Source: Roseomonas populi (GTDB taxonomy: Bacteria > Pseudomonadota > Alphaproteobacteria > Acetobacterales > Acetobacteraceae). From it: a stretch of 64,000 bases of DNA. Location: positions 186,001-250,000 of the forward strand of contig NZ_JANJOU010000008.1 of NCBI RefSeq assembly GCF_024594815.1. The letters run 5' to 3'. Shown here piece after piece: positions 1 to 64,000 of the stretch (position 1 is the first letter of the stretch; each line of letters begins with the position of its first letter). Both the position numbers and the translations under genes were made by a program. The notes under the pieces were generated by a model. The model was given only the letters and a program-made list of their open reading frames with translations. It did not search any database and was not told the DNA's origin.

Positions 1-585
1 GCTGCTGCGCGAGGAGAGGAGGACGGGCTCCATCTCGTACATGCCGGAGATCAGGAGGGCCGAGCGGAGCAGGCGTGGGATGTCCGCTCCCTCTGCCCCA
101 GCCAGCAGGCAGCCTGCGATGTGAGCGCCGGAGCTGTGCCCGGCGAGCACGACCCGGGTCGGGTCGATCCCGTGCTTCGGTGCTTCCTTGACAGTGTGGG
201 CGAACGCGGACGCGACGTGCCGTGCCATGCCAGGCAGCGTCACATCTCCGATCTTGGGGAAGTCCGGGATCGCCACGGCCACGTCCTGCTCGACCAGACG
301 GGAGGCGATGAAGCTGTAGAGGTCGCGCGTGCCGGCGCGCCACGCGCCGCCATGCACGAAGAAGAGCAGCGGCGCACCGGGCCCGGCGGGGAAGAGGTCG
401 ATTTCCTGCAACGCGCCCTCGCCGTAGCGCAGCACGACAGGAGCGGTCACGCCGCGCTGCCTCTCGCTCTCGGCCGCGTAGCGCTTCATGGTTCCCGCCA
501 TATCGGGGGCCCAGACAGTTTGGTCGTAGGCACGGTCAAGCTCATCCTGCGTGTAGTGCAGGAAGATGAGAGCCTTCGCCTCCAT
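1..585 (-). CDS. alpha/beta hydrolase fold protein, C-terminus outside window
   Basis: The reverse strand is open for 195 codons from ATG at 585 to the window edge, so the C-terminus is missing. An oxyanion-type HGGAWR motif lies near residue 77 and the nucleophile elbow GHSSGAH near residue 150. This pattern belongs to the esterase/kynurenine formamidase-like (BD-FAE, HSL-type) branch of the alpha/beta hydrolases, which cleave esters or N-formyl amides. The catalytic Asp and His would lie beyond the edge. No signal peptide is seen, so it is probably cytoplasmic. A GGAGAA ribosome site five bases upstream supports the start. The substrate cannot be deduced, and the nearest gene, a sigma-54 regulator, gives no clue. 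Confidence 0.85.
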   Translation of the reverse strand, partial: MEAKALIFLHYTQDELDRAYDQTVWAPDMAGTMKRYAAESERQRGVTAPVVLRYGEGALQEIDLFPAGPGAPLLFFVHGGAWRAGTRDLYSFIASRLVEQDVAVAIPDFPKIGDVTLPGMARHVASAFAHTVKEAPKHGIDPTRVVLAGHSSGAHIAGCLLAGAEGADIPRLLRSALLISGMYEMEPVLLSSRSS

Positions 586-1057
586 GTGGTTCTCCGCGGG
601 GCTTGATCGTTTTGGGATCACGCCATGGCCGAGCCGGCCGCGCAAGCCAATGGCGGATCAGTCTGGACGAGGACGCCGTGTCACGTCTCCTCCTGAGCTG
701 AGTTGCCGCCCGACCGGCACAGACGCCGCCTCCTGCGGGGTGGGGAGGCCTGCCGCCCGTCCGATGAGGCTCCCTGCTCGACGGTGATCCGCGCGGCCTG
801 CACCAGTTCCCGAAGCCGATCCCGCTCGGCCTGAAGGCGGCGTAGCGCCCGGCTGTCGATCCGACCGGCTACGCGCCATTCACCAGGAAGATACACTGGC
901 CCGCGCTACCCAGGCCAGCGTCGCCGCGATGAAGGAAGCCGGGCTCTCCATCGATCCGCCTGCCCCAGCCGTGCAGGATTGGTTCATTCTGGCCGTATCA
1001 GATGGCCACCTGCTCGCAAGCCTGTCTCAGCCGCGACTGCAGGAGGTCGGTGCACAT
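586..1057. other. intergenic region without a convincing gene
   Basis: No open frame here has a start with a ribosome site and family-like composition. A plus-strand stretch around 890-1010 reads like the end of a protein (ATQASVAAMKEAGLSIDPP) and could be a decayed solute-binding protein C-terminus. I cannot support that assignment. Confidence 0.4.
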
Positions 1058-2485
1058 TCAGCCAAAGCCGCGCTCGTCCTCAGGCGCCCGCCCCCCACCA
1101 GCCGATTCCGAGCCGTGCTTGGCCAAGCGATACCGAAGGGTGTCGCGGGTGATGCCGAGATCTCGCGCAGCGCGGGAGACGTTGCCCTCTGCCCGGCGCA
1201 TTGCGCGCTGAATCAGGGCCAGCTCCGCGCTGGCCAGCGTCGCGTCTTCAGCCACATCAACATTGGAAGGAGCCGGCCCGGGCAAAGGTACTCGGACTGC
1301 CACGAGGGCGAAATCATCCGGCGAAACAACCCCTCCCTCGGAGGATAGGGCCGCTTGCTCCATGGCGTTCCGTAGCTCCCGCACGTTTCCAGGCCATGGG
1401 TGTCGCGCAACTGCGGCCCGCGCAGCCGCGTCCAGCCGCGGCACCGGCTTGCCGTAACGGCGCGCGCTGAGGGCCAGGAAATGCTCGGCGAGCATGGGAA
1501 TATCCTCGCCGCGCTCTCGTAGCGGCGGCACGGCGAAGGTCACCACACGCAGCCGATAGAGGAGGTCAGCGCGGAACCGGCCCTCCGCCACCAACTCTTC
1601 CAGAGGTCGATGCGTGGCGGTGATGAATCGTACATCCACCTCACGGTCACGCACGCTGCCAAGCCGCCGGACGGTGCGATCCTCCAGAAGACGAAGGAGC
1701 TTCACCTGCACGGCGGCATCGAGATCGCCGATCTCATCGAGGAACAGCGTCCCGCCATGGGCTGCCTCAACCAGCCCAATGCGACGTTCCCGTGCATCGG
1801 TAAAGGCGCCGCGCTCATGCCCGAACAGCTCTCCTTCCAGCAGATGGGTCGGCAGGGCCGCGCAGTTCAGTTCAATAAACGGCCCGTTGCGGCGTGGGCC
1901 ATCGAAGTGAACGGCCCGGGCCACCAACTCCTTGCCGGAGCCTGTTTCACCGCGCACCAGCACTGCAGGAGGCTGCCCATCCGTCATTCGGCGCTCGGCC
2001 TCCAGAAGCCGCATGACCTGCGTTTTGAGGGCCTGTATCGGCGGAGACTCCCCGAGCAACTGCTCAAGACCGCTCTGCCGCGCATCCCGGCCCCGGTAGT
2101 AAGAAAGGCTTCCCTCCAGCCGCTCTTCTCCGGCTGCGCGGTCGATCAGCATCTTGACCTCGGCCAGAGCCACGGGCTTGCCGAGGTAATCCCAAGCACC
2201 GGCCTTCATCGCCTCGACCGCGACCTGCACGCTGCCATGCCCAGTCATGACGATGACCTTCGCCTGGGGATCTCGGGCCCGAACCTCGGCGAGCAAAGTC
2301 AGCCCGCTACCGTCCGGCAAGGCAAGATCCAGCAGCACCACATCGGGGCGGAATTCCTCGAGCTCGCGCAGCCCCTCCCGCAGCGTACTGGCCGATCGCA
2401 CCTCCAATCCCTGGCGCTGCAAATAGCGCTGCAGGTTGCGTGCCAAAATCAACTCATCCTCGACGAGCAGAACGGCTTGCGGCAT
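1058..2485 (-). CDS. sigma-54-dependent response regulator, NtrC/DctD type
   Basis: This 475-residue transcription activator has three domains. The receiver (1-120) has phosphoacceptor D53 and K103. The AAA+ sigma-54 interaction domain (about 145-390) has Walker A GETGSGKE at 179-186 and Walker B FLDEIGD near 248. A Fis-type helix-turn-helix sits at the C-terminus (VSRAARDLGITRDTLRYRL). When phosphorylated, such proteins bind upstream enhancers and hydrolyse ATP to open sigma-54 promoters. The sigma-54 contact loop reads GAFTDA (226-231) instead of the classical GAFTGA. It starts nine bases after the kinase gene, so the two are cotranscribed. Domain order and the kinase partner resemble C4-dicarboxylate regulator DctD, but no dct transporter is in the window, so the target is unknown. 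Confidence 0.95.
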   Translation of the reverse strand: MPQAVLLVEDELILARNLQRYLQRQGLEVRSASTLREGLRELEEFRPDVVLLDLALPDGSGLTLLAEVRARDPQAKVIVMTGHGSVQVAVEAMKAGAWDYLGKPVALAEVKMLIDRAAGEERLEGSLSYYRGRDARQSGLEQLLGESPPIQALKTQVMRLLEAERRMTDGQPPAVLVRGETGSGKELVARAVHFDGPRRNGPFIELNCAALPTHLLEGELFGHERGAFTDARERRIGLVEAAHGGTLFLDEIGDLDAAVQVKLLRLLEDRTVRRLGSVRDREVDVRFITATHRPLEELVAEGRFRADLLYRLRVVTFAVPPLRERGEDIPMLAEHFLALSARRYGKPVPRLDAAARAAVARHPWPGNVRELRNAMEQAALSSEGGVVSPDDFALVAVRVPLPGPAPSNVDVAEDATLASAELALIQRAMRRAEGNVSRAARDLGITRDTLRYRLAKHGSESAGGGRAPEDERGFG

Positions 2486-2494
2486 GGCGGCGCC

Positions 2495-3901
2495 TCAGGC
2501 TGCTGCCGGCAGCGTGATGGTGGCCCGGGTTCCCTGGCCGCCCGGTCCCTTCTTCAGCTCTAGCGTGCCGTCGTACAAGCCGACGATCCGCCGGGCGAGG
2601 ACGAGCCCGAGACCTGTGCCGCGCGGCTTAGTCGAAAAGAACAACGTGTTGCGCCCGCGCGCCAGCAGCTCTGGCAGACCCGCCCCAGTGTCACAGATCC
2701 GGATCTCGACCATTCGCCCTCCTTCGGCCGGCCGAACCTCGAGGCGCAGTTCTCCGCCATCCGGCATCGCCTCGATGCCGTTGGCCACCAAGCTGTCGAG
2801 CGCTTGGCCTAGCGGTCCGGAATTGCCCCGCGCGGGCGGCACGGCCTCCGTCCTGACGGTGAGCCTCACCCCCTGCCGCTCCGCCTTGACCGCGAAACGG
2901 CGCTCCGCTTCGGCTAGCAGGGCCGGGATGTCCACGGCAACAGGTGCGACGGCATCGCCGCGGGCCGTCAGCAGCAGCTCTCTTATCCAACCTTCCACGC
3001 GGTCAGCCTCGCGCTCGATGTCGGCGAGCGACCCTCGGACCAAGTCCCAGTCATCCTCCAACGCGGCAAGCTCGGCCGAGGACCGGATGGAGGCCAGCGG
3101 GTTGCGGATGCCGTGCGCCACGGCAGAGGCAACGGCGCCGACAGCGGCCAGCGTTTCCGCTTCCACCAGACGTTCCTGTTGGTAACGCAGCGTGCACTCG
3201 GCCCGGCAGATCAAGCCGGTCAACGCAGCATAGAGGAGGGCGGCGCCGGCGAGAGCGCTGAGCCAGACGAGCCGTGTTCCTTTGTCTATGGCGGCAAAGA
3301 GGGCGAGCGGTAGGCGGTAAATCTCGACAACGCCGACGACCCGCTTCGTGGTGTCATCCTGAACCGGCAGGTAGGCCTCCATGAACCGGGATCCGCCCGT
3401 CTCGGAATCCAACAGCTGGTGCTCCGTCTTTGGCCGGGTCTCCACTGTTCCGGACTCAACAATCATTTCGCCGCCCAAGGCCCGATCCAGTTCGTGATTA
3501 TCCGTGAAGCGTCGGCCAATAAGATCAGGGTTGCTCGACCACAAAACGATCCCGTCCGAAGAATAGATATTGGCGCGTACCACCCCTGGCAAACGGGCAA
3601 CGTGGGAGAAGATTGATTCGAGCGCGGGCCGGGAGCCCGCGGAGGCGGGGTTGTCGAAGTACGACCAAGTGCCCTCAGCGCGGACGATACTTTCGATGAA
3701 TTCCCCACTCACCGCCGCATCCCGTTCCAGCATGTGAATGGTCAGGAAACGACTCAATACCCAAGCGGTCCCACTGGCTGAAATAAGGACGCAGACAAGG
3801 CTCAAGGCTCCGAACCACCGTGCGATGCGGAATCTCGTGATGCCGCGGGAACGGAAATCGGAAGCGCGCCTGCGCCTTAGGATTGTCCCCCTCCAACTCA
3901 T
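2495..3901 (-). CDS. membrane sensor histidine kinase, DctB/NtrB-like
   Basis: The product is 468 residues from ATG 3901, chosen because GAGGTG lies just upstream; an in-frame start at 4015 would add 38 basic residues. An N-terminal membrane helix (about 30-52) and a second (about 210-231) enclose a periplasmic sensor domain of roughly 155 residues, probably PAS/Cache-like. A HisKA dimerisation domain follows with phosphoacceptor H263 in AHGIRNPLAS. The HATPase_c domain has an N-box (SLVANGIEAMPDGGE), a G1 box (DTGAGLPE) and a G2 box (GTGLGLVLAR). It should autophosphorylate on an external signal and pass phosphate to the adjacent sigma-54 regulator. The ligand is unknown; small organic acids are the commonest ligands of this kinase type. 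Confidence 0.93.
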   Translation of the reverse strand: MSWRGTILRRRRASDFRSRGITRFRIARWFGALSLVCVLISASGTAWVLSRFLTIHMLERDAAVSGEFIESIVRAEGTWSYFDNPASAGSRPALESIFSHVARLPGVVRANIYSSDGIVLWSSNPDLIGRRFTDNHELDRALGGEMIVESGTVETRPKTEHQLLDSETGGSRFMEAYLPVQDDTTKRVVGVVEIYRLPLALFAAIDKGTRLVWLSALAGAALLYAALTGLICRAECTLRYQQERLVEAETLAAVGAVASAVAHGIRNPLASIRSSAELAALEDDWDLVRGSLADIEREADRVEGWIRELLLTARGDAVAPVAVDIPALLAEAERRFAVKAERQGVRLTVRTEAVPPARGNSGPLGQALDSLVANGIEAMPDGGELRLEVRPAEGGRMVEIRICDTGAGLPELLARGRNTLFFSTKPRGTGLGLVLARRIVGLYDGTLELKKGPGGQGTRATITLPAAA

Positions 3902-4290
3902 GATGGAATGCACCTCATTTGGCAGATTCAGGGTAGCATCCCGCTGTTTCGTGGAATGGCGCAAGTCAGTGTTCATTCGAAAGGAATGGCGAGGGTAAAC
4001 CGTACGAACGCCCATAGGCGCTGCTCTCCCGCGTGAAGCCGTGAGATTTCTTGGCTTCGGCTCTCCGAGGATAGCAGCGGTGTGACGACAGCACTGGATC
4101 TATTTTGAGGCAGGATATCCGGCCTGAAAACTTTTCAGCCAACGTACCGAACACGGGTGGCAAATTCATCTGCCTAGCTTCTTAGAGCCGGAGCTGCCCT
4201 CGGAAGAGGGAAGCGGGTTCGATGCCCTAGTCCCTGATCTGCCCAACTGAGCGTTCGACGGGGAGGCTGGCTGAAGTGTGCTGGACGCCC
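3902..4290. other. intergenic region upstream of the two-component operon
   Basis: No gene is seen. It carries the 15-base palindrome described separately and should contain the kinase promoter. An isolated tRNA T-arm-like string at 4215-4227 does not extend to a tRNA. Confidence 0.5.
4124..4138. promoter_or_regulatory. perfect palindrome, possible operator
   Basis: CTGAAAACTTTTCAG has seven-base arms around a single central base. It is AT-rich against a GC-rich background and lies about 220 bases upstream of the kinase start. That position would suit an enhancer site for the cognate sigma-54 regulator, or a weak hairpin. No function is shown. Confidence 0.3.
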
Positions 4291-4680
4291 TCAATTCCCA
4301 TATTCCTCAGATAGAGGTCCTTGGCTGCCCGGTTCCGGCACCTCGTCGTCATCTGAAGGCTGCCGAGCCTTCTCCATGTCCGTCCGCGCCTCGGCGTTCT
4401 CGGCCAGCTTCAGCATCTCATCCAAGTCTAAGCTGCCGGTCAGCAGGGTGCGGATCTGCTGGCCGAGAGGTGTGAGGCGCCAGGCAGAGCCGCCACTTCC
4501 ATCAATCGCTTCGCAGGCGTGGAGTTCGCGAAGCGAATTCAATGTGTCTCGGCGTGGCTTCGGTCTGCCCGGAGCGTGCAGGTCGCGCGACTGACCGCCA
4601 TATGGGAGCCATTCGATCGCCCTTCTCTCTGCCTTCGTCAGCCATTTGGCCGCTATCGCGGCCTCTCTCTTCGGGTTCAT
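4291..4680 (-). CDS. small hypothetical protein, possibly winged-helix-like
   Basis: I do not recognise a family. From ATG 4680 the product is 129 residues. The N-terminal half (KAERRAIEWLPYGG, then a basic stretch, then LNSLRELHACEAIDG and SAWRLTPLGQQIR) has the helix-helix-strand rhythm of small winged-helix proteins. The last 40 residues are acidic and probably disordered. No strong ribosome site marks the start. ATG 4728 is an alternative and the frame stays open to 4863, but that longer N-terminus looks non-coding in composition. It stands alone between the two-component operon and eroded DNA, so context says nothing about its role. Confidence 0.5.
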   Translation of the reverse strand: MNPKREAAIAAKWLTKAERRAIEWLPYGGQSRDLHAPGRPKPRRDTLNSLRELHACEAIDGSGGSAWRLTPLGQQIRTLLTGSLDLDEMLKLAENAEARTDMEKARQPSDDDEVPEPGSQGPLSEEYGN

Positions 4681-5696
4681 ACAGAATTCCGATAAGGGCG
4701 GCGCGACGAGCAACTCTGCCCCGTCCATCAATGTCTCGCGCACGATGGAGCGTCGCCAAATGCGGGGATGGTGGAAGCCCAGGCCGTGGCAGGGGTTGTT
4801 CTGAACAACTCGTTGCTTGCAGCGTGGGAAGAGAAGCGGATCGTGCCGATGGTTCGGCAGCATTCGCCGCGTTTCGGCTCTTGCGATTTTTTAACTTACC
4901 GCAATCGCAAGCTTACCTTTGGATGAGCCTGACGAGAGAAGCTCTGCGTCTGCCACTCCGAAATGTGAATGACCTGGCCGAGCATCACGGTATGAAGCGT
5001 CTTCCTGGTCATGACAGATCCCTTTACAAAGTCGTGCCGCACGCTTTTGCGACAGACCTTCTTCTGCATCGGTCATGCCAAGCCGGAGGCGGAACAAAAT
5101 AGTAGATGTAAGCATCTGAATTGTACTGGTTCTGCACGCGGAACATTGATGGCCGATTGAGATCGTGTTGTGGATTATCCCCCGCAACCCCCAGATTTTG
5201 GGTCTCATCACCCAACTGCCTCGATACTGGCGCGCGCATTTTCAATGGCCAAGACTGAACGAGCGCCGAACTGCCGCGTCCGGTATCCAGGCATCTTCCG
5301 GGTCAGATTGTCAGAGCCCTCGACGATATGGCTTGTTGCTGTGCCCGGGCGCACGCTCCTCCGGAATTTCTGTTCGCGTAATCGGGCCTTACTTCGAGCG
5401 GGACCATGAATCCCAGCAGCCGCTGCGCACGCGGGCCATTTTCGGCGGCGTGGATGCGATCACTCCGATCCTCAGCTTGCTGCTCGCCTTCGTGGCGATC
5501 GCCTACATCGCCTCCGTCGCGGCCTGCCGGGCGGAGCAGGGCCACCCATACCGGCACGGAAAAGCCGAGTACCTAGGTTCTTATCTGGCGCACACACCTC
5601 GCACGGCCTGTGACAAGCAGAAGCGCCCCGGCAGGGTGCGGCGCGTCCAGCAGGGCGCGGGAGAGCGTAGATGCCGAAAAGAAGTGCCCCAGGTAA
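4681..5696. other. 1 kb gene-poor, apparently eroded region
   Basis: Frames are short and conflicting and parts are AT-richer than the surroundings (4880-4920, 5085-5130). A 38-codon minus-strand frame, 4896-5012, has an AAGGGA ribosome-like site but no recognisable product. A plus-strand hydrophobic stretch near 5455-5525 (ITPILSLLLAFVAIAYIASV) resembles a membrane helix without a plausible start, so it may be a relic of a membrane-protein gene. I cannot name the source. Confidence 0.45.
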
Positions 5697-5724
5697 CCCG
5701 TTCCGGTGACTCCGCCGGAACGGG
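5697..5724 (-). terminator. hairpin downstream of the Bug gene pair
   Basis: Perfect ten-base arms CCCGTTCCGG and CCGGAACGGG enclose an eight-base loop, beginning eight bases after the stop of the minus-strand Bug gene. There is only a short T-run, so it may terminate or merely stabilise the mRNA end. Confidence 0.65.
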
Positions 5725-5731
5725 GTCGGCT

Positions 5732-6703
5732 CTAGGAAAGTTTGATCCCCGCGGTGCGGATCAGCGCGCCCAGCCGCGCACTCTCGAGCTGATTGAAGCG
5801 CGCGAACTCGGATGGAGTGCTGCCCACGCCCTCCGCGTCCAGCGAGCGCAGCCGGGCGCGCACTTCCTCCGTGGCCAGCGCGGCGACGATGGCCTGCTGC
5901 AGTCGCTCCACCCGATCCGGCGGCGTCGCCGAGGGCGCGTAGACTCCGCAGATGTCGCTCAGCGTGAAATCCTCTATCCCCGCCTCCGCGCCCGTGGGCA
6001 CCTCCGGCAGGCCAGGGATACGGGAGGGCGTAACGGCCACCACCGCCCGCGCGCCGGCCCCGAAGGCCGGTGACAAGCTGCCGACGGAGTTGAAGGAGGT
6101 CTCGATCACGCCCGCGGCCAAGTCCCGGGCCGCGTCGGCGCCGCCACGATAGGGCACGTGCTCCAGCCGAAGACCCGTGCGGATCTGGAACAGCTCGCCC
6201 GCCATGTGCTGCGCCGTGGCGTTGCCCGGCGTACCGTAGGTGATCGGCTCCTGCCGCCCCCTCGCCAGGGCCAGGAACTCCGCGATTGTTCGCGCCGGAA
6301 AGTCCTTCCGCACCGCCAGCACGGTCGGAAACAGCACCACCTGCGAGACCGGCGCGAAGGCTGTGGCATAGTCGAAGGACAGGCCATTGAAGAGATGGGG
6401 ATTGGACAGGTGCGAAAGGGTGGAGAGCAGCACCGTGTGCCCGTCCGGTGCCGAAGCCGCGACGACGCCCGCGGCGTTCGTTCCGCTCGCACCGCTGCGG
6501 TTCTCCACCACGACAGTCTGCCCTAGCGCGGCACCCATGCCCGGCGCGACCAGCCGGGCGATGGTGTCCGCCGCGCCGCCCGGCGCGAAGCCAACCATCA
6601 TGCGAATCGGGCGACTGGGCCAGGACTGTGCTAATGCCGGCGCTGCCAGAAGGGATGCTCCACCGGCCAGCAGGGCTCGGCGGGTGGAGTGGAGAGACGG
6701 CAT
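5732..6703 (-). CDS. Bug/TctC family tripartite tricarboxylate solute-binding protein
   Basis: This 323-residue periplasmic receptor is of the Bordetella uptake gene type. Residues 1-25 form a signal peptide with a twin-arginine-like start (STRRALLAGG) and end at APALA-QS. Family hallmarks follow: WPSRPIRMMVGFAPGG, the VVENRSGASG turn, HVPYRGG, and a late LPEVPT segment. These proteins capture carboxylates for TctAB permeases or act as sensors. It begins five bases after the stop of the next Bug gene, so they form a pair. The pair lies under the GntR-type palindrome at 7824-7839, which links it to cluster 1. No TctA or TctB membrane gene is in the window. The ligand is unknown, probably the acid degraded by the cluster. 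Confidence 0.93.
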   Translation of the reverse strand: MPSLHSTRRALLAGGASLLAAPALAQSWPSRPIRMMVGFAPGGAADTIARLVAPGMGAALGQTVVVENRSGASGTNAAGVVAASAPDGHTVLLSTLSHLSNPHLFNGLSFDYATAFAPVSQVVLFPTVLAVRKDFPARTIAEFLALARGRQEPITYGTPGNATAQHMAGELFQIRTGLRLEHVPYRGGADAARDLAAGVIETSFNSVGSLSPAFGAGARAVVAVTPSRIPGLPEVPTGAEAGIEDFTLSDICGVYAPSATPPDRVERLQQAIVAALATEEVRARLRSLDAEGVGSTPSEFARFNQLESARLGALIRTAGIKLS

Positions 6704-6708
6704 CCCCG

Positions 6709-7677
6709 TCAGACCGTGATCTTCGCGTCGGCGATCAGCTTGCGCCAGGTCTCGTACTCGACGCGCAGCGCGGCCGTGGCCTCGGCGCCCGTCGTGCCGC
6801 GAACCTCGGCCCCGACGCGGTCGAGGCTCGGCCCCGTCTCGGGTTTCGCGATCACGGACATCACCGCCGCATGCATCTTCGCCGCCACCGCATCCGGCGT
6901 GGCGGCCGGGGCGAGGAGAGAAAGCCAGAGATCGACGACGAAGCCCTCCATTCCCGCCTCCTGCATCGTCGGCAGGTTCGGGAACACGGCACTGCGGCGC
7001 GCGCCGGTGGTGGCCAGGGCGCGCAGCTTGCCATCCGCGACCAGACCGCGAGCCCCCGCGATGCTGCTGAAGCAGAACTGCACCTGGCCCGTCATCATGT
7101 CGGCGTAGCCCGCCGCGATGCCGCGATAGGGCACGTGCGTCGCCTCGCAGCCCGTGCGCAGCGAGAACATCTCCCCGGCGAGGTGCGGCGTGGTTCCCAC
7201 GCCGGCGGAAGCGTAGCTGAAGCGCGCGCGGCTGGTCTTCACGAGGGTGACGAACTCGCCGATGTCGCGCGCGGGAAGCTCCGGAGGTACGACGAGAACG
7301 AGCGGCGAGCTGGTGAGGATGGAGATCGGCCTGAAGTCGCGGAACACGTCGTAGGGCACCCTCGCCTGAAGCGAGGGGTTGATGACGAGGGCCGGATCGA
7401 TGACGAGCTGCGTGTACCCGTCCGGCGCGGACTTGGCGACGAAGTCCGCCCCCACCACGCCGCCCGCGCCGGGCCGGTTCTCCGCGACGACGGACTGCTT
7501 CAGCGGCTCGCTCAGCCCCTGCGCGAAGACGCGGCCGACATAATCCACCACGCCGCCCGGCGCGTAGGGCACAACGAGGCGCATGGGACGGTCCGGGAAA
7601 TCCTGCGCCCAGGCCTTGCGCGCGCCGGCGGCCGCAACGGCGCCGCCGAGCAGGGTGCGTCTGTTCAAGCTCAACAT
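6709..7677 (-). CDS. Bug/TctC family solute-binding protein
   Basis: From ATG 7677 the product is 322 residues. This start places the signal peptide at the N-terminus (LNRRTLLGGAVAAAGARKAWA, cleaved before QDFPDRP). The frame stays open to 7812, but that 45-residue extension is arginine-rich and would bury the export signal. Family motifs are RLVVPYAPGGVVDYVG, VVAENRPGAGG, HVPYRGIAAGY and FPNLPTMQEAG. It is the first gene of the two-gene unit behind the operator at 7824-7839 and probably binds a substrate or intermediate of the hydroxylase pathway. Two adjacent non-identical Bug proteins may cover two ligands, or one may serve as sensor. Confidence 0.92.
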   Translation of the reverse strand: MLSLNRRTLLGGAVAAAGARKAWAQDFPDRPMRLVVPYAPGGVVDYVGRVFAQGLSEPLKQSVVAENRPGAGGVVGADFVAKSAPDGYTQLVIDPALVINPSLQARVPYDVFRDFRPISILTSSPLVLVVPPELPARDIGEFVTLVKTSRARFSYASAGVGTTPHLAGEMFSLRTGCEATHVPYRGIAAGYADMMTGQVQFCFSSIAGARGLVADGKLRALATTGARRSAVFPNLPTMQEAGMEGFVVDLWLSLLAPAATPDAVAAKMHAAVMSVIAKPETGPSLDRVGAEVRGTTGAEATAALRVEYETWRKLIADAKITV

Positions 7678-7823
7678 CGGTAGGTCATCCGCCCCGGAGG
7701 TGTCGCCAACCGTGCCACTGCGTTCCCGCGAGTACCTTGCGTCGGCTCTTCCGGCCGTCCGCCTTCCGTCCCCTCGCGGGGGCGGCCCGTGTATGTCCGG
7801 CGATCGGAGCATCCAGCGGAACG

Positions 7824-7839
7824 TAATGTCAAGACATTA
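7824..7839. promoter_or_regulatory. GntR-type palindromic operator, Bug pair
   Basis: TAATGTC-AA-GACATTA is a perfect 16-base palindrome in the gap between the decarboxylase gene and the Bug pair. Its arms match the sites at 17608-17623 and 18602-18617. The GTC-N2-GAC core fits the half-sites of HutC-subfamily GntR regulators. A clear -35 box is not visible here. Confidence 0.75.
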
Positions 7840-7856
7840 AGACAGCGCCGCCGCGG

Positions 7857-8843
7857 TCAGACCTTCGCCGGATCCGTGACGGAGGCAGGGAAGAGCTCTT
7901 CCACTGCCAGGCGGCGCGATGTCAGGCCCTGCTCCGCCGCGTAGTGCACCATGCGCTCCAGCACATGGGCGTTCGCCTGCAGGCCGTAGGGCCAGAAATC
8001 GTGCCCCATCAGCGCCCGCGTCCGCTCCAGCTCGTCCACCGCCCAGGGCAGCGTGGTGTAGAGGTGGCCGATCTTCGCGTTGTCGATCAGGCAGAGGCGC
8101 TTCGCCTCCTCGAAGGCGTTGAAGACGTTCACCGGGAGCCAGGGGAAGCGCTCCACCAGGGAGCGGCGGATACCGACGAGGTGCATGATCGGGAAGATCC
8201 GCGTCCGCCGGAAATACTCCTCCTCCGCCGCGCGGTAATCGGGGAAGAGGCGCGCCACCTCCTTCACCCGGCCGAAGCAGGAGGGCGCGCGGGCGGAGAG
8301 CAGGGCGTCGATCGCGCCGGAGGCGAGCTGGCCGGACAGCGTCTCGCCTTCGGGAATGGGGCGCAGCTCCACGTCCCCGGGCAGGTTCAGAGCAACGACG
8401 TTGGCACGCCCGGCTTCCTCCAGCCCGCCATTGCGCCAGCTGATGTCGGAGGGCCTCACGCCATACCCATCCGCCAGGATACCGCGCATCCAGAGCGCGA
8501 CGGTCATCTGGTACTCCGGCACGCCCACGACCTTGCCGCGCAGGTCCTCCGGCCGCGTGATCCCGCGATCCGTCCGGATGTAGACCGAGGAATGGCGGAA
8601 CAGGCGCGAGGGGAATACGGGGATGCCCACATAGGGGCACCGTCTCTCCGCCAGCTGCACCATGTAGCTGGACATGGAGAGCTCCGTGACGTCGAACTCC
8701 TGGTGTCGGAAGTTCCGGTGGAACGCCTCCTCCGGCGACATGGCCACGGGATAGAGGTCGGCCCCCGCCACCGTCGCGCGACCGTCGAAGAGAGCGCGGG
8801 TGCGGTCGTAGGCGACGCAGGAGAGGGAGAGCGGAACCTTCAC
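7857..8843 (-). CDS. 4,5-dihydroxyphthalate decarboxylase-like protein
   Basis: This 328-residue protein starts at GTG 8843, overlapping the amidase stop as GTGA. The long upstream open frame is a shadow over the amidase gene. It shows the pattern of the phthalate decarboxylase (Pht5) family: YDRTRALFDG near the start, then FDVTELSMSSYMVQ, PVFPSRLFRHSSVYIR, and LRGKVVGVPEYQMT. The fold is that of periplasmic binding proteins, but there is no signal peptide, which fits a cytoplasmic enzyme. Family members remove a carboxylate from dihydroxylated aromatic acids. As last gene of the hydroxylase operon it could decarboxylate a hydroxylated ring acid. The family also holds uncharacterised members, so the reaction is inferred. 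Confidence 0.85.
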   Translation of the reverse strand: MKVPLSLSCVAYDRTRALFDGRATVAGADLYPVAMSPEEAFHRNFRHQEFDVTELSMSSYMVQLAERRCPYVGIPVFPSRLFRHSSVYIRTDRGITRPEDLRGKVVGVPEYQMTVALWMRGILADGYGVRPSDISWRNGGLEEAGRANVVALNLPGDVELRPIPEGETLSGQLASGAIDALLSARAPSCFGRVKEVARLFPDYRAAEEEYFRRTRIFPIMHLVGIRRSLVERFPWLPVNVFNAFEEAKRLCLIDNAKIGHLYTTLPWAVDELERTRALMGHDFWPYGLQANAHVLERMVHYAAEQGLTSRRLAVEELFPASVTDPAKV

Positions 8844-10111
8844 GAGGGACTCCCGAGGCGGTCCATAGCCCAGCGCGCAACGGCGAGGAGATGGCGGTCC
8901 GCATGGCGCGGGGCGACGAGCTGGATACCCACCGGAAGCCCCTTTGGCCCGCGATGCGTGGGCAGGCCGACAGCGGGGCCGTGCAGCAGGGTCCACAGAC
9001 CCTGGAAGCGGGAATCCCCTGTCGAGGCCAGCCCTTCCGGCGCCTCCCCGGCGGCCCCGAGGGTGAGGAGGGCGTTGCAGCCCGCCATGGCCTCCGGGAA
9101 GCGGGCCCGGGCCGCGGCAGCGGCCCCCTGAGCCGCGGCGTAGGCAGCGCGGGGAATGGCGCGCCCCTTCTCCACCGTCGCCGCCAGGCGGCCGCTCAGC
9201 CCGGCGCGGCGATGCTCCCATTCCCAGGCGAGGGCGCGGGAGATCTCGTGGTCGTTGATCGTGACCCGCGCCTCTGTGAGGGCAGCGAAGTCCGGCGGCA
9301 GCGCCACGTCACGAAGGACGGCGCCGGCGGCCTCCAGGCGGCGCGCGGCGTTCTCGACGGCCTCGCGCGCAGCCGGCTCGGCGAGGTCCCATAGGTGGGT
9401 GCGGCAGAGGCCGATCCGAGGCGGCGCGATGTCCGGCAGCGGCTCAGGCCTCTCGGCGGTCAGCACGGCGAGGAAAAGATTTGCGTCCTCGACCGTGCGG
9501 GCCATGAGTCCGATGGTATCGAGGCTGTCCGCCATCAGCTTCATGCCAGGCCGGGCGATGGCACCGTAGCTCGGCTTGAGGCCGACCACGCCGCAGAACG
9601 AGGCGGGGCGGAGGACGGAGCCGCCGGTCTGGGTGCCCAGTGCCAGGGGAACCATGCCCGCCGCCACCGCCGCCGCCGAGCCGGAGGAGGATCCCCCCGG
9701 CGTATGGGCGGGATCGTGCGGGTTGGTGGTGGGGCCGGGCGCGACATAGGCCAGCTCCGCCGTCACCGTCTTGCCGAGCATCACGCCGCCGGCGGCGCGG
9801 GAGAGGGCGACGCAGGCGGCGTCCACGCGCGGCCGGTAACCCTGCCAGATCGGGGAGCCCATCTCCGTCGGCAGGTCGGCGGTGTCGATCACGTCCTTCA
9901 CAGCGAAAGGAACCCCGTTCAGGGGGCCGCGCGAAGGGCCCGCGTCCAGTTCGCGTGCGGCCCGCAGGGCAGCCTCCGCGTCGAGGGCGGCAAAGGCGCG
10001 CACCACCGGCTCGCGCGCGGCGACGGCTTCCAGGCAGGAGCGGGCATAGGCCTCGGCGGTGAGCGTGCCCGCGGAGATCCGCCGCGCGGCCTCGGTCGCG
10101 GTGAGGATCAC
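8840..10111 (-). CDS. amidase, GatA/amidase-signature family
   Basis: At 423 residues it is typical in length for amidase-signature hydrolases. The Ser-cisSer-Lys triad can be placed as K72 (FAVKDV), S141 in the Gly/Ser-rich motif, and nucleophile S165 (TQTGGSVLRPA). Such enzymes hydrolyse carboxamides to acid and ammonia. It overlaps both neighbours by four bases (ATGA upstream, GTGA downstream), so translation is coupled within the hydroxylase operon. GatB and GatC are absent, which argues against a role in Gln-tRNA formation. In context it may cleave an open-chain amide formed after ring opening of an N-heterocycle. Confidence 0.92.
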   Translation of the reverse strand: MILTATEAARRISAGTLTAEAYARSCLEAVAAREPVVRAFAALDAEAALRAARELDAGPSRGPLNGVPFAVKDVIDTADLPTEMGSPIWQGYRPRVDAACVALSRAAGGVMLGKTVTAELAYVAPGPTTNPHDPAHTPGGSSSGSAAAVAAGMVPLALGTQTGGSVLRPASFCGVVGLKPSYGAIARPGMKLMADSLDTIGLMARTVEDANLFLAVLTAERPEPLPDIAPPRIGLCRTHLWDLAEPAAREAVENAARRLEAAGAVLRDVALPPDFAALTEARVTINDHEISRALAWEWEHRRAGLSGRLAATVEKGRAIPRAAYAAAQGAAAAARARFPEAMAGCNALLTLGAAGEAPEGLASTGDSRFQGLWTLLHGPAVGLPTHRGPKGLPVGIQLVAPRHADRHLLAVARWAMDRLGSPS

Positions 10112-12468
10112 GCGGCCGCCGCAGGATCGATGAGGGCCACGATATCCACGGGTGAGAGAGGCACCCTCGTGACATGGGCTCCGAAGGGCGACAGCGCGTC
10201 CTCGATCGCAGCGGCGATCGCGGCCGGGACGGGGATCACGCCGGCCTCGCCGACGCCCTTGATGCCCAGCGGGTTCAGCGGCGTGGGCGACTGCATGTGC
10301 AGGATGCGAACGGGCGGCATCTCCGTGGCGGTAACCAGGAGGTAGTCGGCCAGTGTGGTGGAGGTGGGCTGTGCCTCCTCGTCGTATCGCATGTGCTCGA
10401 ACAGCGCGTTGCCGATGCCGTGGGCGATGCCGCCCATGAGCTGGCCGTCCACGATGCGCGGGTGCAGCGCGTTGCCGCAGTCATGGGAGAAGGTGAGCGC
10501 CAGGATCCGGGCCTCGCCGGTCTCGGCGTCCACCTCCACCTCGGCCACGGCGGTGCCGTTGGCATAGGCCATGGCATCGATCACCACCTCCTCTGCCGCG
10601 ATGAGTCCAGGACCGCGGCCACCGGGGATGGCGAAGCCGGGCGCGCCGGCGACGGCACGGGCGATCTCCGCCAGCATCACCTTCATCTCCGGTACGCCCT
10701 TCACCCGAACGGCGTCGCCCTCGATCTCCAGGTCGCCCTCGTCGGCCTCAAGCAGTCCCGCGGCGACATGCAGCACCTTGTCCTTCACGCGGAGCGCCGC
10801 GACATGGGCGGAGCTGCCCGCCAGCACGGCCTGGCGACTGTTGGAGCCGCCGATCCCCATCGGCGCGGCGGCCGTGTCGCCGGCAATGACGTGGACGCGG
10901 GACATGTCGCCACCAAGATGCTCGGCCACGAGCTGGGCAAGCATGGTGTGGGTGGACTGGCCCATAGCGGCCGCGCCGGTCGCGACGACAATGCGCCCGG
11001 AGGGCTCGATCCGGACGGATACGTGCTCGAAGGGGCCGCGCCCCGTACCCTCGACGTAGTTGGCAACGCCGATGCCGATATGGCGCCCCTCCGCGAGGGC
11101 CGCGCGCTGCCGCTCGGGGAAGGCGTCCCAGCCGGCGGCCTCCAGCGCCATCGCCATGCAGCGCGGGTAGTCGCCGGAATCGAGCACGACCTGCATGCCG
11201 CCGCGGGTCTTCAGCGGCGTGGCGTAGGGCATGCGATCGCCCGGAACGAGATTGCGGCGGCGGATCTCCGCGCGGTCCAGGTTCAGCTCCCGCGCCGCCC
11301 GGTCCAGAAGGCGTTCCATGGCGAAGACGCCCTGGGGCTGGCCGGCGCCGCGCACGGGGGTGACGGGCACCTTGTTCGTCGCCGCGACCTTCATTGCCAC
11401 CCGGAAGGCGGGCACGACATAGGCGAGCGGCATGGCGGAGACCGCGCCCTGCGGCACGTTCACGCCGCGCGCAGTGTAGGCACCGTGGTCATGGATCATC
11501 TGCCCGCGCACGGCGAGGATTCGGCCCTCCCCGTCCGTCGCCAGCTCCACGTCCCAGAGCTGGTCACGCTCCTGCGTGGTGGCGACGAAGTGCTCGGCGC
11601 GGTCCTCGATCCACTTCACGGGGCGGGTGAGGAGGCGCGCGGCGAGGGCGACCACCACCTCCTCCGGGTAGAAGATGAGCTTCGGGCCGAAGCCGCCGCC
11701 CACGTCGGGGGTGACCACCCGGACGCCCTCTTCGGGCAGGCCGAGCAGATCGCACAGCATGCGGCGCGCCGTGTGTGGGGTCTGCGTGCTGCTCCAGACC
11801 GTCAGGCGGTCGTCCAGCGGGTCGTGGCGGGCGAGGACGCCGCGGCACTCCATGGAGTGGCTGCCGCCACGGTGAATGGAAAGGCGCTCGGCGAAGCGGT
11901 GGGGCGCGGTGGCGAAGGCGGCGTCCACGGCGCCGTATTCCAGAGTCAGCTCGGCCGCCAGATTGGAGGCGGCGCCGGAATGGGCGAGCGGGGCGCCGGG
12001 CTCCAGGGCCGCCACGCAATCCGCCACGGCCGGAAGGGGATCGTAATCCACTTCGACCAAGGCAGCAGCGTCTTCCGCGATCGCGCGCGTGTCGGCAATC
12101 ACGACGGCCACGGCTTCCCCGACATGGGTCACCTCCGCATCGGCCAGGACGGGCCGGTGCAGTTCCAGCCGGTAGGCCGGGCTGGGGAGCGCGACGACGA
12201 GCCGCGTGTCCGTCAGGTGCGGCGCGAGCTCCGCAAGGGTGAGCACGGCGTGCACGCCCGGCAGGGCACGGGCGGCGGCGGTGTCGATGCCGCGGATCGC
12301 GGCGTGGGCGTGGGGCGAGCGCAGGAAGGCGGCGTGCAGCAACCCGGGCGGTGCGATGTCGTCCACGTAGCGGCCACGACCGCGGATGAGGGCCGAATCC
12401 TCTACCCGCGGCACGTCGCGGCCGACGAGGCGGCCTGCCCCGGGCTGATGCGGGCTCTGGGCGTTCAT
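10108..12468 (-). CDS. xanthine dehydrogenase-family Mo-cofactor subunit (set A)
   Basis: This 786-residue large subunit of a three-part molybdenum hydroxylase inserts water-derived oxygen into a C-H bond next to a ring nitrogen or into an aldehyde. The N-terminal hammerhead domain (VGRDVPRVEDSALIRGRG start) is followed by the two Mo-pterin domains. The active-site loop reads VRGAGQPQG near residue 377 and the catalytic base is E741 in KGVGEAG. The loop differs from the CO dehydrogenase AYXCSFR signature, so this is not a CO dehydrogenase. It overlaps the [2Fe-2S] gene by four bases, and the order FAD, FeS, Mo is the same as in set B. The substrate is unknown. Confidence 0.95.
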   Translation of the reverse strand: MNAQSPHQPGAGRLVGRDVPRVEDSALIRGRGRYVDDIAPPGLLHAAFLRSPHAHAAIRGIDTAAARALPGVHAVLTLAELAPHLTDTRLVVALPSPAYRLELHRPVLADAEVTHVGEAVAVVIADTRAIAEDAAALVEVDYDPLPAVADCVAALEPGAPLAHSGAASNLAAELTLEYGAVDAAFATAPHRFAERLSIHRGGSHSMECRGVLARHDPLDDRLTVWSSTQTPHTARRMLCDLLGLPEEGVRVVTPDVGGGFGPKLIFYPEEVVVALAARLLTRPVKWIEDRAEHFVATTQERDQLWDVELATDGEGRILAVRGQMIHDHGAYTARGVNVPQGAVSAMPLAYVVPAFRVAMKVAATNKVPVTPVRGAGQPQGVFAMERLLDRAARELNLDRAEIRRRNLVPGDRMPYATPLKTRGGMQVVLDSGDYPRCMAMALEAAGWDAFPERQRAALAEGRHIGIGVANYVEGTGRGPFEHVSVRIEPSGRIVVATGAAAMGQSTHTMLAQLVAEHLGGDMSRVHVIAGDTAAAPMGIGGSNSRQAVLAGSSAHVAALRVKDKVLHVAAGLLEADEGDLEIEGDAVRVKGVPEMKVMLAEIARAVAGAPGFAIPGGRGPGLIAAEEVVIDAMAYANGTAVAEVEVDAETGEARILALTFSHDCGNALHPRIVDGQLMGGIAHGIGNALFEHMRYDEEAQPTSTTLADYLLVTATEMPPVRILHMQSPTPLNPLGIKGVGEAGVIPVPAAIAAAIEDALSPFGAHVTRVPLSPVDIVALIDPAAAA

Positions 12469-12950
12469 GCCGCAGCCTCGCGCATGGCGCGGGCGGCCTC
12501 CATCGTCGCGGCGACGATGCTGTCATAACCCGTGCAGCGGCAAAGATTGCCGGAGATGGCGACGCGCACCTCCTCCTCCGTCGGGTCGGGGCAGTCCCGC
12601 AGGAACTCCTCCAGGGTCGTCAGCATCCCCGGCGTGCAGAAGCCGCACTGCAGGCCGTGGTTGGCGCAGAAGGCGGCCTGGAGCGGGTGCAGCGCCTCGG
12701 GCGAGGGCGCCAGGCCCTCCACCGTCGTCACCGCCCGGTCCTCGGCCTGGACAGCGAGGACGAGGCAGGCGCGGATGGCGCGGCCGTCCAGCAGCACCGT
12801 GCAGGCGCCGCAGACGCCGTGCTCGCAGCCGAGATGCGTGCCGGTCAGGCCGAGCGTACCGCGGAGGAAGTCGCCGAGATGCTGGCGGACAGGCGCCTCC
12901 GCCTCGTGGCGCGTGCCGTTGACGGTGAGCGCGATGCGACGGGTGCTCAT
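12465..12950 (-). CDS. [2Fe-2S] subunit of Mo hydroxylase (set A)
   Basis: At 161 residues it matches CoxS/NdhS-type small subunits. The N-terminal plant-ferredoxin domain binds one cluster through CEHGVCGACTVLLDG. The C-terminal helical domain binds the second through CGFCTPGM and CRCTGY. It passes electrons from the molybdenum centre to the FAD subunit. It overlaps both neighbouring subunit genes by four bases, consistent with stoichiometric synthesis of one complex. There is no signal peptide, so the enzyme is cytoplasmic. Confidence 0.96.
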   Translation of the reverse strand: MSTRRIALTVNGTRHEAEAPVRQHLGDFLRGTLGLTGTHLGCEHGVCGACTVLLDGRAIRACLVLAVQAEDRAVTTVEGLAPSPEALHPLQAAFCANHGLQCGFCTPGMLTTLEEFLRDCPDPTEEEVRVAISGNLCRCTGYDSIVAATMEAARAMREAAA

Positions 12951-13831
12951 GCGAGGCTTCCCTGTCGGGCGGGGGTGGTGGCGCGCGACGCGGCGGCCGC
13001 CAGGGCGCGGCGGGCGAGGGTCGCGGCGAGGCGGCGGCGGTACCAGGCCGGGGCCTGGGGATCGGACATGGCCTCGATGGAACCGCAGGCCGCGGCGGCC
13101 TCGCGGAACAGCGCCTCGGACGGCGCCTGCCCGGCCAGCGCCGCCTCGGCGGTACGCAGGCGCAGCGGGCCGGCGCCGACACCGCCGAGGGTGAGGGAGG
13201 CGCGGGCGATCCGCCCGCCCTCCAGCACCAGCACGGCGGCGGCCGAGGTGATGGCGTAGTCGCCGTGCCTTCGGGCGAACTCCTCGAAGGCGGCGCCGTG
13301 GCCGGCAGGCGGCAGGGGGATGCGGATGGCGGTCAGCATCTCCTCCGGCGCCAGGGAAGGGGTCATGAAGCCGAGCGGAAGGTCGTGGATGGAGAGGTCG
13401 CGGACCCCGGACGGCCCCTGCACATCCAGCACCGCGTCCAGCGCCGTGGCGACCGCCACCAGCTCGGCCGAGGGATCGAGGTTGCAGAGCGATCCGCCGA
13501 TGGTGCCGCGGTTGCGGGTCTGGCGATGGCCGACATGGGTCAACGCCTCGGCCATCAGCGGCAGGTGCGCGCGGACGAGGGGGCTCTCCTCGATGTCGCG
13601 CTGGCGAGTCATGGCGCCAATCCGCAGCGCGCCCCCTTCCGCCGTAATCCCCGCCAGCCCCTCAACGCGATTGAGGTCGATCAGGTGGTCGGGGAAGGCG
13701 ACGCGCATGTTGAGCATCGGCATGAGCGACTGCCCGCCCGCGAGCAGCCGCGCGTTCTCCAGCGTGGCGAGCAGGTGCAACGCCTCCTCGACGCTGCGGG
13801 GATCATGATAGGCGAAGGGGGCGGCCTTCAC
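12947..13831 (-). CDS. FAD-binding subunit of Mo hydroxylase (set A)
   Basis: This 294-residue CoxM-type subunit has the two FAD-contact motifs of the family: LLAGGQSLMPMLNMR near residue 35 and NRGTIGGSLCNLDPSAE near residue 110. The CO-dehydrogenase-flavoprotein C-terminal domain follows. It takes electrons from the [2Fe-2S] subunit and reduces an external acceptor. It overlaps the flanking genes by four bases each. It is clearly diverged from the set B FAD subunit, so the two sets are not a recent duplication. Confidence 0.95.
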   Translation of the reverse strand: MKAAPFAYHDPRSVEEALHLLATLENARLLAGGQSLMPMLNMRVAFPDHLIDLNRVEGLAGITAEGGALRIGAMTRQRDIEESPLVRAHLPLMAEALTHVGHRQTRNRGTIGGSLCNLDPSAELVAVATALDAVLDVQGPSGVRDLSIHDLPLGFMTPSLAPEEMLTAIRIPLPPAGHGAAFEEFARRHGDYAITSAAAVLVLEGGRIARASLTLGGVGAGPLRLRTAEAALAGQAPSEALFREAAAACGSIEAMSDPQAPAWYRRRLAATLARRALAAAASRATTPARQGSLA

Positions 13832-16179
13832 GGTGCCTCCGTCAGCAGGGCACGGAGATGGGCGGGCAGGACGGGCAGCGAGGTGATCGCGCCGGGCCGG
13901 CGCAGGGCATCATCCACGGCGGAGGCGATGCAGGCGCCCGCGCCATTCGTACCTCCCTCCCCCGCGCCCTTCACGCCGAGCGGGTTGAGCGGGCTCGGCG
14001 CGTCCTCGGCGATCAGCACGTCCACCTCCGGCATCTCGGCGATGGTGGGGATGAGATAATCGGCCAGGGTGGTGGAGAGGGGCTGGCCGGAGGGATCGTA
14101 GCGGAACTCCTCCAGCAGCGCGCCGCCGAGGCCCTGGGCGAGGCCGCCGACGATCTGGCCCTCCACCAGCATCGGGTTGATCGCCCGGCCAATGTCGTTG
14201 GCCACGAGGTAGCGCTCTACCGTAACGCCCCCGGTGCCGGCATCGATCCGGATCTGGGCGAGGTGGACGCCGTAGGGATAGGCCATGTGGTCGGACCAGA
14301 ACCAGCGCTCGGCGGTCAGGCCAGGGGTCTGGCCCCGCATGGCCGGGGAGTTGGGGCCCCTGCCCCGCGCGATCTCGGCAAGGGTGAGGCTCGGCCCGGC
14401 CAGGCCGTCGGCGCGCGTCACCACGCCTTCGCGGATCGTCAGCTCGGCGGGGCTGAGCTGGAGGAGCTGTGCGGCGCATTCCAGCGCCATCTCCCGCACC
14501 GCCAGAGCCGCTTGCCAGGTGGCGGAGCCGGACATGACGGTGACACGGGAGGCATGGGCGCCGTTGCCGAACTCGATCCGGTCCGTGCGGCCGCGCACCA
14601 CGCGAATGCGGGAGTAGTCCACGCCCAGCGCCTCCGCGCAGATCTGGGCAAGCGCCGTCTCCACCCCCTGCCCCACCGAGGCGGCGCCGCTGACGACCTC
14701 CACCGCGCCCGTCGCGTCCACCGTGACGCGCACGCCGTCCGAAGGGCCGAGGCCGCTCTTCTCCACGAAGAAGGCGAGGCCGGCGCCGACGCATTCCCCG
14801 GCCGCGCGGCGCGCCGCCAGCTCCTGCTGCATCGCGTCCCAGCCGAAGCGGGCAAGCGCCTTGTCCAGCAGCCCTTCGTAGTCCCCGGAATCGAGCACGA
14901 CATCGGTGCCGAGCGCGTCCAGCGGCCGCGCGTGCGGCATCTCGGCGGCGGCGACGAGGTTGCGGCGCCGGATCTCCACGGGATCGATCCCGAGCCGCGC
15001 GGCGATGGCGTCCATCAGGCGCTCGCGCACGAAGGTGGTCTCGTAGCGGCCGGGGGCGCGGTAGGTGGCGGCCGGGGTCTTGTTGGTCAGGCGAAAATGG
15101 CCGGCGACGCGATAGGCCGGCAGGCGATAGGGCCCGGGCAGCATCCCCGCCGCCAGGTCCGCCACGCGCGCGCCGTGGGTGCGGACATAGGCGCCCTGGT
15201 CGTGGAAGAAGGCGTCGTCGATGCCAAGCAGCCTCCCTTCCGCATCCACCGCTGCGCGGATGCGGTGGCTCTGCTGGCGGGAGTGATTGGTCGCGACCAG
15301 ATGCTCGCGCCGGTCCTCGATCCACTTGACCGGGCGGCGCAGGCGCAGGGCGGCGGCGCAGACCAGCAGGTCCTCCGGGTAGAGTTCCCCGCGCACGCCG
15401 AAGCCGCCACCGACATGGCCCTCGAACAGGTGCACGCCCTGCGGCGGGCGCCCGAGGAGGCGGGCGATCTCGTCGCGGTTCCAGTGCTGCTTCTTCGCGG
15501 TGCCGTGCAACTCCAGCACGTCGTGCGCCGCGTCGTAGCGGGCGATGGCGCCGCGCGTCTCCAGCGGCACGCCAGAGTGGCGGCCCACGGAGAGCTCCAG
15601 CTCCACCACCGCGTGGGCACTGCGGAAGGCGGCGTCGATATCGCCGTACTCCTTGCGGACGACCGTCGGCTCGGTGTCATGGCCGGGGGCGAACTCGCCG
15701 GGGGGTGCGGCGGCGTCCAGCACCACCGGCAGTTCCTCCAGCTCCACCATCACGGTCTCCGCCGCGTCCTCGGCGCGATAGGCATCGTCGGCGAAGACGA
15801 CGGCCACCGGCTCGCCCACGTAGCGCACGCGGTCGCGCGCCAGAACGGGCTGGCAATAGGGCTCCAGCCCCCGCACCTTCGTGGCGCGGAAGGGGATGAG
15901 CGGGATGTCCGCCACGTCGGCGGCGGTCCAGACGGCCACCACCCCCGGCATGGCCCGGGCGGCCTCCGCATCCACGGAAACGATACGGCCATGGGCGATC
16001 TCCGCCCGCACCACGCGCATGTGGAGCTGGCGGGGGAAGTTCACATCGGCAGCGAAGAGGCCTTCGCCGCGCACCAGCGGCAGGTCCTCGATCCGAGTCA
16101 CCGGGCGGCCGACGACGCGGCCGGGCCCGGCGGCCAGGGCGGGGGCATCCTCTCCGGGGCGGGGCGACAAGCCATCCAT
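13828..16179 (-). CDS. xanthine dehydrogenase-family Mo-cofactor subunit (set B)
   Basis: From ATG 16179, which overlaps the upstream FeS gene stop by one base (TGATG), the product is 783 residues; the open frame beyond is a shadow over the FeS gene. The hammerhead domain opens with VVGRPVTRIEDLPLVRGEG, the active-site loop reads YRAPGRYE, and the catalytic base is E741 in KGAGEGG. Its loop differs from set A (RGAGQPQG), so the two hydroxylases probably act on different substrates or positions, for example two successive ring hydroxylations. It lies between the set B FeS gene and the set A FAD gene in one coupled operon. Confidence 0.95.
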   Translation of the reverse strand: MDGLSPRPGEDAPALAAGPGRVVGRPVTRIEDLPLVRGEGLFAADVNFPRQLHMRVVRAEIAHGRIVSVDAEAARAMPGVVAVWTAADVADIPLIPFRATKVRGLEPYCQPVLARDRVRYVGEPVAVVFADDAYRAEDAAETVMVELEELPVVLDAAAPPGEFAPGHDTEPTVVRKEYGDIDAAFRSAHAVVELELSVGRHSGVPLETRGAIARYDAAHDVLELHGTAKKQHWNRDEIARLLGRPPQGVHLFEGHVGGGFGVRGELYPEDLLVCAAALRLRRPVKWIEDRREHLVATNHSRQQSHRIRAAVDAEGRLLGIDDAFFHDQGAYVRTHGARVADLAAGMLPGPYRLPAYRVAGHFRLTNKTPAATYRAPGRYETTFVRERLMDAIAARLGIDPVEIRRRNLVAAAEMPHARPLDALGTDVVLDSGDYEGLLDKALARFGWDAMQQELAARRAAGECVGAGLAFFVEKSGLGPSDGVRVTVDATGAVEVVSGAASVGQGVETALAQICAEALGVDYSRIRVVRGRTDRIEFGNGAHASRVTVMSGSATWQAALAVREMALECAAQLLQLSPAELTIREGVVTRADGLAGPSLTLAEIARGRGPNSPAMRGQTPGLTAERWFWSDHMAYPYGVHLAQIRIDAGTGGVTVERYLVANDIGRAINPMLVEGQIVGGLAQGLGGALLEEFRYDPSGQPLSTTLADYLIPTIAEMPEVDVLIAEDAPSPLNPLGVKGAGEGGTNGAGACIASAVDDALRRPGAITSLPVLPAHLRALLTEAP

Positions 16180-16679
16180 CAGGCCGGCACCTTCTCGCGC
16201 ATCTCGGCCGCCGCGGCGCGGACGGCCTTCACGATGTTGGCATAGCCGGTGCAGCGGCAGATGTTGGAGGAGAGCGCGTCCACCAGCGCTTCGTCGGAGA
16301 TGTCCGGGTCGCGGTCCAGGATCGCGGTACCGAGCATGAGGAAGCCCGGCGTGCAGTAGCCGCATTGCAGCGCGTGGTTGTCGATGAAGGCGCGCTGCAG
16401 CGGGCTGAGCTCGCCGCCCTCGGCCAGGCCCTCCACCGTGCGGATCGCCCGCCCCTGCGCCTGCACGGCGAAGAGAAGGCAGGCGCGCACCGGCTCGCCG
16501 TCCATCAGCACGGTGCAGGCGCCGCAGACGCCGTGCTCGCAGCCGAGATGGGTACCGGTGAGGCCGCAATTATCGCGCAGGGCGTCGGCGAGCGTCCGGC
16601 GGGCCTCCACGCGGATCGCGTGGCGCTCCCCGTTTACGGTGAGGATGACGGCAAGGGTCGCGTCGGGGGCTTCGGTCAT
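16179..16679 (-). CDS. [2Fe-2S] subunit of Mo hydroxylase (set B)
   Basis: The product is 166 residues from ATG 16679, which overlaps the FAD gene stop (ATGA). Both cluster motifs are intact: CEHGVCGACTVLMDG in the ferredoxin domain, then CGYCTPGF and CRCTGY in the helical domain. It is cytoplasmic and carries electrons between the Mo and FAD subunits of set B. It is similar to but distinct from the set A subunit, for example CGYCTPGF against CGFCTPGM. Confidence 0.96.
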   Translation of the reverse strand: MTEAPDATLAVILTVNGERHAIRVEARRTLADALRDNCGLTGTHLGCEHGVCGACTVLMDGEPVRACLLFAVQAQGRAIRTVEGLAEGGELSPLQRAFIDNHALQCGYCTPGFLMLGTAILDRDPDISDEALVDALSSNICRCTGYANIVKAVRAAAAEMREKVPA

Positions 16680-17533
16680 GGCAGTTCGATCCCGGCGGCA
16701 TCGGCCAGAGCGCGGCGGATCACCGTCTCCGCGAGGGCCGGGCGGGTTGGGTCGTCGTCGGTGGGCAGGAGGGTGGCGCGGGCCTCGGCTGCGGCCTGGC
16801 GCAGCAGGTCGGCCGTGGGGGCGCGATTGGTCAGCAGGGCTTCGGCCTCCGGCAGGCGACGCGGCCGGTCCTCCACGGCGCCGATCCCGATCCGGGCGGC
16901 GGCGATCGTGCCGGCGCGCATCTCCAGCACCGCGAGCGAGGCAGCCTGGGCGTAGTCGCCGGCGCGGCGGCTGAACTCGTGGAAGCCCCAGCGGGTGCCC
17001 TCCGGCAGAACGGGCAGGTGCAGCCCGGCCAGCAGCTCGTCCGGTTCCAGCGCCGTGGTCATGAAGCCCTGGAAGAAATCCTCCGCCGCGATCATGCGAT
17101 CCCCGCGCATGCTGCGGGCCAGCATCGCCCCGCCGAGCGTCGCGGCGACGAGGCACCACTCCGATGCCGGATCGGCGTTCGCCAGGCTGCCGCAGACCGT
17201 GCCACGCGTGCGGATCGGCAGGTGGGCGATGTGGCCACGCACCTTGTCCAGCAGGGCGCCGAGCGGGCCCGGCACGCTCTCCCGCCGGATCATGGCGTGA
17301 CGGACCAGCGGACCGACGCGGAGCTGGCCGTCCCCGACCTCCAGCCGGTCGAGGCCGGGCAGCCCGTTGATGTCGATCAGGTGCGAAGGGCGGGCAACAC
17401 GGAGCGCCATGGCGGGAACGAGGCTCTGGCCGCCCGCCAGGATCCGCCCCTCCTCCGGGGCCAGTTCCGCCAGCAGCGCCAGCGCTTCCGCTTCGGTCCG
17501 CGGGGCGTGGTAGTGGAAGGGGGGCGGCTTCAT
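16676..17533 (-). CDS. FAD-binding subunit of Mo hydroxylase (set B), first gene of the operon
   Basis: ATG 17533 gives 285 residues beginning MKPPPFHYHAP, the usual start of CoxM-type subunits; a TTG at 17560 would add nine Gly-rich residues. FAD motifs are ILAGGQSLVPAMALR and RTRGTVCGSLANADPASE. It is the first gene of the eight-gene minus-strand operon ending with the decarboxylase. About 70 bases upstream lies the 26-base palindrome overlapping a TTGACG/TTAATG promoter, so expression is probably repressed by the GntR protein encoded just beyond it. Confidence 0.94.
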   Translation of the reverse strand: MKPPPFHYHAPRTEAEALALLAELAPEEGRILAGGQSLVPAMALRVARPSHLIDINGLPGLDRLEVGDGQLRVGPLVRHAMIRRESVPGPLGALLDKVRGHIAHLPIRTRGTVCGSLANADPASEWCLVAATLGGAMLARSMRGDRMIAAEDFFQGFMTTALEPDELLAGLHLPVLPEGTRWGFHEFSRRAGDYAQAASLAVLEMRAGTIAAARIGIGAVEDRPRRLPEAEALLTNRAPTADLLRQAAAEARATLLPTDDDPTRPALAETVIRRALADAAGIELP

Positions 17534-17602
17534 GCGGCCGGCCCCGCCTCCTGGTGCCAAGGTTTGGCCATGGGCTCCTCCGGGCCCGACGGAGGGCCAC
17601 TT

Positions 17603-17628
17603 CGCCTTAATGTCCTGACATTAAGGCG
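17603..17628. promoter_or_regulatory. GntR operator, hydroxylase operon
   Basis: This perfect palindrome has twelve-base arms CGCCTTAATGTC and GACATTAAGGCG around CT. It is the longest of the three copies. It overlaps the predicted -10 box of the operon promoter, so a bound protein would block polymerase. Confidence 0.85.
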
Positions 17629-17648
17629 AGGCCCTCGGCGCGCGTCAA
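17619..17648 (-). promoter_or_regulatory. predicted sigma-70 promoter, hydroxylase operon
   Basis: Reading the minus strand, -35 TTGACG (17648-17643) is separated by 18 bases from -10 TTAATG (17624-17619). The spacing and the -10 sequence are identical to the promoter at 18577-18606. The -10 box lies inside the operator palindrome. Confidence 0.65.
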
Positions 17649-17655
17649 GCGAAAC

Positions 17656-18486
17656 TCAGCCGCGCGGGCCCGCCTGAATGGGCGAGTCGAGGGTGAACTG
17701 GAAGCGCTCTCCGTTGAACCACACCGTGCCGTGCAGCACCGGCGCGCCGGAGGCGGCGAAGTAGGTGTGCTCCGTATGCAGCAGCGGCGTGCGGCCGGGT
17801 ACGCCGAGCGCGCGGGCAATGCGGGCCTCCGTGGGAATGCAGCGGACGGTGTTGGTGATGCGGGCCGGAGACTGGCCCATCGCCTCGGTGAGGAGAGAGA
17901 TGATGGCCATCTCCTCCAGCATGCGGGCGGTGACGTGGCGGGCGACTGAGAGGGGCAGGTAGCGCTGCTCGAAGGCGAAGACCTCATCGTCGAGGAAGCG
18001 CAGGCGCTCGATGTGCTCGACCCTCTCCCCGGCGGGCAGGTTCAGGCGGGCGGCGACCGCCGCGGGCGCCGCGATCTCCGCGCGGGACAGGATCTGGAAG
18101 CGCACGGTGCGGTGGGCCGCGCGCATCTCGTCCTCGAAGGCGAGGGAGACGTCGTGGTTCAGTCGCTCAGGCGCGACAAAGGTGCCGCGCCCCCTCCCCC
18201 GAGCCACCAAGCCCATCGAGACAAGCTGGGCCATGGCCTGGCGGACCGTGGGGCGGCTGACGCCGAAATAGGCCATGCACTCCAGCTCCGTCGGCAGGGC
18301 ATGGCCGACGAGGGCAGCGTGGTTCGCCTGGATGGGGGCGGAGAGGCGTTCGGCAAGCTGCGTGTAGAGCGGCATGGCGCTGGTCGTGTCGAGCGGCGGC
18401 AGGCTCTCCAGCCCGAACGCACTCGGCGCATCGCGGCCCGGGATCGCGGGATCGGCTTCGGCGCGGGCGACGGTGGTGGGCATCAA
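17656..18486 (-). CDS. GntR-family (HutC subfamily) transcriptional regulator
   Basis: This 276-residue protein has a GntR winged helix at about 38-108 (PLYTQLAERLSAPI to GVSRPTVRQAMAQLVSMGLVARGRGRGTFV). A UTRA effector domain follows at about 125-270. The N-terminal 35 residues are a non-conserved extension. HutC-type proteins repress catabolic genes until the UTRA domain binds a pathway metabolite. The gene is flanked on both sides by the same palindrome, at 17603-17628 beyond its stop and at 18602-18617 beyond its start, and a third copy precedes the Bug pair. It is therefore the most likely regulator of all three units. Its own start lies next to the 18602 site, so autoregulation is possible. 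Confidence 0.93.
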   Translation of the reverse strand: MMPTTVARAEADPAIPGRDAPSAFGLESLPPLDTTSAMPLYTQLAERLSAPIQANHAALVGHALPTELECMAYFGVSRPTVRQAMAQLVSMGLVARGRGRGTFVAPERLNHDVSLAFEDEMRAAHRTVRFQILSRAEIAAPAAVAARLNLPAGERVEHIERLRFLDDEVFAFEQRYLPLSVARHVTARMLEEMAIISLLTEAMGQSPARITNTVRCIPTEARIARALGVPGRTPLLHTEHTYFAASGAPVLHGTVWFNGERFQFTLDSPIQAGPRG

Positions 18487-18576
18487 GGCATGACTCCGGG
18501 CGTTTCCGCGGAAGGGCGCCTCTCTAGAGCATCACGGCGCCGGGCCGAAGCGGCGGCGATCCGGATGGCTCCTGCC

Positions 18577-18617
18577 TTGACATGGAAACGGGCCACCGCC
18601 TTAATGTCCTGACATTA
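18577..18617 (+). promoter_or_regulatory. promoter with GntR operator, ligase operon
   Basis: A consensus -35 TTGACA (18577-18582) is followed after 18 bases by -10 TTAATG (18601-18606). The operator TAATGTC-CT-GACATTA occupies 18602-18617 and covers the -10 box and start point. The arrangement copies that of the hydroxylase operon on the other strand. Confidence 0.8.
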
Positions 18618-18642
18618 CATCCTACCTGGACCGGCGGGGCGC

Positions 18643-20289
18643 ATGAGCAACACCCTCCTCACCACCCTCAGCCGAGAGCGTCTGCGCCAGGGCTACGAGT
18701 CCGGCTTCTGGCGGGAGGAGACGATCTACCGGATCGCGGCCGACCGCGCCGCCCGCACCCCCGACGCTCCCGCGATCCGCGATGCCCGCCGCCGCGTGAC
18801 GATCGGTGCCCTGGTGGCCGCCGCGGACCGGCTCTCGGCCGATCTCCGCACCGCCGGGCTGCGTCGGGGCCAGCGCGTCGCCGCCTGGCTGCCCAGCCGG
18901 GTGGAAGTGGCCGTCGCCCTCCTCGCCTGCTCGCGGGATGGGCTTGTCCTCTGCCCCTCCCTGCACCGGGACCACACGGTGGCCGAGGTGGCAGGACTGC
19001 TGGAGCGCATGCGCGCCGCTGCCCTCATCGCCGAGCCCGGCCACGGCGCGGATGCCGACCGCCACGATATCTTCGAGGCGGTGAAGGGCCTGACGACGTT
19101 GAAGCGCGTGATCCGGCTGGAGAAGTCCAACGGCGAGGACCTCTGGCCCTATGACGGCGAGCGGAACGACGCGCTCCCTGTGCCCGATCCGGACGGCGTG
19201 GTCTATCTCGCCTTCACCTCCGGCACCACGGGCCAGCCGAAAGGTGTGATGCACAGCGACAACACGCTGCTCGGCAATGCCCGCGCCATCGTGGCGGACT
19301 GGTCGCTGGGGGAGGAGGACGTCATCGCCACCCTCTCCCCGCTCTCCCACAATCTCGGCTTCGGCTCCCTCGTCATCGCCCTGCTCTGCGGGGCGGAGCT
19401 GGTGATCCACGATCTGCCGCGCGGCAAGTCCCTGCTGGACCGGCTGGTGGAGACGGACACCTCCTACCTCGTCGGCGTGCCCACCCACGCCATCGACCTG
19501 CTGCACGAGATGCGGGGCCGCGGCATGAAGACCCTCGGCCGGGTGCGCGGCTTCCGCGTCTCCGGCGCCGCCGTGCCGAAGGCCGTGGTGGCGGGGCTGC
19601 TGGAGCACGGCGTCACGCCCCAGAGCGGCTACGGCATGACCGAGGCCTCCTCCCACCACTACACCCTGCCGAACGATCCGCCGGAACGGATGACGGAGAC
19701 CTCCGGTAAGTGCTGCCCGGGCTACGAGGTACGCGTCTTCTCCCGCGACAACCCGGAGCAGGAATTGCCCGCCGGCGAGACCGGCCAGATCGGCGGCCGC
19801 GGCGCCTCCCTCATGCTCGGCTACTTCGACGAGCAGGGCGCGACGGAGGACAGCTTCAACGCCGATGGCTGGTTCATGACCGGCGACCTCGGCTGGGTGG
19901 ACGAGGCGGGCTACATCCGCATCACCGGCCGCAAGAAGGACGTGATCATCCGCGGCGGCCACAACATCTTCCCCGCGAAGATCGAGACGCTGGCGATGCA
20001 GCACCCCGCCGTGCTCCGCGCCGCCGCCCTGGCGGTACCGGATGATCGGCTGGGCGAGAAGGTGTGCCTCGCCATCCAGCCCCGGCCCGGCGCGTCCGTC
20101 GAGGCCGAGGCGCTGCTTCTGCACCTGGATGAATCCGGCCTCTCCAAATACGATCAGCCCGAGTACTTCCTGCTGGTGGATGAGATCCCGCTGACTGCCA
20201 GCGGCAAGATCCTCAAGCGCGCCGTGGCCGCGCGGCTGGAGGCGGGGGAGCTGACTCCCCGCCCCGTGCGCCTGCCCGCGCGCGCCTGA
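18643..20289 (+). CDS. AMP-forming acyl-CoA ligase
   Basis: This 548-residue member of the ANL superfamily activates a carboxylic acid as acyl-AMP and transfers it to CoA. Motifs in order are the P-loop FTSGTTGQPKGV (about 190-201), YGMTEASS (about 330), the hinge region GDLGWVDEAGYIRITGRKKD, and the C-terminal catalytic lysine in TASGKILKRA. Overall it resembles cyclohexanecarboxylate/benzoate-type ligases, but the specificity is not readable. It is the first gene of a three-gene plus-strand unit behind the GntR-controlled promoter. It may activate the carboxylate left after ring cleavage. Confidence 0.92.
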   Translation: MSNTLLTTLSRERLRQGYESGFWREETIYRIAADRAARTPDAPAIRDARRRVTIGALVAAADRLSADLRTAGLRRGQRVAAWLPSRVEVAVALLACSRDGLVLCPSLHRDHTVAEVAGLLERMRAAALIAEPGHGADADRHDIFEAVKGLTTLKRVIRLEKSNGEDLWPYDGERNDALPVPDPDGVVYLAFTSGTTGQPKGVMHSDNTLLGNARAIVADWSLGEEDVIATLSPLSHNLGFGSLVIALLCGAELVIHDLPRGKSLLDRLVETDTSYLVGVPTHAIDLLHEMRGRGMKTLGRVRGFRVSGAAVPKAVVAGLLEHGVTPQSGYGMTEASSHHYTLPNDPPERMTETSGKCCPGYEVRVFSRDNPEQELPAGETGQIGGRGASLMLGYFDEQGATEDSFNADGWFMTGDLGWVDEAGYIRITGRKKDVIIRGGHNIFPAKIETLAMQHPAVLRAAALAVPDDRLGEKVCLAIQPRPGASVEAEALLLHLDESGLSKYDQPEYFLLVDEIPLTASGKILKRAVAARLEAGELTPRPVRLPARA

Positions 20290-20294
20290 GAGGG

Positions 20295-21320
20295 ATGGAC
20301 ATGCCGATGCAGGCCGTGGTGGTGCGTGAGTTCGGTGGAATCGACCGCATCTCGGTGGAGGACCGGCCGGTGCCCGTGCCCGGGAAGGGCGAGGTGCTTG
20401 TGCGCGTCGGGGCCGTGGCCGCGAACTTCGTGGACACACTGGTGATCGGCGGCACCTACCAGTTCCTGCCCGAGCGCCCCTTCACCCCCGGCAAGGGGCC
20501 TGCCGGGACGATCGCGGCGCTCGGCGAGGCCGTGACCGGCCTCTCCGTCGGGGACCGCGTCCTCGCCATGGCGGAGATCGGCGGATATGCCGAGTACGCC
20601 TTGGCCCCGGCGAGCCAGTGCTACGCCCTGCCGGCCTCCATGAGCTTCGAGGAAGCGGCCTCAACATCCCTGGCCGCCGACACCGCCTGGTTTGGCCTGC
20701 GGGAGCGCGGCCGGGTCCAGCCAGGGGAGACGGTGCTGGTGCTGGGCGCCACCGGCGCCGTGGGCATTGCCGCCCTCCAGCTCGCCAAGGCCTTCGGCGC
20801 CAGAGTCCTCGCCGGCGTCTCCTCCATGGCGAAGGCCGACCTGGTGCGAGAGGCCGGTGCCGACGCCGTGATCGACCTCTCGCGCGAGAACCTGCGCGAC
20901 GGCCTGCGCGAGCAGGTCCACGCGGAGACGGGCGACGCGGGTGCCGACGTGGTGCTGGACATGCTGGGCGGCGACATCTTCGACGCGGCACTGCGGGCGC
21001 TGGCCTGGCGCGGCCGGCTGGTGGTGATCGGCTTCGCGGCCGGGCGCATCCCCTCGGTGAAGGCCAACTATCTTCTGGTGAAGAACATCGAGGTCAGCGG
21101 CCTCCAGATCAGTGACTACCGCAAGCGAATGCCCGAGCTCGCCCGCCGTTGCTTCGAGGAGATCTTCGCGTTGCACGGCGAAGGCAAGCTCCACGCCCCG
21201 GTCTTCCGCACCTTTCCGCTCCTCCAGGCCCGGGATGCGCTGGCCGCTCTTCTGGACCGGAAGGTGAAGGAGCGCATCGTGATGACAATGTCCGGCCACC
21301 AGCGGGAGAGCAATGCATGA
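20295..21320 (+). CDS. zinc-independent MDR alcohol dehydrogenase / quinone oxidoreductase-like
   Basis: This 341-residue medium-chain reductase has a GroES-like N-terminal domain with the QOR-type opening (VRVGAVAANFVDTLVIGG). The Rossmann domain carries VLGATGAVGIAALQLAKAFGA. The structural-zinc cysteine cluster is absent, as expected for quinone oxidoreductase or enoyl-reductase members. It reduces quinones or activated double bonds with NADPH. It starts five bases after the ligase stop and overlaps the next gene by four bases. In this operon it may reduce an unsaturated CoA ester produced by the ligase. Confidence 0.88.
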   Translation: MDMPMQAVVVREFGGIDRISVEDRPVPVPGKGEVLVRVGAVAANFVDTLVIGGTYQFLPERPFTPGKGPAGTIAALGEAVTGLSVGDRVLAMAEIGGYAEYALAPASQCYALPASMSFEEAASTSLAADTAWFGLRERGRVQPGETVLVLGATGAVGIAALQLAKAFGARVLAGVSSMAKADLVREAGADAVIDLSRENLRDGLREQVHAETGDAGADVVLDMLGGDIFDAALRALAWRGRLVVIGFAAGRIPSVKANYLLVKNIEVSGLQISDYRKRMPELARRCFEEIFALHGEGKLHAPVFRTFPLLQARDALAALLDRKVKERIVMTMSGHQRESNA

Positions 21321-22222
21321 AGCTTCCGTCCCAGCAGCGCTACGACCACAGCGCCATCCCGCAACGGCCTACCTATGAATGGCCCGGTGGCAAGCGCCTC
21401 GCGCTCCTCGTCTGCAACAACATCGAGCATCACGCCTTCCGCGCCGGTCTGGGCAGCGATAGCGCGACCATCGGGGCGCCGCAGAGCCAGCGCAACTACG
21501 CCTGGCGCGACTACGGCAACCGCGTCGGGCTCTGGTATCTGCTGGACCTGCTGGACGAGTTGGGCCTGCCCTGTGCTCACAACGTGAACACCGCTGCCCT
21601 CGATACCTGCCCGGAGATCGCACCGGCGTTGCTGAAGCGCGGGGACGAGTTCGTCGGCCACGGGCGCACCAACTCGGAGCGCCAGGACGGGCTGTGGGAA
21701 GAGGATGAGCGCCGCCTGATCGCCGAGAGCGCCGAGGGCATCCGCCGCCATTCCGGCACTCGCCCCAAGGGTTGGATGGGGCCCTGGCTCGCCGAGAGCA
21801 ACGTCACCCCCGACCTGCTGGCGGAGGAAGGCTTCGAGTACGTGATGGAATGGCCGGCCGACGACCAGCCCTTCTGGATGCGGACGCGTTCCGGTCCCAT
21901 CCTCTCCGTCCCCTACTCGGTCGAGATCAACGACAGTCCCGCCCAGGTGTACCGGCAGCATACCGGGCGCGACTTCGCGGACATGATCACCGACCAGTTC
22001 GATGAACTGCTGCACCAGTCGGCCAAGTACCCGTTGGTGTGCAGCATCGTCCTGCACCCCTTCGTGGTGGGCCAGCCCTACCGCCTGCGGCAGCTGCGCC
22101 GCGCGCTGGAGCATGTGCTGCAGCACCGGGACAGGCTGTGGATCACCCGGCCAGGCGAGTTGGTGACCTATGTGCGCGGCCTGCCGAAGGGCGTGGTGCC
22201 CGGGAGCGAGGAGCTGCCCTGA
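21317..22222 (+). CDS. polysaccharide-deacetylase-fold hydrolase, PuuE/cyclic-amide hydrolase-like
   Basis: ATG 21317 overlaps the preceding stop (ATGA) and gives 301 residues. The opening YEWPGGKRLALLVCNNIEHH, the DYGNRVGLW stretch and the VPYSVEINDSP stretch follow the pattern of the allantoinase PuuE branch of the NodB fold rather than true sugar deacetylases. Members of that branch open cyclic amides or imides such as allantoin. There is no signal peptide, so it is cytoplasmic. Its place in a regulon with two Mo hydroxylases and an amidase makes hydrolytic opening of an oxidised N-heterocycle a reasonable inference. The substrate is unproven. Confidence 0.82.
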   Translation: MKLPSQQRYDHSAIPQRPTYEWPGGKRLALLVCNNIEHHAFRAGLGSDSATIGAPQSQRNYAWRDYGNRVGLWYLLDLLDELGLPCAHNVNTAALDTCPEIAPALLKRGDEFVGHGRTNSERQDGLWEEDERRLIAESAEGIRRHSGTRPKGWMGPWLAESNVTPDLLAEEGFEYVMEWPADDQPFWMRTRSGPILSVPYSVEINDSPAQVYRQHTGRDFADMITDQFDELLHQSAKYPLVCSIVLHPFVVGQPYRLRQLRRALEHVLQHRDRLWITRPGELVTYVRGLPKGVVPGSEELP

Positions 22223-22342
22223 TCTGACGGTTTGCTTCCGTTAGAGGGCGTAGGGGTCTCTCCTGCTCCTGCTCCCTCGACGGCGCCGGGAACTTAAAGG
22301 CCGAGCGGCAAACCCTCGCCCCGACGCACCGGAAGGCCGGCT

Positions 22343-23308
22343 CTACATAGTGCCTGCGAATTGTTGCGCCACCGGCCTCCACTTTCGCCGCTCGTCGGCA
22401 ATGAAGGAGGCAAAGTCGTCCGGCGTGCTGAACTGAACATCCATGGTCTGGTCGCGCATCCGCGCGACCAGGTTCTCGTCCTTCAGCGCGGTATGAAGCG
22501 CGGCGGACATGCGGGCCACCGCAGGGGCGGGCAGGCCGGCCGGGCCGACAACGCCGTACCAGGCGGTAGCGGAGAAGTCACGCAGTCCAGCCTCCTGCAA
22601 TGTGGGCGTGTCAGGTAGGGCGGCGATCCGCCTCTCGCCCATCACCGCGATCGGGGTGATCTTCCCCTCCCGCATCATGTTCGCCCCAGAGCCCGTCGTG
22701 ACCAGCAGTTCCAGCTGCCCTCCCAGCAGGTCCCGCAAGGCCGGAGCGCCGCCGCGATAGGGAACGTGGGTCAGCCGGATTCCGGCAGCCGCCTGCAGCA
22801 TTTCCCCGGCGAGATGCTGCGTGGTGCCTGTGCCGGCACTGCCGAAGTTCAGCTTCCCGGGCGCCGCCTTCGCGGCGGCCACAACGTCGTCCAGGCGCTT
22901 CCATCCCAGGTCGTTGCGGGTGGCAAAGATGTTCGGCGACCAGGCGGCGAAGCCGATCGGCGTGAAGTCCTTCTGCGGGTCGAATGGGAGGGACCGGAAC
23001 AGGATGGTGTGGTAGGTCATCGGCCCAGTGCTGCAGAGCAGGAACGTGTGGCCGTCATTGGCCCGCGCCACCAGCTCCGTACCGATGTTGCCGGCCGCGC
23101 CGGTGCGGTTCTCCACCACCACGGTCTGCCCGAGCTCCGGCCCCATTCCCGCCGCGATGGCCCGGGCGAGCTGGTCCGCGGCGCCACCGGGCTCGAAGGT
23201 GGCGATCAGGCGCACGGGACGGTTCGGCCAGGATTGCGCCCGGGCGGGCCACACCGCGGGCAGGGCGAGCGCGGCGGCGCCCGCCAGGACATGTCTGCGG
23301 TGGGGCAT
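22343..23308 (-). CDS. Bug/TctC family solute-binding protein
   Basis: ATG 23308 overlaps the MmgE/PrpD stop by one base (TGATG) and gives 321 residues beginning MPHRRHVLAG. The signal peptide ends at WPARA-QS. Family motifs are WPNRPVRLIATFEPGGAADQ, VVENRTGAAG, HVPYRGGAPALRD and LPDTPTLQEAG. It is translationally coupled to the MmgE/PrpD gene. That unit starts behind the IclR-type site at 24851-24871, so it probably imports or senses a cluster 2 substrate. Confidence 0.93.
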   Translation of the reverse strand: MPHRRHVLAGAAALALPAVWPARAQSWPNRPVRLIATFEPGGAADQLARAIAAGMGPELGQTVVVENRTGAAGNIGTELVARANDGHTFLLCSTGPMTYHTILFRSLPFDPQKDFTPIGFAAWSPNIFATRNDLGWKRLDDVVAAAKAAPGKLNFGSAGTGTTQHLAGEMLQAAAGIRLTHVPYRGGAPALRDLLGGQLELLVTTGSGANMMREGKITPIAVMGERRIAALPDTPTLQEAGLRDFSATAWYGVVGPAGLPAPAVARMSAALHTALKDENLVARMRDQTMDVQFSTPDDFASFIADERRKWRPVAQQFAGTM

Positions 23309-24684
23309 CAGATCGCTTCCTCCAGTACGGCGCCGCACAGCACCTCGCGCAACGCCGATCTGGCCGCGCGGCGCGGATCCTTGAAGGCGGCGAGGAGGGC
23401 GGCTGCCCCCGTCGCCTCACCGCCGCCATGCGCGAAGCAGTCGGCAGCCTTGGCCAGCAGCTCGCCCTCGCTCAGCGGATCCTCCGCACCGCCGCGCAGC
23501 GCGTGGCGGCACATCGAGAGAGTGCGGCCATCCTTCAGACGCAGCGTCACCTCCGCCCAGCGCGGCAGGAGATCGCCCACGTCCTCGTCAGCGGTGACTC
23601 GGGGCAGGAAGGCCTGAATCAAGGGCCGGCGTACCGCCGCATCGTCGAAGCTGGCGAGGCGCAGGGCGCCATCCGCCAGCGCGGCCGCGATCGCGTACTC
23701 CATGGAGAACTTTGCATCGAGGCCAGTCGTCGGGCGGTGATGGATCAGCGGCGCCAGGGCGCCGGGGGAAGCGTGGACGTGCACGGCCTCCACCTCGTCC
23801 AGCGTCACCCCGTGCTCTGCGCGCAGATGCAGCACGGCGTCCAGCGCGCGGTGAGTCGCGTAGCAGAGCGGGTACTTCTTCACCTCCAGCCCGTGACGGA
23901 TCAGAGCGCGCGCGTTGCATTCCTCCGGAAGGGCCAGTGACTTGCCGCCGCCGAGGCGCGCGAAGCCCAGGGCGCCGCCCAGCGCGTCCGGGGCTGCGTC
24001 GAAGCCGATCTCTGCCAGCCGCGCGGCTCGCAGCCCGGTCAGATTCGCGTTCCCCGCCTGCACCGACTTGGCCATCGTGCCGAAGCTGGCCCGCGTTCCC
24101 GCGGCCTGGGTAACGGCGAGGCCAAGCGCATGCGCGACCTGCGTTTCGTCCAGCCGTAGCAGGCGCGCACAGGCCGCCGCGGCCCCGATGGCGCCGATCG
24201 TTGCCGTGCTATGCCAGCCCAGGGCGTAGTGCGGCGCCGCCATGGCTACCGAAAGCGCGGCGATCACCTCGAACCCCGCGACATAGGCGACCGTGACATC
24301 GCCTACGGTGAGGCCCTCGGCCTCCGCCAGGGCAAGGATGGCCGGCAGCATCGCGACGGAAGGGTGGCCGCGCATCGAGGACGTGACATCGTCGAAGTCG
24401 AGCACGTGGGCCATGACCCCGTTTGCCCAGGCTGCCTCCTCCTGCCGCGCACGGGCCGTGCCTGAAAGGGTCCAGAGCGTGCAGGGGCCGCCGCCCTGCG
24501 CGCGGGCCCGCCGGGTTGCAAGGCGCGCGGCCGGCTCGTCGCGGGCGGCAATCCCCACCGAAACGGTGTCGAGCACCGCCCGAGCAACGAGCAGGCGCTC
24601 CTCCGGGAGAAGGGCGTCGGCATCGAGCCCGGCCACGCGCGCGGCGAGGCGCCGCGTGACCGTCAGCGGCTCCGCGGCGCTCAC
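23308..24684 (-). CDS. MmgE/PrpD family protein
   Basis: GTG 24684 gives 458 residues, the usual length of the family; an upstream ATG at 24783 would add a 33-residue Arg/Pro-rich tail and is less likely. The all-helical N-terminal domain contains the family signature DFDDVTSSMRGHPS near residue 95 and GWHSTATIGAIGAAAACARL near residue 150. Characterised members are 2-methylcitrate dehydratase (PrpD), cis-aconitate decarboxylase and iminodisuccinate epimerase, so it probably acts on a polycarboxylate. The neighbouring Bug protein fits that. It diverges from a second MmgE/PrpD gene at 25099. Confidence 0.9.
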   Translation of the reverse strand: MSAAEPLTVTRRLAARVAGLDADALLPEERLLVARAVLDTVSVGIAARDEPAARLATRRARAQGGGPCTLWTLSGTARARQEEAAWANGVMAHVLDFDDVTSSMRGHPSVAMLPAILALAEAEGLTVGDVTVAYVAGFEVIAALSVAMAAPHYALGWHSTATIGAIGAAAACARLLRLDETQVAHALGLAVTQAAGTRASFGTMAKSVQAGNANLTGLRAARLAEIGFDAAPDALGGALGFARLGGGKSLALPEECNARALIRHGLEVKKYPLCYATHRALDAVLHLRAEHGVTLDEVEAVHVHASPGALAPLIHHRPTTGLDAKFSMEYAIAAALADGALRLASFDDAAVRRPLIQAFLPRVTADEDVGDLLPRWAEVTLRLKDGRTLSMCRHALRGGAEDPLSEGELLAKAADCFAHGGGEATGAAALLAAFKDPRRAARSALREVLCGAVLEEAI

Positions 24685-24850
24685 TGCCGAGCCGCCCCGC
24701 GGTGCAGGGCACCGGCACGGCAGGGCGCGCGGGTATCGATCAGAGCTTTCCGTATCACGGCGGCTTCCGTCCCCCGATCCCATTCTCCGAAGCCGGGCAG
24801 GATCGTTGGGGCGACCTTAGGGCTGCGCCCCAACTCAGGCAATGCGGATG

Positions 24851-24871
24851 ATAACTCGGTGTGCGAATTAC
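24851..24871. promoter_or_regulatory. IclR-type operator candidate, site A
   Basis: The arms ATAACTCGG and GCGAATTAC flank TGT. The core is TCGG-N3-GCGA, one mismatch from the TCGC-N3-GCGA consensus. It lies upstream of the leftward MmgE/PrpD-Bug unit. Confidence 0.6.
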
Positions 24872-24960
24872 AAGGCCCATCTCCGGGCGCAAAAGGGCCG
24901 CCTGCCGCCGTTCCTTGACCCCGTGCCTCCCGCGGGAGTAACGCTGGAAAAGACGAATAA

Positions 24961-24981
24961 AAAATTCGCTGAGCAAATGGG
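24961..24981. promoter_or_regulatory. IclR-type operator candidate, site B
   Basis: The arms AAAATTCGC and GCAAATGGG flank TGA; one core mismatch (GCAA for GCGA). It lies about 120 bases upstream of the rightward MmgE/PrpD gene, and a TTGACC box starts 46 bases before it. Confidence 0.55.
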
Positions 24982-25098
24982 TCGTCACGGCGGCATCGTC
25001 GGGTGGCGGCAACGCCGGAGGACCGTTGAATGATAAGCCATGCCCAAATGTTGATTGCCGCCGATTCCGCCTGCCGCGACGCGAAGGAGGGCTGAGCC

Positions 25099-26460
25099 AT
25101 GGCCACCTCCATCACGCGCGCGCTCGGCACCTTCGTCAGCGGGTTGCGCTTCGAGGCCATCCCGGCCGAGGCCGCGGCCGTCGCGCGCATGGGCTTCGTG
25201 GACTGCGTCGGCGTGATGATTGCCGGGCGGGACGAGCCAGTGGTCGGCATTCTGCGGGACACGGTCGGCGTAGCCGGGCCGAGGGGCGAGGCGACGCTGA
25301 CCTTCGGCCCCTTGCGCGCCCCGGCGCCCGAGGCAGCCCTCATAAACGGTACCGCCGCCCACGCGCTGGACTATGACGACGTGGCCCTGCGCGGCCACCC
25401 CAGCACAGTCCTCGTGCCTGCGATCCTGGCGGAGGGCGAGGCGCTCGGCGCGACAGGAGCGGAGATGGTGGCGGCCTATGTCGCGGGATATGAGGTCTGG
25501 GCGGAGTTGATCGCCCATGATCAGGACTTCCACCACGAGAAGGGATGGCACCCGACCGGCGTGTTCGGCGCTGTCGGCGCGGCCGCTGCCTGCGCCCGGC
25601 TGCGCGGGCTGGACGCCGAGCGGGCGGCCCACGCCATCGCGCTCGGCGCTTCGCAGAGCGCGGGGCTAGGTGCCAACTTCGGCACCATGACGAAGCCCTT
25701 CCACGCCGGCCGAGCCGCGCAGGCCGGCGTAATGTCGGCGCGCCTGGCGCAGGCTGGCATGACGGCCTCCCTCGACGCGATCGAGCATCCGCGCGGTTTC
25801 CTCTACGCCATCTCGCCGCGCGGGCGGGTCACGGGCCTGGATGCGCCGACCGAGGGCTTCGGCAAGGACTGGCGAATCCTCGATCATCGGCTCAGCATCA
25901 AGAAGTTCCCGATATGCTACTGCGGCCACCGCGCGACCGACGCGATGCTTGCCCTTCTGGCGCGCCGGCCCTTCAGGGCGGAGGACGTCGAGGCGGTTCA
26001 GGTGGTGACGAGCCGCGCCCATGCCGGGACGCTCCGCAACACCAGTCCCTCGACCGGGCTGGAGGCAAAGTTCAGCGCGCAGTTCGACATGGCTGCCGCG
26101 GTGATCGCCGGGAAGGTCGGGTTGGCCGAGCTGACCGACTCCTTCGTGCAGCGCCCGGACGTGCAGGCCCTGATGGCGCGCGTGACCGTCTCGCCCACCG
26201 ACGAGACGGATCCGGCGCTGCCCGGTGCCGCGCCCTTCGATACCGTCCGGGTGGCGTTGCGGGGCGGGGAGAGATTGGAGGAATCCGTGCGGCGCGCGCG
26301 CGGCCACGCCGCCGTGCCGCTGACCGATGCCGAGCTGCGCGCGAAATTCATGGACTGCCTAGAATCCGCCGGGGAAGGCCGGCGCGCAGCCGCGCTGTTC
26401 GAACGGCTGAACGACATAGCCACGCTCGGTGCGGCGGTAGAACTGGAGGCGGCGGCCTGA
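25099..26460 (+). CDS. MmgE/PrpD family protein
   Basis: This 453-residue protein of the same family has DYDDVALRGHPS near residue 92 and GWHPTGVFGAVGAAAACARL near residue 150. It is clearly diverged from the neighbour at 23308, so the pair is not a recent duplication and the two may act on successive or alternative acids. There is no signal peptide. It forms a single-gene unit between operator candidates B and C. The family includes methylcitrate dehydratase, cis-aconitate decarboxylase and an epimerase; which reaction applies is not visible. Confidence 0.9.
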   Translation: MATSITRALGTFVSGLRFEAIPAEAAAVARMGFVDCVGVMIAGRDEPVVGILRDTVGVAGPRGEATLTFGPLRAPAPEAALINGTAAHALDYDDVALRGHPSTVLVPAILAEGEALGATGAEMVAAYVAGYEVWAELIAHDQDFHHEKGWHPTGVFGAVGAAAACARLRGLDAERAAHAIALGASQSAGLGANFGTMTKPFHAGRAAQAGVMSARLAQAGMTASLDAIEHPRGFLYAISPRGRVTGLDAPTEGFGKDWRILDHRLSIKKFPICYCGHRATDAMLALLARRPFRAEDVEAVQVVTSRAHAGTLRNTSPSTGLEAKFSAQFDMAAAVIAGKVGLAELTDSFVQRPDVQALMARVTVSPTDETDPALPGAAPFDTVRVALRGGERLEESVRRARGHAAVPLTDAELRAKFMDCLESAGEGRRAAALFERLNDIATLGAAVELEAAA

Positions 26461-26530
26461 GCGCACCTTCGCGCCGCGGGCGGTTTACAGGCCGTGCAGG
26501 TTGAGACTAGCGTGTCGTGACAGCGAGAAG

Positions 26531-26551
26531 ATAACTCGCTCAGCGAATGGA
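26531..26551. promoter_or_regulatory. IclR-type operator candidate, site C
   Basis: The arms ATAACTCGC and GCGAATGGA flank TCA, with a perfect TCGC-N3-GCGA core. It lies about 40 bases upstream of the CoA-transferase start and should control the five-gene unit that follows. Confidence 0.7.
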
Positions 26552-26592
26552 AGCGGCCAGCACCAGCCGGCCCTTCCTACCGGGAGACGCGC

Positions 26593-27861
26593 TTGACCCA
26601 GCCAGGAAGCCTCGACGCCCCACCGACGAGCGGACCTCTCGCGGGGCTTCGGGTCATCGAGATCGGCGTCGCCATGGCTGGTCCCTACTGCGCCATGACA
26701 CTGGGCGACTTCGGCGCCGAGGTGGTGAAGATCGAGCGCGTCGGCGCCGGCGACGACAGCCGCTCCTGGCCGCCGCACTTCCACGGCGCGATGGGCTATT
26801 ATTACGGCTCCGCCAATCGCAACAAGCGCAGCGTCGCGCTCGACCTGAAGTCACCTGAAGGTGCGGCGATCGCGCGCAAGCTGATTGAGGGCGCGGACAT
26901 CCTGGTGGACAACTACCGCATCGGCGCCCTCGCCCGCGCCGGGCTGGGCTGGGAGGTACTGCGCGCGGCGAACCCGCGCCTGATCTACTGCTCCGTCAGC
27001 GGCTTCGGGGCGACCGGCCCGCGGGCGGAGGAACCGGCGAACGACCTCTTCATGCAGGCCTATGCCGGCGGAATGAGCATCACGGGCGAGGAGGGCGGCG
27101 GCCCGGTGAAGATGGGCATGTCGGTCGCCGATATCGGCGCGGGCATGCTCGCCACCATAGGCGTGATGATGGCGGTGGAGGCGCGGCACCGCACCGGCCG
27201 CGGGCAGCGCGTGGAAACCTCGCTGCTCGAGGGACAGATGTCCATGCTCGCCCATTTCGTCACGCGTTACTTCGCTTCTGGCGAGGTACCGGGCCCGAGC
27301 GGCAGTGGCGCACTGACCAGCCCCACCTATCGCGCCTTCCGCGCCGCGGACGACTGGATTGTCATCTCCGCTTTTAATCAGCGCATGTGGCGCGGCCTCT
27401 GCACGGCGCTGGAGCGGCCGGAATGGGTGGATGACCCGCGCTTCGCCGACGCCGCGCTGCGCGTGGCCAACCGGCTCGAGCTCATCGACCTGATCGGGGC
27501 CGTGATCGCTACGCGGCGCGTAACGGAATGGGAGATGCTGCTGAAGTCGAACGAGGTGCCGTGCTGCCCGATCAACCGCATCGACAAGGTCGTGGCGGAG
27601 GAGCAGGTCGCGGCGCGCAGCATGGTGACAGAGATCGATCTGCCGGGGCTCGGCGCCATGCGAATGGCTGGGCTCCCCGTGAAGCTCAGCGAGACGCCCG
27701 CCGCGATCGGCCTGCCGCCACCGCGCCTGGGGCAGCACACGGCCGAGGTGATGCGCGATGCCGGCTACGCGGACGCGGAGATCGAGGCCCTCGCGAGACG
27801 CGGTGCGATCGGCCTGGACGAGGGCTGGCGCGAGGGGGATCAGCCGCGCCGCGCCGGCTGA
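26593..27861 (+). CDS. CaiB/BaiF (class III) CoA-transferase
   Basis: This 422-residue class III CoA-transferase moves CoA between acids through an aspartyl thioester. The catalytic Asp is most likely that of GMSVADIGAGM near residue 181. The N-terminal Rossmann half shows GLRVIEIGVAMAGPYC, and GQRVETSLLEGQMSM follows the active site. The start is TTG with GGGAG six bases before it; no better ATG lies in frame before the conserved region. It is the first gene of a unit with two MaoC-like hydratases, a hydrolase and a Bug protein, so it probably activates the substrate acid for hydration. A second CaiB gene lies at 36627. Confidence 0.92.
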   Translation: MTQPGSLDAPPTSGPLAGLRVIEIGVAMAGPYCAMTLGDFGAEVVKIERVGAGDDSRSWPPHFHGAMGYYYGSANRNKRSVALDLKSPEGAAIARKLIEGADILVDNYRIGALARAGLGWEVLRAANPRLIYCSVSGFGATGPRAEEPANDLFMQAYAGGMSITGEEGGGPVKMGMSVADIGAGMLATIGVMMAVEARHRTGRGQRVETSLLEGQMSMLAHFVTRYFASGEVPGPSGSGALTSPTYRAFRAADDWIVISAFNQRMWRGLCTALERPEWVDDPRFADAALRVANRLELIDLIGAVIATRRVTEWEMLLKSNEVPCCPINRIDKVVAEEQVAARSMVTEIDLPGLGAMRMAGLPVKLSETPAAIGLPPPRLGQHTAEVMRDAGYADAEIEALARRGAIGLDEGWREGDQPRRAG

Positions 27862-27898
27862 GCGCCGTGCGGGAGAGGAAGCGGGAGGAACATCGGGC

Positions 27899-28417
27899 AT
27901 GGCGCTGCTGACGGACGAGATACGGTCTTACATCGGGCGGGAAGGGCCGACCTTCGCCGCCTGCGACGCGGTGGAGCCCGGCGCGGTCCGCCGCTACGCC
28001 CAGGCCATCATGGATCCGGACCCGGCCTATGCCTCGGACCAGGAAGGCGTGCGCTATGGCGGGGCCGTGGCGCCGCCGCTCTATCCCTCCTTCATGTTCC
28101 GCACGCCCTTCGGCGCGCCGGACGTGCTGACCGAGCGCGCGCATGACCCGGATTTCGACGGCATCGTGATGGGCGTAGGCAACGGCCTGCCGGAGCTGCC
28201 GCTGCACGGCCTGGCGCTGCTGAACGGCGGCGCGGAGGTGGAGTTCTTCGCCTATGCCCGCCACGGCGAGCGCGTGCTGCAGAAGTCCCGCTTCGCCGAT
28301 ATCCAGGAGAAGCAGACGAAATCGGGCCCAATGCTCCTCGTGATCTTCGAGACCGAGTTCACGAACGAGGCGGGCCAGCTCCTGCTGCGCTCCCGCAAGA
28401 CCATCATCCGGCGGTGA
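27899..28417 (+). CDS. MaoC-like N-terminal-type dehydratase subunit
   Basis: This 172-residue hot-dog fold protein is of the FAS1-like dehydratase type (MaoC N-terminal domain family). The segment VRRYAQAIMDPDPAYAS occupies the place of the usual hydratase motif and YGGAVAPPLYPSFMFR follows. Such half-proteins usually pair with a catalytic MaoC subunit, and the next gene overlaps by four bases (GTGA) and encodes one. The complex would hydrate an enoyl-CoA, as in mesaconyl-CoA or methylfumaryl-CoA hydratases. The physiological substrate is inferred only. Confidence 0.8.
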   Translation: MALLTDEIRSYIGREGPTFAACDAVEPGAVRRYAQAIMDPDPAYASDQEGVRYGGAVAPPLYPSFMFRTPFGAPDVLTERAHDPDFDGIVMGVGNGLPELPLHGLALLNGGAEVEFFAYARHGERVLQKSRFADIQEKQTKSGPMLLVIFETEFTNEAGQLLLRSRKTIIRR

Positions 28418-28902
28418 GCGGCATGCGCGAGAGAGTCAATTTCGAGGACGTGTCGGTCGGCGACACTGTCGGGCCGCTCGGCAAGGGCCCCTTCACGACA
28501 CCGCACCTGATGCGGTGGTCGGCGGCGATGGAGAACTGGCACAAGATTCACTACGATCAGCCCTTCACCACCGGCCACGACAAGCTGCCGGGCCTGCTGA
28601 TCAACGGCTCGCTGAAGCAGCAGTTCATCGCGCAGCTCCTGAAGGACTGGGCAGGGCGTGACGGCTGGATGTGGAAGGTGAGGTTCCAGTTCCGTGCCAT
28701 GAATGTAGTGGGCGAGACGCTCTCCGTCTGGGCCAGGGTCACGGACAAGCGCGAGATGCCAGATTACGGCCTGGTCGATCTCGATGTCGGCATCAGCAAC
28801 GAGAAGGGCGTGGAATCCACCCCGGGTTCGGCCGTGGTCGCGCTGCCCTATCGCGGGCGGGCGCCGGTGCCCTATCCCTTCGTGCCGCCCGCGGCCGGCT
28901 GA
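28414..28902 (+). CDS. MaoC-type enoyl-CoA hydratase subunit
   Basis: This 162-residue protein starts at GTG 28414 inside the previous stop. The single hot-dog domain carries WHKIHYD near residue 46, matching the catalytic His region of R-hydratases, and PGLLINGSLKQQF near residue 60 in the substrate tunnel. It probably forms a heteromer with the preceding protein. In the unit it acts after the CoA-transferase. Confidence 0.83.
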   Translation: MSGMRERVNFEDVSVGDTVGPLGKGPFTTPHLMRWSAAMENWHKIHYDQPFTTGHDKLPGLLINGSLKQQFIAQLLKDWAGRDGWMWKVRFQFRAMNVVGETLSVWARVTDKREMPDYGLVDLDVGISNEKGVESTPGSAVVALPYRGRAPVPYPFVPPAAG

Positions 28903-28904
28903 GC

Positions 28905-29753
28905 ATGGACGGGCCCGCACCCGCTGGGGATCCCCCCGAGGTTGCGGCGCTGCTGGGCGCGGCAGAGCGCGCCGAGACGCCCTGCGGCGGGGGCCGCCTG
29001 GTCTGGCACATCTGGGGCGAAGGGGAGCCCCTGCTGCTGCTGCACGGCGGCGCCGGCTCCTGGCGCCACTGGCTCCGCACCATCCCCCGCTGGAGTGGCC
29101 GGCGTCTCCTCCTCGTGCCGGACCTGCCAGGCCTCGGGGAATCCGACCTGCCGCCGGCACCCGGATCCATCGAGACCATCGCGGGCGTCGTCGTCGCGGG
29201 GCTGGACGCGCTGCTTCCGCCGGGCCGGGCCTGTGACATCGTCGGCTTCTCCTTCGGCGCAACCGTCGCGGCCCATGCGGCATTGCAACTGGGGCCGCGG
29301 GCCCGCTCCGTCACCCTCGTCGGCGCCGGCGGGCTCGTGCCGATGCGCAGGCCGATCGTGCTCGAGAAGGTGCGCGGCAAGACCGGGGCGGCGCTGACCG
29401 AGGCGCATCGTACCAACCTGTCCCGCATCATGATCGCCGATCCCGCGCGGATCGACGACCTCGCCCTCGCGGTCCAGGCCTGGAACTCGCAGCGCGCGCG
29501 GCTGGACACACGGGGCTTCTACGCCGAGGGGGCGCTCCTCCGCGCGCTGGGGCAGCTACGCGTCCGGGTGGACGCGATCTGGGGCGCCGAGGACCAGCCA
29601 GCCCTCTGCGGGCTGGAGGAGCGCCAGGCGGCGCTGTACGCCCTCCATCCCCGGGCACGCATCCGCGTCGTCCCGAAGGCCGGCCACTGGATTGCCTATG
29701 AAGAACCGGAGGGCCTGGACACCGCGCTGCGGGAGTTCCTGGAAGCCCCCTGA
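28905..29753 (+). CDS. alpha/beta hydrolase
   Basis: From ATG 28905, two bases after the MaoC stop, the product is 282 residues. It has the classical fold markers: HGGAGSWRHW oxyanion strand near residue 46, DLPGLGESDLPP, nucleophile elbow GFSFGAT near residue 110, acid in WGAEDQPA and base in AGHWIAYEEPE near the C-terminus. It resembles the meta-cleavage and thioesterase-like hydrolases that cut C-C bonds, esters or thioesters. Its place in the operon suggests release of CoA or cleavage of a pathway ester. The exact reaction is unknown. Confidence 0.9.
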   Translation: MDGPAPAGDPPEVAALLGAAERAETPCGGGRLVWHIWGEGEPLLLLHGGAGSWRHWLRTIPRWSGRRLLLVPDLPGLGESDLPPAPGSIETIAGVVVAGLDALLPPGRACDIVGFSFGATVAAHAALQLGPRARSVTLVGAGGLVPMRRPIVLEKVRGKTGAALTEAHRTNLSRIMIADPARIDDLALAVQAWNSQRARLDTRGFYAEGALLRALGQLRVRVDAIWGAEDQPALCGLEERQAALYALHPRARIRVVPKAGHWIAYEEPEGLDTALREFLEAP

Positions 29754-29769
29754 ACGGGAGGAACGGAAA

Positions 29770-30747
29770 ATGCGGCGAAGGCACCTTCTCGGCGCAGGGG
29801 GCGGCCTGCTCCTGCCCGCCGCCACGGGCCGCGCGGCCGAGCCCTGGCCCACCCGGCCCCTGCGGCTGGTGGTTCCCTACGCGCCCGGCGGCGGCGCCGA
29901 TATCCTGGCCCGCACCGTCATGCGCCACGTCTCCGAACGGCTGGAGCAGCCGATCGTGGTCGAGAACCGCGGCGGCGCGAACACGATCATCGGAACCCAG
30001 CAGATCGCCCAGTCGGCGCCCGATGGGTACAACTTCGTCGTGGGCACGTCCTCGCTGGCGATGAACCCCTTCCTCTACCGCCGCCTTCCCTTCGAGGCCG
30101 AGCGCGACCTGGTGCCGGTGGCGCTGCTGGCGACGGTGCCCTTCGTGCTGGTGGTGAACCCGGCGCTGCCGGTGCGCTCGGTGCAGGATCTTGTCGCCCA
30201 TGGCCGCGCGGCGCCGGGCGGGCTGATCTTCGGTTCCTACGGGGCGGGCAGCACGGCCCACCTCACGGGGCTGCTCTTCGGCCGGGCCGCCGGGGTCGAG
30301 GTGACGCATGTCGCCTATCCCGGCTCGTCGCCCGTGCTCATCGACCTCATGGCCGGCCGCCTCGCCTTCGCCTTCAGCACCATCCTCCCCGCCGTGCCGG
30401 AGATCGGGAACGGGCGCCTGCGCGCCCTGGCGGTCACGACGCCGGAGCGGGTGAGCGCGCTGCCGCAGCTGCCGACGATGCAGGAGGCCTGGATGCCCGG
30501 CTTCGAGGCGGCCGGCTGGAATTCCGTCCATGCGCCCGCGGGAACGCCCGAAGCCGCGCTGCGGCGGATGAACGCCGAGATGCTGGCCTCGCTGGACCTG
30601 CCGGAAGTCCGACGCTTCTTCGGAGAGCAGGGCTACGTCATTCCGCCAGCCCTGCAGAACACCCCGGCCGCGCTCGCCGCCCTGCAGCGGAGCGACGCCC
30701 GCAAATGGGGCCGGATCATTGAGGAAGCGGCGGTGCGCCTGGACTGA
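29770..30747 (+). CDS. Bug/TctC family solute-binding protein
   Basis: ATG 29770 follows a GGGAGGAACGG ribosome site and gives 325 residues. The signal peptide is MRRRHLLGAGGGLLLPAATG, cleaved near ARA-AE. Family motifs are WPTRPLRLVVPYAPGGGADIL, VVENRGGANT, HVAYPGSSPVLIDL and LPQLPTMQEAW. It is the last gene of the CoA-transferase unit, so capture of an external acid is tied to its activation. Confidence 0.92.
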   Translation: MRRRHLLGAGGGLLLPAATGRAAEPWPTRPLRLVVPYAPGGGADILARTVMRHVSERLEQPIVVENRGGANTIIGTQQIAQSAPDGYNFVVGTSSLAMNPFLYRRLPFEAERDLVPVALLATVPFVLVVNPALPVRSVQDLVAHGRAAPGGLIFGSYGAGSTAHLTGLLFGRAAGVEVTHVAYPGSSPVLIDLMAGRLAFAFSTILPAVPEIGNGRLRALAVTTPERVSALPQLPTMQEAWMPGFEAAGWNSVHAPAGTPEAALRRMNAEMLASLDLPEVRRFFGEQGYVIPPALQNTPAALAALQRSDARKWGRIIEEAAVRLD

Positions 30748-30806
30748 CGGCCGGCGCATCTCCTTGACCCCCTTATCGCGGATCGGCTACCGTCGATAGA
30801 GGATAA

Positions 30807-30827
30807 GTTATTCGCGCTGCGATTAAC
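30807..30827. promoter_or_regulatory. IclR-type operator candidate, site D
   Basis: The arms GTTATTCGC and GCGATTAAC flank GCT and match each other at eight of nine positions. A CCTTGACCCC string with TTGACC at 30764-30769 lies 43 bases before it, as at site B. It precedes the acyl-CoA dehydrogenase pair. Confidence 0.7.
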
Positions 30828-30897
30828 GGGGCCTGTCTCCGAGAAGCGATGCGCGACGGGTGCGGGGCTCACCTGCCCCCGCAGAACGGGGAACGCC

Positions 30898-32142
30898 ATG
30901 AACTTCGGTTACACGCCCGAGCAGGAGGCGCTGCGGCGGGAGGTCAACGCTTTCATCGCGGAGCATGTCACGCCCGAGGTCCTCCACGACAAGGAGGCCC
31001 AGGACGACCAGATGCACGGCTCCGGCGTGGCCGACCCTTTCGGGCCGAGCATGCGGGAACTCTACGGAAAGCTGCACGCCCGCGGTTGGCTCGGCATCGC
31101 CTATCCCAAGGAGTACGGCGGGCAGGGCGGCGACCGCATCAGCCAGTACATCGTCGAGGAGGCCTTCATGCGGGTCGGCCTCAATATCAGTCTCAGCGGC
31201 AGCGGCGCGCCCGCGATCATGGCTGCCGGCACCGAGGAGCAGAAGCGCTACTACATCCCCCGCCTGATCACCCGCGAGGTCACCTTCGCCCTCGGCTTCA
31301 CCGAGCCCCATGCGGGCGCTGACCTCGCCAATATCCGCTGCCGCGCCACGCGGGACGGCGACCACTTCGTGATCAACGGGCAGAAGATCTACACCACCTC
31401 CGGACACCTCTCCTCCCACATCTACCTGATGGCGCGCACGGACCCGAGCCTGCCGAAGCGCGAGGGTCTGTCCATCTTCATCTTTCCTATGGACACGCCG
31501 GGCATCACCGTGCGGCCGCTCTGGTCCATCCAGAACAACCCGCGCGCCCCGCTCGGCACCACCTATGGCGAGGCGCGGACGAACGAGACCTTCTTCGACA
31601 ACGTGCGCGTCCACGAATCCACGCTGCTGGGCGGGGAGAACAAGGGCTGGAAGGTGGCGGCGGATGGCCTCAACCTCGATCGGGTGGGCGCCTTCCGCTA
31701 CGTCATGTCGATCCGGCGCGACGAGGACATGGTCAACTGGGTCAAGACGACGGAGCTGGAGGGCTACGCCGACAACCCGGCGGTCCGCGACAAGGTGGCG
31801 GAGCTGTGGATCGAGGCGCAAGTCTGCCGCCTGATGACGATGCGCAGCATGTCCATCGTCCAGCGCGGCCGCGAGTTCACCTATGAGGGCTCCGCCGAGA
31901 AGGTCTGGGCGCCGGAGCACGGCGTCCGCACGACCGAGGCGATCACGCAGATGCTCGGCCCCTACGGCCAGCTCCTGCGCGGCTCGCCGCACGCGGTGGA
32001 GGATGGCGTCTTCGCGCACAATGTCCTCGGCGCCTTCCAGTCGGGCGTGAACCACGGCGGCGTCACCATCATGCGGGACCAGGTGGCGCGCCGCGGCCTG
32101 GGCCTGCCGGCCATGCGCCGGCCGAAGGCCGCGGCGAACTGA
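30898..32142 (+). CDS. acyl-CoA dehydrogenase family protein
   Basis: This 414-residue flavoprotein has the three-part acyl-CoA dehydrogenase fold. The N-terminal helical domain starts MNFGYTPEQEALRREV. The middle beta domain holds ALGFTEPHAGADLANIR and HFVINGQKIYTTSGHLSSH, which contact FAD and substrate. The C-terminal helical domain ends with QMLGPYGQLLRG. I cannot place the catalytic glutamate securely. It is followed 36 bases later by a second dehydrogenase; such unequal pairs often form heteromers in steroid-like or branched-acid catabolism. It would introduce a double bond into a CoA ester. Confidence 0.92.
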   Translation: MNFGYTPEQEALRREVNAFIAEHVTPEVLHDKEAQDDQMHGSGVADPFGPSMRELYGKLHARGWLGIAYPKEYGGQGGDRISQYIVEEAFMRVGLNISLSGSGAPAIMAAGTEEQKRYYIPRLITREVTFALGFTEPHAGADLANIRCRATRDGDHFVINGQKIYTTSGHLSSHIYLMARTDPSLPKREGLSIFIFPMDTPGITVRPLWSIQNNPRAPLGTTYGEARTNETFFDNVRVHESTLLGGENKGWKVAADGLNLDRVGAFRYVMSIRRDEDMVNWVKTTELEGYADNPAVRDKVAELWIEAQVCRLMTMRSMSIVQRGREFTYEGSAEKVWAPEHGVRTTEAITQMLGPYGQLLRGSPHAVEDGVFAHNVLGAFQSGVNHGGVTIMRDQVARRGLGLPAMRRPKAAAN

Positions 32143-32178
32143 CGCCCCCCCGACAGAACGAGATGACGGACCGCTGAC

Positions 32179-33390
32179 ATGGATGTCCTGCTGACCGACG
32201 AACAGGAGATGATCCGCGAGACCGCGCGGAGCTTCCTGGAAGGCGAGTGCTCGCCGCAGCTCGTGCGCGCCATGGAGGCCGACCCGGTCGGATACCCGCC
32301 CGCGCTCTGGCGCAAGGCGGCGGAACTAGGCTGGCAGGGCCTCTCCTTGCCGGAAGCCTATGGCGGCTCGGAAATGCCGCTCGTCTATCTCGGGCTCGTC
32401 CTCCAGGAGGTTGGGCGCGCCGTCGCGCCTCTGCCCCTGCACAGCACCGCCGTCGCGGCGCTCACGATTGCCGAGGCCGGCAGCAAGGCGCAGTGCGAGG
32501 CGATCCTGCCCGGCGTGGTGTCGGGCGACACGATCCTGACCTGGGCCTTCACCGAGGAGGACCCGCGCCTGCGGCCGGAAGCCGTGGCGATGAGCGCCGC
32601 GCAGGAGGGCGACCACTACGTCCTCACCGGCCGTAAGATGTTCGTGGACGACTTCGTCGCTGCGGACAGGTGCCTCGTTGTGTGCCGCACCGCGCCGGCC
32701 CGCGGCGGCAGCGCCGGCCTGTCCCTCTTCATCGTGGACACGAAGGCGGAAGGCGTCTCGCACACGCCCCTGGTTACCACCGCTAAGGACAAGCAGAGCG
32801 AGGTCGTCTTCGACCGCGTCCGCGTCCCCGCCGCGGACATGATCGGGCGCGCGGGCGAGGCCTGGCCGGTGGTAGAGCGGATGCTGGACCGGGCCGCGGC
32901 GCTGCTCTGCGCGCAGATGCTCGGCGCGGCGCGCAAGGACGCCGAGATGGCCTTCGACTACGCCAAGATGCGAGAGGCCTTCGGCCAGCCCATCGGCGCC
33001 TTCCAGTCCATCCAGCACATGTGTTCAGACATGGTCATCTGGATCGACGGCGGCGAGCTGCTGACCTACGAGGCGCTGTGGCGGATGGACGAGGGCCTGC
33101 CGCACCAGGTCGAGGTCTCCCAGGCCAAGGCCTTCTGCAACGAGAAGTGCCTCGCCTCCGCTCGCAACGCGCAGATTATCCATGGCGGCATCGGCTTCAT
33201 GATGGAGCTGGACCTGCACCTCTGGTACCGGCGCATCGCCGCCTGGGGAATGCGCCTCGGCACCACCTACGATCATCGCGCGCGGGTCGCGGCGGCGCTG
33301 ATCGACCATCCCGGCGAGGTTGTGCTCGGCCAGCCCGTCCCCGTGGCCGGTGCGGCCGCGGAGCCGGAGCGGGAACGCCGGGTGGCCTGA
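32179..33390 (+). CDS. acyl-CoA dehydrogenase family protein, second of pair
   Basis: This 403-residue protein has the N-terminal MDVLLTDEQEMIRETARSFL region, the FAD region LTWAFTEEDPRLRPEAV and the C-terminal IIHGGIGFMMELDLHLWYRR segment. The middle motif is degenerate compared with the partner (TEEDPRL instead of TEPHAGAD), typical of the less conserved subunit of heteromeric enzymes. It ends eight bases before a strong hairpin, so the two-gene unit terminates here. Confidence 0.9.
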   Translation: MDVLLTDEQEMIRETARSFLEGECSPQLVRAMEADPVGYPPALWRKAAELGWQGLSLPEAYGGSEMPLVYLGLVLQEVGRAVAPLPLHSTAVAALTIAEAGSKAQCEAILPGVVSGDTILTWAFTEEDPRLRPEAVAMSAAQEGDHYVLTGRKMFVDDFVAADRCLVVCRTAPARGGSAGLSLFIVDTKAEGVSHTPLVTTAKDKQSEVVFDRVRVPAADMIGRAGEAWPVVERMLDRAAALLCAQMLGAARKDAEMAFDYAKMREAFGQPIGAFQSIQHMCSDMVIWIDGGELLTYEALWRMDEGLPHQVEVSQAKAFCNEKCLASARNAQIIHGGIGFMMELDLHLWYRRIAAWGMRLGTTYDHRARVAAALIDHPGEVVLGQPVPVAGAAAEPERERRVA

Positions 33391-33397
33391 GCTCCGC

Positions 33398-33431
33398 GGC
33401 TCCCCGCCCCGACGTTCCGGGGCGGGGAGCC
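33398..33431. terminator. bidirectional hairpin terminator
   Basis: Perfect 14-base arms GGCTCCCCGCCCCG and CGGGGCGGGGAGCC enclose a six-base loop between two convergent genes ending at 33390 and 33441. It lacks a T-run but should stop or insulate transcription from both sides. Confidence 0.8.
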
Positions 33432-33440
33432 AGCATTCCA

Positions 33441-34418
33441 TCAGGTCTGGATTTTCGCCCGCCGAATGATGTCCACCAGCTTGGTGACGGACGTATCGAA
33501 GCTCGCCTTGGCCTGGGCGGGCGTCATCGGCTCGGCGGGCACGAAGCCCTGCTCCTCCAGCAGCTTCCGCAGCTCGGCATCGCCGAGCGACTTCACCACA
33601 GCGTCGTTCAGCCGCTGCAGCCGGTCGGCCGGCACGCCGCTGGGCGCGAACATCACGTTCATGCTGACGCACTCGTATCCCGGAACCCCGGCCTCCTCGA
33701 TCGTCGGCACGCCCGGCAAAGCGGAGAGGTGCTGGCGCCCCGTCAGCCCAAGCGGCCGGAGCCGGCCGGCCTCGATCGCCGGTAGCGCAGGTGGAATGGT
33801 GCAGAAGCTCATGGCGACGCGCCCGCCCATCACGTCGTTCAGCCCGGGCGCCGTGCCGTTGTAGGGGATGTGCACCGTCTCGGTACCGGCGAGCAGGTTG
33901 AACATCTCGGCCGCAAGGTGCCCGGCTCCGCCGACACCGAAGGATGCGTAGTTCAGTACCCCCGGCCGCTCCTTCGCGTAGGCGATCAGCTCCTTCACGT
34001 TGTGGACGGGAAGCTTCGCGTTCACCACCAGCAGGTAGGGCACGATGGTGAGCACCGCGACGGCGGTGATATCGCGCTCGGCGTCATAGGGCGTGCGGGT
34101 GCCCAGGTGCGACATCAGCGCCAACTGTGTGCCGCCCGACAGCACCGTATAGCCATCCGGGTCGGACCGCGCGACGTACTCGGTCGCGAGCATGGTAGAG
34201 GCGCCCGGCCTGTTCTCGACGACGGTCGGCTGGCCCGTGTAGCTCGACAGCCGCGTGCCGAAGGCCCGCGCCATGAGATCGACGGAGCCGCCTGGCGTGT
34301 ACGGCACGATCAGCCGGATCGGGCGGCTTGGGAATGCCTCCCGCTGTGCCTGCGCGCCGGTGGCCTGGCCCAGCGTGGCCAGGCCAGCCGCGGCCGCGAG
34401 TTGGCGTCTTGTCAGCAT
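33441..34418 (-). CDS. Bug/TctC family solute-binding protein
   Basis: ATG 34418 is preceded by GGAGGG and gives 325 residues; the open frame to 34466 is upstream leader. The signal peptide begins MLTRRQLAAAAGLATLG and ends at TGAQA-QR. Family motifs are FPSRPIRLIVPYTPGGSVDL, VVENRPGAST, HIPYNGTAPGLNDV and LPGVPTIEEAG. It diverges from the HMG-CoA-lyase-like gene across the double palindrome at 34463-34495. Confidence 0.93.
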   Translation of the reverse strand: MLTRRQLAAAAGLATLGQATGAQAQREAFPSRPIRLIVPYTPGGSVDLMARAFGTRLSSYTGQPTVVENRPGASTMLATEYVARSDPDGYTVLSGGTQLALMSHLGTRTPYDAERDITAVAVLTIVPYLLVVNAKLPVHNVKELIAYAKERPGVLNYASFGVGGAGHLAAEMFNLLAGTETVHIPYNGTAPGLNDVMGGRVAMSFCTIPPALPAIEAGRLRPLGLTGRQHLSALPGVPTIEEAGVPGYECVSMNVMFAPSGVPADRLQRLNDAVVKSLGDAELRKLLEEQGFVPAEPMTPAQAKASFDTSVTKLVDIIRRAKIQT

Positions 34419-34462
34419 GCGCACTTTCCCTCCCTCTCGCCGTCCCATCCCGGAAGTCGGCG

Positions 34463-34495
34463 TCAACTCGCATCAGAATTCGCATAGCGAGTTGA
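34463..34495. promoter_or_regulatory. IclR-type operator candidate, site E, nested palindromes
   Basis: The inner site has arms AGAATTCGC and GCGAGTTGA around ATA (34475-34495, perfect TCGC-N3-GCGA core). An outer perfect inverted repeat pairs TCAACTCGC (34463-34471) with GCGAGTTGA (34487-34495). It lies in a divergent promoter region, so it may bind two dimers. Confidence 0.7.
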
Positions 34496-34620
34496 TTGTT
34501 TGAGATTGAGATTGCCTTGTTTGCCGTGAGGTGATCAACGACTTTGCAGGAGTGGTCCCGATCCGAGGCACGGCAGGCGGCCGCCTCGGGCCGGGGCGTC
34601 AGAGCACGGGGAGCAAAGCC

Positions 34621-35577
34621 ATGTCCGACCTTCCGAAGCGGGTCCACATCCAGGAGGAGGGACCGCGCGAGGGCTTCCAGATCGAGCCCGGCCCGATCCC
34701 CACCGCCGACAAGATCCGCCTGATCGAGGCGCTGGCCGAGACGGGCCTGGAACACATTCAGGTCTGCTCCTTCGTCAGCCCCAAGATCGTGCCGGGCTGG
34801 GCGGACGCCGAGGACACGGTGGCCGGCTTCAAGGCGAAGCCCGGCGTCCGCTACACAGCGCTGTGGTTCAACGAGAGCGGGCTGAACCGCGCGCTCGCCT
34901 TCCGCGACAAGCTCGCCATCTCCGGCTCCATCTCGCTCACCGCGAGCGAGGGCTTCACGAAGAAGAACCTCAACCGCACGCATGAGGAGAACCTCGCGGC
35001 GATGCGGAAGCAGACCGCGCTACACCTCTCCCATGGCGTGCCCGTCCGGCGCATCGGCGTGATGGCAGCCTTCGGCTGCAACTACCAGGGTGACATCTCG
35101 CCCGCACAGGTGATCTCCACCATCGAGGACGGGCTCGCCATCGCGGCCGAGGCCGGGGCGGAGATCACGGACGTCTCGCTGGCGGACACGATGGGCTGGG
35201 CCATGCCGTCACGGATCGAGCGCGTGCTCGGCGAGGTGCGGTCCCGCTGGCCGGAGAAGCGCATCACGCTTCACCTGCACGATACGCGCGGCCTGGCGGT
35301 GGCCAATGCGCACGCCGCGCTGAAGATGGGCATTGACCGCTTCGATACGACGGTGGGCGGGCTCGGGGGCTGCCCCTTCGCCGGCCAGAAGGGCGCCGCG
35401 GGCAACATCTGCTCCGAGGAGCTGGTGCTGCTCTGCCACGAGATGGGGATTGAGACCGGCGTGGACCTCGACGCGCTGATCGAGGTGGGACGCATGGCAG
35501 AGGCGATCGTCGGCCACCAGCTGCCGAGCGAGCTGATTCACGCCGGCAGCCTGGACGCTTTCCGCAAGGCAGCCTGA
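34621..35577 (+). CDS. HMG-CoA lyase-like (DRE-TIM metallolyase)
   Basis: From ATG 34621 the product is 318 residues, a single TIM barrel of the HMG-CoA lyase type, which splits 3-hydroxy-acyl-CoAs. The metal-binding HLHDTRG and the catalytic-cysteine loop GGLGGCPFA near residue 250 are present. The usual GPRDGLQ near the N-terminus reads GPREGFQ, so the Asp metal ligand is replaced by Glu. This and the cluster context favour a relative acting on another 3-hydroxy-3-methyl acyl-CoA, for example citramalyl-CoA, over true HMG-CoA. It is a single-gene unit between site E and a hairpin. Confidence 0.88.
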   Translation: MSDLPKRVHIQEEGPREGFQIEPGPIPTADKIRLIEALAETGLEHIQVCSFVSPKIVPGWADAEDTVAGFKAKPGVRYTALWFNESGLNRALAFRDKLAISGSISLTASEGFTKKNLNRTHEENLAAMRKQTALHLSHGVPVRRIGVMAAFGCNYQGDISPAQVISTIEDGLAIAAEAGAEITDVSLADTMGWAMPSRIERVLGEVRSRWPEKRITLHLHDTRGLAVANAHAALKMGIDRFDTTVGGLGGCPFAGQKGAAGNICSEELVLLCHEMGIETGVDLDALIEVGRMAEAIVGHQLPSELIHAGSLDAFRKAA

Positions 35578-35583
35578 AGGAAA

Positions 35584-35604
35584 GGGGGCGGCCCGTCCGC
35601 CCCC
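35584..35604. terminator. hairpin between convergent genes
   Basis: Arms GGGGGCGG and CCGCCCCC around CCCGT lie exactly between the convergent stops at 35577 and 35608. It probably serves both directions. Confidence 0.7.
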
Positions 35605-35607
35605 AAC

Positions 35608-36573
35608 CTACTGCGGCGTCAACCCGAGGGAGCGCACCACCTCCACCTTCTCGGCATTGTCGCGCCGCGCCTGGGCGGTGAAGGCCTCGCGCCCGGAATA
35701 CATGATGGGCTCGCCCAGGCGGCCCATCACCGTGCGGAACGAGGCCTCCTCGGTCCCCTTGCGGCACAGCTCGTCCAGCCGCGCCGTGATCGCGGCTGGC
35801 GTCCCGCGCGGCACGGTGATGCCGGCCAGCACGGGCTGCAGTGTCGGCAGGCCCAGCTCCCGCGTGCTCGGCACGCCCGGGGCGGCCACGCTGCGCTCGT
35901 CCCCGAACACGGCGAGCAGGCGCACCGGCTTCCCGCGCGCGCCGCCGACCGTGCCCATGCCGAAGTCCAGCCGGCCGCTGAGCATCTCCGGGTAGATCGG
36001 CGTCTCCCCGCGGAAGGGCACGTCCGTCACACGCAGGGACAGGCCGCGCACGATGTTGGCGAAGGAGAGGTGCCCGAGGCTGTTCGTGCCGAAATGACCG
36101 TAGGTCATCGTGTCCGGCCGCGCGCGGATGGCGGCGACGAGGTCCGGCATGGTGCGGAACGGGGAACCCTCCGCCACCACCACGGCGAGCACGTTCTCGA
36201 AGACGCGGCAGACATAGTCGAAGGATTCCACGTCGAAGGGCACGTTGCGCACCGTGTGCGCCGCAGTGGTGATCGGCGTGATGGGCCCGAAGCCGATGGT
36301 GAGGCCGTCCGGCCTGGCCGAGGCCACCGCCTGCGCGCCAACGATGCCCGATGCCCCGTCGCGGTTCACCACCACGAAGCGTCCCTCGGACACGTCCGAC
36401 ATGGCCTGGGCCAGGGCGCGCCCGATCGTGTCCACCACGCCGCCCGCCTGCCAGGAAACGACCACCTGCACGGGCCGGTCCGGATAGGGTGCCGCCGGCT
36501 GCGCCGCGGCCGTGCCGGGCCAGCCGGCCCAGGCCACCGCCGCGGCCAGGGCGACCCTCAGGATGCACGTCAT
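35608..36573 (-). CDS. Bug/TctC family solute-binding protein
   Basis: ATG 36573 is preceded by GGAGAGGAGGG and gives 321 residues; the longer frame is a shadow. The signal peptide is of the Sec type (MTCILRVALAAAVAWAGWPG, cleaved at AAA-QP). The ligand-loop motifs are YPDRPVQVVVSWQAGGVVDT and VVNRDGASG, with VPFRGETPIYPEM in place of the usual HVPYRGG; it is the most divergent Bug protein here. It is the last gene of the OYE-lactonase-CoA-transferase unit. Confidence 0.92.
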   Translation of the reverse strand: MTCILRVALAAAVAWAGWPGTAAAQPAAPYPDRPVQVVVSWQAGGVVDTIGRALAQAMSDVSEGRFVVVNRDGASGIVGAQAVASARPDGLTIGFGPITPITTAAHTVRNVPFDVESFDYVCRVFENVLAVVVAEGSPFRTMPDLVAAIRARPDTMTYGHFGTNSLGHLSFANIVRGLSLRVTDVPFRGETPIYPEMLSGRLDFGMGTVGGARGKPVRLLAVFGDERSVAAPGVPSTRELGLPTLQPVLAGITVPRGTPAAITARLDELCRKGTEEASFRTVMGRLGEPIMYSGREAFTAQARRDNAEKVEVVRSLGLTPQ

Positions 36574-36626
36574 ACGTCCCTCCTCTCCGGGGGGTCTTGC
36601 GCCCCTCCGACCTCTCACGCGTCCGA

Positions 36627-37832
36627 CTAACTCTCGGCCACCACCTTCGCCGCGATCAGCGCGTCGATGGCCGCCTCGTCGTGGCCCGCCTCTGCCAGGA
36701 CGGCCCGGCTGTCCTGGCCCACGGCCGGCGCTGGGCGGCGCACGGCGCCCGGCGTCGCGGAGAACCGCGGCACGACGTCCGGCATCGTCACCTGCCCGAG
36801 CTCCGTGTCCTTCACCGCGCGGAACACCCCGCGGGAGAGGACGTGCGGGTCGGCCGCGAGCCCGGCCGCGTCGAGGATGGGCGCGGCGGTCACCCCGGCC
36901 GCGTCCAGCGTCGCCCAGGCTTCCGCCGCGCTCCGCGTCGAGAGCCAACCGGTGATCTCCGCCTCCAGGGCCTCCACGTTCTCCAGCCGCACGGTGTTCG
37001 TGGCGAAGCGCGGGTCGGACTTCAACTCCGGCCGCCCCATCGCGTCGAACAGCTTCTCCGTCATCGACTGCATGGGCGCGGAGATGGTCAGCCAGTTTCC
37101 GTCGCCTGCCAGGAAAGTGTTGCGCGGGGCTGCCGAGGAGCCCCGGCTGCCGGTGCGCCCGCGCACCGTGCCCTTGAACCCCTGCAGCACCGCGTCGGCG
37201 CCGAACATTGCCACCATCGGCTCCAGCAGCGAGAGGTCCACCACCTGCCCCCGCCCGCCTGCCTCCCGCGCGCGCACGGCCGAAACGGTGGCGAAGGCGC
37301 CCATCATGCCCGCGACCATGTCGGCCAGGGGGAAGCTCGGCAGCAGCGGCGGACGGTCGGGGAACCCGTTGCGCGAGGCGAAGCCGGACAGGCCCTCGAT
37401 CAGCGATCCGTAGCCCGCCCGCATCCGGTACTCCCCGGACTGGCCGAAGCCCGAGATCCGGACGATGACAAGGTCGGGGTGCCGCTCCAGCAGCATCGCC
37501 GGCGCCAGGCCCCAGCGCTCCAGCGTACCGGGGCGGAAGCCCTCCACCAGCACGTCCGCCCGCGCGACCAGCCGCTCCAGCACGGCACGGCCTTCGGCGG
37601 AGCGCAGGTCGAGCGCAATGCTGCGCTTGTTGCGGCCATAGACCTTCCAGTGCGCGGCGATGCCGTCCGCGATCCAGGCGCGGAGCGGGTCGCCCGGCCC
37701 CGGCTCCTCCACCTTCACGACATCGGCGCCGAAATCGCCGAGCAGCATCGTCAGCATGTTGCCGCAGACGAGCCGTGACAGGTCGAGAACCCGTATGCCC
37801 CTCAGGGGCCCTTCCGCCACGTCTTCCGTCAT
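36627..37832 (-). CDS. CaiB/BaiF (class III) CoA-transferase
   Basis: At 401 residues it has the class III fold: IRVLDLSRLVCGNM at the N-terminus, GADVVKVEEPGPGDPLR, and the catalytic Asp in SFPLADMVAGMMG near residue 171. GQVVDLSLLEPM follows. It is clearly distinct from the 26593 enzyme, so the cluster has two CoA-transfer steps, possibly entry activation and CoA recycling from the lyase product. It starts four bases after the lactonase stop, in the unit behind site F. Confidence 0.92.
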   Translation of the reverse strand: MTEDVAEGPLRGIRVLDLSRLVCGNMLTMLLGDFGADVVKVEEPGPGDPLRAWIADGIAAHWKVYGRNKRSIALDLRSAEGRAVLERLVARADVLVEGFRPGTLERWGLAPAMLLERHPDLVIVRISGFGQSGEYRMRAGYGSLIEGLSGFASRNGFPDRPPLLPSFPLADMVAGMMGAFATVSAVRAREAGGRGQVVDLSLLEPMVAMFGADAVLQGFKGTVRGRTGSRGSSAAPRNTFLAGDGNWLTISAPMQSMTEKLFDAMGRPELKSDPRFATNTVRLENVEALEAEITGWLSTRSAAEAWATLDAAGVTAAPILDAAGLAADPHVLSRGVFRAVKDTELGQVTMPDVVPRFSATPGAVRRPAPAVGQDSRAVLAEAGHDEAAIDALIAAKVVAES

Positions 37833-37836
37833 TGCA

Positions 37837-38724
37837 TCAGCCCTCGAACAGCGGCTCGGGCACGCCCCTCACACCGAGGCCATGCAGCGCGAGGAGGGCA
37901 CCGGCCAGCGGCTGCCGCGCCCGCTCCGCCTCGCCCAGGAACACGGTGCCGGAGGTGACGTAGAGCACGTCGAGGTCGGGCCCGCCGAAATTGCACATGG
38001 TGGGGTGCGAGACGGGCAGCCGCACGATGCGGTCCAGCCGTCCCTCCGGGTCAAAGCGCCCGATCGCGCCGTCCCCGATCAGGGCGCACCAGTAGTAGCC
38101 CTCGGCGTCGAAGGTCGCACCGTCCACGCGCCAGGGCAGGCCGGCGGTAGAGAGGAAGACGCGCCTGTTGGAGATGCGCCCGCTCTCGATGTCGAGGTCG
38201 TAGCGCCACATCACCTCTCCTCGGCTGTCGCCGAAGATCATCGTCCGGTCGTCCGGGCTGAAGGCCATGCCGTTGGACACGATGAAGCCCGTGTCCATCC
38301 GCTCGCAGGCCATGTCCGGGGAGAGGCGGAAGAGCGAGCCGCCTGGGTTCTCGTCACCTGGGTCGCGTGAACCGCACCAGTAGCGCCCGCGCCGGTCGCA
38401 GCGGCCATCGTTCAGCCGGTTCTCCGGCCGGTCCGGCTCCGGATCCAGCACCGGCGTAACCACTCCGGTTTCCAGTTCCACCGTCGCGAAGCCCTGCTTC
38501 AGCCCCGCCACCACGCCGCCGCCGCGCCGGAACACGTAGGAGCCGATGTTGTTGGGCATCACCCAGCGGCGGACCGTGCCGTCCGCCTCCAGTCGCTGCA
38601 GCGCGGGGTATCGCGTGTCCACCCAGTAGAGGCGCCCTTCCGCCGGGTGCCACATCGGGCTCTCCCCAACGATATCGGCGCCCTCGTGCACAACCTCGAT
38701 CTCGGGCTGAGGAAGCTTCGGCAT
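37837..38724 (-). CDS. SMP-30/gluconolactonase/LRE family protein
   Basis: ATG 38724, five bases after GGAGG, gives 295 residues, the usual six-bladed propeller length. Metal ligands can be placed as Glu in GESPMWHP, Asn in ENRLNDGRCD and Asp in WRVDGATFD. Such proteins hydrolyse sugar or other lactones with a divalent metal. The longer open frame upstream is a shadow over the reductase. Within the unit it may open a lactone formed from a hydroxy acid intermediate. Substrate is not readable. Confidence 0.92.
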   Translation of the reverse strand: MPKLPQPEIEVVHEGADIVGESPMWHPAEGRLYWVDTRYPALQRLEADGTVRRWVMPNNIGSYVFRRGGGVVAGLKQGFATVELETGVVTPVLDPEPDRPENRLNDGRCDRRGRYWCGSRDPGDENPGGSLFRLSPDMACERMDTGFIVSNGMAFSPDDRTMIFGDSRGEVMWRYDLDIESGRISNRRVFLSTAGLPWRVDGATFDAEGYYWCALIGDGAIGRFDPEGRLDRIVRLPVSHPTMCNFGGPDLDVLYVTSGTVFLGEAERARQPLAGALLALHGLGVRGVPEPLFEG

Positions 38725-38738
38725 CGGGACCTCCGGGC

Positions 38739-39911
38739 CTAGCGGGTGGCGGCCGGCGCGCTGCCGGCCTGCCAGGTGGAGGGGGAGCTGCCGAAGCCGG
38801 ACCTGTCCCGCTTCTCCAACCAGTAGCCATAGGCAGGCGGGATGGCGGCGAAGGCGTCGGCGACACCGAGCTTCTGCGCGGCGTCCAGCGGCCAGTTCGG
38901 GTTGTGCAGCATCTCCCGCCCGATCGCGACGAGGTCCGCGCTGCCCTCGCGCAGGATCGCCTCGGCCTGGTCGGCATGAACAATGAGCCCGACCGCCATG
39001 GTTGCCACCCCGGCCTCGACCCGGATCCGGGCGGCGTGCTGCACCTGGTAGCCCAGCCGCGGCCTGTCCGCCTCGGTGATGGAGCGCGGCGTCATCCCGC
39101 CAGTGCTGCAATCGATCACGTCCACGCCCTTGCCGCCCAGCACGCGTGCAAGCGCCACCGTCGCCTCGATCGTACCGCCATCCTCGTCGATCGCGGAGAC
39201 GCGGAAGAAGAGCGGCTTCTCCGCAGGCCAGTGCCGCCGCACCTCCTCCACCACCTCCACCGCGAACCGCATCCGCTTCTCCGGGGAGCCGCCATAAGCG
39301 TCGTTCCGCATGTTGGCAGCGGGGGAGAGGAACTGGTGCAGCAGGTAGCCATGCGCGCCGTGCACCTCCAGCACGTCGAAGCCGGCGCGGTGCGCGCGGC
39401 CGGCGGCAGCGCCCCAGGCGGCGACCATGTCCTGGATCTCCGGCAAGGCAAGGGCGCGCGGAACCGCGGCAGCCGGGCTCGCGGCCACGGCGCTGGGTGC
39501 CACCAGCTCCCAGTCCCCGTCATCCTCCAGGCCGGGATGGCTGGCCAGCGGGGCGCGCCCCTCCCAGGGCACGGAGTTGCGGGCTTTGCGCCCGGAATGG
39601 CCGAGCTGAATCCCGATCGCCGCGCCATGGCCTTTCATGAAGCGGGTGATGCGCTCCAGCCCTGGGATGAACTCGTCCTTCCAGAGGCCCGGGTCGCGCG
39701 GCGTGGTGCAGCCGCGCGGATCGACCTTCGTCGATTCCATGAAGACCAGCCCCGCACCGCCCGCGGCGAACTTGCCGAGATGCATCAGGTGCCAGTCCGT
39801 CACGTGGCCGCGCTCCGCGGCGTAGGTGAGCATGGGCGACAGCACGATCCGATTCCGCAGCGTGACGCCCCGTAGCGCCATGGGCTGGAAAAGGAGGGGA
39901 GTCTGCTGCAT
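38739..39911 (-). CDS. old yellow enzyme-family NAD(P)H:flavin oxidoreductase
   Basis: From ATG 39911 the product is 390 residues and matches YqjM-type ene-reductases: LFQPMALRGVTLRNRIVLSPM at the N-terminus in FMN-binding position, GHVTDWHLMHLG, the IQLGHSGRKA catalytic His strand, and VHGAHGYLLHQFLSP. It would reduce activated C=C bonds using FMN. The extension to 39992 lacks support. It is the first gene of the leftward unit (reductase, lactonase, CoA-transferase, Bug) driven from the region shared with the IclR gene. Confidence 0.9.
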   Translation of the reverse strand: MQQTPLLFQPMALRGVTLRNRIVLSPMLTYAAERGHVTDWHLMHLGKFAAGGAGLVFMESTKVDPRGCTTPRDPGLWKDEFIPGLERITRFMKGHGAAIGIQLGHSGRKARNSVPWEGRAPLASHPGLEDDGDWELVAPSAVAASPAAAVPRALALPEIQDMVAAWGAAAGRAHRAGFDVLEVHGAHGYLLHQFLSPAANMRNDAYGGSPEKRMRFAVEVVEEVRRHWPAEKPLFFRVSAIDEDGGTIEATVALARVLGGKGVDVIDCSTGGMTPRSITEADRPRLGYQVQHAARIRVEAGVATMAVGLIVHADQAEAILREGSADLVAIGREMLHNPNWPLDAAQKLGVADAFAAIPPAYGYWLEKRDRSGFGSSPSTWQAGSAPAATR

Positions 39912-39987
39912 GGACGCGTTTATCTCCCCAGCTTTTCGGGCCCTGGACGATGGAGCCCCATGCGGGACCGTACCCCGCACCCTTTCT

Positions 39988-40032
39988 TTCACTCGCAGTG
40001 CGAATTATATAATCGTCTTGGCGCGATGCTAA
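39988..40032. promoter_or_regulatory. divergent promoter with IclR-type operator, site F
   Basis: Arms TTCACTCGC and GCGAATTAT (39988-40008) flank AGT, with a perfect TCGC-N3-GCGA core. The string ATTATATAAT at 40004-40013 is self-complementary and offers a TATAAT -10 box to both strands. Leftward, TTAGCA (40032-40027) stands 17 bases from it as a -35. The operator overlaps the leftward start region and the rightward -35 region, which suits repression and autoregulation. Confidence 0.7.
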
Positions 40033-40105
40033 CGCGCTCTTGGACCTGCCGTAAACTGCCCCCCACGGGGCATGCCGCCGCCCTGCCGTACCCGGAGACC
40101 GCTTC

Positions 40106-40960
40106 TTGGCATCGACCAAACCACTCCCGACGCCCTCGGACGAGAAGAAGGACCGGCAGTTCGTCACTGCCCTTTCCCGCGGGCTGCAGCTCCTGCAGTG
40201 CTTCACGCCTGAGCAGCCGGAGATGAGCGGCTCCGACCTCGCGCGGCTCACGGGGCTGCCCCAGCCGACGGTGTGGCGCCTCTGCCATACGATGATCGAG
40301 ATGGGCGTGCTGGTCACCATCTCCGGGGAGAAGATGCGGCCGGGATTGGCGGCGCTCCGCCTCGGGCACAGCGCGATCGCGGGCCTCGGCATCGCGGAAG
40401 TCGCGCGCCCGCACCTGCAGGAACTGGCCGATGCCTTCCAGGGCGCGGGCGGGCTCGCGGCACGGGACGGGATCGACATGGTGATCCTGCAGCGGTGCGA
40501 GAGTGACAACCGCCTGCTGATGAACCTGCACGTCGGCTCGCGCGTGCCGCTCTCGACCTCGGCTTTCGGCTGGGCCTGGCTTGCCGGCGTGCCGGAGGAC
40601 GAGCGCGCCCGTGCGACGGCCGAATTGGAGGAGAAGGACGGCGTGCGATGGGGCAAAGCGAAGGCCGGTTTCGCCCAAGCCCTGGCCGAGTACCGGCAGC
40701 GCGGCTTCATCATCAACGCGGGAGTGCTGCACAAGGGCTACAACACGGCCGCCGTGCCCGTGCTGGCACCCGATGGGTCGGTGCCCTTCGCCGTGAACTG
40801 CGGTTCAGCCGCCGTGACCTTGTCCGCGGCCCGGTTACGCTCCGAGGTCGGCCCGCGTCTCGCGAGGCTGGCGGACTCTCTCCGGTACGCGGCCATACCG
40901 AAAAGCATGAGGAGCACTGTTGCCACGGACAGGCGCTCCGATCGCGGGGCGGGCGCCTGA
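40106..40960 (+). CDS. IclR-family transcriptional regulator
   Basis: This 284-residue regulator starts at TTG with GGAG upstream. The winged helix spans about 18-80 (FVTALSRGLQLLQCF, then GLPQPTVWRLCHTMIEMG as the recognition region). The IclR effector domain spans about 90-265. The effector domain binds a small ligand, usually a pathway substrate. The gene stands at the right end of cluster 2 beside operator candidate F, and similar palindromes precede all other units back to 24.7 kb. It is the natural candidate for their control; whether it represses or activates cannot be told. The last 20 residues are polar and variable. Confidence 0.92.
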   Translation: MASTKPLPTPSDEKKDRQFVTALSRGLQLLQCFTPEQPEMSGSDLARLTGLPQPTVWRLCHTMIEMGVLVTISGEKMRPGLAALRLGHSAIAGLGIAEVARPHLQELADAFQGAGGLAARDGIDMVILQRCESDNRLLMNLHVGSRVPLSTSAFGWAWLAGVPEDERARATAELEEKDGVRWGKAKAGFAQALAEYRQRGFIINAGVLHKGYNTAAVPVLAPDGSVPFAVNCGSAAVTLSAARLRSEVGPRLARLADSLRYAAIPKSMRSTVATDRRSDRGAGA

Positions 40961-41175
40961 ACCGATCCAGGCATCCTGACGGGCGCCCAGGGCTTCTCCG
41001 ACCCGCCGCCGCCCCATCCTGAACGCGAGCGGAGCCGGAAGAGTCGTTGCCGATGGAGCCGCGGCGAACGACCCGCATGATGGCGGGGTGATGGTTGCGG
41101 ACCGCACGGTCCCCGTCCATGCGCCGGCCCGGAAACGCCTGCTGCCGCGGCAGTCAGGGCGGGGTGCCAACATCC

Positions 41176-44154
41176 TCAGGCATCGAATTGCCTCTGCAGT
41201 CCGGCGATCGTCGCGTCCGAGAAGACGATGCTGCCCCGCGCGCTCCGCGCGACCGCCTCGGCCAGCAAAAGCCGCGCCTCGGCCCGTTCATCAGGCGGGA
41301 GAAGTTGCGCCAGGAGCGCAAGGCCCAATGGCCGGAGTAGCCCCGCCCCCATCTCCTCATAAGCCCCGAGGCCGCGGCGCATCTCCGCCTCGCCCGCCAT
41401 CCGGTCGCCCAGCCGCCCGCGCGCCCACCCGCCCAGGATGGCTCCCCAGGCCGACCAGTAAGCGAAGTCCTGGGCCGCCGCGATCGCCTGCAATTCCTCC
41501 GCAGCGGCCAGGGTGTCCTGCGGCCGTCCTGCCAGCTGCGCCAGGACGCAGCGGAAGGCCAGGGCGAAGCAGAGGCTGTGCGCATGGCCCAGCTCGCGCG
41601 CCGCCGCCACGGCCGCCCTGTCGATGGCGAAGGCCGCCTCGGCCTCGCCCTGGAACCACAGCACCCATCCCAGATGCGCCCGCGCCAGGACAGCCGGGTC
41701 TGAGCCGTAGTCGAAGCGGTGCGGCTCGTCCCGCGTGGGATCGTAGAGGGCCAGCACCCGTTCGAGATGCCAGCGCGCCTCCGCGTGGCGGCCGAGGTAG
41801 AGAAGGCCGAGCCCGAAGGGGCGATGCGCCTGGAGGAGCGCGGCCTCGTCCCGCTCGCCGTCCATCAGCGCCATGATCCGTTCCCCGATCGCGTGGCCCT
41901 CCGCCACGGCGCCGCGCACGAGGTGGAAGGTCTGCAGGCCGCGCAGCGTGCGCAGCAGCAGCGGCCGGTCATCAAGGCGAAGGGCGGCGGCATGGGCGGT
42001 GGCGAAGGCCTCGCCCACCTGCGGGGCGGCGTTGCCGCGCACCAGGGTCACCTGCGCGGCCAGCCCGATATGCAGGCGCGCCTCCAGCGCGTCCTGTCCC
42101 GTCGCCTCCAGGTTCGGCAGCTGGGCGATGGCGGCCTGGAAGTGTCCCGCGGCTTCCCCATGCGCCCCGGCGCGGCCGGCGCGGATGGCAGCCCGCTCAT
42201 AGGCCGCAATCGCCTCGGCCGCCGCGCCTCCGGCCGCCAGATGCCGCGCCAGCAGCTCCGGCCGGGCCGTGACTGTCTCCGCGAAGCGCTCCGGCAGCAG
42301 GCGGCCGAGCGCCAGGTGCAGGCTGGCGCGGCGGCTGCGCAGCAGGGTCTCGTAGGCCATGTCGCGCATCAGCTCGTGCCGGAAGGTGTAGCCGGTGGGG
42401 GCCTCGGGCGGGCCTTCCGGCTCCATGAGCCCGGCCTCCACCAGGCGGCGCAGGGGGCGCCGCGTGGCCGGCAGCCCCACCGTCTCGGCCAGCGCCGCCA
42501 GCATGTCCTCCCGGAAAGAGCGCCCGATCACGGCGGCGAGCTGGGCGATGGCCTTGGCCTCCGGCAGGGCGTCCAGCCGGGCGGTGAGGCCAGCGCGCAG
42601 GCTGAGCGGCAGCTCCGCCTCCGCCTGGGCGTCCCGCGCGGCCTCCACCAGGAAGATCGGCACGCCTCCGGCCCGCGCGATGATGCGGCGCAGGAGGGCG
42701 GGATCCGCCCCCTCCGGAGCTGCGGCGGCCGCGAGGTCGCGCGCCGCCGCCTCTCCCAGAGGTGCCAGGCGCAGCGTGAGGGGGGCTGGGCCGGGCAGGT
42801 TGCGACCCTCCTGGCGGCGGGTCAGCAGCAGCAGCCCGGGCGTGTCCGGGGCGGCAACGCTGTCGGCCAGAGCGCGCAGCACGGCCAAGGTGCTGTCATC
42901 GGCCCAGTGGATGTCCTCCGCGATGAAGAGGGGCACCGGGCCAGCGGCGGCGTGGAGCGCGGCGAGGAGAGCCGCCATGTTGCGCCGCCGCCGCCGGCGG
43001 CCGGCCGCCTCCATCTCGGCCACCTGGGCGGGCGAGGCGAGGTCCAGCAGCACGGCCAGGGGCGCCGCATGATCCGTGCCGGACAGGCCGTGGCGTGCCA
43101 GCCAGCCCACCAGGGCGGCGCGGGCCTCGGAGGGTGCCGCGCGGGGCGGGATCCCGGCTGCGGCGGCGATCCAGGCCAGGAGCGGGCGGAAGGCGCTGGC
43201 CTCCTCCTGGGCGTTGCAGGCGATCGCCACCGCCTCTTGGCCCGGGGCGCCGAGGCGCGCGCGGAACTCCTCGATCAGGCGACTCTTGCCGTGGCCCGGT
43301 TCGGCCTCGACGAGGACCGTGGTGCCGGCGCCCGCCCCGGCGTCCCGCCAGGCCGAGAAGAGGCTCCGCAGTTCGTCCTCCCGCCCAACCAGGGGCAGGG
43401 CGGCGGTGGGCGGCGCCATGGTGGAACCCGCGTGCAGCTCCGCCTCGACCCGGTGGGCGAGGACGGGCCGTGGCAGGCCAGGCAGTTCGATCTCCCCGAG
43501 GGAAACGAACCGGAACCGGCGCGGCGCGAGGCGACGGGTGGCCTCGCTCGCCAGGACCTCCCCCGGGGCGGCCGCGTGCTGCAACCGCGCGGCGATGGTG
43601 GTTGCCTCGCCGACCATGGCGCCAGGCTCGCCGGCAACCCCGTGGCCCAGGGTGGCAACGACGAGGATGCCGCTGTGCACCGCCACCCGTACCCGCAGGG
43701 CGATGCCCAGCCGCCCGCGCAGCGCCTCCACCTCCGAGACCAGGTCCAGCGCGGCCCGCAGGGCGCGGGCGGCATCGTCCTCCCGCGCGGAAGGGAAGCC
43801 GAAGCGCGCCAGCAGCCCGTCACCCTGGTGCTGGGCCAGGCTCCCGCCCTGCCGCAGCACCGCTGCCCCCGCCGCCTCCCGGTAGGCGAGCAGGACGGCG
43901 CGCAGATCCTCGGGGTCCAGGCGCGCGGTCAGGGCGCTGGATTCAACCAGATCGGCGAAGAGGACGGTCACGGGGCGGCGCTCCCCCGCCTCGGCGGCGA
44001 GCGCGTCGGGCGACGGCCGCAGCCTCTCCCCGCAGGCACCGCAGAACCGCATTCCGGGAGGGCTGACGAAGCCACATGCAGGGCAGGGAAGAACCGGGGT
44101 CAGGCGAATTTCTCCGGCAATGCGGCAAGACGACGTGATCGTGATCGAAATCAC
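41176..44154 (-). CDS. class III nucleotide cyclase fused to AAA ATPase and TPR-like repeats
   Basis: This 992-residue protein begins with a zinc ribbon (CPAC near 24, CGAC near 38). The class III adenylate/guanylate cyclase domain follows (about 55-235), with metal Asp in VLFADLVESS and the GDGLLARFGFP strand. Next comes an NTPase module with Walker A EPGHGKS near 298 and Walker B FIAEDIHWADD near 418. The remaining 500 residues are Ala/Leu-rich helical repeats resembling TPRs. Such proteins link a sensed protein or nucleotide signal to cAMP production. The GTG start at 44154 lacks a ribosome site; a CTG at 44103 has GGAGAA upstream and keeps the zinc ribbon. A Crp-type site overlaps the 44154 start. 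Confidence 0.9.
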   Translation of the reverse strand: MISITITSSCRIAGEIRLTPVLPCPACGFVSPPGMRFCGACGERLRPSPDALAAEAGERRPVTVLFADLVESSALTARLDPEDLRAVLLAYREAAGAAVLRQGGSLAQHQGDGLLARFGFPSAREDDAARALRAALDLVSEVEALRGRLGIALRVRVAVHSGILVVATLGHGVAGEPGAMVGEATTIAARLQHAAAPGEVLASEATRRLAPRRFRFVSLGEIELPGLPRPVLAHRVEAELHAGSTMAPPTAALPLVGREDELRSLFSAWRDAGAGAGTTVLVEAEPGHGKSRLIEEFRARLGAPGQEAVAIACNAQEEASAFRPLLAWIAAAAGIPPRAAPSEARAALVGWLARHGLSGTDHAAPLAVLLDLASPAQVAEMEAAGRRRRRRNMAALLAALHAAAGPVPLFIAEDIHWADDSTLAVLRALADSVAAPDTPGLLLLTRRQEGRNLPGPAPLTLRLAPLGEAAARDLAAAAAPEGADPALLRRIIARAGGVPIFLVEAARDAQAEAELPLSLRAGLTARLDALPEAKAIAQLAAVIGRSFREDMLAALAETVGLPATRRPLRRLVEAGLMEPEGPPEAPTGYTFRHELMRDMAYETLLRSRRASLHLALGRLLPERFAETVTARPELLARHLAAGGAAAEAIAAYERAAIRAGRAGAHGEAAGHFQAAIAQLPNLEATGQDALEARLHIGLAAQVTLVRGNAAPQVGEAFATAHAAALRLDDRPLLLRTLRGLQTFHLVRGAVAEGHAIGERIMALMDGERDEAALLQAHRPFGLGLLYLGRHAEARWHLERVLALYDPTRDEPHRFDYGSDPAVLARAHLGWVLWFQGEAEAAFAIDRAAVAAARELGHAHSLCFALAFRCVLAQLAGRPQDTLAAAEELQAIAAAQDFAYWSAWGAILGGWARGRLGDRMAGEAEMRRGLGAYEEMGAGLLRPLGLALLAQLLPPDERAEARLLLAEAVARSARGSIVFSDATIAGLQRQFDA

Positions 44155-44155
44155 C
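44140..44155. promoter_or_regulatory. Crp-type binding site candidate
   Basis: CGTGA-TCGAAA-TCACC contains the GTGA-N6-TCAC core of cAMP-receptor sites. It lies between the cyclase and the protease operon, 48 bases before the protease start. The Crp-family protein encoded at 48153 keeps the Arg-Glu...Arg contact residues that read GTGA. Confidence 0.5.
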
Positions 44156-44202
44156 GCAGCGCAACAGCCGGCACTGCTACCCTTCGTTTCGCAGGAGGAG
44201 GA

Positions 44203-46218
44203 ATGGCGCTGTCTTCCGGTGATTCGAACGGGGTTGGCGGATCATCCGCCCTCGATCCCGTGCTGCGCGCGGCCGCCTTCGCCCTGGCCCTGGCACCATC
44301 GCAGTCTGAATTTGGGGTGCTGGCCCGGATTCCCGATGGCGCGGCGATCCGCGCCCGGCCGGATGTCCGCTTCGGCTACGCCGTGCAGGAGGCGGACGGT
44401 ACGATCCTGCCGCCGGATGGCCACCCTCCGCGCGCGGAGGGCGCCGTTTTCGCCGCGCTGCGAATCGACCTCGCCTTGCAGCCCGGGATGGCGGCCGAGG
44501 ATCCCCTACCCGAGCTTCTTGCGCGGCTGGAGGATCTTGCCGGGGAGGGCTGGGACATGCGGGTCGAGCGCCTGCCCGGAAGCCCGTTCTCCGCCGCCAT
44601 GGAGGCGCTGCACGCCCGCCCCGACGACCTTCCGCCCCTGCCCGGCGGGGCGCCGGACGGCACGGGCGTCCTCGTCGGCGCCGTGGATTTCGGCTGCGCC
44701 TTCGCCCACCCGGCCTTTCGCCTGGGCACGGACGGGCTGGGCGGGACGCGGCTGCGCCTGCTCTGGGACCAGAACGGCCCGGCACCGCGCGGGGCCATGG
44801 TGCCGGGCCGCCGCTACGGGCCGGCCGAGCTGGACGCACTACTCTCGGGCGGCGATCCCTATCCCGAGGACGGCTATGTCCCCTGGGAGAACGGCTACGC
44901 GGCAGAGCCGGCCGGTCGCCCCGTGAGCGAGCTGGGCCGCCGCCTTTCGGTCCATGGCACGCACGTCCTCTCCGTGGCCGCGGGGAGACGGCCGCAGGAA
45001 GGGGCCTGGGCCAGGGGCACCCCGCCCGGAATCGCGCCCGGCGCGGCGCTGGGCTTCGTGCACCTGCGTCCCCGCGCCCTCGTCTCGGAGGGCGACGCGG
45101 TGGATGTGTTCGACGGCGTCTGCGCCCTCTTCGACCTCGCCGCGCGGGAGGGGATGCCGGCGGTGGTGAATCTCAGCGTCGGCGCCAACACGGGCGCGCA
45201 TGACGGCCAGGGGCTGATGGACCGCGCGCTGGACGCGCTGCTGAGGATGCCGAGCCGTGCCATCACGGTCGCGGCCGGGAACATGCGGGATGCCGGGCTG
45301 AACCGCTCCGGCAGCGTAGCGGCGGGGCGGCCCGCGACGCTGCGCTGGCGGTTCGAGGCGGGCGACCCGACCCCGAACATGCTGCGGATCTACGCGCCCA
45401 TGCAGGAGGGGATGCCGGCGCTGGACCTGGCGCTGGGCCGGCCGGGGGGAGCACCGGCGTCCGCCCTGAGGCCGGAGGATCTGCGCGGGCAGGCCGTGCT
45501 GGTGCTGAAGGACGCCGCCGGGGAAGACCCGATCGGCACCGCCGCCTCCACCACGCGCCCGCCCACGACCGAAGAGCCGGTCCAGCACTTCGAGCTGCGC
45601 CTCCGGCCCTCCGGGCGGGAGGAGGTCTGGCAGGTGACCCTGAGCCTGGGGCCGGAGGCGGTCTCGAACCACGCATTCTTCGATGCCTGGATCGAGCGAG
45701 ACGACCTGCGGCGCCACAGCGGCTCGCGCTTCGAGCCGCCGGACCCCGGGGAGGAGACGCTGAACGCGAATGAGGGGCCGGGCTGCTCTCTCGGCTCTCT
45801 GGCCTGCGCGGAGGGGCCGATCTGCGTGGCGGCCGTCGCCCTTCCGGATGGCGGCCCGGCGCCGTTCAGCTCCATGGGCGGCACGCGGATCGGGGGAGAG
45901 AAGCCGGACGTGGCGGCGCCGGGCCTGGCCGTGCCCGGCGCCTCCGGCCTCGGCGGGCTGCGCGACGGGGCGGGGCAGACCTTCGCCGCGGGCATCCGCA
46001 TGGACGGAACGAGCGCGGCCGCGCCCCAGGTCGCGGGCGTCATCGCGCTGATGCTCCAGGCAAGGCCGCGCCTGACGGCGGAACGAATTCGCGCCATCCT
46101 GCGCGCGACCACGCGGGAGAGGCAGGCAGATCCGGGCGCGGCGTGGCAGCGGGACATCGGCGCCGGCCGGGTGGATGCCGCCGCCGCCATGGCCATGACC
46201 CTGGAGGAGCCGGAATGA
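44203..46218 (+). CDS. cytoplasmic subtilisin-like (S8) serine protease
   Basis: ATG 44203 directly follows a strong GGAGGAGGA site and gives 671 residues; the very long frame upstream is a shadow. The catalytic triad is intact: Asp in GAVDFGCAFAHP (near 164), His in HGTHVLSVAAG (near 252), Ser in DGTSAAAPQVAG (near 606), with oxyanion Asn in VAAGNMRD. Between Asn and Ser lies an insertion of about 200 residues that reads like a jelly-roll domain, as in clostridial Csp-type proteases. About 150 N-terminal residues precede the protease domain. There is no signal peptide. It overlaps the radical SAM gene by four bases, so it may process the product of that machinery. Confidence 0.9.
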   Translation: MALSSGDSNGVGGSSALDPVLRAAAFALALAPSQSEFGVLARIPDGAAIRARPDVRFGYAVQEADGTILPPDGHPPRAEGAVFAALRIDLALQPGMAAEDPLPELLARLEDLAGEGWDMRVERLPGSPFSAAMEALHARPDDLPPLPGGAPDGTGVLVGAVDFGCAFAHPAFRLGTDGLGGTRLRLLWDQNGPAPRGAMVPGRRYGPAELDALLSGGDPYPEDGYVPWENGYAAEPAGRPVSELGRRLSVHGTHVLSVAAGRRPQEGAWARGTPPGIAPGAALGFVHLRPRALVSEGDAVDVFDGVCALFDLAAREGMPAVVNLSVGANTGAHDGQGLMDRALDALLRMPSRAITVAAGNMRDAGLNRSGSVAAGRPATLRWRFEAGDPTPNMLRIYAPMQEGMPALDLALGRPGGAPASALRPEDLRGQAVLVLKDAAGEDPIGTAASTTRPPTTEEPVQHFELRLRPSGREEVWQVTLSLGPEAVSNHAFFDAWIERDDLRRHSGSRFEPPDPGEETLNANEGPGCSLGSLACAEGPICVAAVALPDGGPAPFSSMGGTRIGGEKPDVAAPGLAVPGASGLGGLRDGAGQTFAAGIRMDGTSAAAPQVAGVIALMLQARPRLTAERIRAILRATTRERQADPGAAWQRDIGAGRVDAAAAMAMTLEEPE

Positions 46219-47309
46219 GCGCGACTGGCACGAGCCCGGCAGCACGCCTGATCGGGGGCTCCCCGCCGCTGCACCGCCCGATGAAGGTGACCATCGGCTA
46301 CACGCAGTCCTGCAACCTGGATTGCCGCGTCTGCTACGCCGATTGCACGCGCGCGCCCTCCCCGCGGGAGCTGCCGGCGACGACTTGGATCCGCCTGCTG
46401 GACGAGTTCTTCGAGGCCGGAGTGATCTCCGTGATGATCGAGGGCGGGGAGCCCTTGCACCGGCCGGACGTGCTGGAGGTGATTGCCCATGCCGCGCCGC
46501 GAGCGATGACGCGGCTGCGCACGAACGCGACGCTGGTGGACGACGCGATGGCCGGCCGCTTGAAGGCCATCGGCCTCGGCGACGCGATGGTGGACCTTCT
46601 GGGCGCGACGCCGGAGACGCATGACGCGCTGACCGGCGTGCCCGGCAGTCATGCCCGCAGCATCGCCGGCATCCGCGCCCTGCGGCGTGCCGGGCTGCCG
46701 GTGACAGTGCTGGTCATCATGAACCGGGGGAACCATCGGGAACTGCAGCCGCTGCTGGAACTGGCGAAGGCGGAAGGCGCGGAGGCGGTGGGCGTGCTGC
46801 GCCCCTACCCGCTGGGTCGGATGCGCCGGGATTGGGGGACGCTCTCGCTCTCGCTTCAGGAGATGATGGCGGCGATCGCTGCGCTGCGTCCGCCGGAGGG
46901 GATTCGGCTCATGCAGTCCTGGCACCCGAACGACGCGAATTGCTGCTGGCAGATGGCAGCGGTGAATGCCTACGGGCACTCCATCGGCTGCATGTACCTG
47001 CGCGAGTACGTGGACTACGGCGATGTGACGACGATGCCCTTCCTGGCGACCTGGGACGATCCACTCTACCGCCACCTGCGCGCTGGAAAGGTGGAGGCGA
47101 GCTGCGGCGGCTGCGCCTCCACCCAGCACACGCATGGCGGCTGCCGCTCCACCGCTTATGCCTTCCACGGGCGCTGGGACGCGCCGGACCCCTTCGATTC
47201 CGGGCTGAACGGCGGCGTGGACCTGCGGGTCCTGCCGGCACCAGGGCCGGAGCCGGAACTGGGACCTGGGCTGAGACCTGGACTGGGGGCGAACCACGAT
47301 GCGCCATGA
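46215..47309 (+). CDS. radical SAM/SPASM-domain enzyme
   Basis: The product is 364 residues from ATG 46215 in the protease stop. The radical SAM cluster motif CNLDCRVC uses C33, C37 and C40 (CX3CX2C), followed by GGEP for SAM binding. The C-terminus has a SPASM opening, C-X9-G-X4-C (CWQMAAVNAYGHSIGC), and then CGGC and a further Cys nine residues later, so auxiliary Fe-S clusters are likely. SPASM enzymes modify ribosomal peptides or proteins, as PqqE does. The tail is Pro/Gly-rich. It overlaps the PqqD-like gene by 11 bases, which strongly suggests a maturase plus recognition-protein pair. Confidence 0.9.
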   Translation: MSATGTSPAARLIGGSPPLHRPMKVTIGYTQSCNLDCRVCYADCTRAPSPRELPATTWIRLLDEFFEAGVISVMIEGGEPLHRPDVLEVIAHAAPRAMTRLRTNATLVDDAMAGRLKAIGLGDAMVDLLGATPETHDALTGVPGSHARSIAGIRALRRAGLPVTVLVIMNRGNHRELQPLLELAKAEGAEAVGVLRPYPLGRMRRDWGTLSLSLQEMMAAIAALRPPEGIRLMQSWHPNDANCCWQMAAVNAYGHSIGCMYLREYVDYGDVTTMPFLATWDDPLYRHLRAGKVEASCGGCASTQHTHGGCRSTAYAFHGRWDAPDPFDSGLNGGVDLRVLPAPGPEPELGPGLRPGLGANHDAP

Positions 47310-47598
47310 GCGCTCGCCGGGGCTCCGGCTCCGTCCCCTGCCCGAGCTGGGAGCCTGCCTCGCCTACACACCGGCCGCACCGCGGCTGCACCAGCTGAAC
47401 GCGACGGCCTGGCTGATCCTGGAGCTCGCCGATGGGCGGGACGACGCGGCACTAGCTGAGGCTTTCGCCGCGCGCACGGCGAAGGCGCTCTCAGCGACGG
47501 CGGCGAGACGCACGCTGGAGGATGGGCTCGCCGGGCTGCGCGCCTGCGGGTTGCTGCGAGTGGCCGGATTGGACAGGGAAGAAAGGGACCCCGCATGA
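47299..47598 (+). CDS. PqqD-like peptide recognition protein (RRE fold)
   Basis: At 99 residues, the central segment APRLHQLNATAWLILELADG followed by a helix-rich half matches the PqqD family. That family is a small winged-helix fold which binds RiPP leader peptides and presents them to a radical SAM partner. The order radical SAM then PqqD, with overlapping genes, is that expected of a two-part maturase. The target peptide is not evident. The family call rests on pattern only. Confidence 0.8.
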   Translation: MRHERSPGLRLRPLPELGACLAYTPAAPRLHQLNATAWLILELADGRDDAALAEAFAARTAKALSATAARRTLEDGLAGLRACGLLRVAGLDREERDPA

Positions 47599-48104
47599 CC
47601 GAATCACCGAACCCGGCCGATGCCGCCGAGGCGCTGCTAAGGGCGCAAGGCCGCGTGGCGCCCGCCAGCGCCGTGCCGCTCGTCTCCGTCGTGCGGAGCG
47701 GCGAGCAGTTCCTGATCCTGCCAGCGGCAGGCAGCGAGGAGGATCTCGGCCCGCTCGGCCGCCTCGTGCTGGAATGGGGGTACGAGGTCCCGCGCGCGCA
47801 GCACGTCGAGTTCCAGGCCTTTCTGCGCGACAACAACGGCCTGCTCAGCACGTCCTCCGTGCCGGGCCTGCGCTATCTCGGCACCTACACGGTCTTCCAG
47901 CAGAGCGAGCGGAGCCTCGGCAGCTTCCGCACGCTCTGGGATTTTCAGCGTCTGTCGCAGATGGAGGAGATGAGCGCGCGCGTGGCGGATGCCGGGGATG
48001 AGTGGGGCCAGGCGGTCAAGGCGCTGATGGCCTTCCGGGATTCGGATTACACGGCCGGCCGCAGCCAGGTCATCCTTCAGCTGGCGGCCGCAACGGTCCT
48101 CTGA
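47595..48104 (+). CDS. unknown 169-residue protein of the radical SAM operon
   Basis: I do not recognise a family. It starts in the PqqD-like stop (ATGA). The protein contains no cysteine and mixes helical stretches with an aromatic central part (GLRYLGTYTVFQQSERSLGS, then a Trp/Phe segment). It reads as a compact globular protein rather than a short leader-core peptide. As last gene of a protease, radical SAM and PqqD-like operon it could be the modified substrate, an immunity or partner protein, or an adaptor. There is no signal peptide or membrane segment. Confidence 0.75.
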   Translation: MTESPNPADAAEALLRAQGRVAPASAVPLVSVVRSGEQFLILPAAGSEEDLGPLGRLVLEWGYEVPRAQHVEFQAFLRDNNGLLSTSSVPGLRYLGTYTVFQQSERSLGSFRTLWDFQRLSQMEEMSARVADAGDEWGQAVKALMAFRDSDYTAGRSQVILQLAAATVL

Positions 48105-48152
48105 TCCTCGGCGGAGCAGCCCCCGGCGCTGGCCGCCTCCGTTCCCCGGCGG

Positions 48153-48848
48153 TCATCCGCCCTGGCCGGAGGGTGTGCCGTAGCCGGCCTCCACCTCAGC
48201 CTCCAGCAGCGCGGGTCGCGGCAGCACAAGGCCGCCCCTGGTCACCTGCATGACACCGTCGCGCCCCATGGCGCCGAGCGTGCGGGAGATCACCTCGCGC
48301 CGCGTGCCGATGCGCGAGGCGAGCTCGTGGTGCGGCGGCGGCGGCGAAACGATGCGCCCGCCGCCTTCCCGCGGGCGGGAGAGGCGCAGCAGCAGCGCCG
48401 CCAGCCGCGCGCGCACGGGCAGCACCGCGAGTTCCAGCAGGCGCTGGTCCTTCTCCCGCACCAGGGCGGTCAGGCTCCGCATGAGGTGATGCGAGGCCTC
48501 GGGCGTCGACAGGACGAAGGCCATGAAGGGCGCCGCCGCAACGGTGCATAGGCGGGCCCGCGTCAGCGCGACGATACTGACGGAGCGGTACCCACCATCG
48601 ATCGCCGCGATCTCGCCGAAGAGGCTGCCCGGACGCAGTTCGTTCAGGATCATCTCATGGCCGCCGCTGCTGCGCGAGACCACGCGCAGCTCGCCCTCGG
48701 AGACGAAGCTGACCTCCTGCGTCAGGTCGCCCGCCTCCAGCACCGCCTGCCCTGCCGAGAAGCCCCGCCAGCGTGCCACGGCCGCCAGGGGCTCCAGCGC
48801 CGTCCGGTCGAAGGGCCGAAAAAAGGGCAGGTGGCTCAGATCATCCAT
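48153..48848 (-). CDS. Crp/Fnr-family transcriptional regulator
   Basis: ATG 48848 gives 231 residues; ATG 48908 is an alternative. The cyclic-nucleotide domain keeps GSLFGEIAAIDGGYRSVSI, with the Glu and Arg-Ser that hold cAMP in E. coli Crp. The winged helix reads HELASRIGTRREVISRTLGAM, preserving the Arg, Glu and Arg positions that contact GTGA in Crp. There are no Fnr-type N-terminal cysteines. It should therefore be a cAMP-responsive Crp rather than an oxygen sensor. It converges on the radical SAM operon and diverges from an MFS gene. The nearby cyclase could supply its ligand. Confidence 0.9.
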   Translation of the reverse strand: MDDLSHLPFFRPFDRTALEPLAAVARWRGFSAGQAVLEAGDLTQEVSFVSEGELRVVSRSSGGHEMILNELRPGSLFGEIAAIDGGYRSVSIVALTRARLCTVAAAPFMAFVLSTPEASHHLMRSLTALVREKDQRLLELAVLPVRARLAALLLRLSRPREGGGRIVSPPPPHHELASRIGTRREVISRTLGAMGRDGVMQVTRGGLVLPRPALLEAEVEAGYGTPSGQGG

Positions 48849-49051
48849 GGGGCATGGCTCATCCAGCCACAGTGCCGCCGCTTCAGCGCGCCGTAAATGC
48901 ATGACCATCTTCGGGATGTCACCCCTGGCACGGAGGTCTCGCGACCGGGACCCAGCTTCCCGCCCTTGCGGCGTGGCGCGATGTGACTTTCGGCACCGCG
49001 CGTCGCGGGGTGGAGAGGTCAGCTTCGTGGCGTTCCGAAAAGGGGGCCACG

Positions 49052-50674
49052 ATGACGTTGATTGCTCGCCCGTGCCTGCCAGAACAGCCCCTGCCGACGG
49101 TTCCCGCCAGAAGGCCGGCACCGGTCGTGCCCCGGCCGCCACTGAGATTTCGCGGCTGGGCGGTGGTCGGGGGCTCCTTCGTCGTGCAGGCGCTCTGCTT
49201 CGGTGCGATCTATTCCGTTCCTGCCTTCGCCGCGTCTCTGCGGACCAGTTTCGGCGTCTCGGACCTCTCGGTCAGCCTGATCTATGCCGTCAGCGGCGCC
49301 ATGGCCTTCGCCATCGGCGGAGTCAGCGGTCCGCTCGCGGATCGCTTCGGCGCGCGCTGGCCGATCGCGCTGGGGATGGTCGTCATGGCCTCCGGGTTCC
49401 TCCTCGCGGCGGTGGCACGCAACTTCTCCCAGGTGCTGCTCTGCTACGGCTTGCTCGTGGGGACCGGCGCAGGGATGGCCTACGTTCCGGCGGTCGCGGC
49501 TGTGCAGCGCTGGTTCGTGGCATGGCGCGGCCTGGCCTCGGGCATCGCCACCTCGGGGGTGGGAGTCGGCACCGCGCTGGTTCCGGTCTCGGCCTCGCTC
49601 CTGGCCCTCTGCGGGGATTGGCGGGTGGCCTTTCTGATCACGGCGGTCTTTGTCGCCGTCACCGGACTGCTGGCGGCGCAATGCCTGGCCCGCTCGCCCG
49701 AGGCTTGCGGCCTGGAGCCGGATGGAACGGCAGAACCCGCACGCCGGCACCATGCGCCGGTGCCGGAAGGCATCGGCATCGGCCAGGCACTGAGGGAGAG
49801 ACAGTACTACTTGTTGCTGGCGGGTAGCCTCCTCCTCTCCGTCGCTGTCGCGCTCCCCTACGCCGACGTGGTGGCGACGGCGCGCGGAGCCGGCCTGGCC
49901 GCCTCGGATGCGCTCTGGCTCCTGAGCCTGATCGGGATCGGCTCGATCCTCGGCCGCCTTGCCCTCGGCACCGTGGCGGACCGGTTCGGGCGCGACCGGA
50001 CCTTGCTGGCCTGCTGCATCGGCGTCGCGGCGACGATGGCGTGGTGGGCGGAAACCCGGAGCGCCATCGGGTTCATCCTCTTCGCGCTCGGCTTCGGCCT
50101 GTGCCAGGGCGGGTTCGTCGCGCTGCTGCCGAGCGTGGTGGTGGACCTGTACGGGCGGCGCTCGGCAGGCGGCCTCATCGGCATGCTCTTCACCGGGCGG
50201 GCTCTTTCCGTCCTCCTGGGGGCTCCTGGCATGGCCGCCCTTGCTGCCGCGGCCGGCCATGGGATCGCCCTCTGGACTGCGTGCGGCCTGGCTCTACTCG
50301 GCACCCTCCTGCTGTCGCGCGCCTTGTGGCCGCGCCGCAGGCCGCGTGGCGCCGGAAACGCCAGGAAGCCCGGCCTCGTTTCCCCGGCGTCATCCTTGCC
50401 GCCCATCCTCCCGCACCATCCAGGCCAGGCGCCCATGATGATCCGTCGATCCGGAACCGATAATCCGAGCGCTGATCGTCGGCCAGCGCTTCGGGACCTG
50501 CTCTGGGTAATGGCTGACCTCCCGACCCGAACGCTGCCAAGCGGCAGAGAGACACTTTCGGCCCAGGTGAAAATCGGTGCGCCCTCTTCCGCAAACACGC
50601 TGTGCCTCACGATGGTAAGCGCGTGCTCGATGGAAGATCACAGTTGCGACGCTCCGCTTCACACTGCTTCGTGA
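49052..50674 (+). CDS. MFS transporter with atypical C-terminal tail
   Basis: ATG 49052 gives 540 residues. Twelve membrane helices can be traced from WAVVGGSFVVQALCFGAIYS to LWTACGLALLGTLLLS (about 35-430), with the MFS loop motif GPLADRFGARW between helices 2 and 3. It resembles the oxalate/formate antiporter and monocarboxylate group. After the last helix come about 110 residues of Ser/Pro/Arg-rich sequence that is AT-richer and unlike the family. The normal stop may have been lost by a frameshift near 50340. It diverges from the Crp gene; a TGTGA half-site lies at 48982-48986. Confidence 0.88.
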   Translation: MTLIARPCLPEQPLPTVPARRPAPVVPRPPLRFRGWAVVGGSFVVQALCFGAIYSVPAFAASLRTSFGVSDLSVSLIYAVSGAMAFAIGGVSGPLADRFGARWPIALGMVVMASGFLLAAVARNFSQVLLCYGLLVGTGAGMAYVPAVAAVQRWFVAWRGLASGIATSGVGVGTALVPVSASLLALCGDWRVAFLITAVFVAVTGLLAAQCLARSPEACGLEPDGTAEPARRHHAPVPEGIGIGQALRERQYYLLLAGSLLLSVAVALPYADVVATARGAGLAASDALWLLSLIGIGSILGRLALGTVADRFGRDRTLLACCIGVAATMAWWAETRSAIGFILFALGFGLCQGGFVALLPSVVVDLYGRRSAGGLIGMLFTGRALSVLLGAPGMAALAAAAGHGIALWTACGLALLGTLLLSRALWPRRRPRGAGNARKPGLVSPASSLPPILPHHPGQAPMMIRRSGTDNPSADRRPALRDLLWVMADLPTRTLPSGRETLSAQVKIGAPSSANTLCLTMVSACSMEDHSCDAPLHTAS

Positions 50675-50909
50675 AGTGCCCCTCAGCAGCCTGTCCGGCG
50701 GGAAGGCCAGCTTTCACGAGGCATGACACGCTCCGGTGCCCGGAACGATCTGCTTGTCACCCCGTCTTGTTTCGCTTTAGCGTATGTTTGGGAACTGGAA
50801 CTAAAACCAGCTGGCATCGCCGGGTGCACGTTTCACCCTGTTCACCAGGCCCGCTGCCAGTCCTTGCAGACCGCATTCTCGCTCGGCTCACCCTGGCTGC
50901 GGAGGCTAC

Positions 50910-52490
50910 ATGCCGGATGCACTCACCTACCCTGGCGTTTATGTCCAGGAATTGCCGAGCGGCGTCCGCACCATCATCGGCGTCGGCACATCCAGCACCG
51001 CCTTCGTGGACAGCTTCTCGCGCGGTCCGCTCGACACCGCTGTCCAGGTGACGAGCTGGGCTGCCTTCGAGCGTGTGTTCGGCGGCCTACGGGCCGACAG
51101 CGAGGGCAGCTACGCGGTCCAGCAGTTCTTCCTTAACGGCGGAAGCACGGCCTGGATCGTTCGCGTTGCCGGCGTCCCCGAACCCCCGGACGCTGCGACT
51201 CCTCCCGCCGCCCCGGCTGCGCTCTCGATGGAGCCGGCGGGCAAGTCGCTGATGGTGAAGGCCGTTGATCCGGGCAAGTGGGGCAACCGTCTTCGGGTTG
51301 TCGCCACCGCCGTTGCCGGCTCGCCCAAGCTGTTCAACCTGATGGTCCAGGAAGTGGTCTCGACGGCCGGCAACCTCTCCGTGCTGGAGAGCGAGACCTT
51401 CCTCAACCTCTCGATGGTGCCGGGCGAGGCAGGCTTCGCGCCGGACGTGGTGAATACCGGGTCCCGCCTCGTGCGGCTGGAGGTACAGCCGCCCGGCCAG
51501 CTTCCCACGCTTGCCCCCGTGGATGCGCGCGGCGGCGTGGCGGACGCGGCGTGGAAGCCCCTGGCCGGCGGCACGGAGGGCGCGCTGCCGGACGCCAAGG
51601 CGCTGACCGGCAGCCCGGACGCCGGGACAGGCCTCTACGCACTGGAGCGCATCAGCCCCGCGATCTTCAACCTGCTCTGCCTGCCTCGGGCCTCCGCGCT
51701 GGACTCCACGGGCTTCGGCGCGGTGATCAGCAAGGCTCAGGCCTTCTGCCGGACCCACCGCGCCTTCCTGCTGGTGGACCCGCCGGCCAAGGGCGCCGAG
51801 GACGAGGCGAAGATGGCGGCCTGGGTGGAGTCCGCCAACATCCGGGACGCCAACGCGGCCGTGTACTTCCCCCGTCTCTCCATCCCCGATCCGCTGAACG
51901 GCTTCCGTCTCCGCACCGTCGGGCCGAGCGGCACGGTCGCCGGCATCTACGCGCGCACCGACGCGGCGCGGGGCGTGTGGAAGGCACCCGCTGGCGTGGA
52001 CGCGACGCTGGCCGGCGCGACACCGGTGCTGAGGCTGACCGACCCGGAGAACGGCAACCTCAACCCGCGCGGCGTCAACGCGCTGCGCACCTTCCCCATC
52101 TACGGCCCGGTGGTCTGGGGCGCGCGCACGCTGGTCGGCGCGGACCAGATGGCCAGCCAATGGAAATACGTCCCCGTCCGCCGCACCGCTCTCTTCATCG
52201 AGGAGACCCTGTTCCAGGGCCTGCGGTGGGCCGTTTTCGAGCCCAATGACGAGCCGCTCTGGACCCAGATCCGGATGAGCGTGGACGACTTCATGCACGG
52301 CCTGTTCCGGCAGGGCGCCTTCCAGGGCGCCACCCCGCGCGAGGCCTACCTCGTGCAGTGCGACGCCACGACCACGACGCAGGGCGACATCGACCGCGGC
52401 ATCGTGAACCTCATCGTCGGCTTCGCCCCGCTCAAGCCCGCGGAGTTCGTGGTGCTGAAGCTGCAGCAGATCGCCGGCCAGACGAGCTGA
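50910..52490 (+). CDS. contractile tail sheath protein (eCIS)
   Basis: This 526-residue phage-tail sheath-like protein forms the contractile outer cylinder. The N-terminus LTYPGVYVQELPSGVRTIIGVGTSSTAF is the family signature in which the extended strand links neighbouring subunits. The C-terminal domain holds NPRGVNALRTFPIYGPVVWGARTL and the FLQ-like VLKLQQIAGQTS end. A GGAGG site lies just before the ATG. It is the first gene of a coupled run of structural genes. Only one sheath gene is present in this window, against several in the Photorhabdus PVC. Confidence 0.95.
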   Translation: MPDALTYPGVYVQELPSGVRTIIGVGTSSTAFVDSFSRGPLDTAVQVTSWAAFERVFGGLRADSEGSYAVQQFFLNGGSTAWIVRVAGVPEPPDAATPPAAPAALSMEPAGKSLMVKAVDPGKWGNRLRVVATAVAGSPKLFNLMVQEVVSTAGNLSVLESETFLNLSMVPGEAGFAPDVVNTGSRLVRLEVQPPGQLPTLAPVDARGGVADAAWKPLAGGTEGALPDAKALTGSPDAGTGLYALERISPAIFNLLCLPRASALDSTGFGAVISKAQAFCRTHRAFLLVDPPAKGAEDEAKMAAWVESANIRDANAAVYFPRLSIPDPLNGFRLRTVGPSGTVAGIYARTDAARGVWKAPAGVDATLAGATPVLRLTDPENGNLNPRGVNALRTFPIYGPVVWGARTLVGADQMASQWKYVPVRRTALFIEETLFQGLRWAVFEPNDEPLWTQIRMSVDDFMHGLFRQGAFQGATPREAYLVQCDATTTTQGDIDRGIVNLIVGFAPLKPAEFVVLKLQQIAGQTS

Positions 52491-52529
52491 CGCCCGCCCC
52501 GCCGCCCGTCCCCGCGCAGGAAACCCACC

Positions 52530-53054
52530 ATGCCCCCCGTGCTCGCCACCACGACACCCGCCGACCCGTACAAGAACTTCAAGTTCCTGGTGCTCTGGGA
52601 CCAGCGTACCGTCGCGGCCGTCAGCAAGGTGACGGGGCTGAAGCGAGTCACCGAGGTGGTCCGCCACCGCAGCGGCGGCGACCCTTCCAGCAGCCGCAAG
52701 TCGCCGGGGCGGACGGAGTACGAGCCGGTGACGCTGGAGCGCGGCGTCACCTTCGACACCGCCTTCGACCAGTGGGCCAGCGCGGTCTGGGCCTTCCAGG
52801 CCGGACTGGGTCGTGAATCCTCGCCGGCCAACTTCCGCAAGACCGTGACGATCGAGCTGTACAACGACGCGGGCCAGGCAGTTCAGCGCTATTTCCTGTA
52901 CCGCTGCTGGGTCTCGGAATACACGCCGTTGCCGGAGCTGGACGCCAACGCGAACGGGATCGCGATCCAATCCATCAAGCTGGAGAACGAGGGCTGGAAG
53001 CGCGATGAGGCGCTGACCCCGCCGGTCGAGCCCAGCTTCTCCTTCCAGCCCTGA
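52530..53054 (+). CDS. contractile tail inner tube protein
   Basis: This 174-residue protein is of the phage-tail tube family (gp19/Hcp-like fold). The typical pattern is DPYKNFKFLVLWDQRTVAAVSKVTGLKR at the start, an RRTEYEPVTLERGVTFD-like strand (GRTEYEPVTLERGVTFD), and LENEGWKRDEALTPP near the end. Hexameric rings stack into the rigid inner tube. It follows the sheath gene by 40 bases and is the only tube gene in this window. Confidence 0.94.
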   Translation: MPPVLATTTPADPYKNFKFLVLWDQRTVAAVSKVTGLKRVTEVVRHRSGGDPSSSRKSPGRTEYEPVTLERGVTFDTAFDQWASAVWAFQAGLGRESSPANFRKTVTIELYNDAGQAVQRYFLYRCWVSEYTPLPELDANANGIAIQSIKLENEGWKRDEALTPPVEPSFSFQP

Positions 53055-53055
53055 C

Positions 53056-53757
53056 ATGCCCGGGGTGCCGGAAGGCCGGGCCCTGCTGGAGCTCTGCGAG
53101 GCCGCGCGCGGGCTCTCCCCCGCACGGACCGCCCTGCTCCTGCTCACGGCCCTCGATCCGTCGCTCGATCCGGCGGAAGCGATGGCGCTCGACCTCGGCG
53201 CGCGGGACGCCCGGCTGCTGGAAGCCCGCGCGCGCTGCTTCGGCGATGGGTTCGAGGCCGCGGCGGACTGCCCGGCCTGCGGCACCCGGCTGGACGTCGC
53301 GCTCAGCGCCCGGGCGCTGCGCCAGCCCGAGCCACCTCACCTTCCCCCGGAGACCGCGAACGGCCCGGACGACCTGGCCTTCCGCTTGCCGACGAGCGAG
53401 GACCTCCTGGCCGTCGAGGCGGAACGGGGCCCGGCCGCCATGAAGCGCGCGCTGCTGGAGCGCTGCCTGCTGCATGGGGAGGCCTCGCCGGCCGCGGAGG
53501 CCCTGGTCTCCGCGGGGCTCGAGGCGGCGATGCCGCAGAGCGACGTGTCGGTCGCCCTCGCCTGCCCGGATTGCGGCCATGATTGGGAACTCCCCTTCGA
53601 CGTGACCCTCTTCCTCCTGGACGAGCTGGAGGGACGGGCCGGGCGCCTGCTGGCCGATGTCCACCTCCTGGCCAGCGCCTATCACTGGGAGGAGGCGACG
53701 ATCCTCGACATGCCCGCGTCCCGGCGCGGTCGCTACGTCTCGATGGTGTCGGCGTGA
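53056..53757 (+). CDS. T4-baseplate-like protein with zinc ribbon
   Basis: This 233-residue protein starts one base after the tube stop. Two CXXC pairs, C72/C75 (CPAC) and C170/C173 (CPDC), should bind one zinc. The C-terminal run LLASAYHWEEATILDMPASRRGRYVSM resembles the conserved tail of T4 gp26/gp51-like proteins found in eCIS loci. It is probably a baseplate assembly or chaperone component. Assignment is by pattern and position. Confidence 0.75.
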   Translation: MPGVPEGRALLELCEAARGLSPARTALLLLTALDPSLDPAEAMALDLGARDARLLEARARCFGDGFEAAADCPACGTRLDVALSARALRQPEPPHLPPETANGPDDLAFRLPTSEDLLAVEAERGPAAMKRALLERCLLHGEASPAAEALVSAGLEAAMPQSDVSVALACPDCGHDWELPFDVTLFLLDELEGRAGRLLADVHLLASAYHWEEATILDMPASRRGRYVSMVSA

Positions 53758-54521
53758 GCAACTACCTGGACCGGCTTGTGGCCCGCGCGCTGCGCGAGAC
53801 GCCGGCCCTGCAGCCGCGCGCGCCACTGCTGTTCGGCCCCGCCCCGGCCGAGGCAACGCTGGGGGAGCCCCCTTCGCGGGCCGCGCCGGAGCGGCCGCAC
53901 CCGGCACCGCCGCGCGCAACCGGCCGCCCGCGCGCGGAGGGGCCCGGCCGGCATGGAGGGGCCGCCGCGCCCACGGCACCCGCCACGGCGCCCCTGCAGG
54001 AGCAGCGGCCCGGCGTTCCGATCGCCCGGGGTTCCGCACCGCCAGGGCGGTCCGAGCCAGAGGTGGAGCCGGAAGGAAGACGCGCCACGGAGGGCTCCCG
54101 CACGGCTGGGAAGGCGGCCCCGCTCCAGTCCGCCCCGATGGACGCCCCGATGGCCGCTCCGGCCGTAGCCGCACTGCCGCTGGCCGTCTCCGCCGCCCCG
54201 CCCGCGCCAGCGGCCCCCGGCTCCGTCGCAGTGCCGCTTCTGCCCCGCCCGGCACCGGACACCCCCGCCCCGGATCGGCCGCCGGTCCGGACAGCGCCCC
54301 TTGAGGCACTCCCCTCCGGCCCGCGCGCGGCAGGGCAGGCGGAGCAGCCCCAGGCCAAGCCCAGCCCCATGCCCGCTGCCCCCGCTCCGGTGGTGATCGA
54401 GATCGGCGCCATCGAGTTCCGGGCACCGCCCCCCGCCGCCCCGGCCACACTCCCCGGCCCTCGCCGGCCCGCCCTGTCGCTCGGCGACTATCTGGCGCGC
54501 CGTGACAGGCGGCCGGGATGA
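53754..54521 (+). CDS. Pro/Ala-rich linker protein of the eCIS operon
   Basis: GTG 53754 overlaps the previous stop and gives 255 residues. The first 27 residues (NYLDRLVARALRETPALQPR) and last 45 (VVIEIGAIEFRAPP, then RPALSLGDYLARRD) look structured and conserved. The 180 residues between are Pro, Ala, Gly and Arg and surely disordered. Proteins with such ends occur in eCIS loci without known function. It may tether baseplate or cap parts. It is a real gene because the reading frame is coupled to both neighbours and the ends are not low-complexity. Confidence 0.75.
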   Translation: MSNYLDRLVARALRETPALQPRAPLLFGPAPAEATLGEPPSRAAPERPHPAPPRATGRPRAEGPGRHGGAAAPTAPATAPLQEQRPGVPIARGSAPPGRSEPEVEPEGRRATEGSRTAGKAAPLQSAPMDAPMAAPAVAALPLAVSAAPPAPAAPGSVAVPLLPRPAPDTPAPDRPPVRTAPLEALPSGPRAAGQAEQPQAKPSPMPAAPAPVVIEIGAIEFRAPPPAAPATLPGPRRPALSLGDYLARRDRRPG

Positions 54522-55747
54522 GCACGTTCCAGGCCATTGCCACTGTCACCGCGACGCTGCGGCAACGCCTGCTCGAGGTCGCGCAGGCCGACGTGCCCGG
54601 CTCAGCGGTGACGGCGCTGCGCCCGGCCGAGCCGGGCGGCGGCGGCATTCCCTCCCTCGGGGTGAACCTGTTCCTCTTCGCCGCCCACGTGAACCCGGCT
54701 CACCGCAACCGCGAGCTGCCGCTCCGCCGGGCCGGCGGGGAGGCCGTGAGCCGCCCGATGGTGCCGCTGGACCTCGATTACCTCATCAGCTTCTACGGCG
54801 AGCAGAACGGCGGCGCCCAGCTGCTGCTGGGCAGCGTGATGCGCGACCTGCACGCCGCCCCCGTGCTGACGAACGCGATGATCACCGCGGCGGAGGGCGC
54901 GTCCGGCCTGGCCTCCGGCCTCGCCGACCAGGCGGAGCGGGTGCGGCTGACACCGCTGCCCCTGCCGCTGGAGGAGATGGCCAAGCTCTGGTCCGTGTTC
55001 TTCCAGACGAGCTACGCGCTCTCCGTCGCCTACCGTGCGGGGCCGGTGCTGCTGGAGGCCGAACTGCCCACCGTCGCCGCCCCGCCCGTGACGCTGCCCC
55101 AGCTCACCACTGCCCCGCTCCTCCGGCCCGCCGTGACGACTGTGGAGAACGCCGCGGATCCGGCGGCGCCGATCGCGCCGGGCAGCCAGATCGCCGTGGT
55201 AGGGGAGCGCCTGGCCGGACCGGCCGTACGGGCGGAGGTGGGTGGAGTCGAGGTCGCGCCCGATGCCGTCGCGGAGCGGCGCCTCCTGCTCACTCTTCCG
55301 CCCGGCCTTCCGGCGGGCCCGGTGGGGTTGCGCGTGCGCCAGGACGTGCTGGTGGGCGACCCGCCCTCACCCCGGCGCGGGGAGGCGTCGCGCCTCGTGC
55401 CCTTCGTGCTGCACCCCGCCGTCGCCCGGCCCGGCGGCGCCTTCGCGGTGGCCGTCACGGAGGTCAGCGGCACGGGCGCCGCGCCGCGCAACGCCACCGT
55501 CACGGTCGGGCTGGTGCCCCCGCTCGCTCCGGGCCAGCGCGCGTCCCTGGAGCTGCTGGAGGCCTCCGGTGCCGTGCGCCACGTCTTCCCTGCGCCGCTT
55601 CGCGCGGAGGCGGCCGGCAGCGTCGCCTTCGCCGTGCGCGGCGTGGTGGCAGGCACCTACGGGTTGCGGGTGCGGGTAGAGGGGGCGGAGACCCCGCTGG
55701 GCGAGGACGCGGCGGGCGAGCCCGAGCCGCGCCTGGTGCTGCCGTGA
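54518..55747 (+). CDS. DUF4255 (Pvc16-like) cap/terminator protein
   Basis: This 409-residue protein carries the DUF4255 domain at about 1-190: IATVTATLRQRLLEVAQ, VNLFLFAAHVNPAHRN, LDLDYLISFYGE and LLLGSVMRDLHAAPVL. Its homologue in PVC and AFP particles caps the distal end of tube and sheath. The second half (about 230-400) is Pro/Val-rich with beta-sandwich-like strands. It overlaps the ATPase gene by four bases (GTGA). Confidence 0.9.
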   Translation: MSTFQAIATVTATLRQRLLEVAQADVPGSAVTALRPAEPGGGGIPSLGVNLFLFAAHVNPAHRNRELPLRRAGGEAVSRPMVPLDLDYLISFYGEQNGGAQLLLGSVMRDLHAAPVLTNAMITAAEGASGLASGLADQAERVRLTPLPLPLEEMAKLWSVFFQTSYALSVAYRAGPVLLEAELPTVAAPPVTLPQLTTAPLLRPAVTTVENAADPAAPIAPGSQIAVVGERLAGPAVRAEVGGVEVAPDAVAERRLLLTLPPGLPAGPVGLRVRQDVLVGDPPSPRRGEASRLVPFVLHPAVARPGGAFAVAVTEVSGTGAAPRNATVTVGLVPPLAPGQRASLELLEASGAVRHVFPAPLRAEAAGSVAFAVRGVVAGTYGLRVRVEGAETPLGEDAAGEPEPRLVLP

Positions 55748-57648
55748 ACGCGCCTTTCGGCCCCGCCCCGGCCATCGGGCCCGCGGACGATCCGGATGCC
55801 GGGCCGGACTGGGCTGAGGAGAACCAGCTTGCCCTGATGGCGGCCGTGCGCCGTGTCGGCCAGCGCCTGGCGGAGCACGCGGCGGGCCGCCCCCCTGGAG
55901 AGCCCGGGCTGACGGAGGCGGACACGCCGGGTACTGCGCTGGAAGCCGTCCGCACCGTCTTCGGCCTCAGCGCCTTCGAACGGGACGTGCTCCTGATGAG
56001 CATCGCGCCGGAGCTGGACGGCGGCGCTCACCCCGCCCCGAGCTTCGGTCTCGCCCTGGCGGCCCTGCCGGGCCCGCACTGGACGGCCCTGCAGCCCTCC
56101 TCGCCGCTGCGCTGGTGGCGGCTGGTGGAGCCCGGCCCGGGCCCGCTGGTGGAGGCGGTGCTGCGCCCGGACGAGTGGATACTCCACGCCCTGGCCGGTG
56201 CGGGCTACCGGGACGAGCGGGTGGCCGCGCGCGTTCAGGACGTCGCCGCGCCGGAGGAACTGGTGCCGAGCCAGGCTGCCGTCGCGGCCGCCCTGGCCGA
56301 GCTCCTGGCCTCCTCAGGCGCCACCCGCGATGCCTCGCCGGTCGGTGCCGTCCAGCTCTGTGGCTCCCTGGCGGACGGTGCGGCCGAGGTCGCCGCCGCT
56401 GCAGCGGCCCGGCTCGGCTGCACCCTGGCGACGGCGCATGCCGCGGATCTCGACCCCGCCCTGCTGCGGCTCTGGCAGCGGGAGGCGCTGCTCGGCCGCC
56501 AAGCGCTGCTGATCGACTGCGAGGGCGTCGCCGGCCCCGCGGCGCTCCGGGCGCTCGGCGCGCTGGTGCGGGAGTGCTGCACGCCGCTGCTGCTCCTGGC
56601 CGAGGCCCCCCTCTCCCTCCCTGGTATCTCGGTGGCGCGGATCGACCTCGCCCGCCCCGGGCCGGAGGAGCGGGCAGTGCTGCTGCGCGCCGCGCTGGGC
56701 CTGGACGCGGAGGAGCCGGCCCCGGCGGTGGACGAGGCGGCCGTCCATTTCGACCTCGGCCCTGCCTCCCTGCGAGCCGCCGCGGCCGCGGCGGGAACCC
56801 CCGACCGACTCTGGGCCGCCTGCCGGGACGCGGGCCGGACCGCCTTCCCCCACGGCACGCGGCTGCGTCCCGCCGCGGACTGGAACGCGCTGGTGCTGCC
56901 GGCGGCGCAGGAAGCAGCCCTGCGCGAGCTGGCGGCGGAGGTGCGCCACCGCGGGTTGGTGCACGGCGCCTGGGGCTTCCGGGCCGCCGGCCGGGGCGGC
57001 GGCGTGACGGCGCTGCTGCACGGCCCCAGCGGCACGGGCAAGACCCTGGCGGCCGAGGTGCTGGCCGGCGCCCTAGGGCTGGACCTCTGGTCCGTGGACC
57101 TCAGCGCGCTGGTGAGCAAGTACATCGGCGAAACCGAGAAGAACCTGCGCGCCGCCTTCGAGGCGGCCGAGGCGAGCGGCGCGGTACTGCTGTTCGACGA
57201 GGCCGACGCCCTGTTCGGCCGCCGCAGCGAGGTGAAGGACAGCCACGACCGCTACGCGAACCAGCAGGCCAGCTACCTGCTGCAGAGGATGGAATCCTTC
57301 CGCGGCCTAGCCGTGCTGACCACCAACTTCCGCGAGGCGATCGACAACGCCTTCCTGCGCCGCCTTCGCTTCGTCATCGGCTTCCCCCATCCGGGCCCGG
57401 CGGAGCGGGAGCGGCTGTGGCGCGGCGCCTTCCCGCCCGCGGCGCCGGTCGGTGCGCTGGACTTCGCCCGGCTCGCCCAGGCCAATCTCGCTGGCGGGCA
57501 CATCCGCAACATCGCCCTCGCGGCCGCCTTCCTCGCGGCCGAGGACGGCACCCCCATCGGCATGGCCCACCTGCTGCGCGCGGCCCGGCGGGAATGCGCG
57601 AAGCTGGAACGGCCGCTGACCCCGGCGGAGGTGGCGGGATGGCTGTAG
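55744..57648 (+). CDS. eCIS AAA+ ATPase (Pvc15-like)
   Basis: GTG 55744 gives 634 residues. The N-terminal 420 residues form a degenerate ATPase-like and helical region. The C-terminal AAA+ domain has Walker A HGPSGTGKTLAAEV (about 425-438), Walker B VLLFDEADALFGRR and sensor TTNFREAIDNAFLRRLRF. Every eCIS encodes such an ATPase; in PVC it is needed for effector loading rather than contraction. It overlaps DUF4255 and the following small gene. The longer frame upstream is a shadow. Confidence 0.92.
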   Translation: MNAPFGPAPAIGPADDPDAGPDWAEENQLALMAAVRRVGQRLAEHAAGRPPGEPGLTEADTPGTALEAVRTVFGLSAFERDVLLMSIAPELDGGAHPAPSFGLALAALPGPHWTALQPSSPLRWWRLVEPGPGPLVEAVLRPDEWILHALAGAGYRDERVAARVQDVAAPEELVPSQAAVAAALAELLASSGATRDASPVGAVQLCGSLADGAAEVAAAAAARLGCTLATAHAADLDPALLRLWQREALLGRQALLIDCEGVAGPAALRALGALVRECCTPLLLLAEAPLSLPGISVARIDLARPGPEERAVLLRAALGLDAEEPAPAVDEAAVHFDLGPASLRAAAAAAGTPDRLWAACRDAGRTAFPHGTRLRPAADWNALVLPAAQEAALRELAAEVRHRGLVHGAWGFRAAGRGGGVTALLHGPSGTGKTLAAEVLAGALGLDLWSVDLSALVSKYIGETEKNLRAAFEAAEASGAVLLFDEADALFGRRSEVKDSHDRYANQQASYLLQRMESFRGLAVLTTNFREAIDNAFLRRLRFVIGFPHPGPAERERLWRGAFPPAAPVGALDFARLAQANLAGGHIRNIALAAAFLAAEDGTPIGMAHLLRAARRECAKLERPLTPAEVAGWL

Positions 57649-57953
57649 CACCGATGCCCGGCAGTCCCGGTGGCGGTCTCGCGGATCCCGCGCCCGGGAA
57701 TGCCCCCGGTGCCGCCCCGCCGGTGCGGATCCGCATCGGGCGGCTGGTGCTGCAGGGCGTTCCGCACGGCGACGCCGCCGCGATGGAGGCAGCACTGCGC
57801 GGGGAGCTCGCGCGCCTCGCCGCATCCGCCGTTCCAGCACGGGGCCCTGCGCCCGTTGCACCGGCCGGCGGCACCCTGCGCGCGGCCACCCCGGCCGGGC
57901 GCGGGCGCGAGGCGGCGGCGCGCATCCTGGCCGCGCTGCGGAGGCCGGCATGA
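57639..57953 (+). CDS. small eCIS-operon protein, 104 residues
   Basis: ATG 57639 overlaps the ATPase end. The protein has a central VRIRIGRLVLQGVPHGDAA segment followed by a helix and an Arg/Ala-rich tail. The IGRLVLQG run resembles IGAIEFRAPP at the end of the Pro-rich linker protein, so the two may share a short beta motif. No family is recognised. The genes before and after overlap it by ten and four bases, which supports that it is real. Confidence 0.65.
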   Translation: MAVAPMPGSPGGGLADPAPGNAPGAAPPVRIRIGRLVLQGVPHGDAAAMEAALRGELARLAASAVPARGPAPVAPAGGTLRAATPAGRGREAAARILAALRRPA

Positions 57954-58603
57954 GCGACGCCGAGCCACGCGGCCCCCGCCTGCTGCGCGGCGCCCTGGTC
58001 AGCATCGACCCGGTGGTGCCCGTCCCGAAGCTCGTGGTCTTCCAGTACAATCCGGACAGCGTGACCCGCACCCTCGCCTCCCGCACGGCCGGGGAGAAGG
58101 GAACCCGGCTCTCCGCGCCGCGCCTGACCGGCGCCCCGCAGGAGAGCCTGCGCATGGACATCGAGATCGACGCTGCCGACGCGGGCGACGCGCCCGGCAA
58201 TGCCGCGCGATTGGGCATCTACCCGCAGCTCAGCCTTCTGGAGATGCTGCTCTACCCCAGCAGCATCCAGGTTATCGCGAACGCCGTGCTGCTCGCGGCC
58301 GGCACGGTGGAGCTGCTGCCGCCGCCCGCGCCGCTGACGCTGCTGGTCTGGGGCGCCAAGCGGATCGTGCCCGTGCAGCTCTCGGACTTCACCATCACGG
58401 AGGAGGCGCATGACAGCCTGCTCAACCCCATCCGCGCCAAGGTCGCGCTCGGGCTGACGGTGCTCGGCTACGACGACCTCTCCGTCACCAACCCCGGCTA
58501 CTACGTCTTCCTGGCGCACCAGGTGATGAAGGAGGGGATGGCGGCCCTGAACACGGTCACGGATATCACCGCCGTGGCCGGCGGCAACGTCAAGCTCCTC
58601 TGA
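57950..58603 (+). CDS. eCIS tube-associated baseplate protein (Pvc7-like)
   Basis: This 217-residue protein matches the contractile injection system tube domain seen in Afp7/Pvc7. The pattern is KLVVFQYNPDSVTRTLASR near the N-terminus, LRMDIEIDAADAG, YPQLSLLEMLLYP, and the later VQLSDFTITEEAHDSLLNPIRAKV. It adapts the tube to the central hub. In Afp7 a LysM domain follows in the same chain; here LysM-like sequence is a separate gene eight bases on. Confidence 0.88.
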   Translation: MSDAEPRGPRLLRGALVSIDPVVPVPKLVVFQYNPDSVTRTLASRTAGEKGTRLSAPRLTGAPQESLRMDIEIDAADAGDAPGNAARLGIYPQLSLLEMLLYPSSIQVIANAVLLAAGTVELLPPPAPLTLLVWGAKRIVPVQLSDFTITEEAHDSLLNPIRAKVALGLTVLGYDDLSVTNPGYYVFLAHQVMKEGMAALNTVTDITAVAGGNVKLL

Positions 58604-58610
58604 GGCCCGC

Positions 58611-58898
58611 ATGTTCGACCCGGCCAGCCGCTACGCCGCCCTGCCCACCGCGGTCCACACGATGCCGGACGGGCGCGCGGTGACCTACGCGTTGCGCCGG
58701 ATCCTGCCGGATCCCGCCTCCCTCCCCCTGCTCGCCCGCGTCAATCCCGCGGAGGGGGAGCGGCTAGACATTCTCGCCGCGCGGACCCTCGGCGATCCCC
58801 TCCTCTACTGGCGCATCTGCGACGCGAACGCGGCGATGGACCCGGCGGCGCTGCCGGTCGCCGGCCAGCCGCTCGCCATTCCCCTGCCGGGAGGCTGA
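58611..58898 (+). CDS. LysM-like/gpX-type baseplate protein
   Basis: This 95-residue protein is compatible with a tail protein X or LysM-like domain (ERLDILAARTLGDPLLYWRICDAN and a Pro-rich end with VAGQPLAIPLPG). These domains lock hub to tube in myophages. Small size and position between the tube adaptor and hub support the call. Confidence 0.8.
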   Translation: MFDPASRYAALPTAVHTMPDGRAVTYALRRILPDPASLPLLARVNPAEGERLDILAARTLGDPLLYWRICDANAAMDPAALPVAGQPLAIPLPGG

Positions 58899-58902
58899 GG
58901 CG

Positions 58903-60051
58903 ATGGCGCTCCTCGATTCCGTCCACCTGACAATGCTGATCGGCCCGACGCTGCCGCTGCCCGCACCGCCCACGCTGATGGAGGCGCTGCAATCGGTGGA
59001 GGTGACGCACCGCGACGACGGGCCGAACGGCTTCCAGATCTCCTTCTCCCTCGGGCGCGGCAGCCTGGCCGACGTGCTGGACTACGGGATGCTGCTGGGC
59101 CCCGTCCTCAAGCCCTTCAATCGGGTGATCCTGGTCGTGACGCATAACGGCCTCCCCGCCGTGCTCATGGACGGCGTCGTCACCCACCGCCAGCACGCGC
59201 CCGATACGGAGCCAGGCAGCGCGCTCGTCACCATCACCGGCGAGGACGTCTCCGTGATGATGGATCTGGAGGAGAAGCGCGCCGCGCATCCTTGCCTGCC
59301 GGACATGGCAATAGCGGCGAAGATCATGCTCGGCTACGCGAAGTACGCCATCGTGCCGGACGTACGGCCGCCGATGGCGCTGGACATGCCGTTGCCGGTG
59401 ATGCGCGTGCCGATGCAGGTCGGCACGGACCTGCAGATGCTCCGCGGCCTCGCCGCGCGCAACGGGTTCGTCTTCTACGTCGAGCCCGGCCCGGTGCCCG
59501 GCACCAACCGTGGCTACTGGGGCCCGCCCAAGCGGCTGGACCTGCCGCAACCCGCGCTGAACATCGGCATGGGGCGGGACAGCAACGGCGCCAAGCTGCA
59601 GTTCGAGTACGACGCGCTGGCGCCCGCCGTCGTTGGCGACACGGTGCAGGACAGCGTCACGGGCGCGCGGCTTCCGGTGCGGACCTTCGCCAGCACCCGC
59701 CTGCCGCCGCTGGTTCTCGATCCCGCGACGACGCCGCTCCACACCACCCGCAGCGTGCTGGCCTCTGCCCCGGGCGGGCTCAACATGGTGCAGGCCTATG
59801 GCCGGGCGCAGGCCGTGACCGACAATGCCTCGGACGCGGTGGTGACGGCGCGGGGCGAGGTGGACACGCTGCGCTACGGCCGGGCGCTGCGGGCGCGCGG
59901 CCTCGTCGGTGTCCGCGGCGCCGGCTACACGCATGACGGGCTCTACTACGTGAAGCGCGTCACTCACAAAATCGGCCCGGGCACCTACACCCAGGACGTG
60001 ACCCTGACTCGCGAGGGGGAGACGGCGCTGCTGCCGGTGGTGGTGCCGTGA
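58903..60051 (+). CDS. baseplate hub protein (gp27/gpD-like)
   Basis: This 382-residue hub is of the late-control-D/VgrG N-terminal type. It begins ALLDSVHLTMLIGPTLPLP and contains the tandem tube-like strands VEVTHRDDGPNGFQISFSL and a C-terminal KRVTHKIGPGTYTQDVTLTREG. It forms the trimeric adaptor between the hexameric tube and the spike. It overlaps the spike gene by four bases (GTGA). Confidence 0.9.
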   Translation: MALLDSVHLTMLIGPTLPLPAPPTLMEALQSVEVTHRDDGPNGFQISFSLGRGSLADVLDYGMLLGPVLKPFNRVILVVTHNGLPAVLMDGVVTHRQHAPDTEPGSALVTITGEDVSVMMDLEEKRAAHPCLPDMAIAAKIMLGYAKYAIVPDVRPPMALDMPLPVMRVPMQVGTDLQMLRGLAARNGFVFYVEPGPVPGTNRGYWGPPKRLDLPQPALNIGMGRDSNGAKLQFEYDALAPAVVGDTVQDSVTGARLPVRTFASTRLPPLVLDPATTPLHTTRSVLASAPGGLNMVQAYGRAQAVTDNASDAVVTARGEVDTLRYGRALRARGLVGVRGAGYTHDGLYYVKRVTHKIGPGTYTQDVTLTREGETALLPVVVP

Positions 60052-60533
60052 CCCCCTTCTTCGGCAAGTACCGCGGCAAGGTCGAGAGCAATCTGGACCC
60101 GCTGATGCAGGGCCGCCTGCAGGTCAGCGTGCCGGCGGTGCTGGGCACCGAGGTTCCTGGCTGGGCCATGCCCTGCGTGCCCTATGCCGGGCCGGGCGTC
60201 GGCTTCCTCTTCCTGCCGCCGGTTGGCGCGCATGTCTGGGTGGAGTTTGAGGGCGGCGACCCCGACTACCCCGTGTGGACCGGCTGCTTCTGGGGCCCGG
60301 GCGAGGCGCCGCAGCCCGCCATCCCCTCCATCAAGACCCTCAAGACCGAGGCCTTCAGCCTGACCGTGAACGAGACGGTGCCGGGCGCCACGATCACCAC
60401 GCTGGAACTTCAGGGCGGTACCAAGCTCACCGTCGATCCCACCGGCGCCACCCTCGCCGTGCCGAGCGGAATTCTCGCCCTGTCCGGCCTGCAGATCACG
60501 CTCAACAACGACGCCCTGGTGGTGCTGCCATGA
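60048..60533 (+). CDS. baseplate spike protein (gpV/gp5 OB-fold)
   Basis: This 161-residue protein starts at GTG. An OB-fold (GKYRGKVESNLDPLMQGRLQVSV, GVGFLFLPPVGAHVWVEFEGGDPDYPVWTG) leads into repeats of valine-rich strands (KLTVDPTGATLAVPSG) that should form the trimeric beta-helix needle. No lysozyme domain is inserted, unlike T4 gp5. It overlaps the tip gene by four bases. Confidence 0.9.
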   Translation: MTPFFGKYRGKVESNLDPLMQGRLQVSVPAVLGTEVPGWAMPCVPYAGPGVGFLFLPPVGAHVWVEFEGGDPDYPVWTGCFWGPGEAPQPAIPSIKTLKTEAFSLTVNETVPGATITTLELQGGTKLTVDPTGATLAVPSGILALSGLQITLNNDALVVLP

Positions 60534-60859
60534 CGCCCCTGGTGACCACGGCCGGCACCGTCCAGTGCCCGCACGGCGCGCCGGCCACGCTGCTGCCCGG
60601 CGTGGCGCGCGTGCTGGCGGGCGGTGCGCCGGTTGCCGTGCTGGCGGACACGGCGATCGTCGCGGGCTGCGCCTTCGCGGTCGGGCCGAAGCCGCAGCCC
60701 TGCGTCACCGCGGCCTGGTTCGTCGCTGCCGCCCGGGTCCTCATCGGCGGCCAGCCCGCGCTGGTGCAGGCCGCCACCGGCCTGTGCCGCTCCGCCGAGG
60801 GCATTCCCGCCGGGCCGCCGCTGATCGCGCCGGCCCAGGCGCGCGCGCTGGGAAGCTGA
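60530..60859 (+). CDS. PAAR-like spike tip protein
   Basis: ATG 60530 gives 109 residues. Glycine-rich segments such as CPHGAPATLLPGVARVLAGG, AVGPKPQPC and VLIGGQPALVQAATGLC resemble the short turns of PAAR/DUF4280 tip proteins. Four cysteines and a single histidine could bind a metal. Position directly after the spike supports the role; the family match is approximate. Confidence 0.75.
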   Translation: MTPLVTTAGTVQCPHGAPATLLPGVARVLAGGAPVAVLADTAIVAGCAFAVGPKPQPCVTAAWFVAAARVLIGGQPALVQAATGLCRSAEGIPAGPPLIAPAQARALGS

Positions 60860-60862
60860 GCC

Positions 60863-61225
60863 ATGGCCATCAGCCAGCCCTTCCGCTTCGACGCTACCGG
60901 GCGCACCGCCACGGCGGAGGGCGCGGAGGCGCTGCGCCAGGCGATCGAGACCGTTCTCTTCACCCAGGCCGGGGAACGGGTGAACCGCCCGGACTTCGGC
61001 AGCGGGCTGTTTCAGCTCATCTTCGCGCCCAACGGCAGCGAGATCGCGACGGCGACGCAGTTCCTGGTGCAGAGCGCGCTGCAGCGCTGGCTCGGCGCGC
61101 GTGCGCAGGTGCTGGATGTGCAGGTCGCGGCGGAGGACGCGGTGCTGACCGTGGTGGTGCGCTACCAGCCCGCCGGGGCGGCGCAGCCCGTCACGGCCCG
61201 CTTTGCCCGCGCGGTGCCGGCATGA
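60863..61225 (+). CDS. gp25/GPW baseplate wedge protein
   Basis: This 120-residue protein has the conserved gp25 pattern: IETVLFTQAGERVNRPDFGSGL in the middle and a C-terminal strand pair (AVLTVVVRYQ). It nucleates the sheath on the baseplate. It overlaps baseplate J by four bases. Confidence 0.94.
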   Translation: MAISQPFRFDATGRTATAEGAEALRQAIETVLFTQAGERVNRPDFGSGLFQLIFAPNGSEIATATQFLVQSALQRWLGARAQVLDVQVAAEDAVLTVVVRYQPAGAAQPVTARFARAVPA

Positions 61226-63756
61226 CCCGCTACACCTGCTGCGACGACCGCCGCCGCGGCGCCATCGCCGGGCGCGCCGACCTCAACGGGCTGGACAGCC
61301 TGGAGGTGGTGGACACGGCAGAGGATCCGCGCGGCCCGCCGCTGACAACCCTGGTGCTGCGCTTCGTCAACACCGCGCCGCTGCCCGCCCTCTCCCCCGC
61401 CAACATCCTCCTGACGGGCGGCGGCAGCATCCGCGGCATCGGGGTGACGGCGGTGCGGCTGGAGGAGGACGAGGCGGGGCCTGCGCTGGTCGTCTCCACG
61501 GACCGTGCGGGGGACTTCTCGGTCTACCACCTCCGTCTGCGGGCGGCGCCGGGCGAGGCCGGGCCGCCGCTGGGCATGGACCCCGTTCTCTCGGGCATCG
61601 ACTTCACCTTCCGCCCGGGCTGCGAGAGCGACTTCGACGCGGTGGCCCCCGCGCCCTGCCCGCCCCCTGCCCGCCCCACCCCGCCGCTGGACTACCTGGC
61701 GCGCGACTACGCCAGCCTGCGCCAGCTGATGCTGGACCGCGTGGCCGTGCTCGGCGCGGCCATGCCGGGGGACGACCTGGCGGATCTCGGCATCACGCTG
61801 ATCGAGATGCTCGCCGCGGTGGGCGACCACCTCAGCTACCGGCAGGACGCGGTGGCGACGGAGGCGGCGCTGCACACGGTGCGGCAGCGCATCTCCGCCC
61901 GCCGCCACGCCCGGCTGGTGGACTACGTCATGCACAACGGGTGCAATGCCCGTGCCTGGGTCGCCTTCACCTTCGGCGCGGGTGCCGCCGCGCCCGTTCA
62001 CCTGCCAGCCGGCTCCGCGCTGCTCACCCGCCTGCCCGGGCGTGGCAGCCTGCTCGCCCCCGGGCCGGAGGTGGTGGCAGAGGCCGTCGCGGCCGGCGCC
62101 GTGCCCTTCGAGACGATGGAGGCGGTGGAGCTCCGCCCGGAGCTGGACCTGCTGCGCTTCCACGCCTGGGGCGGGCGGGAGTGCTGCCTGCCCCGGGGCG
62201 CGCTGGGCGCCACGCTGCGCGGGGACCTCACGAAGGTGCTCGCCCCCGGCCGCGTGCTGGTGATCCAGGAGCGGCTGAACCCCGCGACCGGCGACGCGCA
62301 GGGCGCGGACCCCGCGCATCGCTGCGCCGTGCGGCTGACCCGCGTGACGGCGGGGGTGGACCCGCTGGGCGGTGCCTTCGACGATCCGCCCACGGAGGCG
62401 CCGCTGCCGGTGACGGAAATCGAGTGGGCCGCGGAGGACGCGCTGCCCTTTCCCGTCTGCGTCTCCGCCCTGCTGGATGCGCCCGGCGGCGCCGTGGCCG
62501 TGGAGGATGTCAGCACCGCCTGCGGCAACGTGGTGCTGGCCGACCACGGCATGACGCTGCCGGAGCCGGAGGCGCTGGGCCGCGTGCCCTCAGCCACGGT
62601 CCTTGCCCTCGCCGCGCCCCGCCCGGCGGAGACGCTGACCGACGCGCCGGAGGCGGCCTGCGCGCACCGCGCCTGGACGGCGCTGCCACCGCGCTTCAAC
62701 CCGGTGCTGCGGGAAGGGCCGCTGACCCATGCCGCGCCCTACGGCCCGGCCCAGCGCGGCTCCGCCGCCGCCGCCACGCGCTACGGTCCGGCCGAGGCCT
62801 GGCCGGCGGTGCTCGGCGTCTCCAGCGCCGCACCTGACGGCACGGACGCGGACTGGGTGCTGCGCTACCCCGACCTGCTCGGCGCACAGGCGGAGGCGGC
62901 CTTCACCGTGGAGGTGGACAACGACCTGCGCGGCCACCTGCGCTTCGGGGATGGCCGGCACGGGCTGCGCCCGCCGGAGGGCGCCGCCTTCTCCGCCCGC
63001 TACCGGGTGGGCAACGGGGTCGCCGGCAATGTCGGCGCCGGCGCCATCGCGCACCTCGTCGCGGCGCTGGGGGCCGTGGCGCTGAAGCCCGACAATCCCA
63101 TGCCCGCCACGGGCGGGGCCGAGGCGGAGAGCATCGAGTCGGTTCGCCGCCGCGCTCCCGCCGCCTTTCGCGTGCAGCAGCGCGCGGTGACGCCGGCCGA
63201 CTACGCCGAGGGAGGCCGCCGGTTGCCCGGCATCCAGCGCGCCGCTGCCGCGCTGCGCTGGACGGGAAGCTGGCACACCCATGTCGTCGCCGTGGACCGC
63301 CTGGGCGGGGAGGAGGTGGACGAGACCTTCGCGGGGGAGCTGACGGACGCGCTGGAGCCGCTACGCCTCCTGGGCCACGACGTGCAGGTGGTGGCGCCGA
63401 ACCATGTGGCGCTGGAGATCGGTCTGGCGGTGGAGATCGGCCCGGCCTATTTCCGCGCAGCCCTGCGCCAGGCGCTGCTGGCGGTGCTGGACACCGGCCC
63501 CGGCGGGCTCTTCCACCCTGACCGCTTCACCTTCGGCCAGGCGGTCTATCTCAGCCCCATCCTGGCCGCCGTGCAGTCCGTGCCCGGGGTGGTGGGCGTG
63601 GAGGCGACGGCCTTCCGCCGCTACGCCCAGCCGCGCACGGATGCCGCCGCCGCCGGTGTCCTGCCCCTGGCCGCGAACGAGATCGCGCGGCTGGACAACG
63701 ACCCAAGCTTCCCTGATCGCGGCGTGCTGCGGCTGCAACTGTGGGGGGGGCAGTGA
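61222..63756 (+). CDS. baseplate J/gp6-like wedge protein
   Basis: This 844-residue protein is of the size seen in eCIS. After a 150-residue N-terminal domain it reads PLDYLARDYASLRQLMLDRV and GITLIEMLAAVGDHLSYRQDAVATEAAL, the hallmark of the large eCIS J-type protein. The C-terminal gp6-like part has RRAPAAFRVQQRAVTPADYAEG. It forms the baseplate wedge ring. Near the end the codons run through eight consecutive G (63743-63750), a possible slippage tract. Confidence 0.92.
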   Translation: MTRYTCCDDRRRGAIAGRADLNGLDSLEVVDTAEDPRGPPLTTLVLRFVNTAPLPALSPANILLTGGGSIRGIGVTAVRLEEDEAGPALVVSTDRAGDFSVYHLRLRAAPGEAGPPLGMDPVLSGIDFTFRPGCESDFDAVAPAPCPPPARPTPPLDYLARDYASLRQLMLDRVAVLGAAMPGDDLADLGITLIEMLAAVGDHLSYRQDAVATEAALHTVRQRISARRHARLVDYVMHNGCNARAWVAFTFGAGAAAPVHLPAGSALLTRLPGRGSLLAPGPEVVAEAVAAGAVPFETMEAVELRPELDLLRFHAWGGRECCLPRGALGATLRGDLTKVLAPGRVLVIQERLNPATGDAQGADPAHRCAVRLTRVTAGVDPLGGAFDDPPTEAPLPVTEIEWAAEDALPFPVCVSALLDAPGGAVAVEDVSTACGNVVLADHGMTLPEPEALGRVPSATVLALAAPRPAETLTDAPEAACAHRAWTALPPRFNPVLREGPLTHAAPYGPAQRGSAAAATRYGPAEAWPAVLGVSSAAPDGTDADWVLRYPDLLGAQAEAAFTVEVDNDLRGHLRFGDGRHGLRPPEGAAFSARYRVGNGVAGNVGAGAIAHLVAALGAVALKPDNPMPATGGAEAESIESVRRRAPAAFRVQQRAVTPADYAEGGRRLPGIQRAAAALRWTGSWHTHVVAVDRLGGEEVDETFAGELTDALEPLRLLGHDVQVVAPNHVALEIGLAVEIGPAYFRAALRQALLAVLDTGPGGLFHPDRFTFGQAVYLSPILAAVQSVPGVVGVEATAFRRYAQPRTDAAAAGVLPLAANEIARLDNDPSFPDRGVLRLQLWGGQ

Positions 63757-64000
63757 GCGCCGCCGCGACCGGCCGGCCGGGGCAGCAGAGCTGCGGCTGC
63801 TGCGACGGCGCCGGGCCGGAGACCCCGGCGGAGCTGTGGAACCGCGCGGGGCTGCCCGCGATCGCCTACCGCATCGGTACCCATGGCAGCTTCAAGGCCA
63901 CACTGCTCTCGCGCCTGTCGGATGCCGGCTTCCCCGGCCTGCACGGGCTGACCAGCCGCGCGGATTCCGACCCGGCGATCGCGCTGCTGGACGCCGCCGC
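63753..64000 (+). CDS. baseplate wedge protein, N-terminal part only
   Basis: GTG 63753 overlaps the J gene stop and the frame runs to the window end (82 codons). Two features suggest the putative baseplate assembly protein that usually follows J in eCIS loci: a CGCC motif at residues 14-17 and LWNRAGLPAIAYRIGTHGSF. The rest lies outside. Confidence 0.8.
   Translation, partial: MSAAATGRPGQQSCGCCDGAGPETPAELWNRAGLPAIAYRIGTHGSFKATLLSRLSDAGFPGLHGLTSRADSDPAIALLDAA

What the first reader, a model, noticed from the sequence alone, without database searches (positions are those of the whole stretch)
44203..48104. Protease - radical SAM/SPASM - PqqD-like - unknown protein operon: candidate new maturation system
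Four coupled genes encode an intact cytoplasmic S8 protease with a jelly-roll-like insertion, a radical SAM enzyme with SPASM cysteines, a PqqD-like recognition protein and a cysteine-free 169-residue protein. This is the logic of a RiPP system (recognition, modification, cleavage), but no short precursor peptide is visible and the only candidate substrate is a folded-looking protein. Family assignments are by motif; the system-level role is inferred.
Basis: partly seen in the sequence, partly recalled or inferred. Interest (0 to 1): 0.8.

Follow-up and report, generated by a model that had tools for sequence, protein, structure and literature searches.

The report
Peptide precursor hidden in folded protein
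A bacterial gene set that looks built to chemically modify and cut out a short peptide appears to keep that peptide at the floppy start of an otherwise folded protein, while related bacteria encode it as a tiny separate gene or as an array of up to five copies; the chemistry itself is not yet tested.

Summary
The four genes are real, intact and overlapping: Csp-like S8 protease, radical SAM/SPASM enzyme (rSAM), PqqD-type recognition protein and a 169-aa protein (U169). U169 is predicted as a helix (7-17), a disordered but strictly conserved segment (28-40, with Val-Arg-Ser at 33-35), then a dimeric-alpha/beta-barrel-like domain. In 36 examined loci (Alpha- and Betaproteobacteria, Actinomycetes) the corresponding protein carries [VIL]-R-[ST] near its start, usually with Pro nine residues before (ten in U169). 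In Streptomyces and Rhodococcus it is a stand-alone peptide of 59-64 aa; in Hyphomicrobiaceae three or five tandem copies precede the barrel. A profile of fused N-termini ranks all 5 stand-alone peptides ahead of every unrelated ORF among 7165, and 3 of 3 later-found Streptomycetaceae loci held the predicted peptide. Best reading: a RiPP-like system with leader-core(s)-folded-follower precursors. PqqD is found in 36 of 36 loci, but a protease in only 26 (S8 22, metalloprotease 4, three of these by motif alone). No modification has been shown; the residue altered and the product's role are unknown. The downstream contractile injection cluster was not a neighbour in the relatives tested.

The parts
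44203..46218 (+). Csp-like S8 protease with beta-rich insertion; proposed release protease
46215..47309 (+). Radical SAM/SPASM enzyme; proposed core-modifying enzyme
47299..47598 (+). PqqD-like recognition protein
   Evidence: PF05402 above cut-off; profile hit in 36 of 36 loci
47595..48104 (+). U169, proposed precursor: leader helix, core, folded follower
47613..47645 (+). U169 residues 7-17, predicted helix; proposed leader
   Evidence: AF2 model
47676..47714 (+). U169 residues 28-40, disordered and invariant in six orthologues; proposed core with VRS at 33-35
47757..48101 (+). U169 residues 55-169, dimeric alpha/beta-barrel-like domain; proposed folded follower
41176..44154 (-). Divergent nucleotide cyclase/AAA protein; cyclase found in 26 of 36 loci; proposed regulator
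48153..49142 (-). Crp/Fnr-type regulator (longest ORF); found in 12 of 36 loci, three of them 5-6.5 kb from rSAM; proposed regulator

Best explanation
A RiPP-like maturation cassette whose precursor is U169. The N-terminal helix is the leader, residues about 24-42 are the core, and the C-terminal barrel-like domain is a folded follower. The PqqD-like protein binds the leader, the radical SAM/SPASM enzyme alters the core at or beside the fixed Arg-Ser/Thr pair, and the S8 protease cuts the modified core from leader and/or follower. Shown here: gene content and overlap, conservation, the motif, the copy-number forms (one core without barrel; one, three or five cores with barrel), and predicted disorder and fold. 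Inferred: which part is leader and which core, every binding, modification and cleavage step, and control by the cyclase and Crp-like protein. The chemistry is a guess: the only fixed side chains besides the aliphatic one are Arg and Ser/Thr, so a radical reaction on Arg or a bond to the hydroxyl fits better than thioether chemistry (no Cys) or aromatic cross-linking (no fixed aromatic).
For: (1) [VIL]R[ST] lies in the N-terminal segment of 36 of 36 U proteins/peptides, 35 of them at residues 26-36 (L031 at 19 with the start I chose); shuffled proteins give a mean of 0.72 and at most 5 of 36 in 2000 shuffles; 18 of 19 representatives under 50% identity have it. (2) Five actinomycete loci have a 59-64 aa peptide there and no barrel; a profile of the 31 fused N-termini ranks them 32-36 of 7165 ORFs, E 6.1e-7 to 1e-3; next other ORF 0.3. 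(3) Three, three and five motif copies, 28-30 aa apart, precede the barrel in L026, L030 and L034. (4) Loci found after the motif was defined: 3 of 3 Streptomycetaceae loci have a 53-58 aa motif peptide, E 6e-10, 1.7e-6, 1.9e-6 within each locus. (5) The longest invariant run in six U169 orthologues, residues 28-40, is the stretch of the model with pLDDT under 50. (6) Three of three tested actinomycete upstream proteins (L032, L107, L108) are aKG-HExxH peptide beta-hydroxylases above cut-off. (7) PqqD in 36 of 36 loci. (8) Protease type varies while rSAM, PqqD and U stay: S8 upstream 18, S8 downstream 4, metalloprotease 4.
Against: No mass or product evidence. No protease found in 10 of 36 loci: 5 actinomycete, L084, L087, L088, and 2 at a contig edge. 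Three of the four metalloproteases rest on an HExxH motif, which also matched 1 of 5 control loci and one extra ORF in L011. L109 has its peptide upstream of rSAM and no PqqD match. U169 itself has Pro at -10, not -9. The motif could be a recognition sequence rather than the core. The reverse profile search (from the 5 peptides) is weak: fused proteins at E 1e-6, 4.4e-4, 0.0055, 0.054, then mixed with others from E 0.1. L040 (E 0.001) is only tenfold better than the best reversed decoy (0.01). A C-terminal run, 154-164, is nearly as conserved as the core.
Confidence: 0.7

Rival explanations
1. U is an enzyme that carries a protein-bound cofactor: the rSAM enzyme modifies the N-terminal motif, the protease trims the leader, and the altered residue stays attached and serves the barrel domain, as in quinohemoprotein amine dehydrogenase maturation.
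For: The folded part resembles barrels that include monooxygenases and isomerases; some folded-part residues (Tyr94, Gly96, Thr97) are invariant in 28 sequences; S8 plus rSAM acting on a protein has a precedent in the Qhp system (recalled; QhpD passage).
Against: Stand-alone peptides with no barrel and arrays of three or five copies.
Confidence: 0.12
2. The motif is a docking or recognition tag for PqqD and rSAM, and the true substrate is another molecule or an unlinked peptide.
For: Recognition segments can be conserved and disordered; the motif is near the N-terminus in all forms; L109 has the motif but no PqqD match.
Against: Whole unit repeats up to five times while the N-terminal helix does not; no room for another ORF inside the operon. 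No search for unlinked substrates was made beyond 14 genomes with the L034 array.
Confidence: 0.1
3. The cassette is a signalling or conflict module in which cyclase, protease and rSAM act as sensor and effectors, with U as a regulated target rather than a source of a peptide.
For: Cyclase/AAA protein in 26 and Crp in 12 of 36 loci; cyclases, proteases and SPASM enzymes meet in described conflict operons (passages of PMC7159879); weak PADLOC matches.
Against: No cyclase in the Hyphomicrobiaceae L026, L030, L034 or the actinomycete loci, which keep rSAM, PqqD and U; PADLOC matches are generic.
Confidence: 0.05

Closest known systems
PQQ (PqqA/D/E) and mycofactocin (MftA/B/C) systems
   Same: Discrete PqqD-type protein beside a PqqE-type rSAM/SPASM enzyme; the rSAM profile aligns to PqqE 6c8v over positions 7-329 of 335
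   Different: Window rSAM is below the PqqE and mycofactocin cut-offs (98.4 of 381.35; 104.6 of 265 bits); precursor motif differs and is usually fused to a folded domain
Quinohemoprotein amine dehydrogenase maturation (QhpD/QhpE)
   Same: rSAM plus S8 protease maturing a protein (recalled; QhpD in a passage of PMC8326336)
   Different: QhpE model gives 12.8 of 165 bits; thioether chemistry needs Cys, absent in U169 and in the 21 motif copies listed
RRR (Arg-Tyr) and TQQ (Thr-Gln ether) radical SAM RiPPs
   Same: Arg, or a hydroxyl residue, takes part in the bond (passage of PMC8326336)
   Different: No fixed Tyr or Gln partner in the motif
TvgA/TvgB repeat-core RiPP
   Same: rSAM enzyme modifies a repeated core motif (passages of PMC9062424)
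   Different: TVGG repeats; no folded follower in the passages seen
Lanthipeptide S8 leader proteases such as ElxP
   Same: Cytoplasmic S8 protease removing a leader has precedent (passage of PMC10885120)
   Different: Different modifying enzymes; this S8 is Csp-like in structure
Borosins and BURP-domain peptides (recalled)
   Same: Core encoded on the same chain as a folded domain
   Different: There the folded domain is the modifying part; here rSAM is a separate protein

Membership tests
RiPP | Gene-encoded precursor with leader and core next to a modifying enzyme | tested here: met
   Sequence level only: helix plus motif, stand-alone 53-64 aa forms, arrays
RiPP | Recognition element of PqqD type | tested here: met
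   PF05402 above cut-off in the window; profile hit in 36 of 36 loci; not found in L109
RiPP | Post-translational modification of the core | not testable with these tools
   Needs mass spectrometry
RiPP | Proteolytic release | tested here: inconclusive
   Protease gene in 26 of 36 loci; cleavage not tested
Sactipeptide/ranthipeptide | Core cysteines for thioethers | tested here: not met
   No Cys in U169 nor in the 21 motif copies listed
Triceptide (three-residue cyclophane) | Fixed aromatic residue in the core (recalled) | tested here: not met
   Position +6 is W, F or Y in 10 of 21 copies; no other motif position is fixed as aromatic
PQQ / mycofactocin | rSAM above the curated cut-off | tested here: not met
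   98.4 of 381.35 and 104.6 of 265 bits
QHNDH maturation | QhpE-type protease above cut-off | tested here: not met
   12.8 of 165 bits
Csp germination proteases (structure) | Overall subtilase fold with beta-rich insertion | tested here: met
Csp germination proteases (named family) | CspBA model above cut-off | tested here: not met
   36.3 of 1250 bits
Dimeric alpha/beta barrel (NIPSNAP/ABM-like) | Fold of U169 55-169 | tested here: met
   Predicted monomer fold only; no Pfam match; dimerisation not tested

The most novel reading that the evidence does not exclude
A new RiPP class spanning Pseudomonadota and Actinomycetota: a Cys-free core with a fixed Arg-Ser/Thr pair is radically modified; precursors come as a stand-alone peptide, one core on a folded barrel follower, or a multi-core array on the barrel; release is by interchangeable proteases, with a dedicated cyclase/Crp pair as regulator in many Proteobacteria.
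Probability: 0.5. Interest if true: 0.85.

Novelty: new variant of a known kind. Interest (0 to 1): 0.74.

Why it matters
It shows where to look for a precursor when a maturation operon seems to have none: in the disordered head of a folded neighbour. Mining that looks only for small ORFs would miss the fused forms. The fixed Arg-Ser/Thr pair, the stand-alone peptide and the five-copy array are directly testable substrates for what may be unfamiliar radical SAM chemistry, and the same core in fused and free form lets the role of a folded follower be tested.

Tried and rejected
Link to the contractile injection cluster (50910-63756): with its proteins as queries there was no match at E<=1e-4 in 5 relatives of 20 kb nor at E<=1e-3 in 26 loci of 3.9-21 kb (the two sets share genomes); only a weak baseplate-J match in this genome's own next stretch L012. 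Not tested in L069-L089 or L107-L109. Rejected as a conserved partner.

Core-like string at the start of the L076 cyclase: not present in the other 11 cyclase rows listed, so taken as a start-codon artefact or chance. More core arrays elsewhere: 14 genomes searched with the L034 array; 9 had a match at E<=1, but only 3 are strong (E 3.8e-81 to 5.7e-17), each at the cassette's own place; the rest are E 0.07 or worse.

Defence system: PADLOC gives only subtilase, viperin-like and PycC-like matches. U169 in PHROGs: E 0.028 only. U profile against PDB sequences: best E 0.69. TOMM: the cyclase gives 377.7 of 705.75 bits to TIGR03903. Rooting the rSAM tree failed (outgroup branches of 6.5 or more), so which precursor form came first is open. 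My gene finder missed the window S8 gene; the counts use six-frame profiles instead.

Print: ten searches of the open-licence library gave listings and abstract starts in which I saw no such system (one search listed nothing). Passages only were read in PMC9062424, PMC10885120, PMC7159879, PMC12710340 and PMC8326336. The radical SAM RiPP atlas (10.1021/jacs.2c06497) is not held, so earlier mention cannot be excluded.
Full report
What is there. The four overlapping genes are confirmed. The window lies in a 5.87-Mb genome (G000). Of the 15 genomes of the genus, own included, 5 carry U169.

Related loci. A scan of one-genome-per-species contigs with the rSAM alignment gave 29 loci, 24 of them at 48-95% identity; the other five (L041-L045, 23-30% over part of the protein) served as controls. 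I added loci from whole-genome searches and one plasmid (Microvirga ossetica), dropped duplicates of the same genome by hand, and examined 36 loci. The rSAM family is rare. At E<=1e-70: 13 of 249 genomes in the family of G000, 1 of 394 in the class of the Streptomyces genome, 2 of 250 in the order of the Variovorax genome, 3 of 103 in the family of a Hyphomicrobiaceae genome, 4 of 76 in the order of a Reyranella genome, 4 of 249 in the family of the Streptomyces genome and 1 of 151 in the family of the Rhodococcus genome (each count includes the genome at its centre). With the narrower first profile at E<=1e-45: 2 of 385 in the class of G000, own included.

Gene content in the 36 loci. PqqD 36; U protein or peptide 36 (31 were seeds of the U profile, the 5 actinomycete peptides were not); S8 22; HExxH metalloprotease 4; cyclase 26; Crp 12, three of them 5-6.5 kb away. 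Of the metalloproteases, L023 has a Peptidase_M4_C match (35.4 bits, cut-off 24.4), L036 has no Pfam match, and L027 and L031 were not scanned. No protease was found in the five actinomycete loci, in L084, L087 and L088, nor in L025 and L029, where the contig ends at rSAM. Controls: 0 of 5 for PqqD, U, S8, cyclase and Crp; the loose HExxH motif matched 1 of 5 controls and one extra ORF in L011. In L074-L077 the S8 gene lies downstream of U and is longer, so the protease seems to change while rSAM, PqqD and U stay.

The hidden precursor. In L032, L033, L035, L038 (Streptomyces) and L040 (Rhodococcus) the gene after PqqD encodes 59-64 aa with one motif and no barrel. In Hyphomicrobiaceae the motif occurs three times (L026, L030) or five times (L034), 28-30 aa apart, and the barrel follows. 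In the window and the other Proteobacteria examined there is one copy in the N-terminal segment, then the barrel (some proteins have a further [VIL]R[ST] elsewhere, for example L008 at 15 and L029 at 10 and 44). Across 21 copies from 19 representatives, Pro is at -9 in 20 (U169 is the exception, with Pro at -10) and V/I/L at -4 in 18; V/I/L at 0, Arg at +1 and Ser/Thr at +2 are 21 of 21 by construction, since the copies were picked by that pattern. The positional test does not share that flaw: 35 of 36 proteins have the pattern at residues 26-36, against a shuffled mean of 0.72 and a maximum of 5 in 2000 shuffles. Homologues are not independent; among 19 representatives under 50% identity it is 18.

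Stand-alone and fused forms are related. A profile of the 31 fused N-termini ranks the five stand-alone peptides 32nd to 36th of 7165 ORFs, E 6.1e-7 to 0.001; the next other ORF is at 0.3 and the best reversed decoy at 0.01. The reverse search is weaker: from the five peptides, fused proteins come at 1e-6 (L034), 4.4e-4, 0.0055 and 0.054, then mixed with others from 0.1 on. After the motif was fixed I found three further Streptomycetaceae loci; all three hold a 53-58 aa motif peptide (E 6e-10, 1.7e-6, 1.9e-6, each within its own locus). L109 is irregular: peptide upstream of rSAM, no PqqD match.

Tailoring context. Three tested actinomycete proteins are aKG-HExxH peptide beta-hydroxylases above the cut-off of 40 bits (48.4 in L032, 50.8 in L107, 40.8 in L108); none was seen beside L040 in my gene list. 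L032 also has a large radical SAM protein whose best named match is a RiPP C-methyltransferase family, 114.7 of 281.85 bits; its B12-binding match is below Pfam's cut-off. Such neighbours support reading the small peptide as a precursor.

How it likely works. Shown: gene order, conservation, motif, copy number, predicted disorder and folds. Inferred: PqqD binds the helix; rSAM alters the core near Arg-Ser/Thr; the protease frees it; the divergent cyclase and the Crp-like protein tune expression. Radical SAM precedents exist for Arg (RRR, Arg C-delta to Tyr) and Thr (TQQ, ether to a Gln C-alpha) (passage of PMC8326336), but neither partner is fixed here, so the bond is unknown. A cytoplasmic S8 leader protease has a precedent in ElxP (passage of PMC10885120).

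Novelty. U169 has no Pfam or NCBIfam match at E<=0.1 and only E 0.028 in PHROGs; the L034 and L032 relatives reach no curated cut-off either. The rSAM reaches none of the curated cut-offs among the 25 best rows shown. Ten text searches showed no such system; subscription papers could hold one. I call it a new variant of a known kind.

Noticed in passing
50910-63756: Contractile injection system cluster: sheath, T4 gp19-like tube, Pvc16_N, spike OB domain, baseplate J; not next to the cassette in the relatives tested.
   Followed up: partly
L085 (G641 C13): A second, divergent copy of the cassette, with a single core, in the Hyphomicrobiaceae genome that also holds the three-core form L026.
   Followed up: partly
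L084 10992-11963 (NZ_CP016618.1): Microvirga plasmid carries PqqD-like and U reading frames that the (incomplete) plasmid gene table does not list.
   Followed up: no
L109, oriented 32-2640: Motif peptide upstream of a divergent rSAM gene, no PqqD match, beside a protein weakly like tetrapyrrole methyltransferases; possibly a different branch.
   Followed up: no
46215-47309: The last SPASM cysteine (DPFC or DPYC in 13 of 17 aligned relatives) is Asp (DPFD) in the window, L021, L022 and L016.
   Followed up: no
41176-44154: The cyclase gives 377.7 bits to the TOMM kinase/cyclase model TIGR03903 (cut-off 705.75) and weak PycC matches.
   Followed up: no
L076 8683-11972: The downstream S8 gene lies in two overlapping reading frames in this genome, so it may be disrupted or a sequencing artefact; described only.
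   Followed up: no
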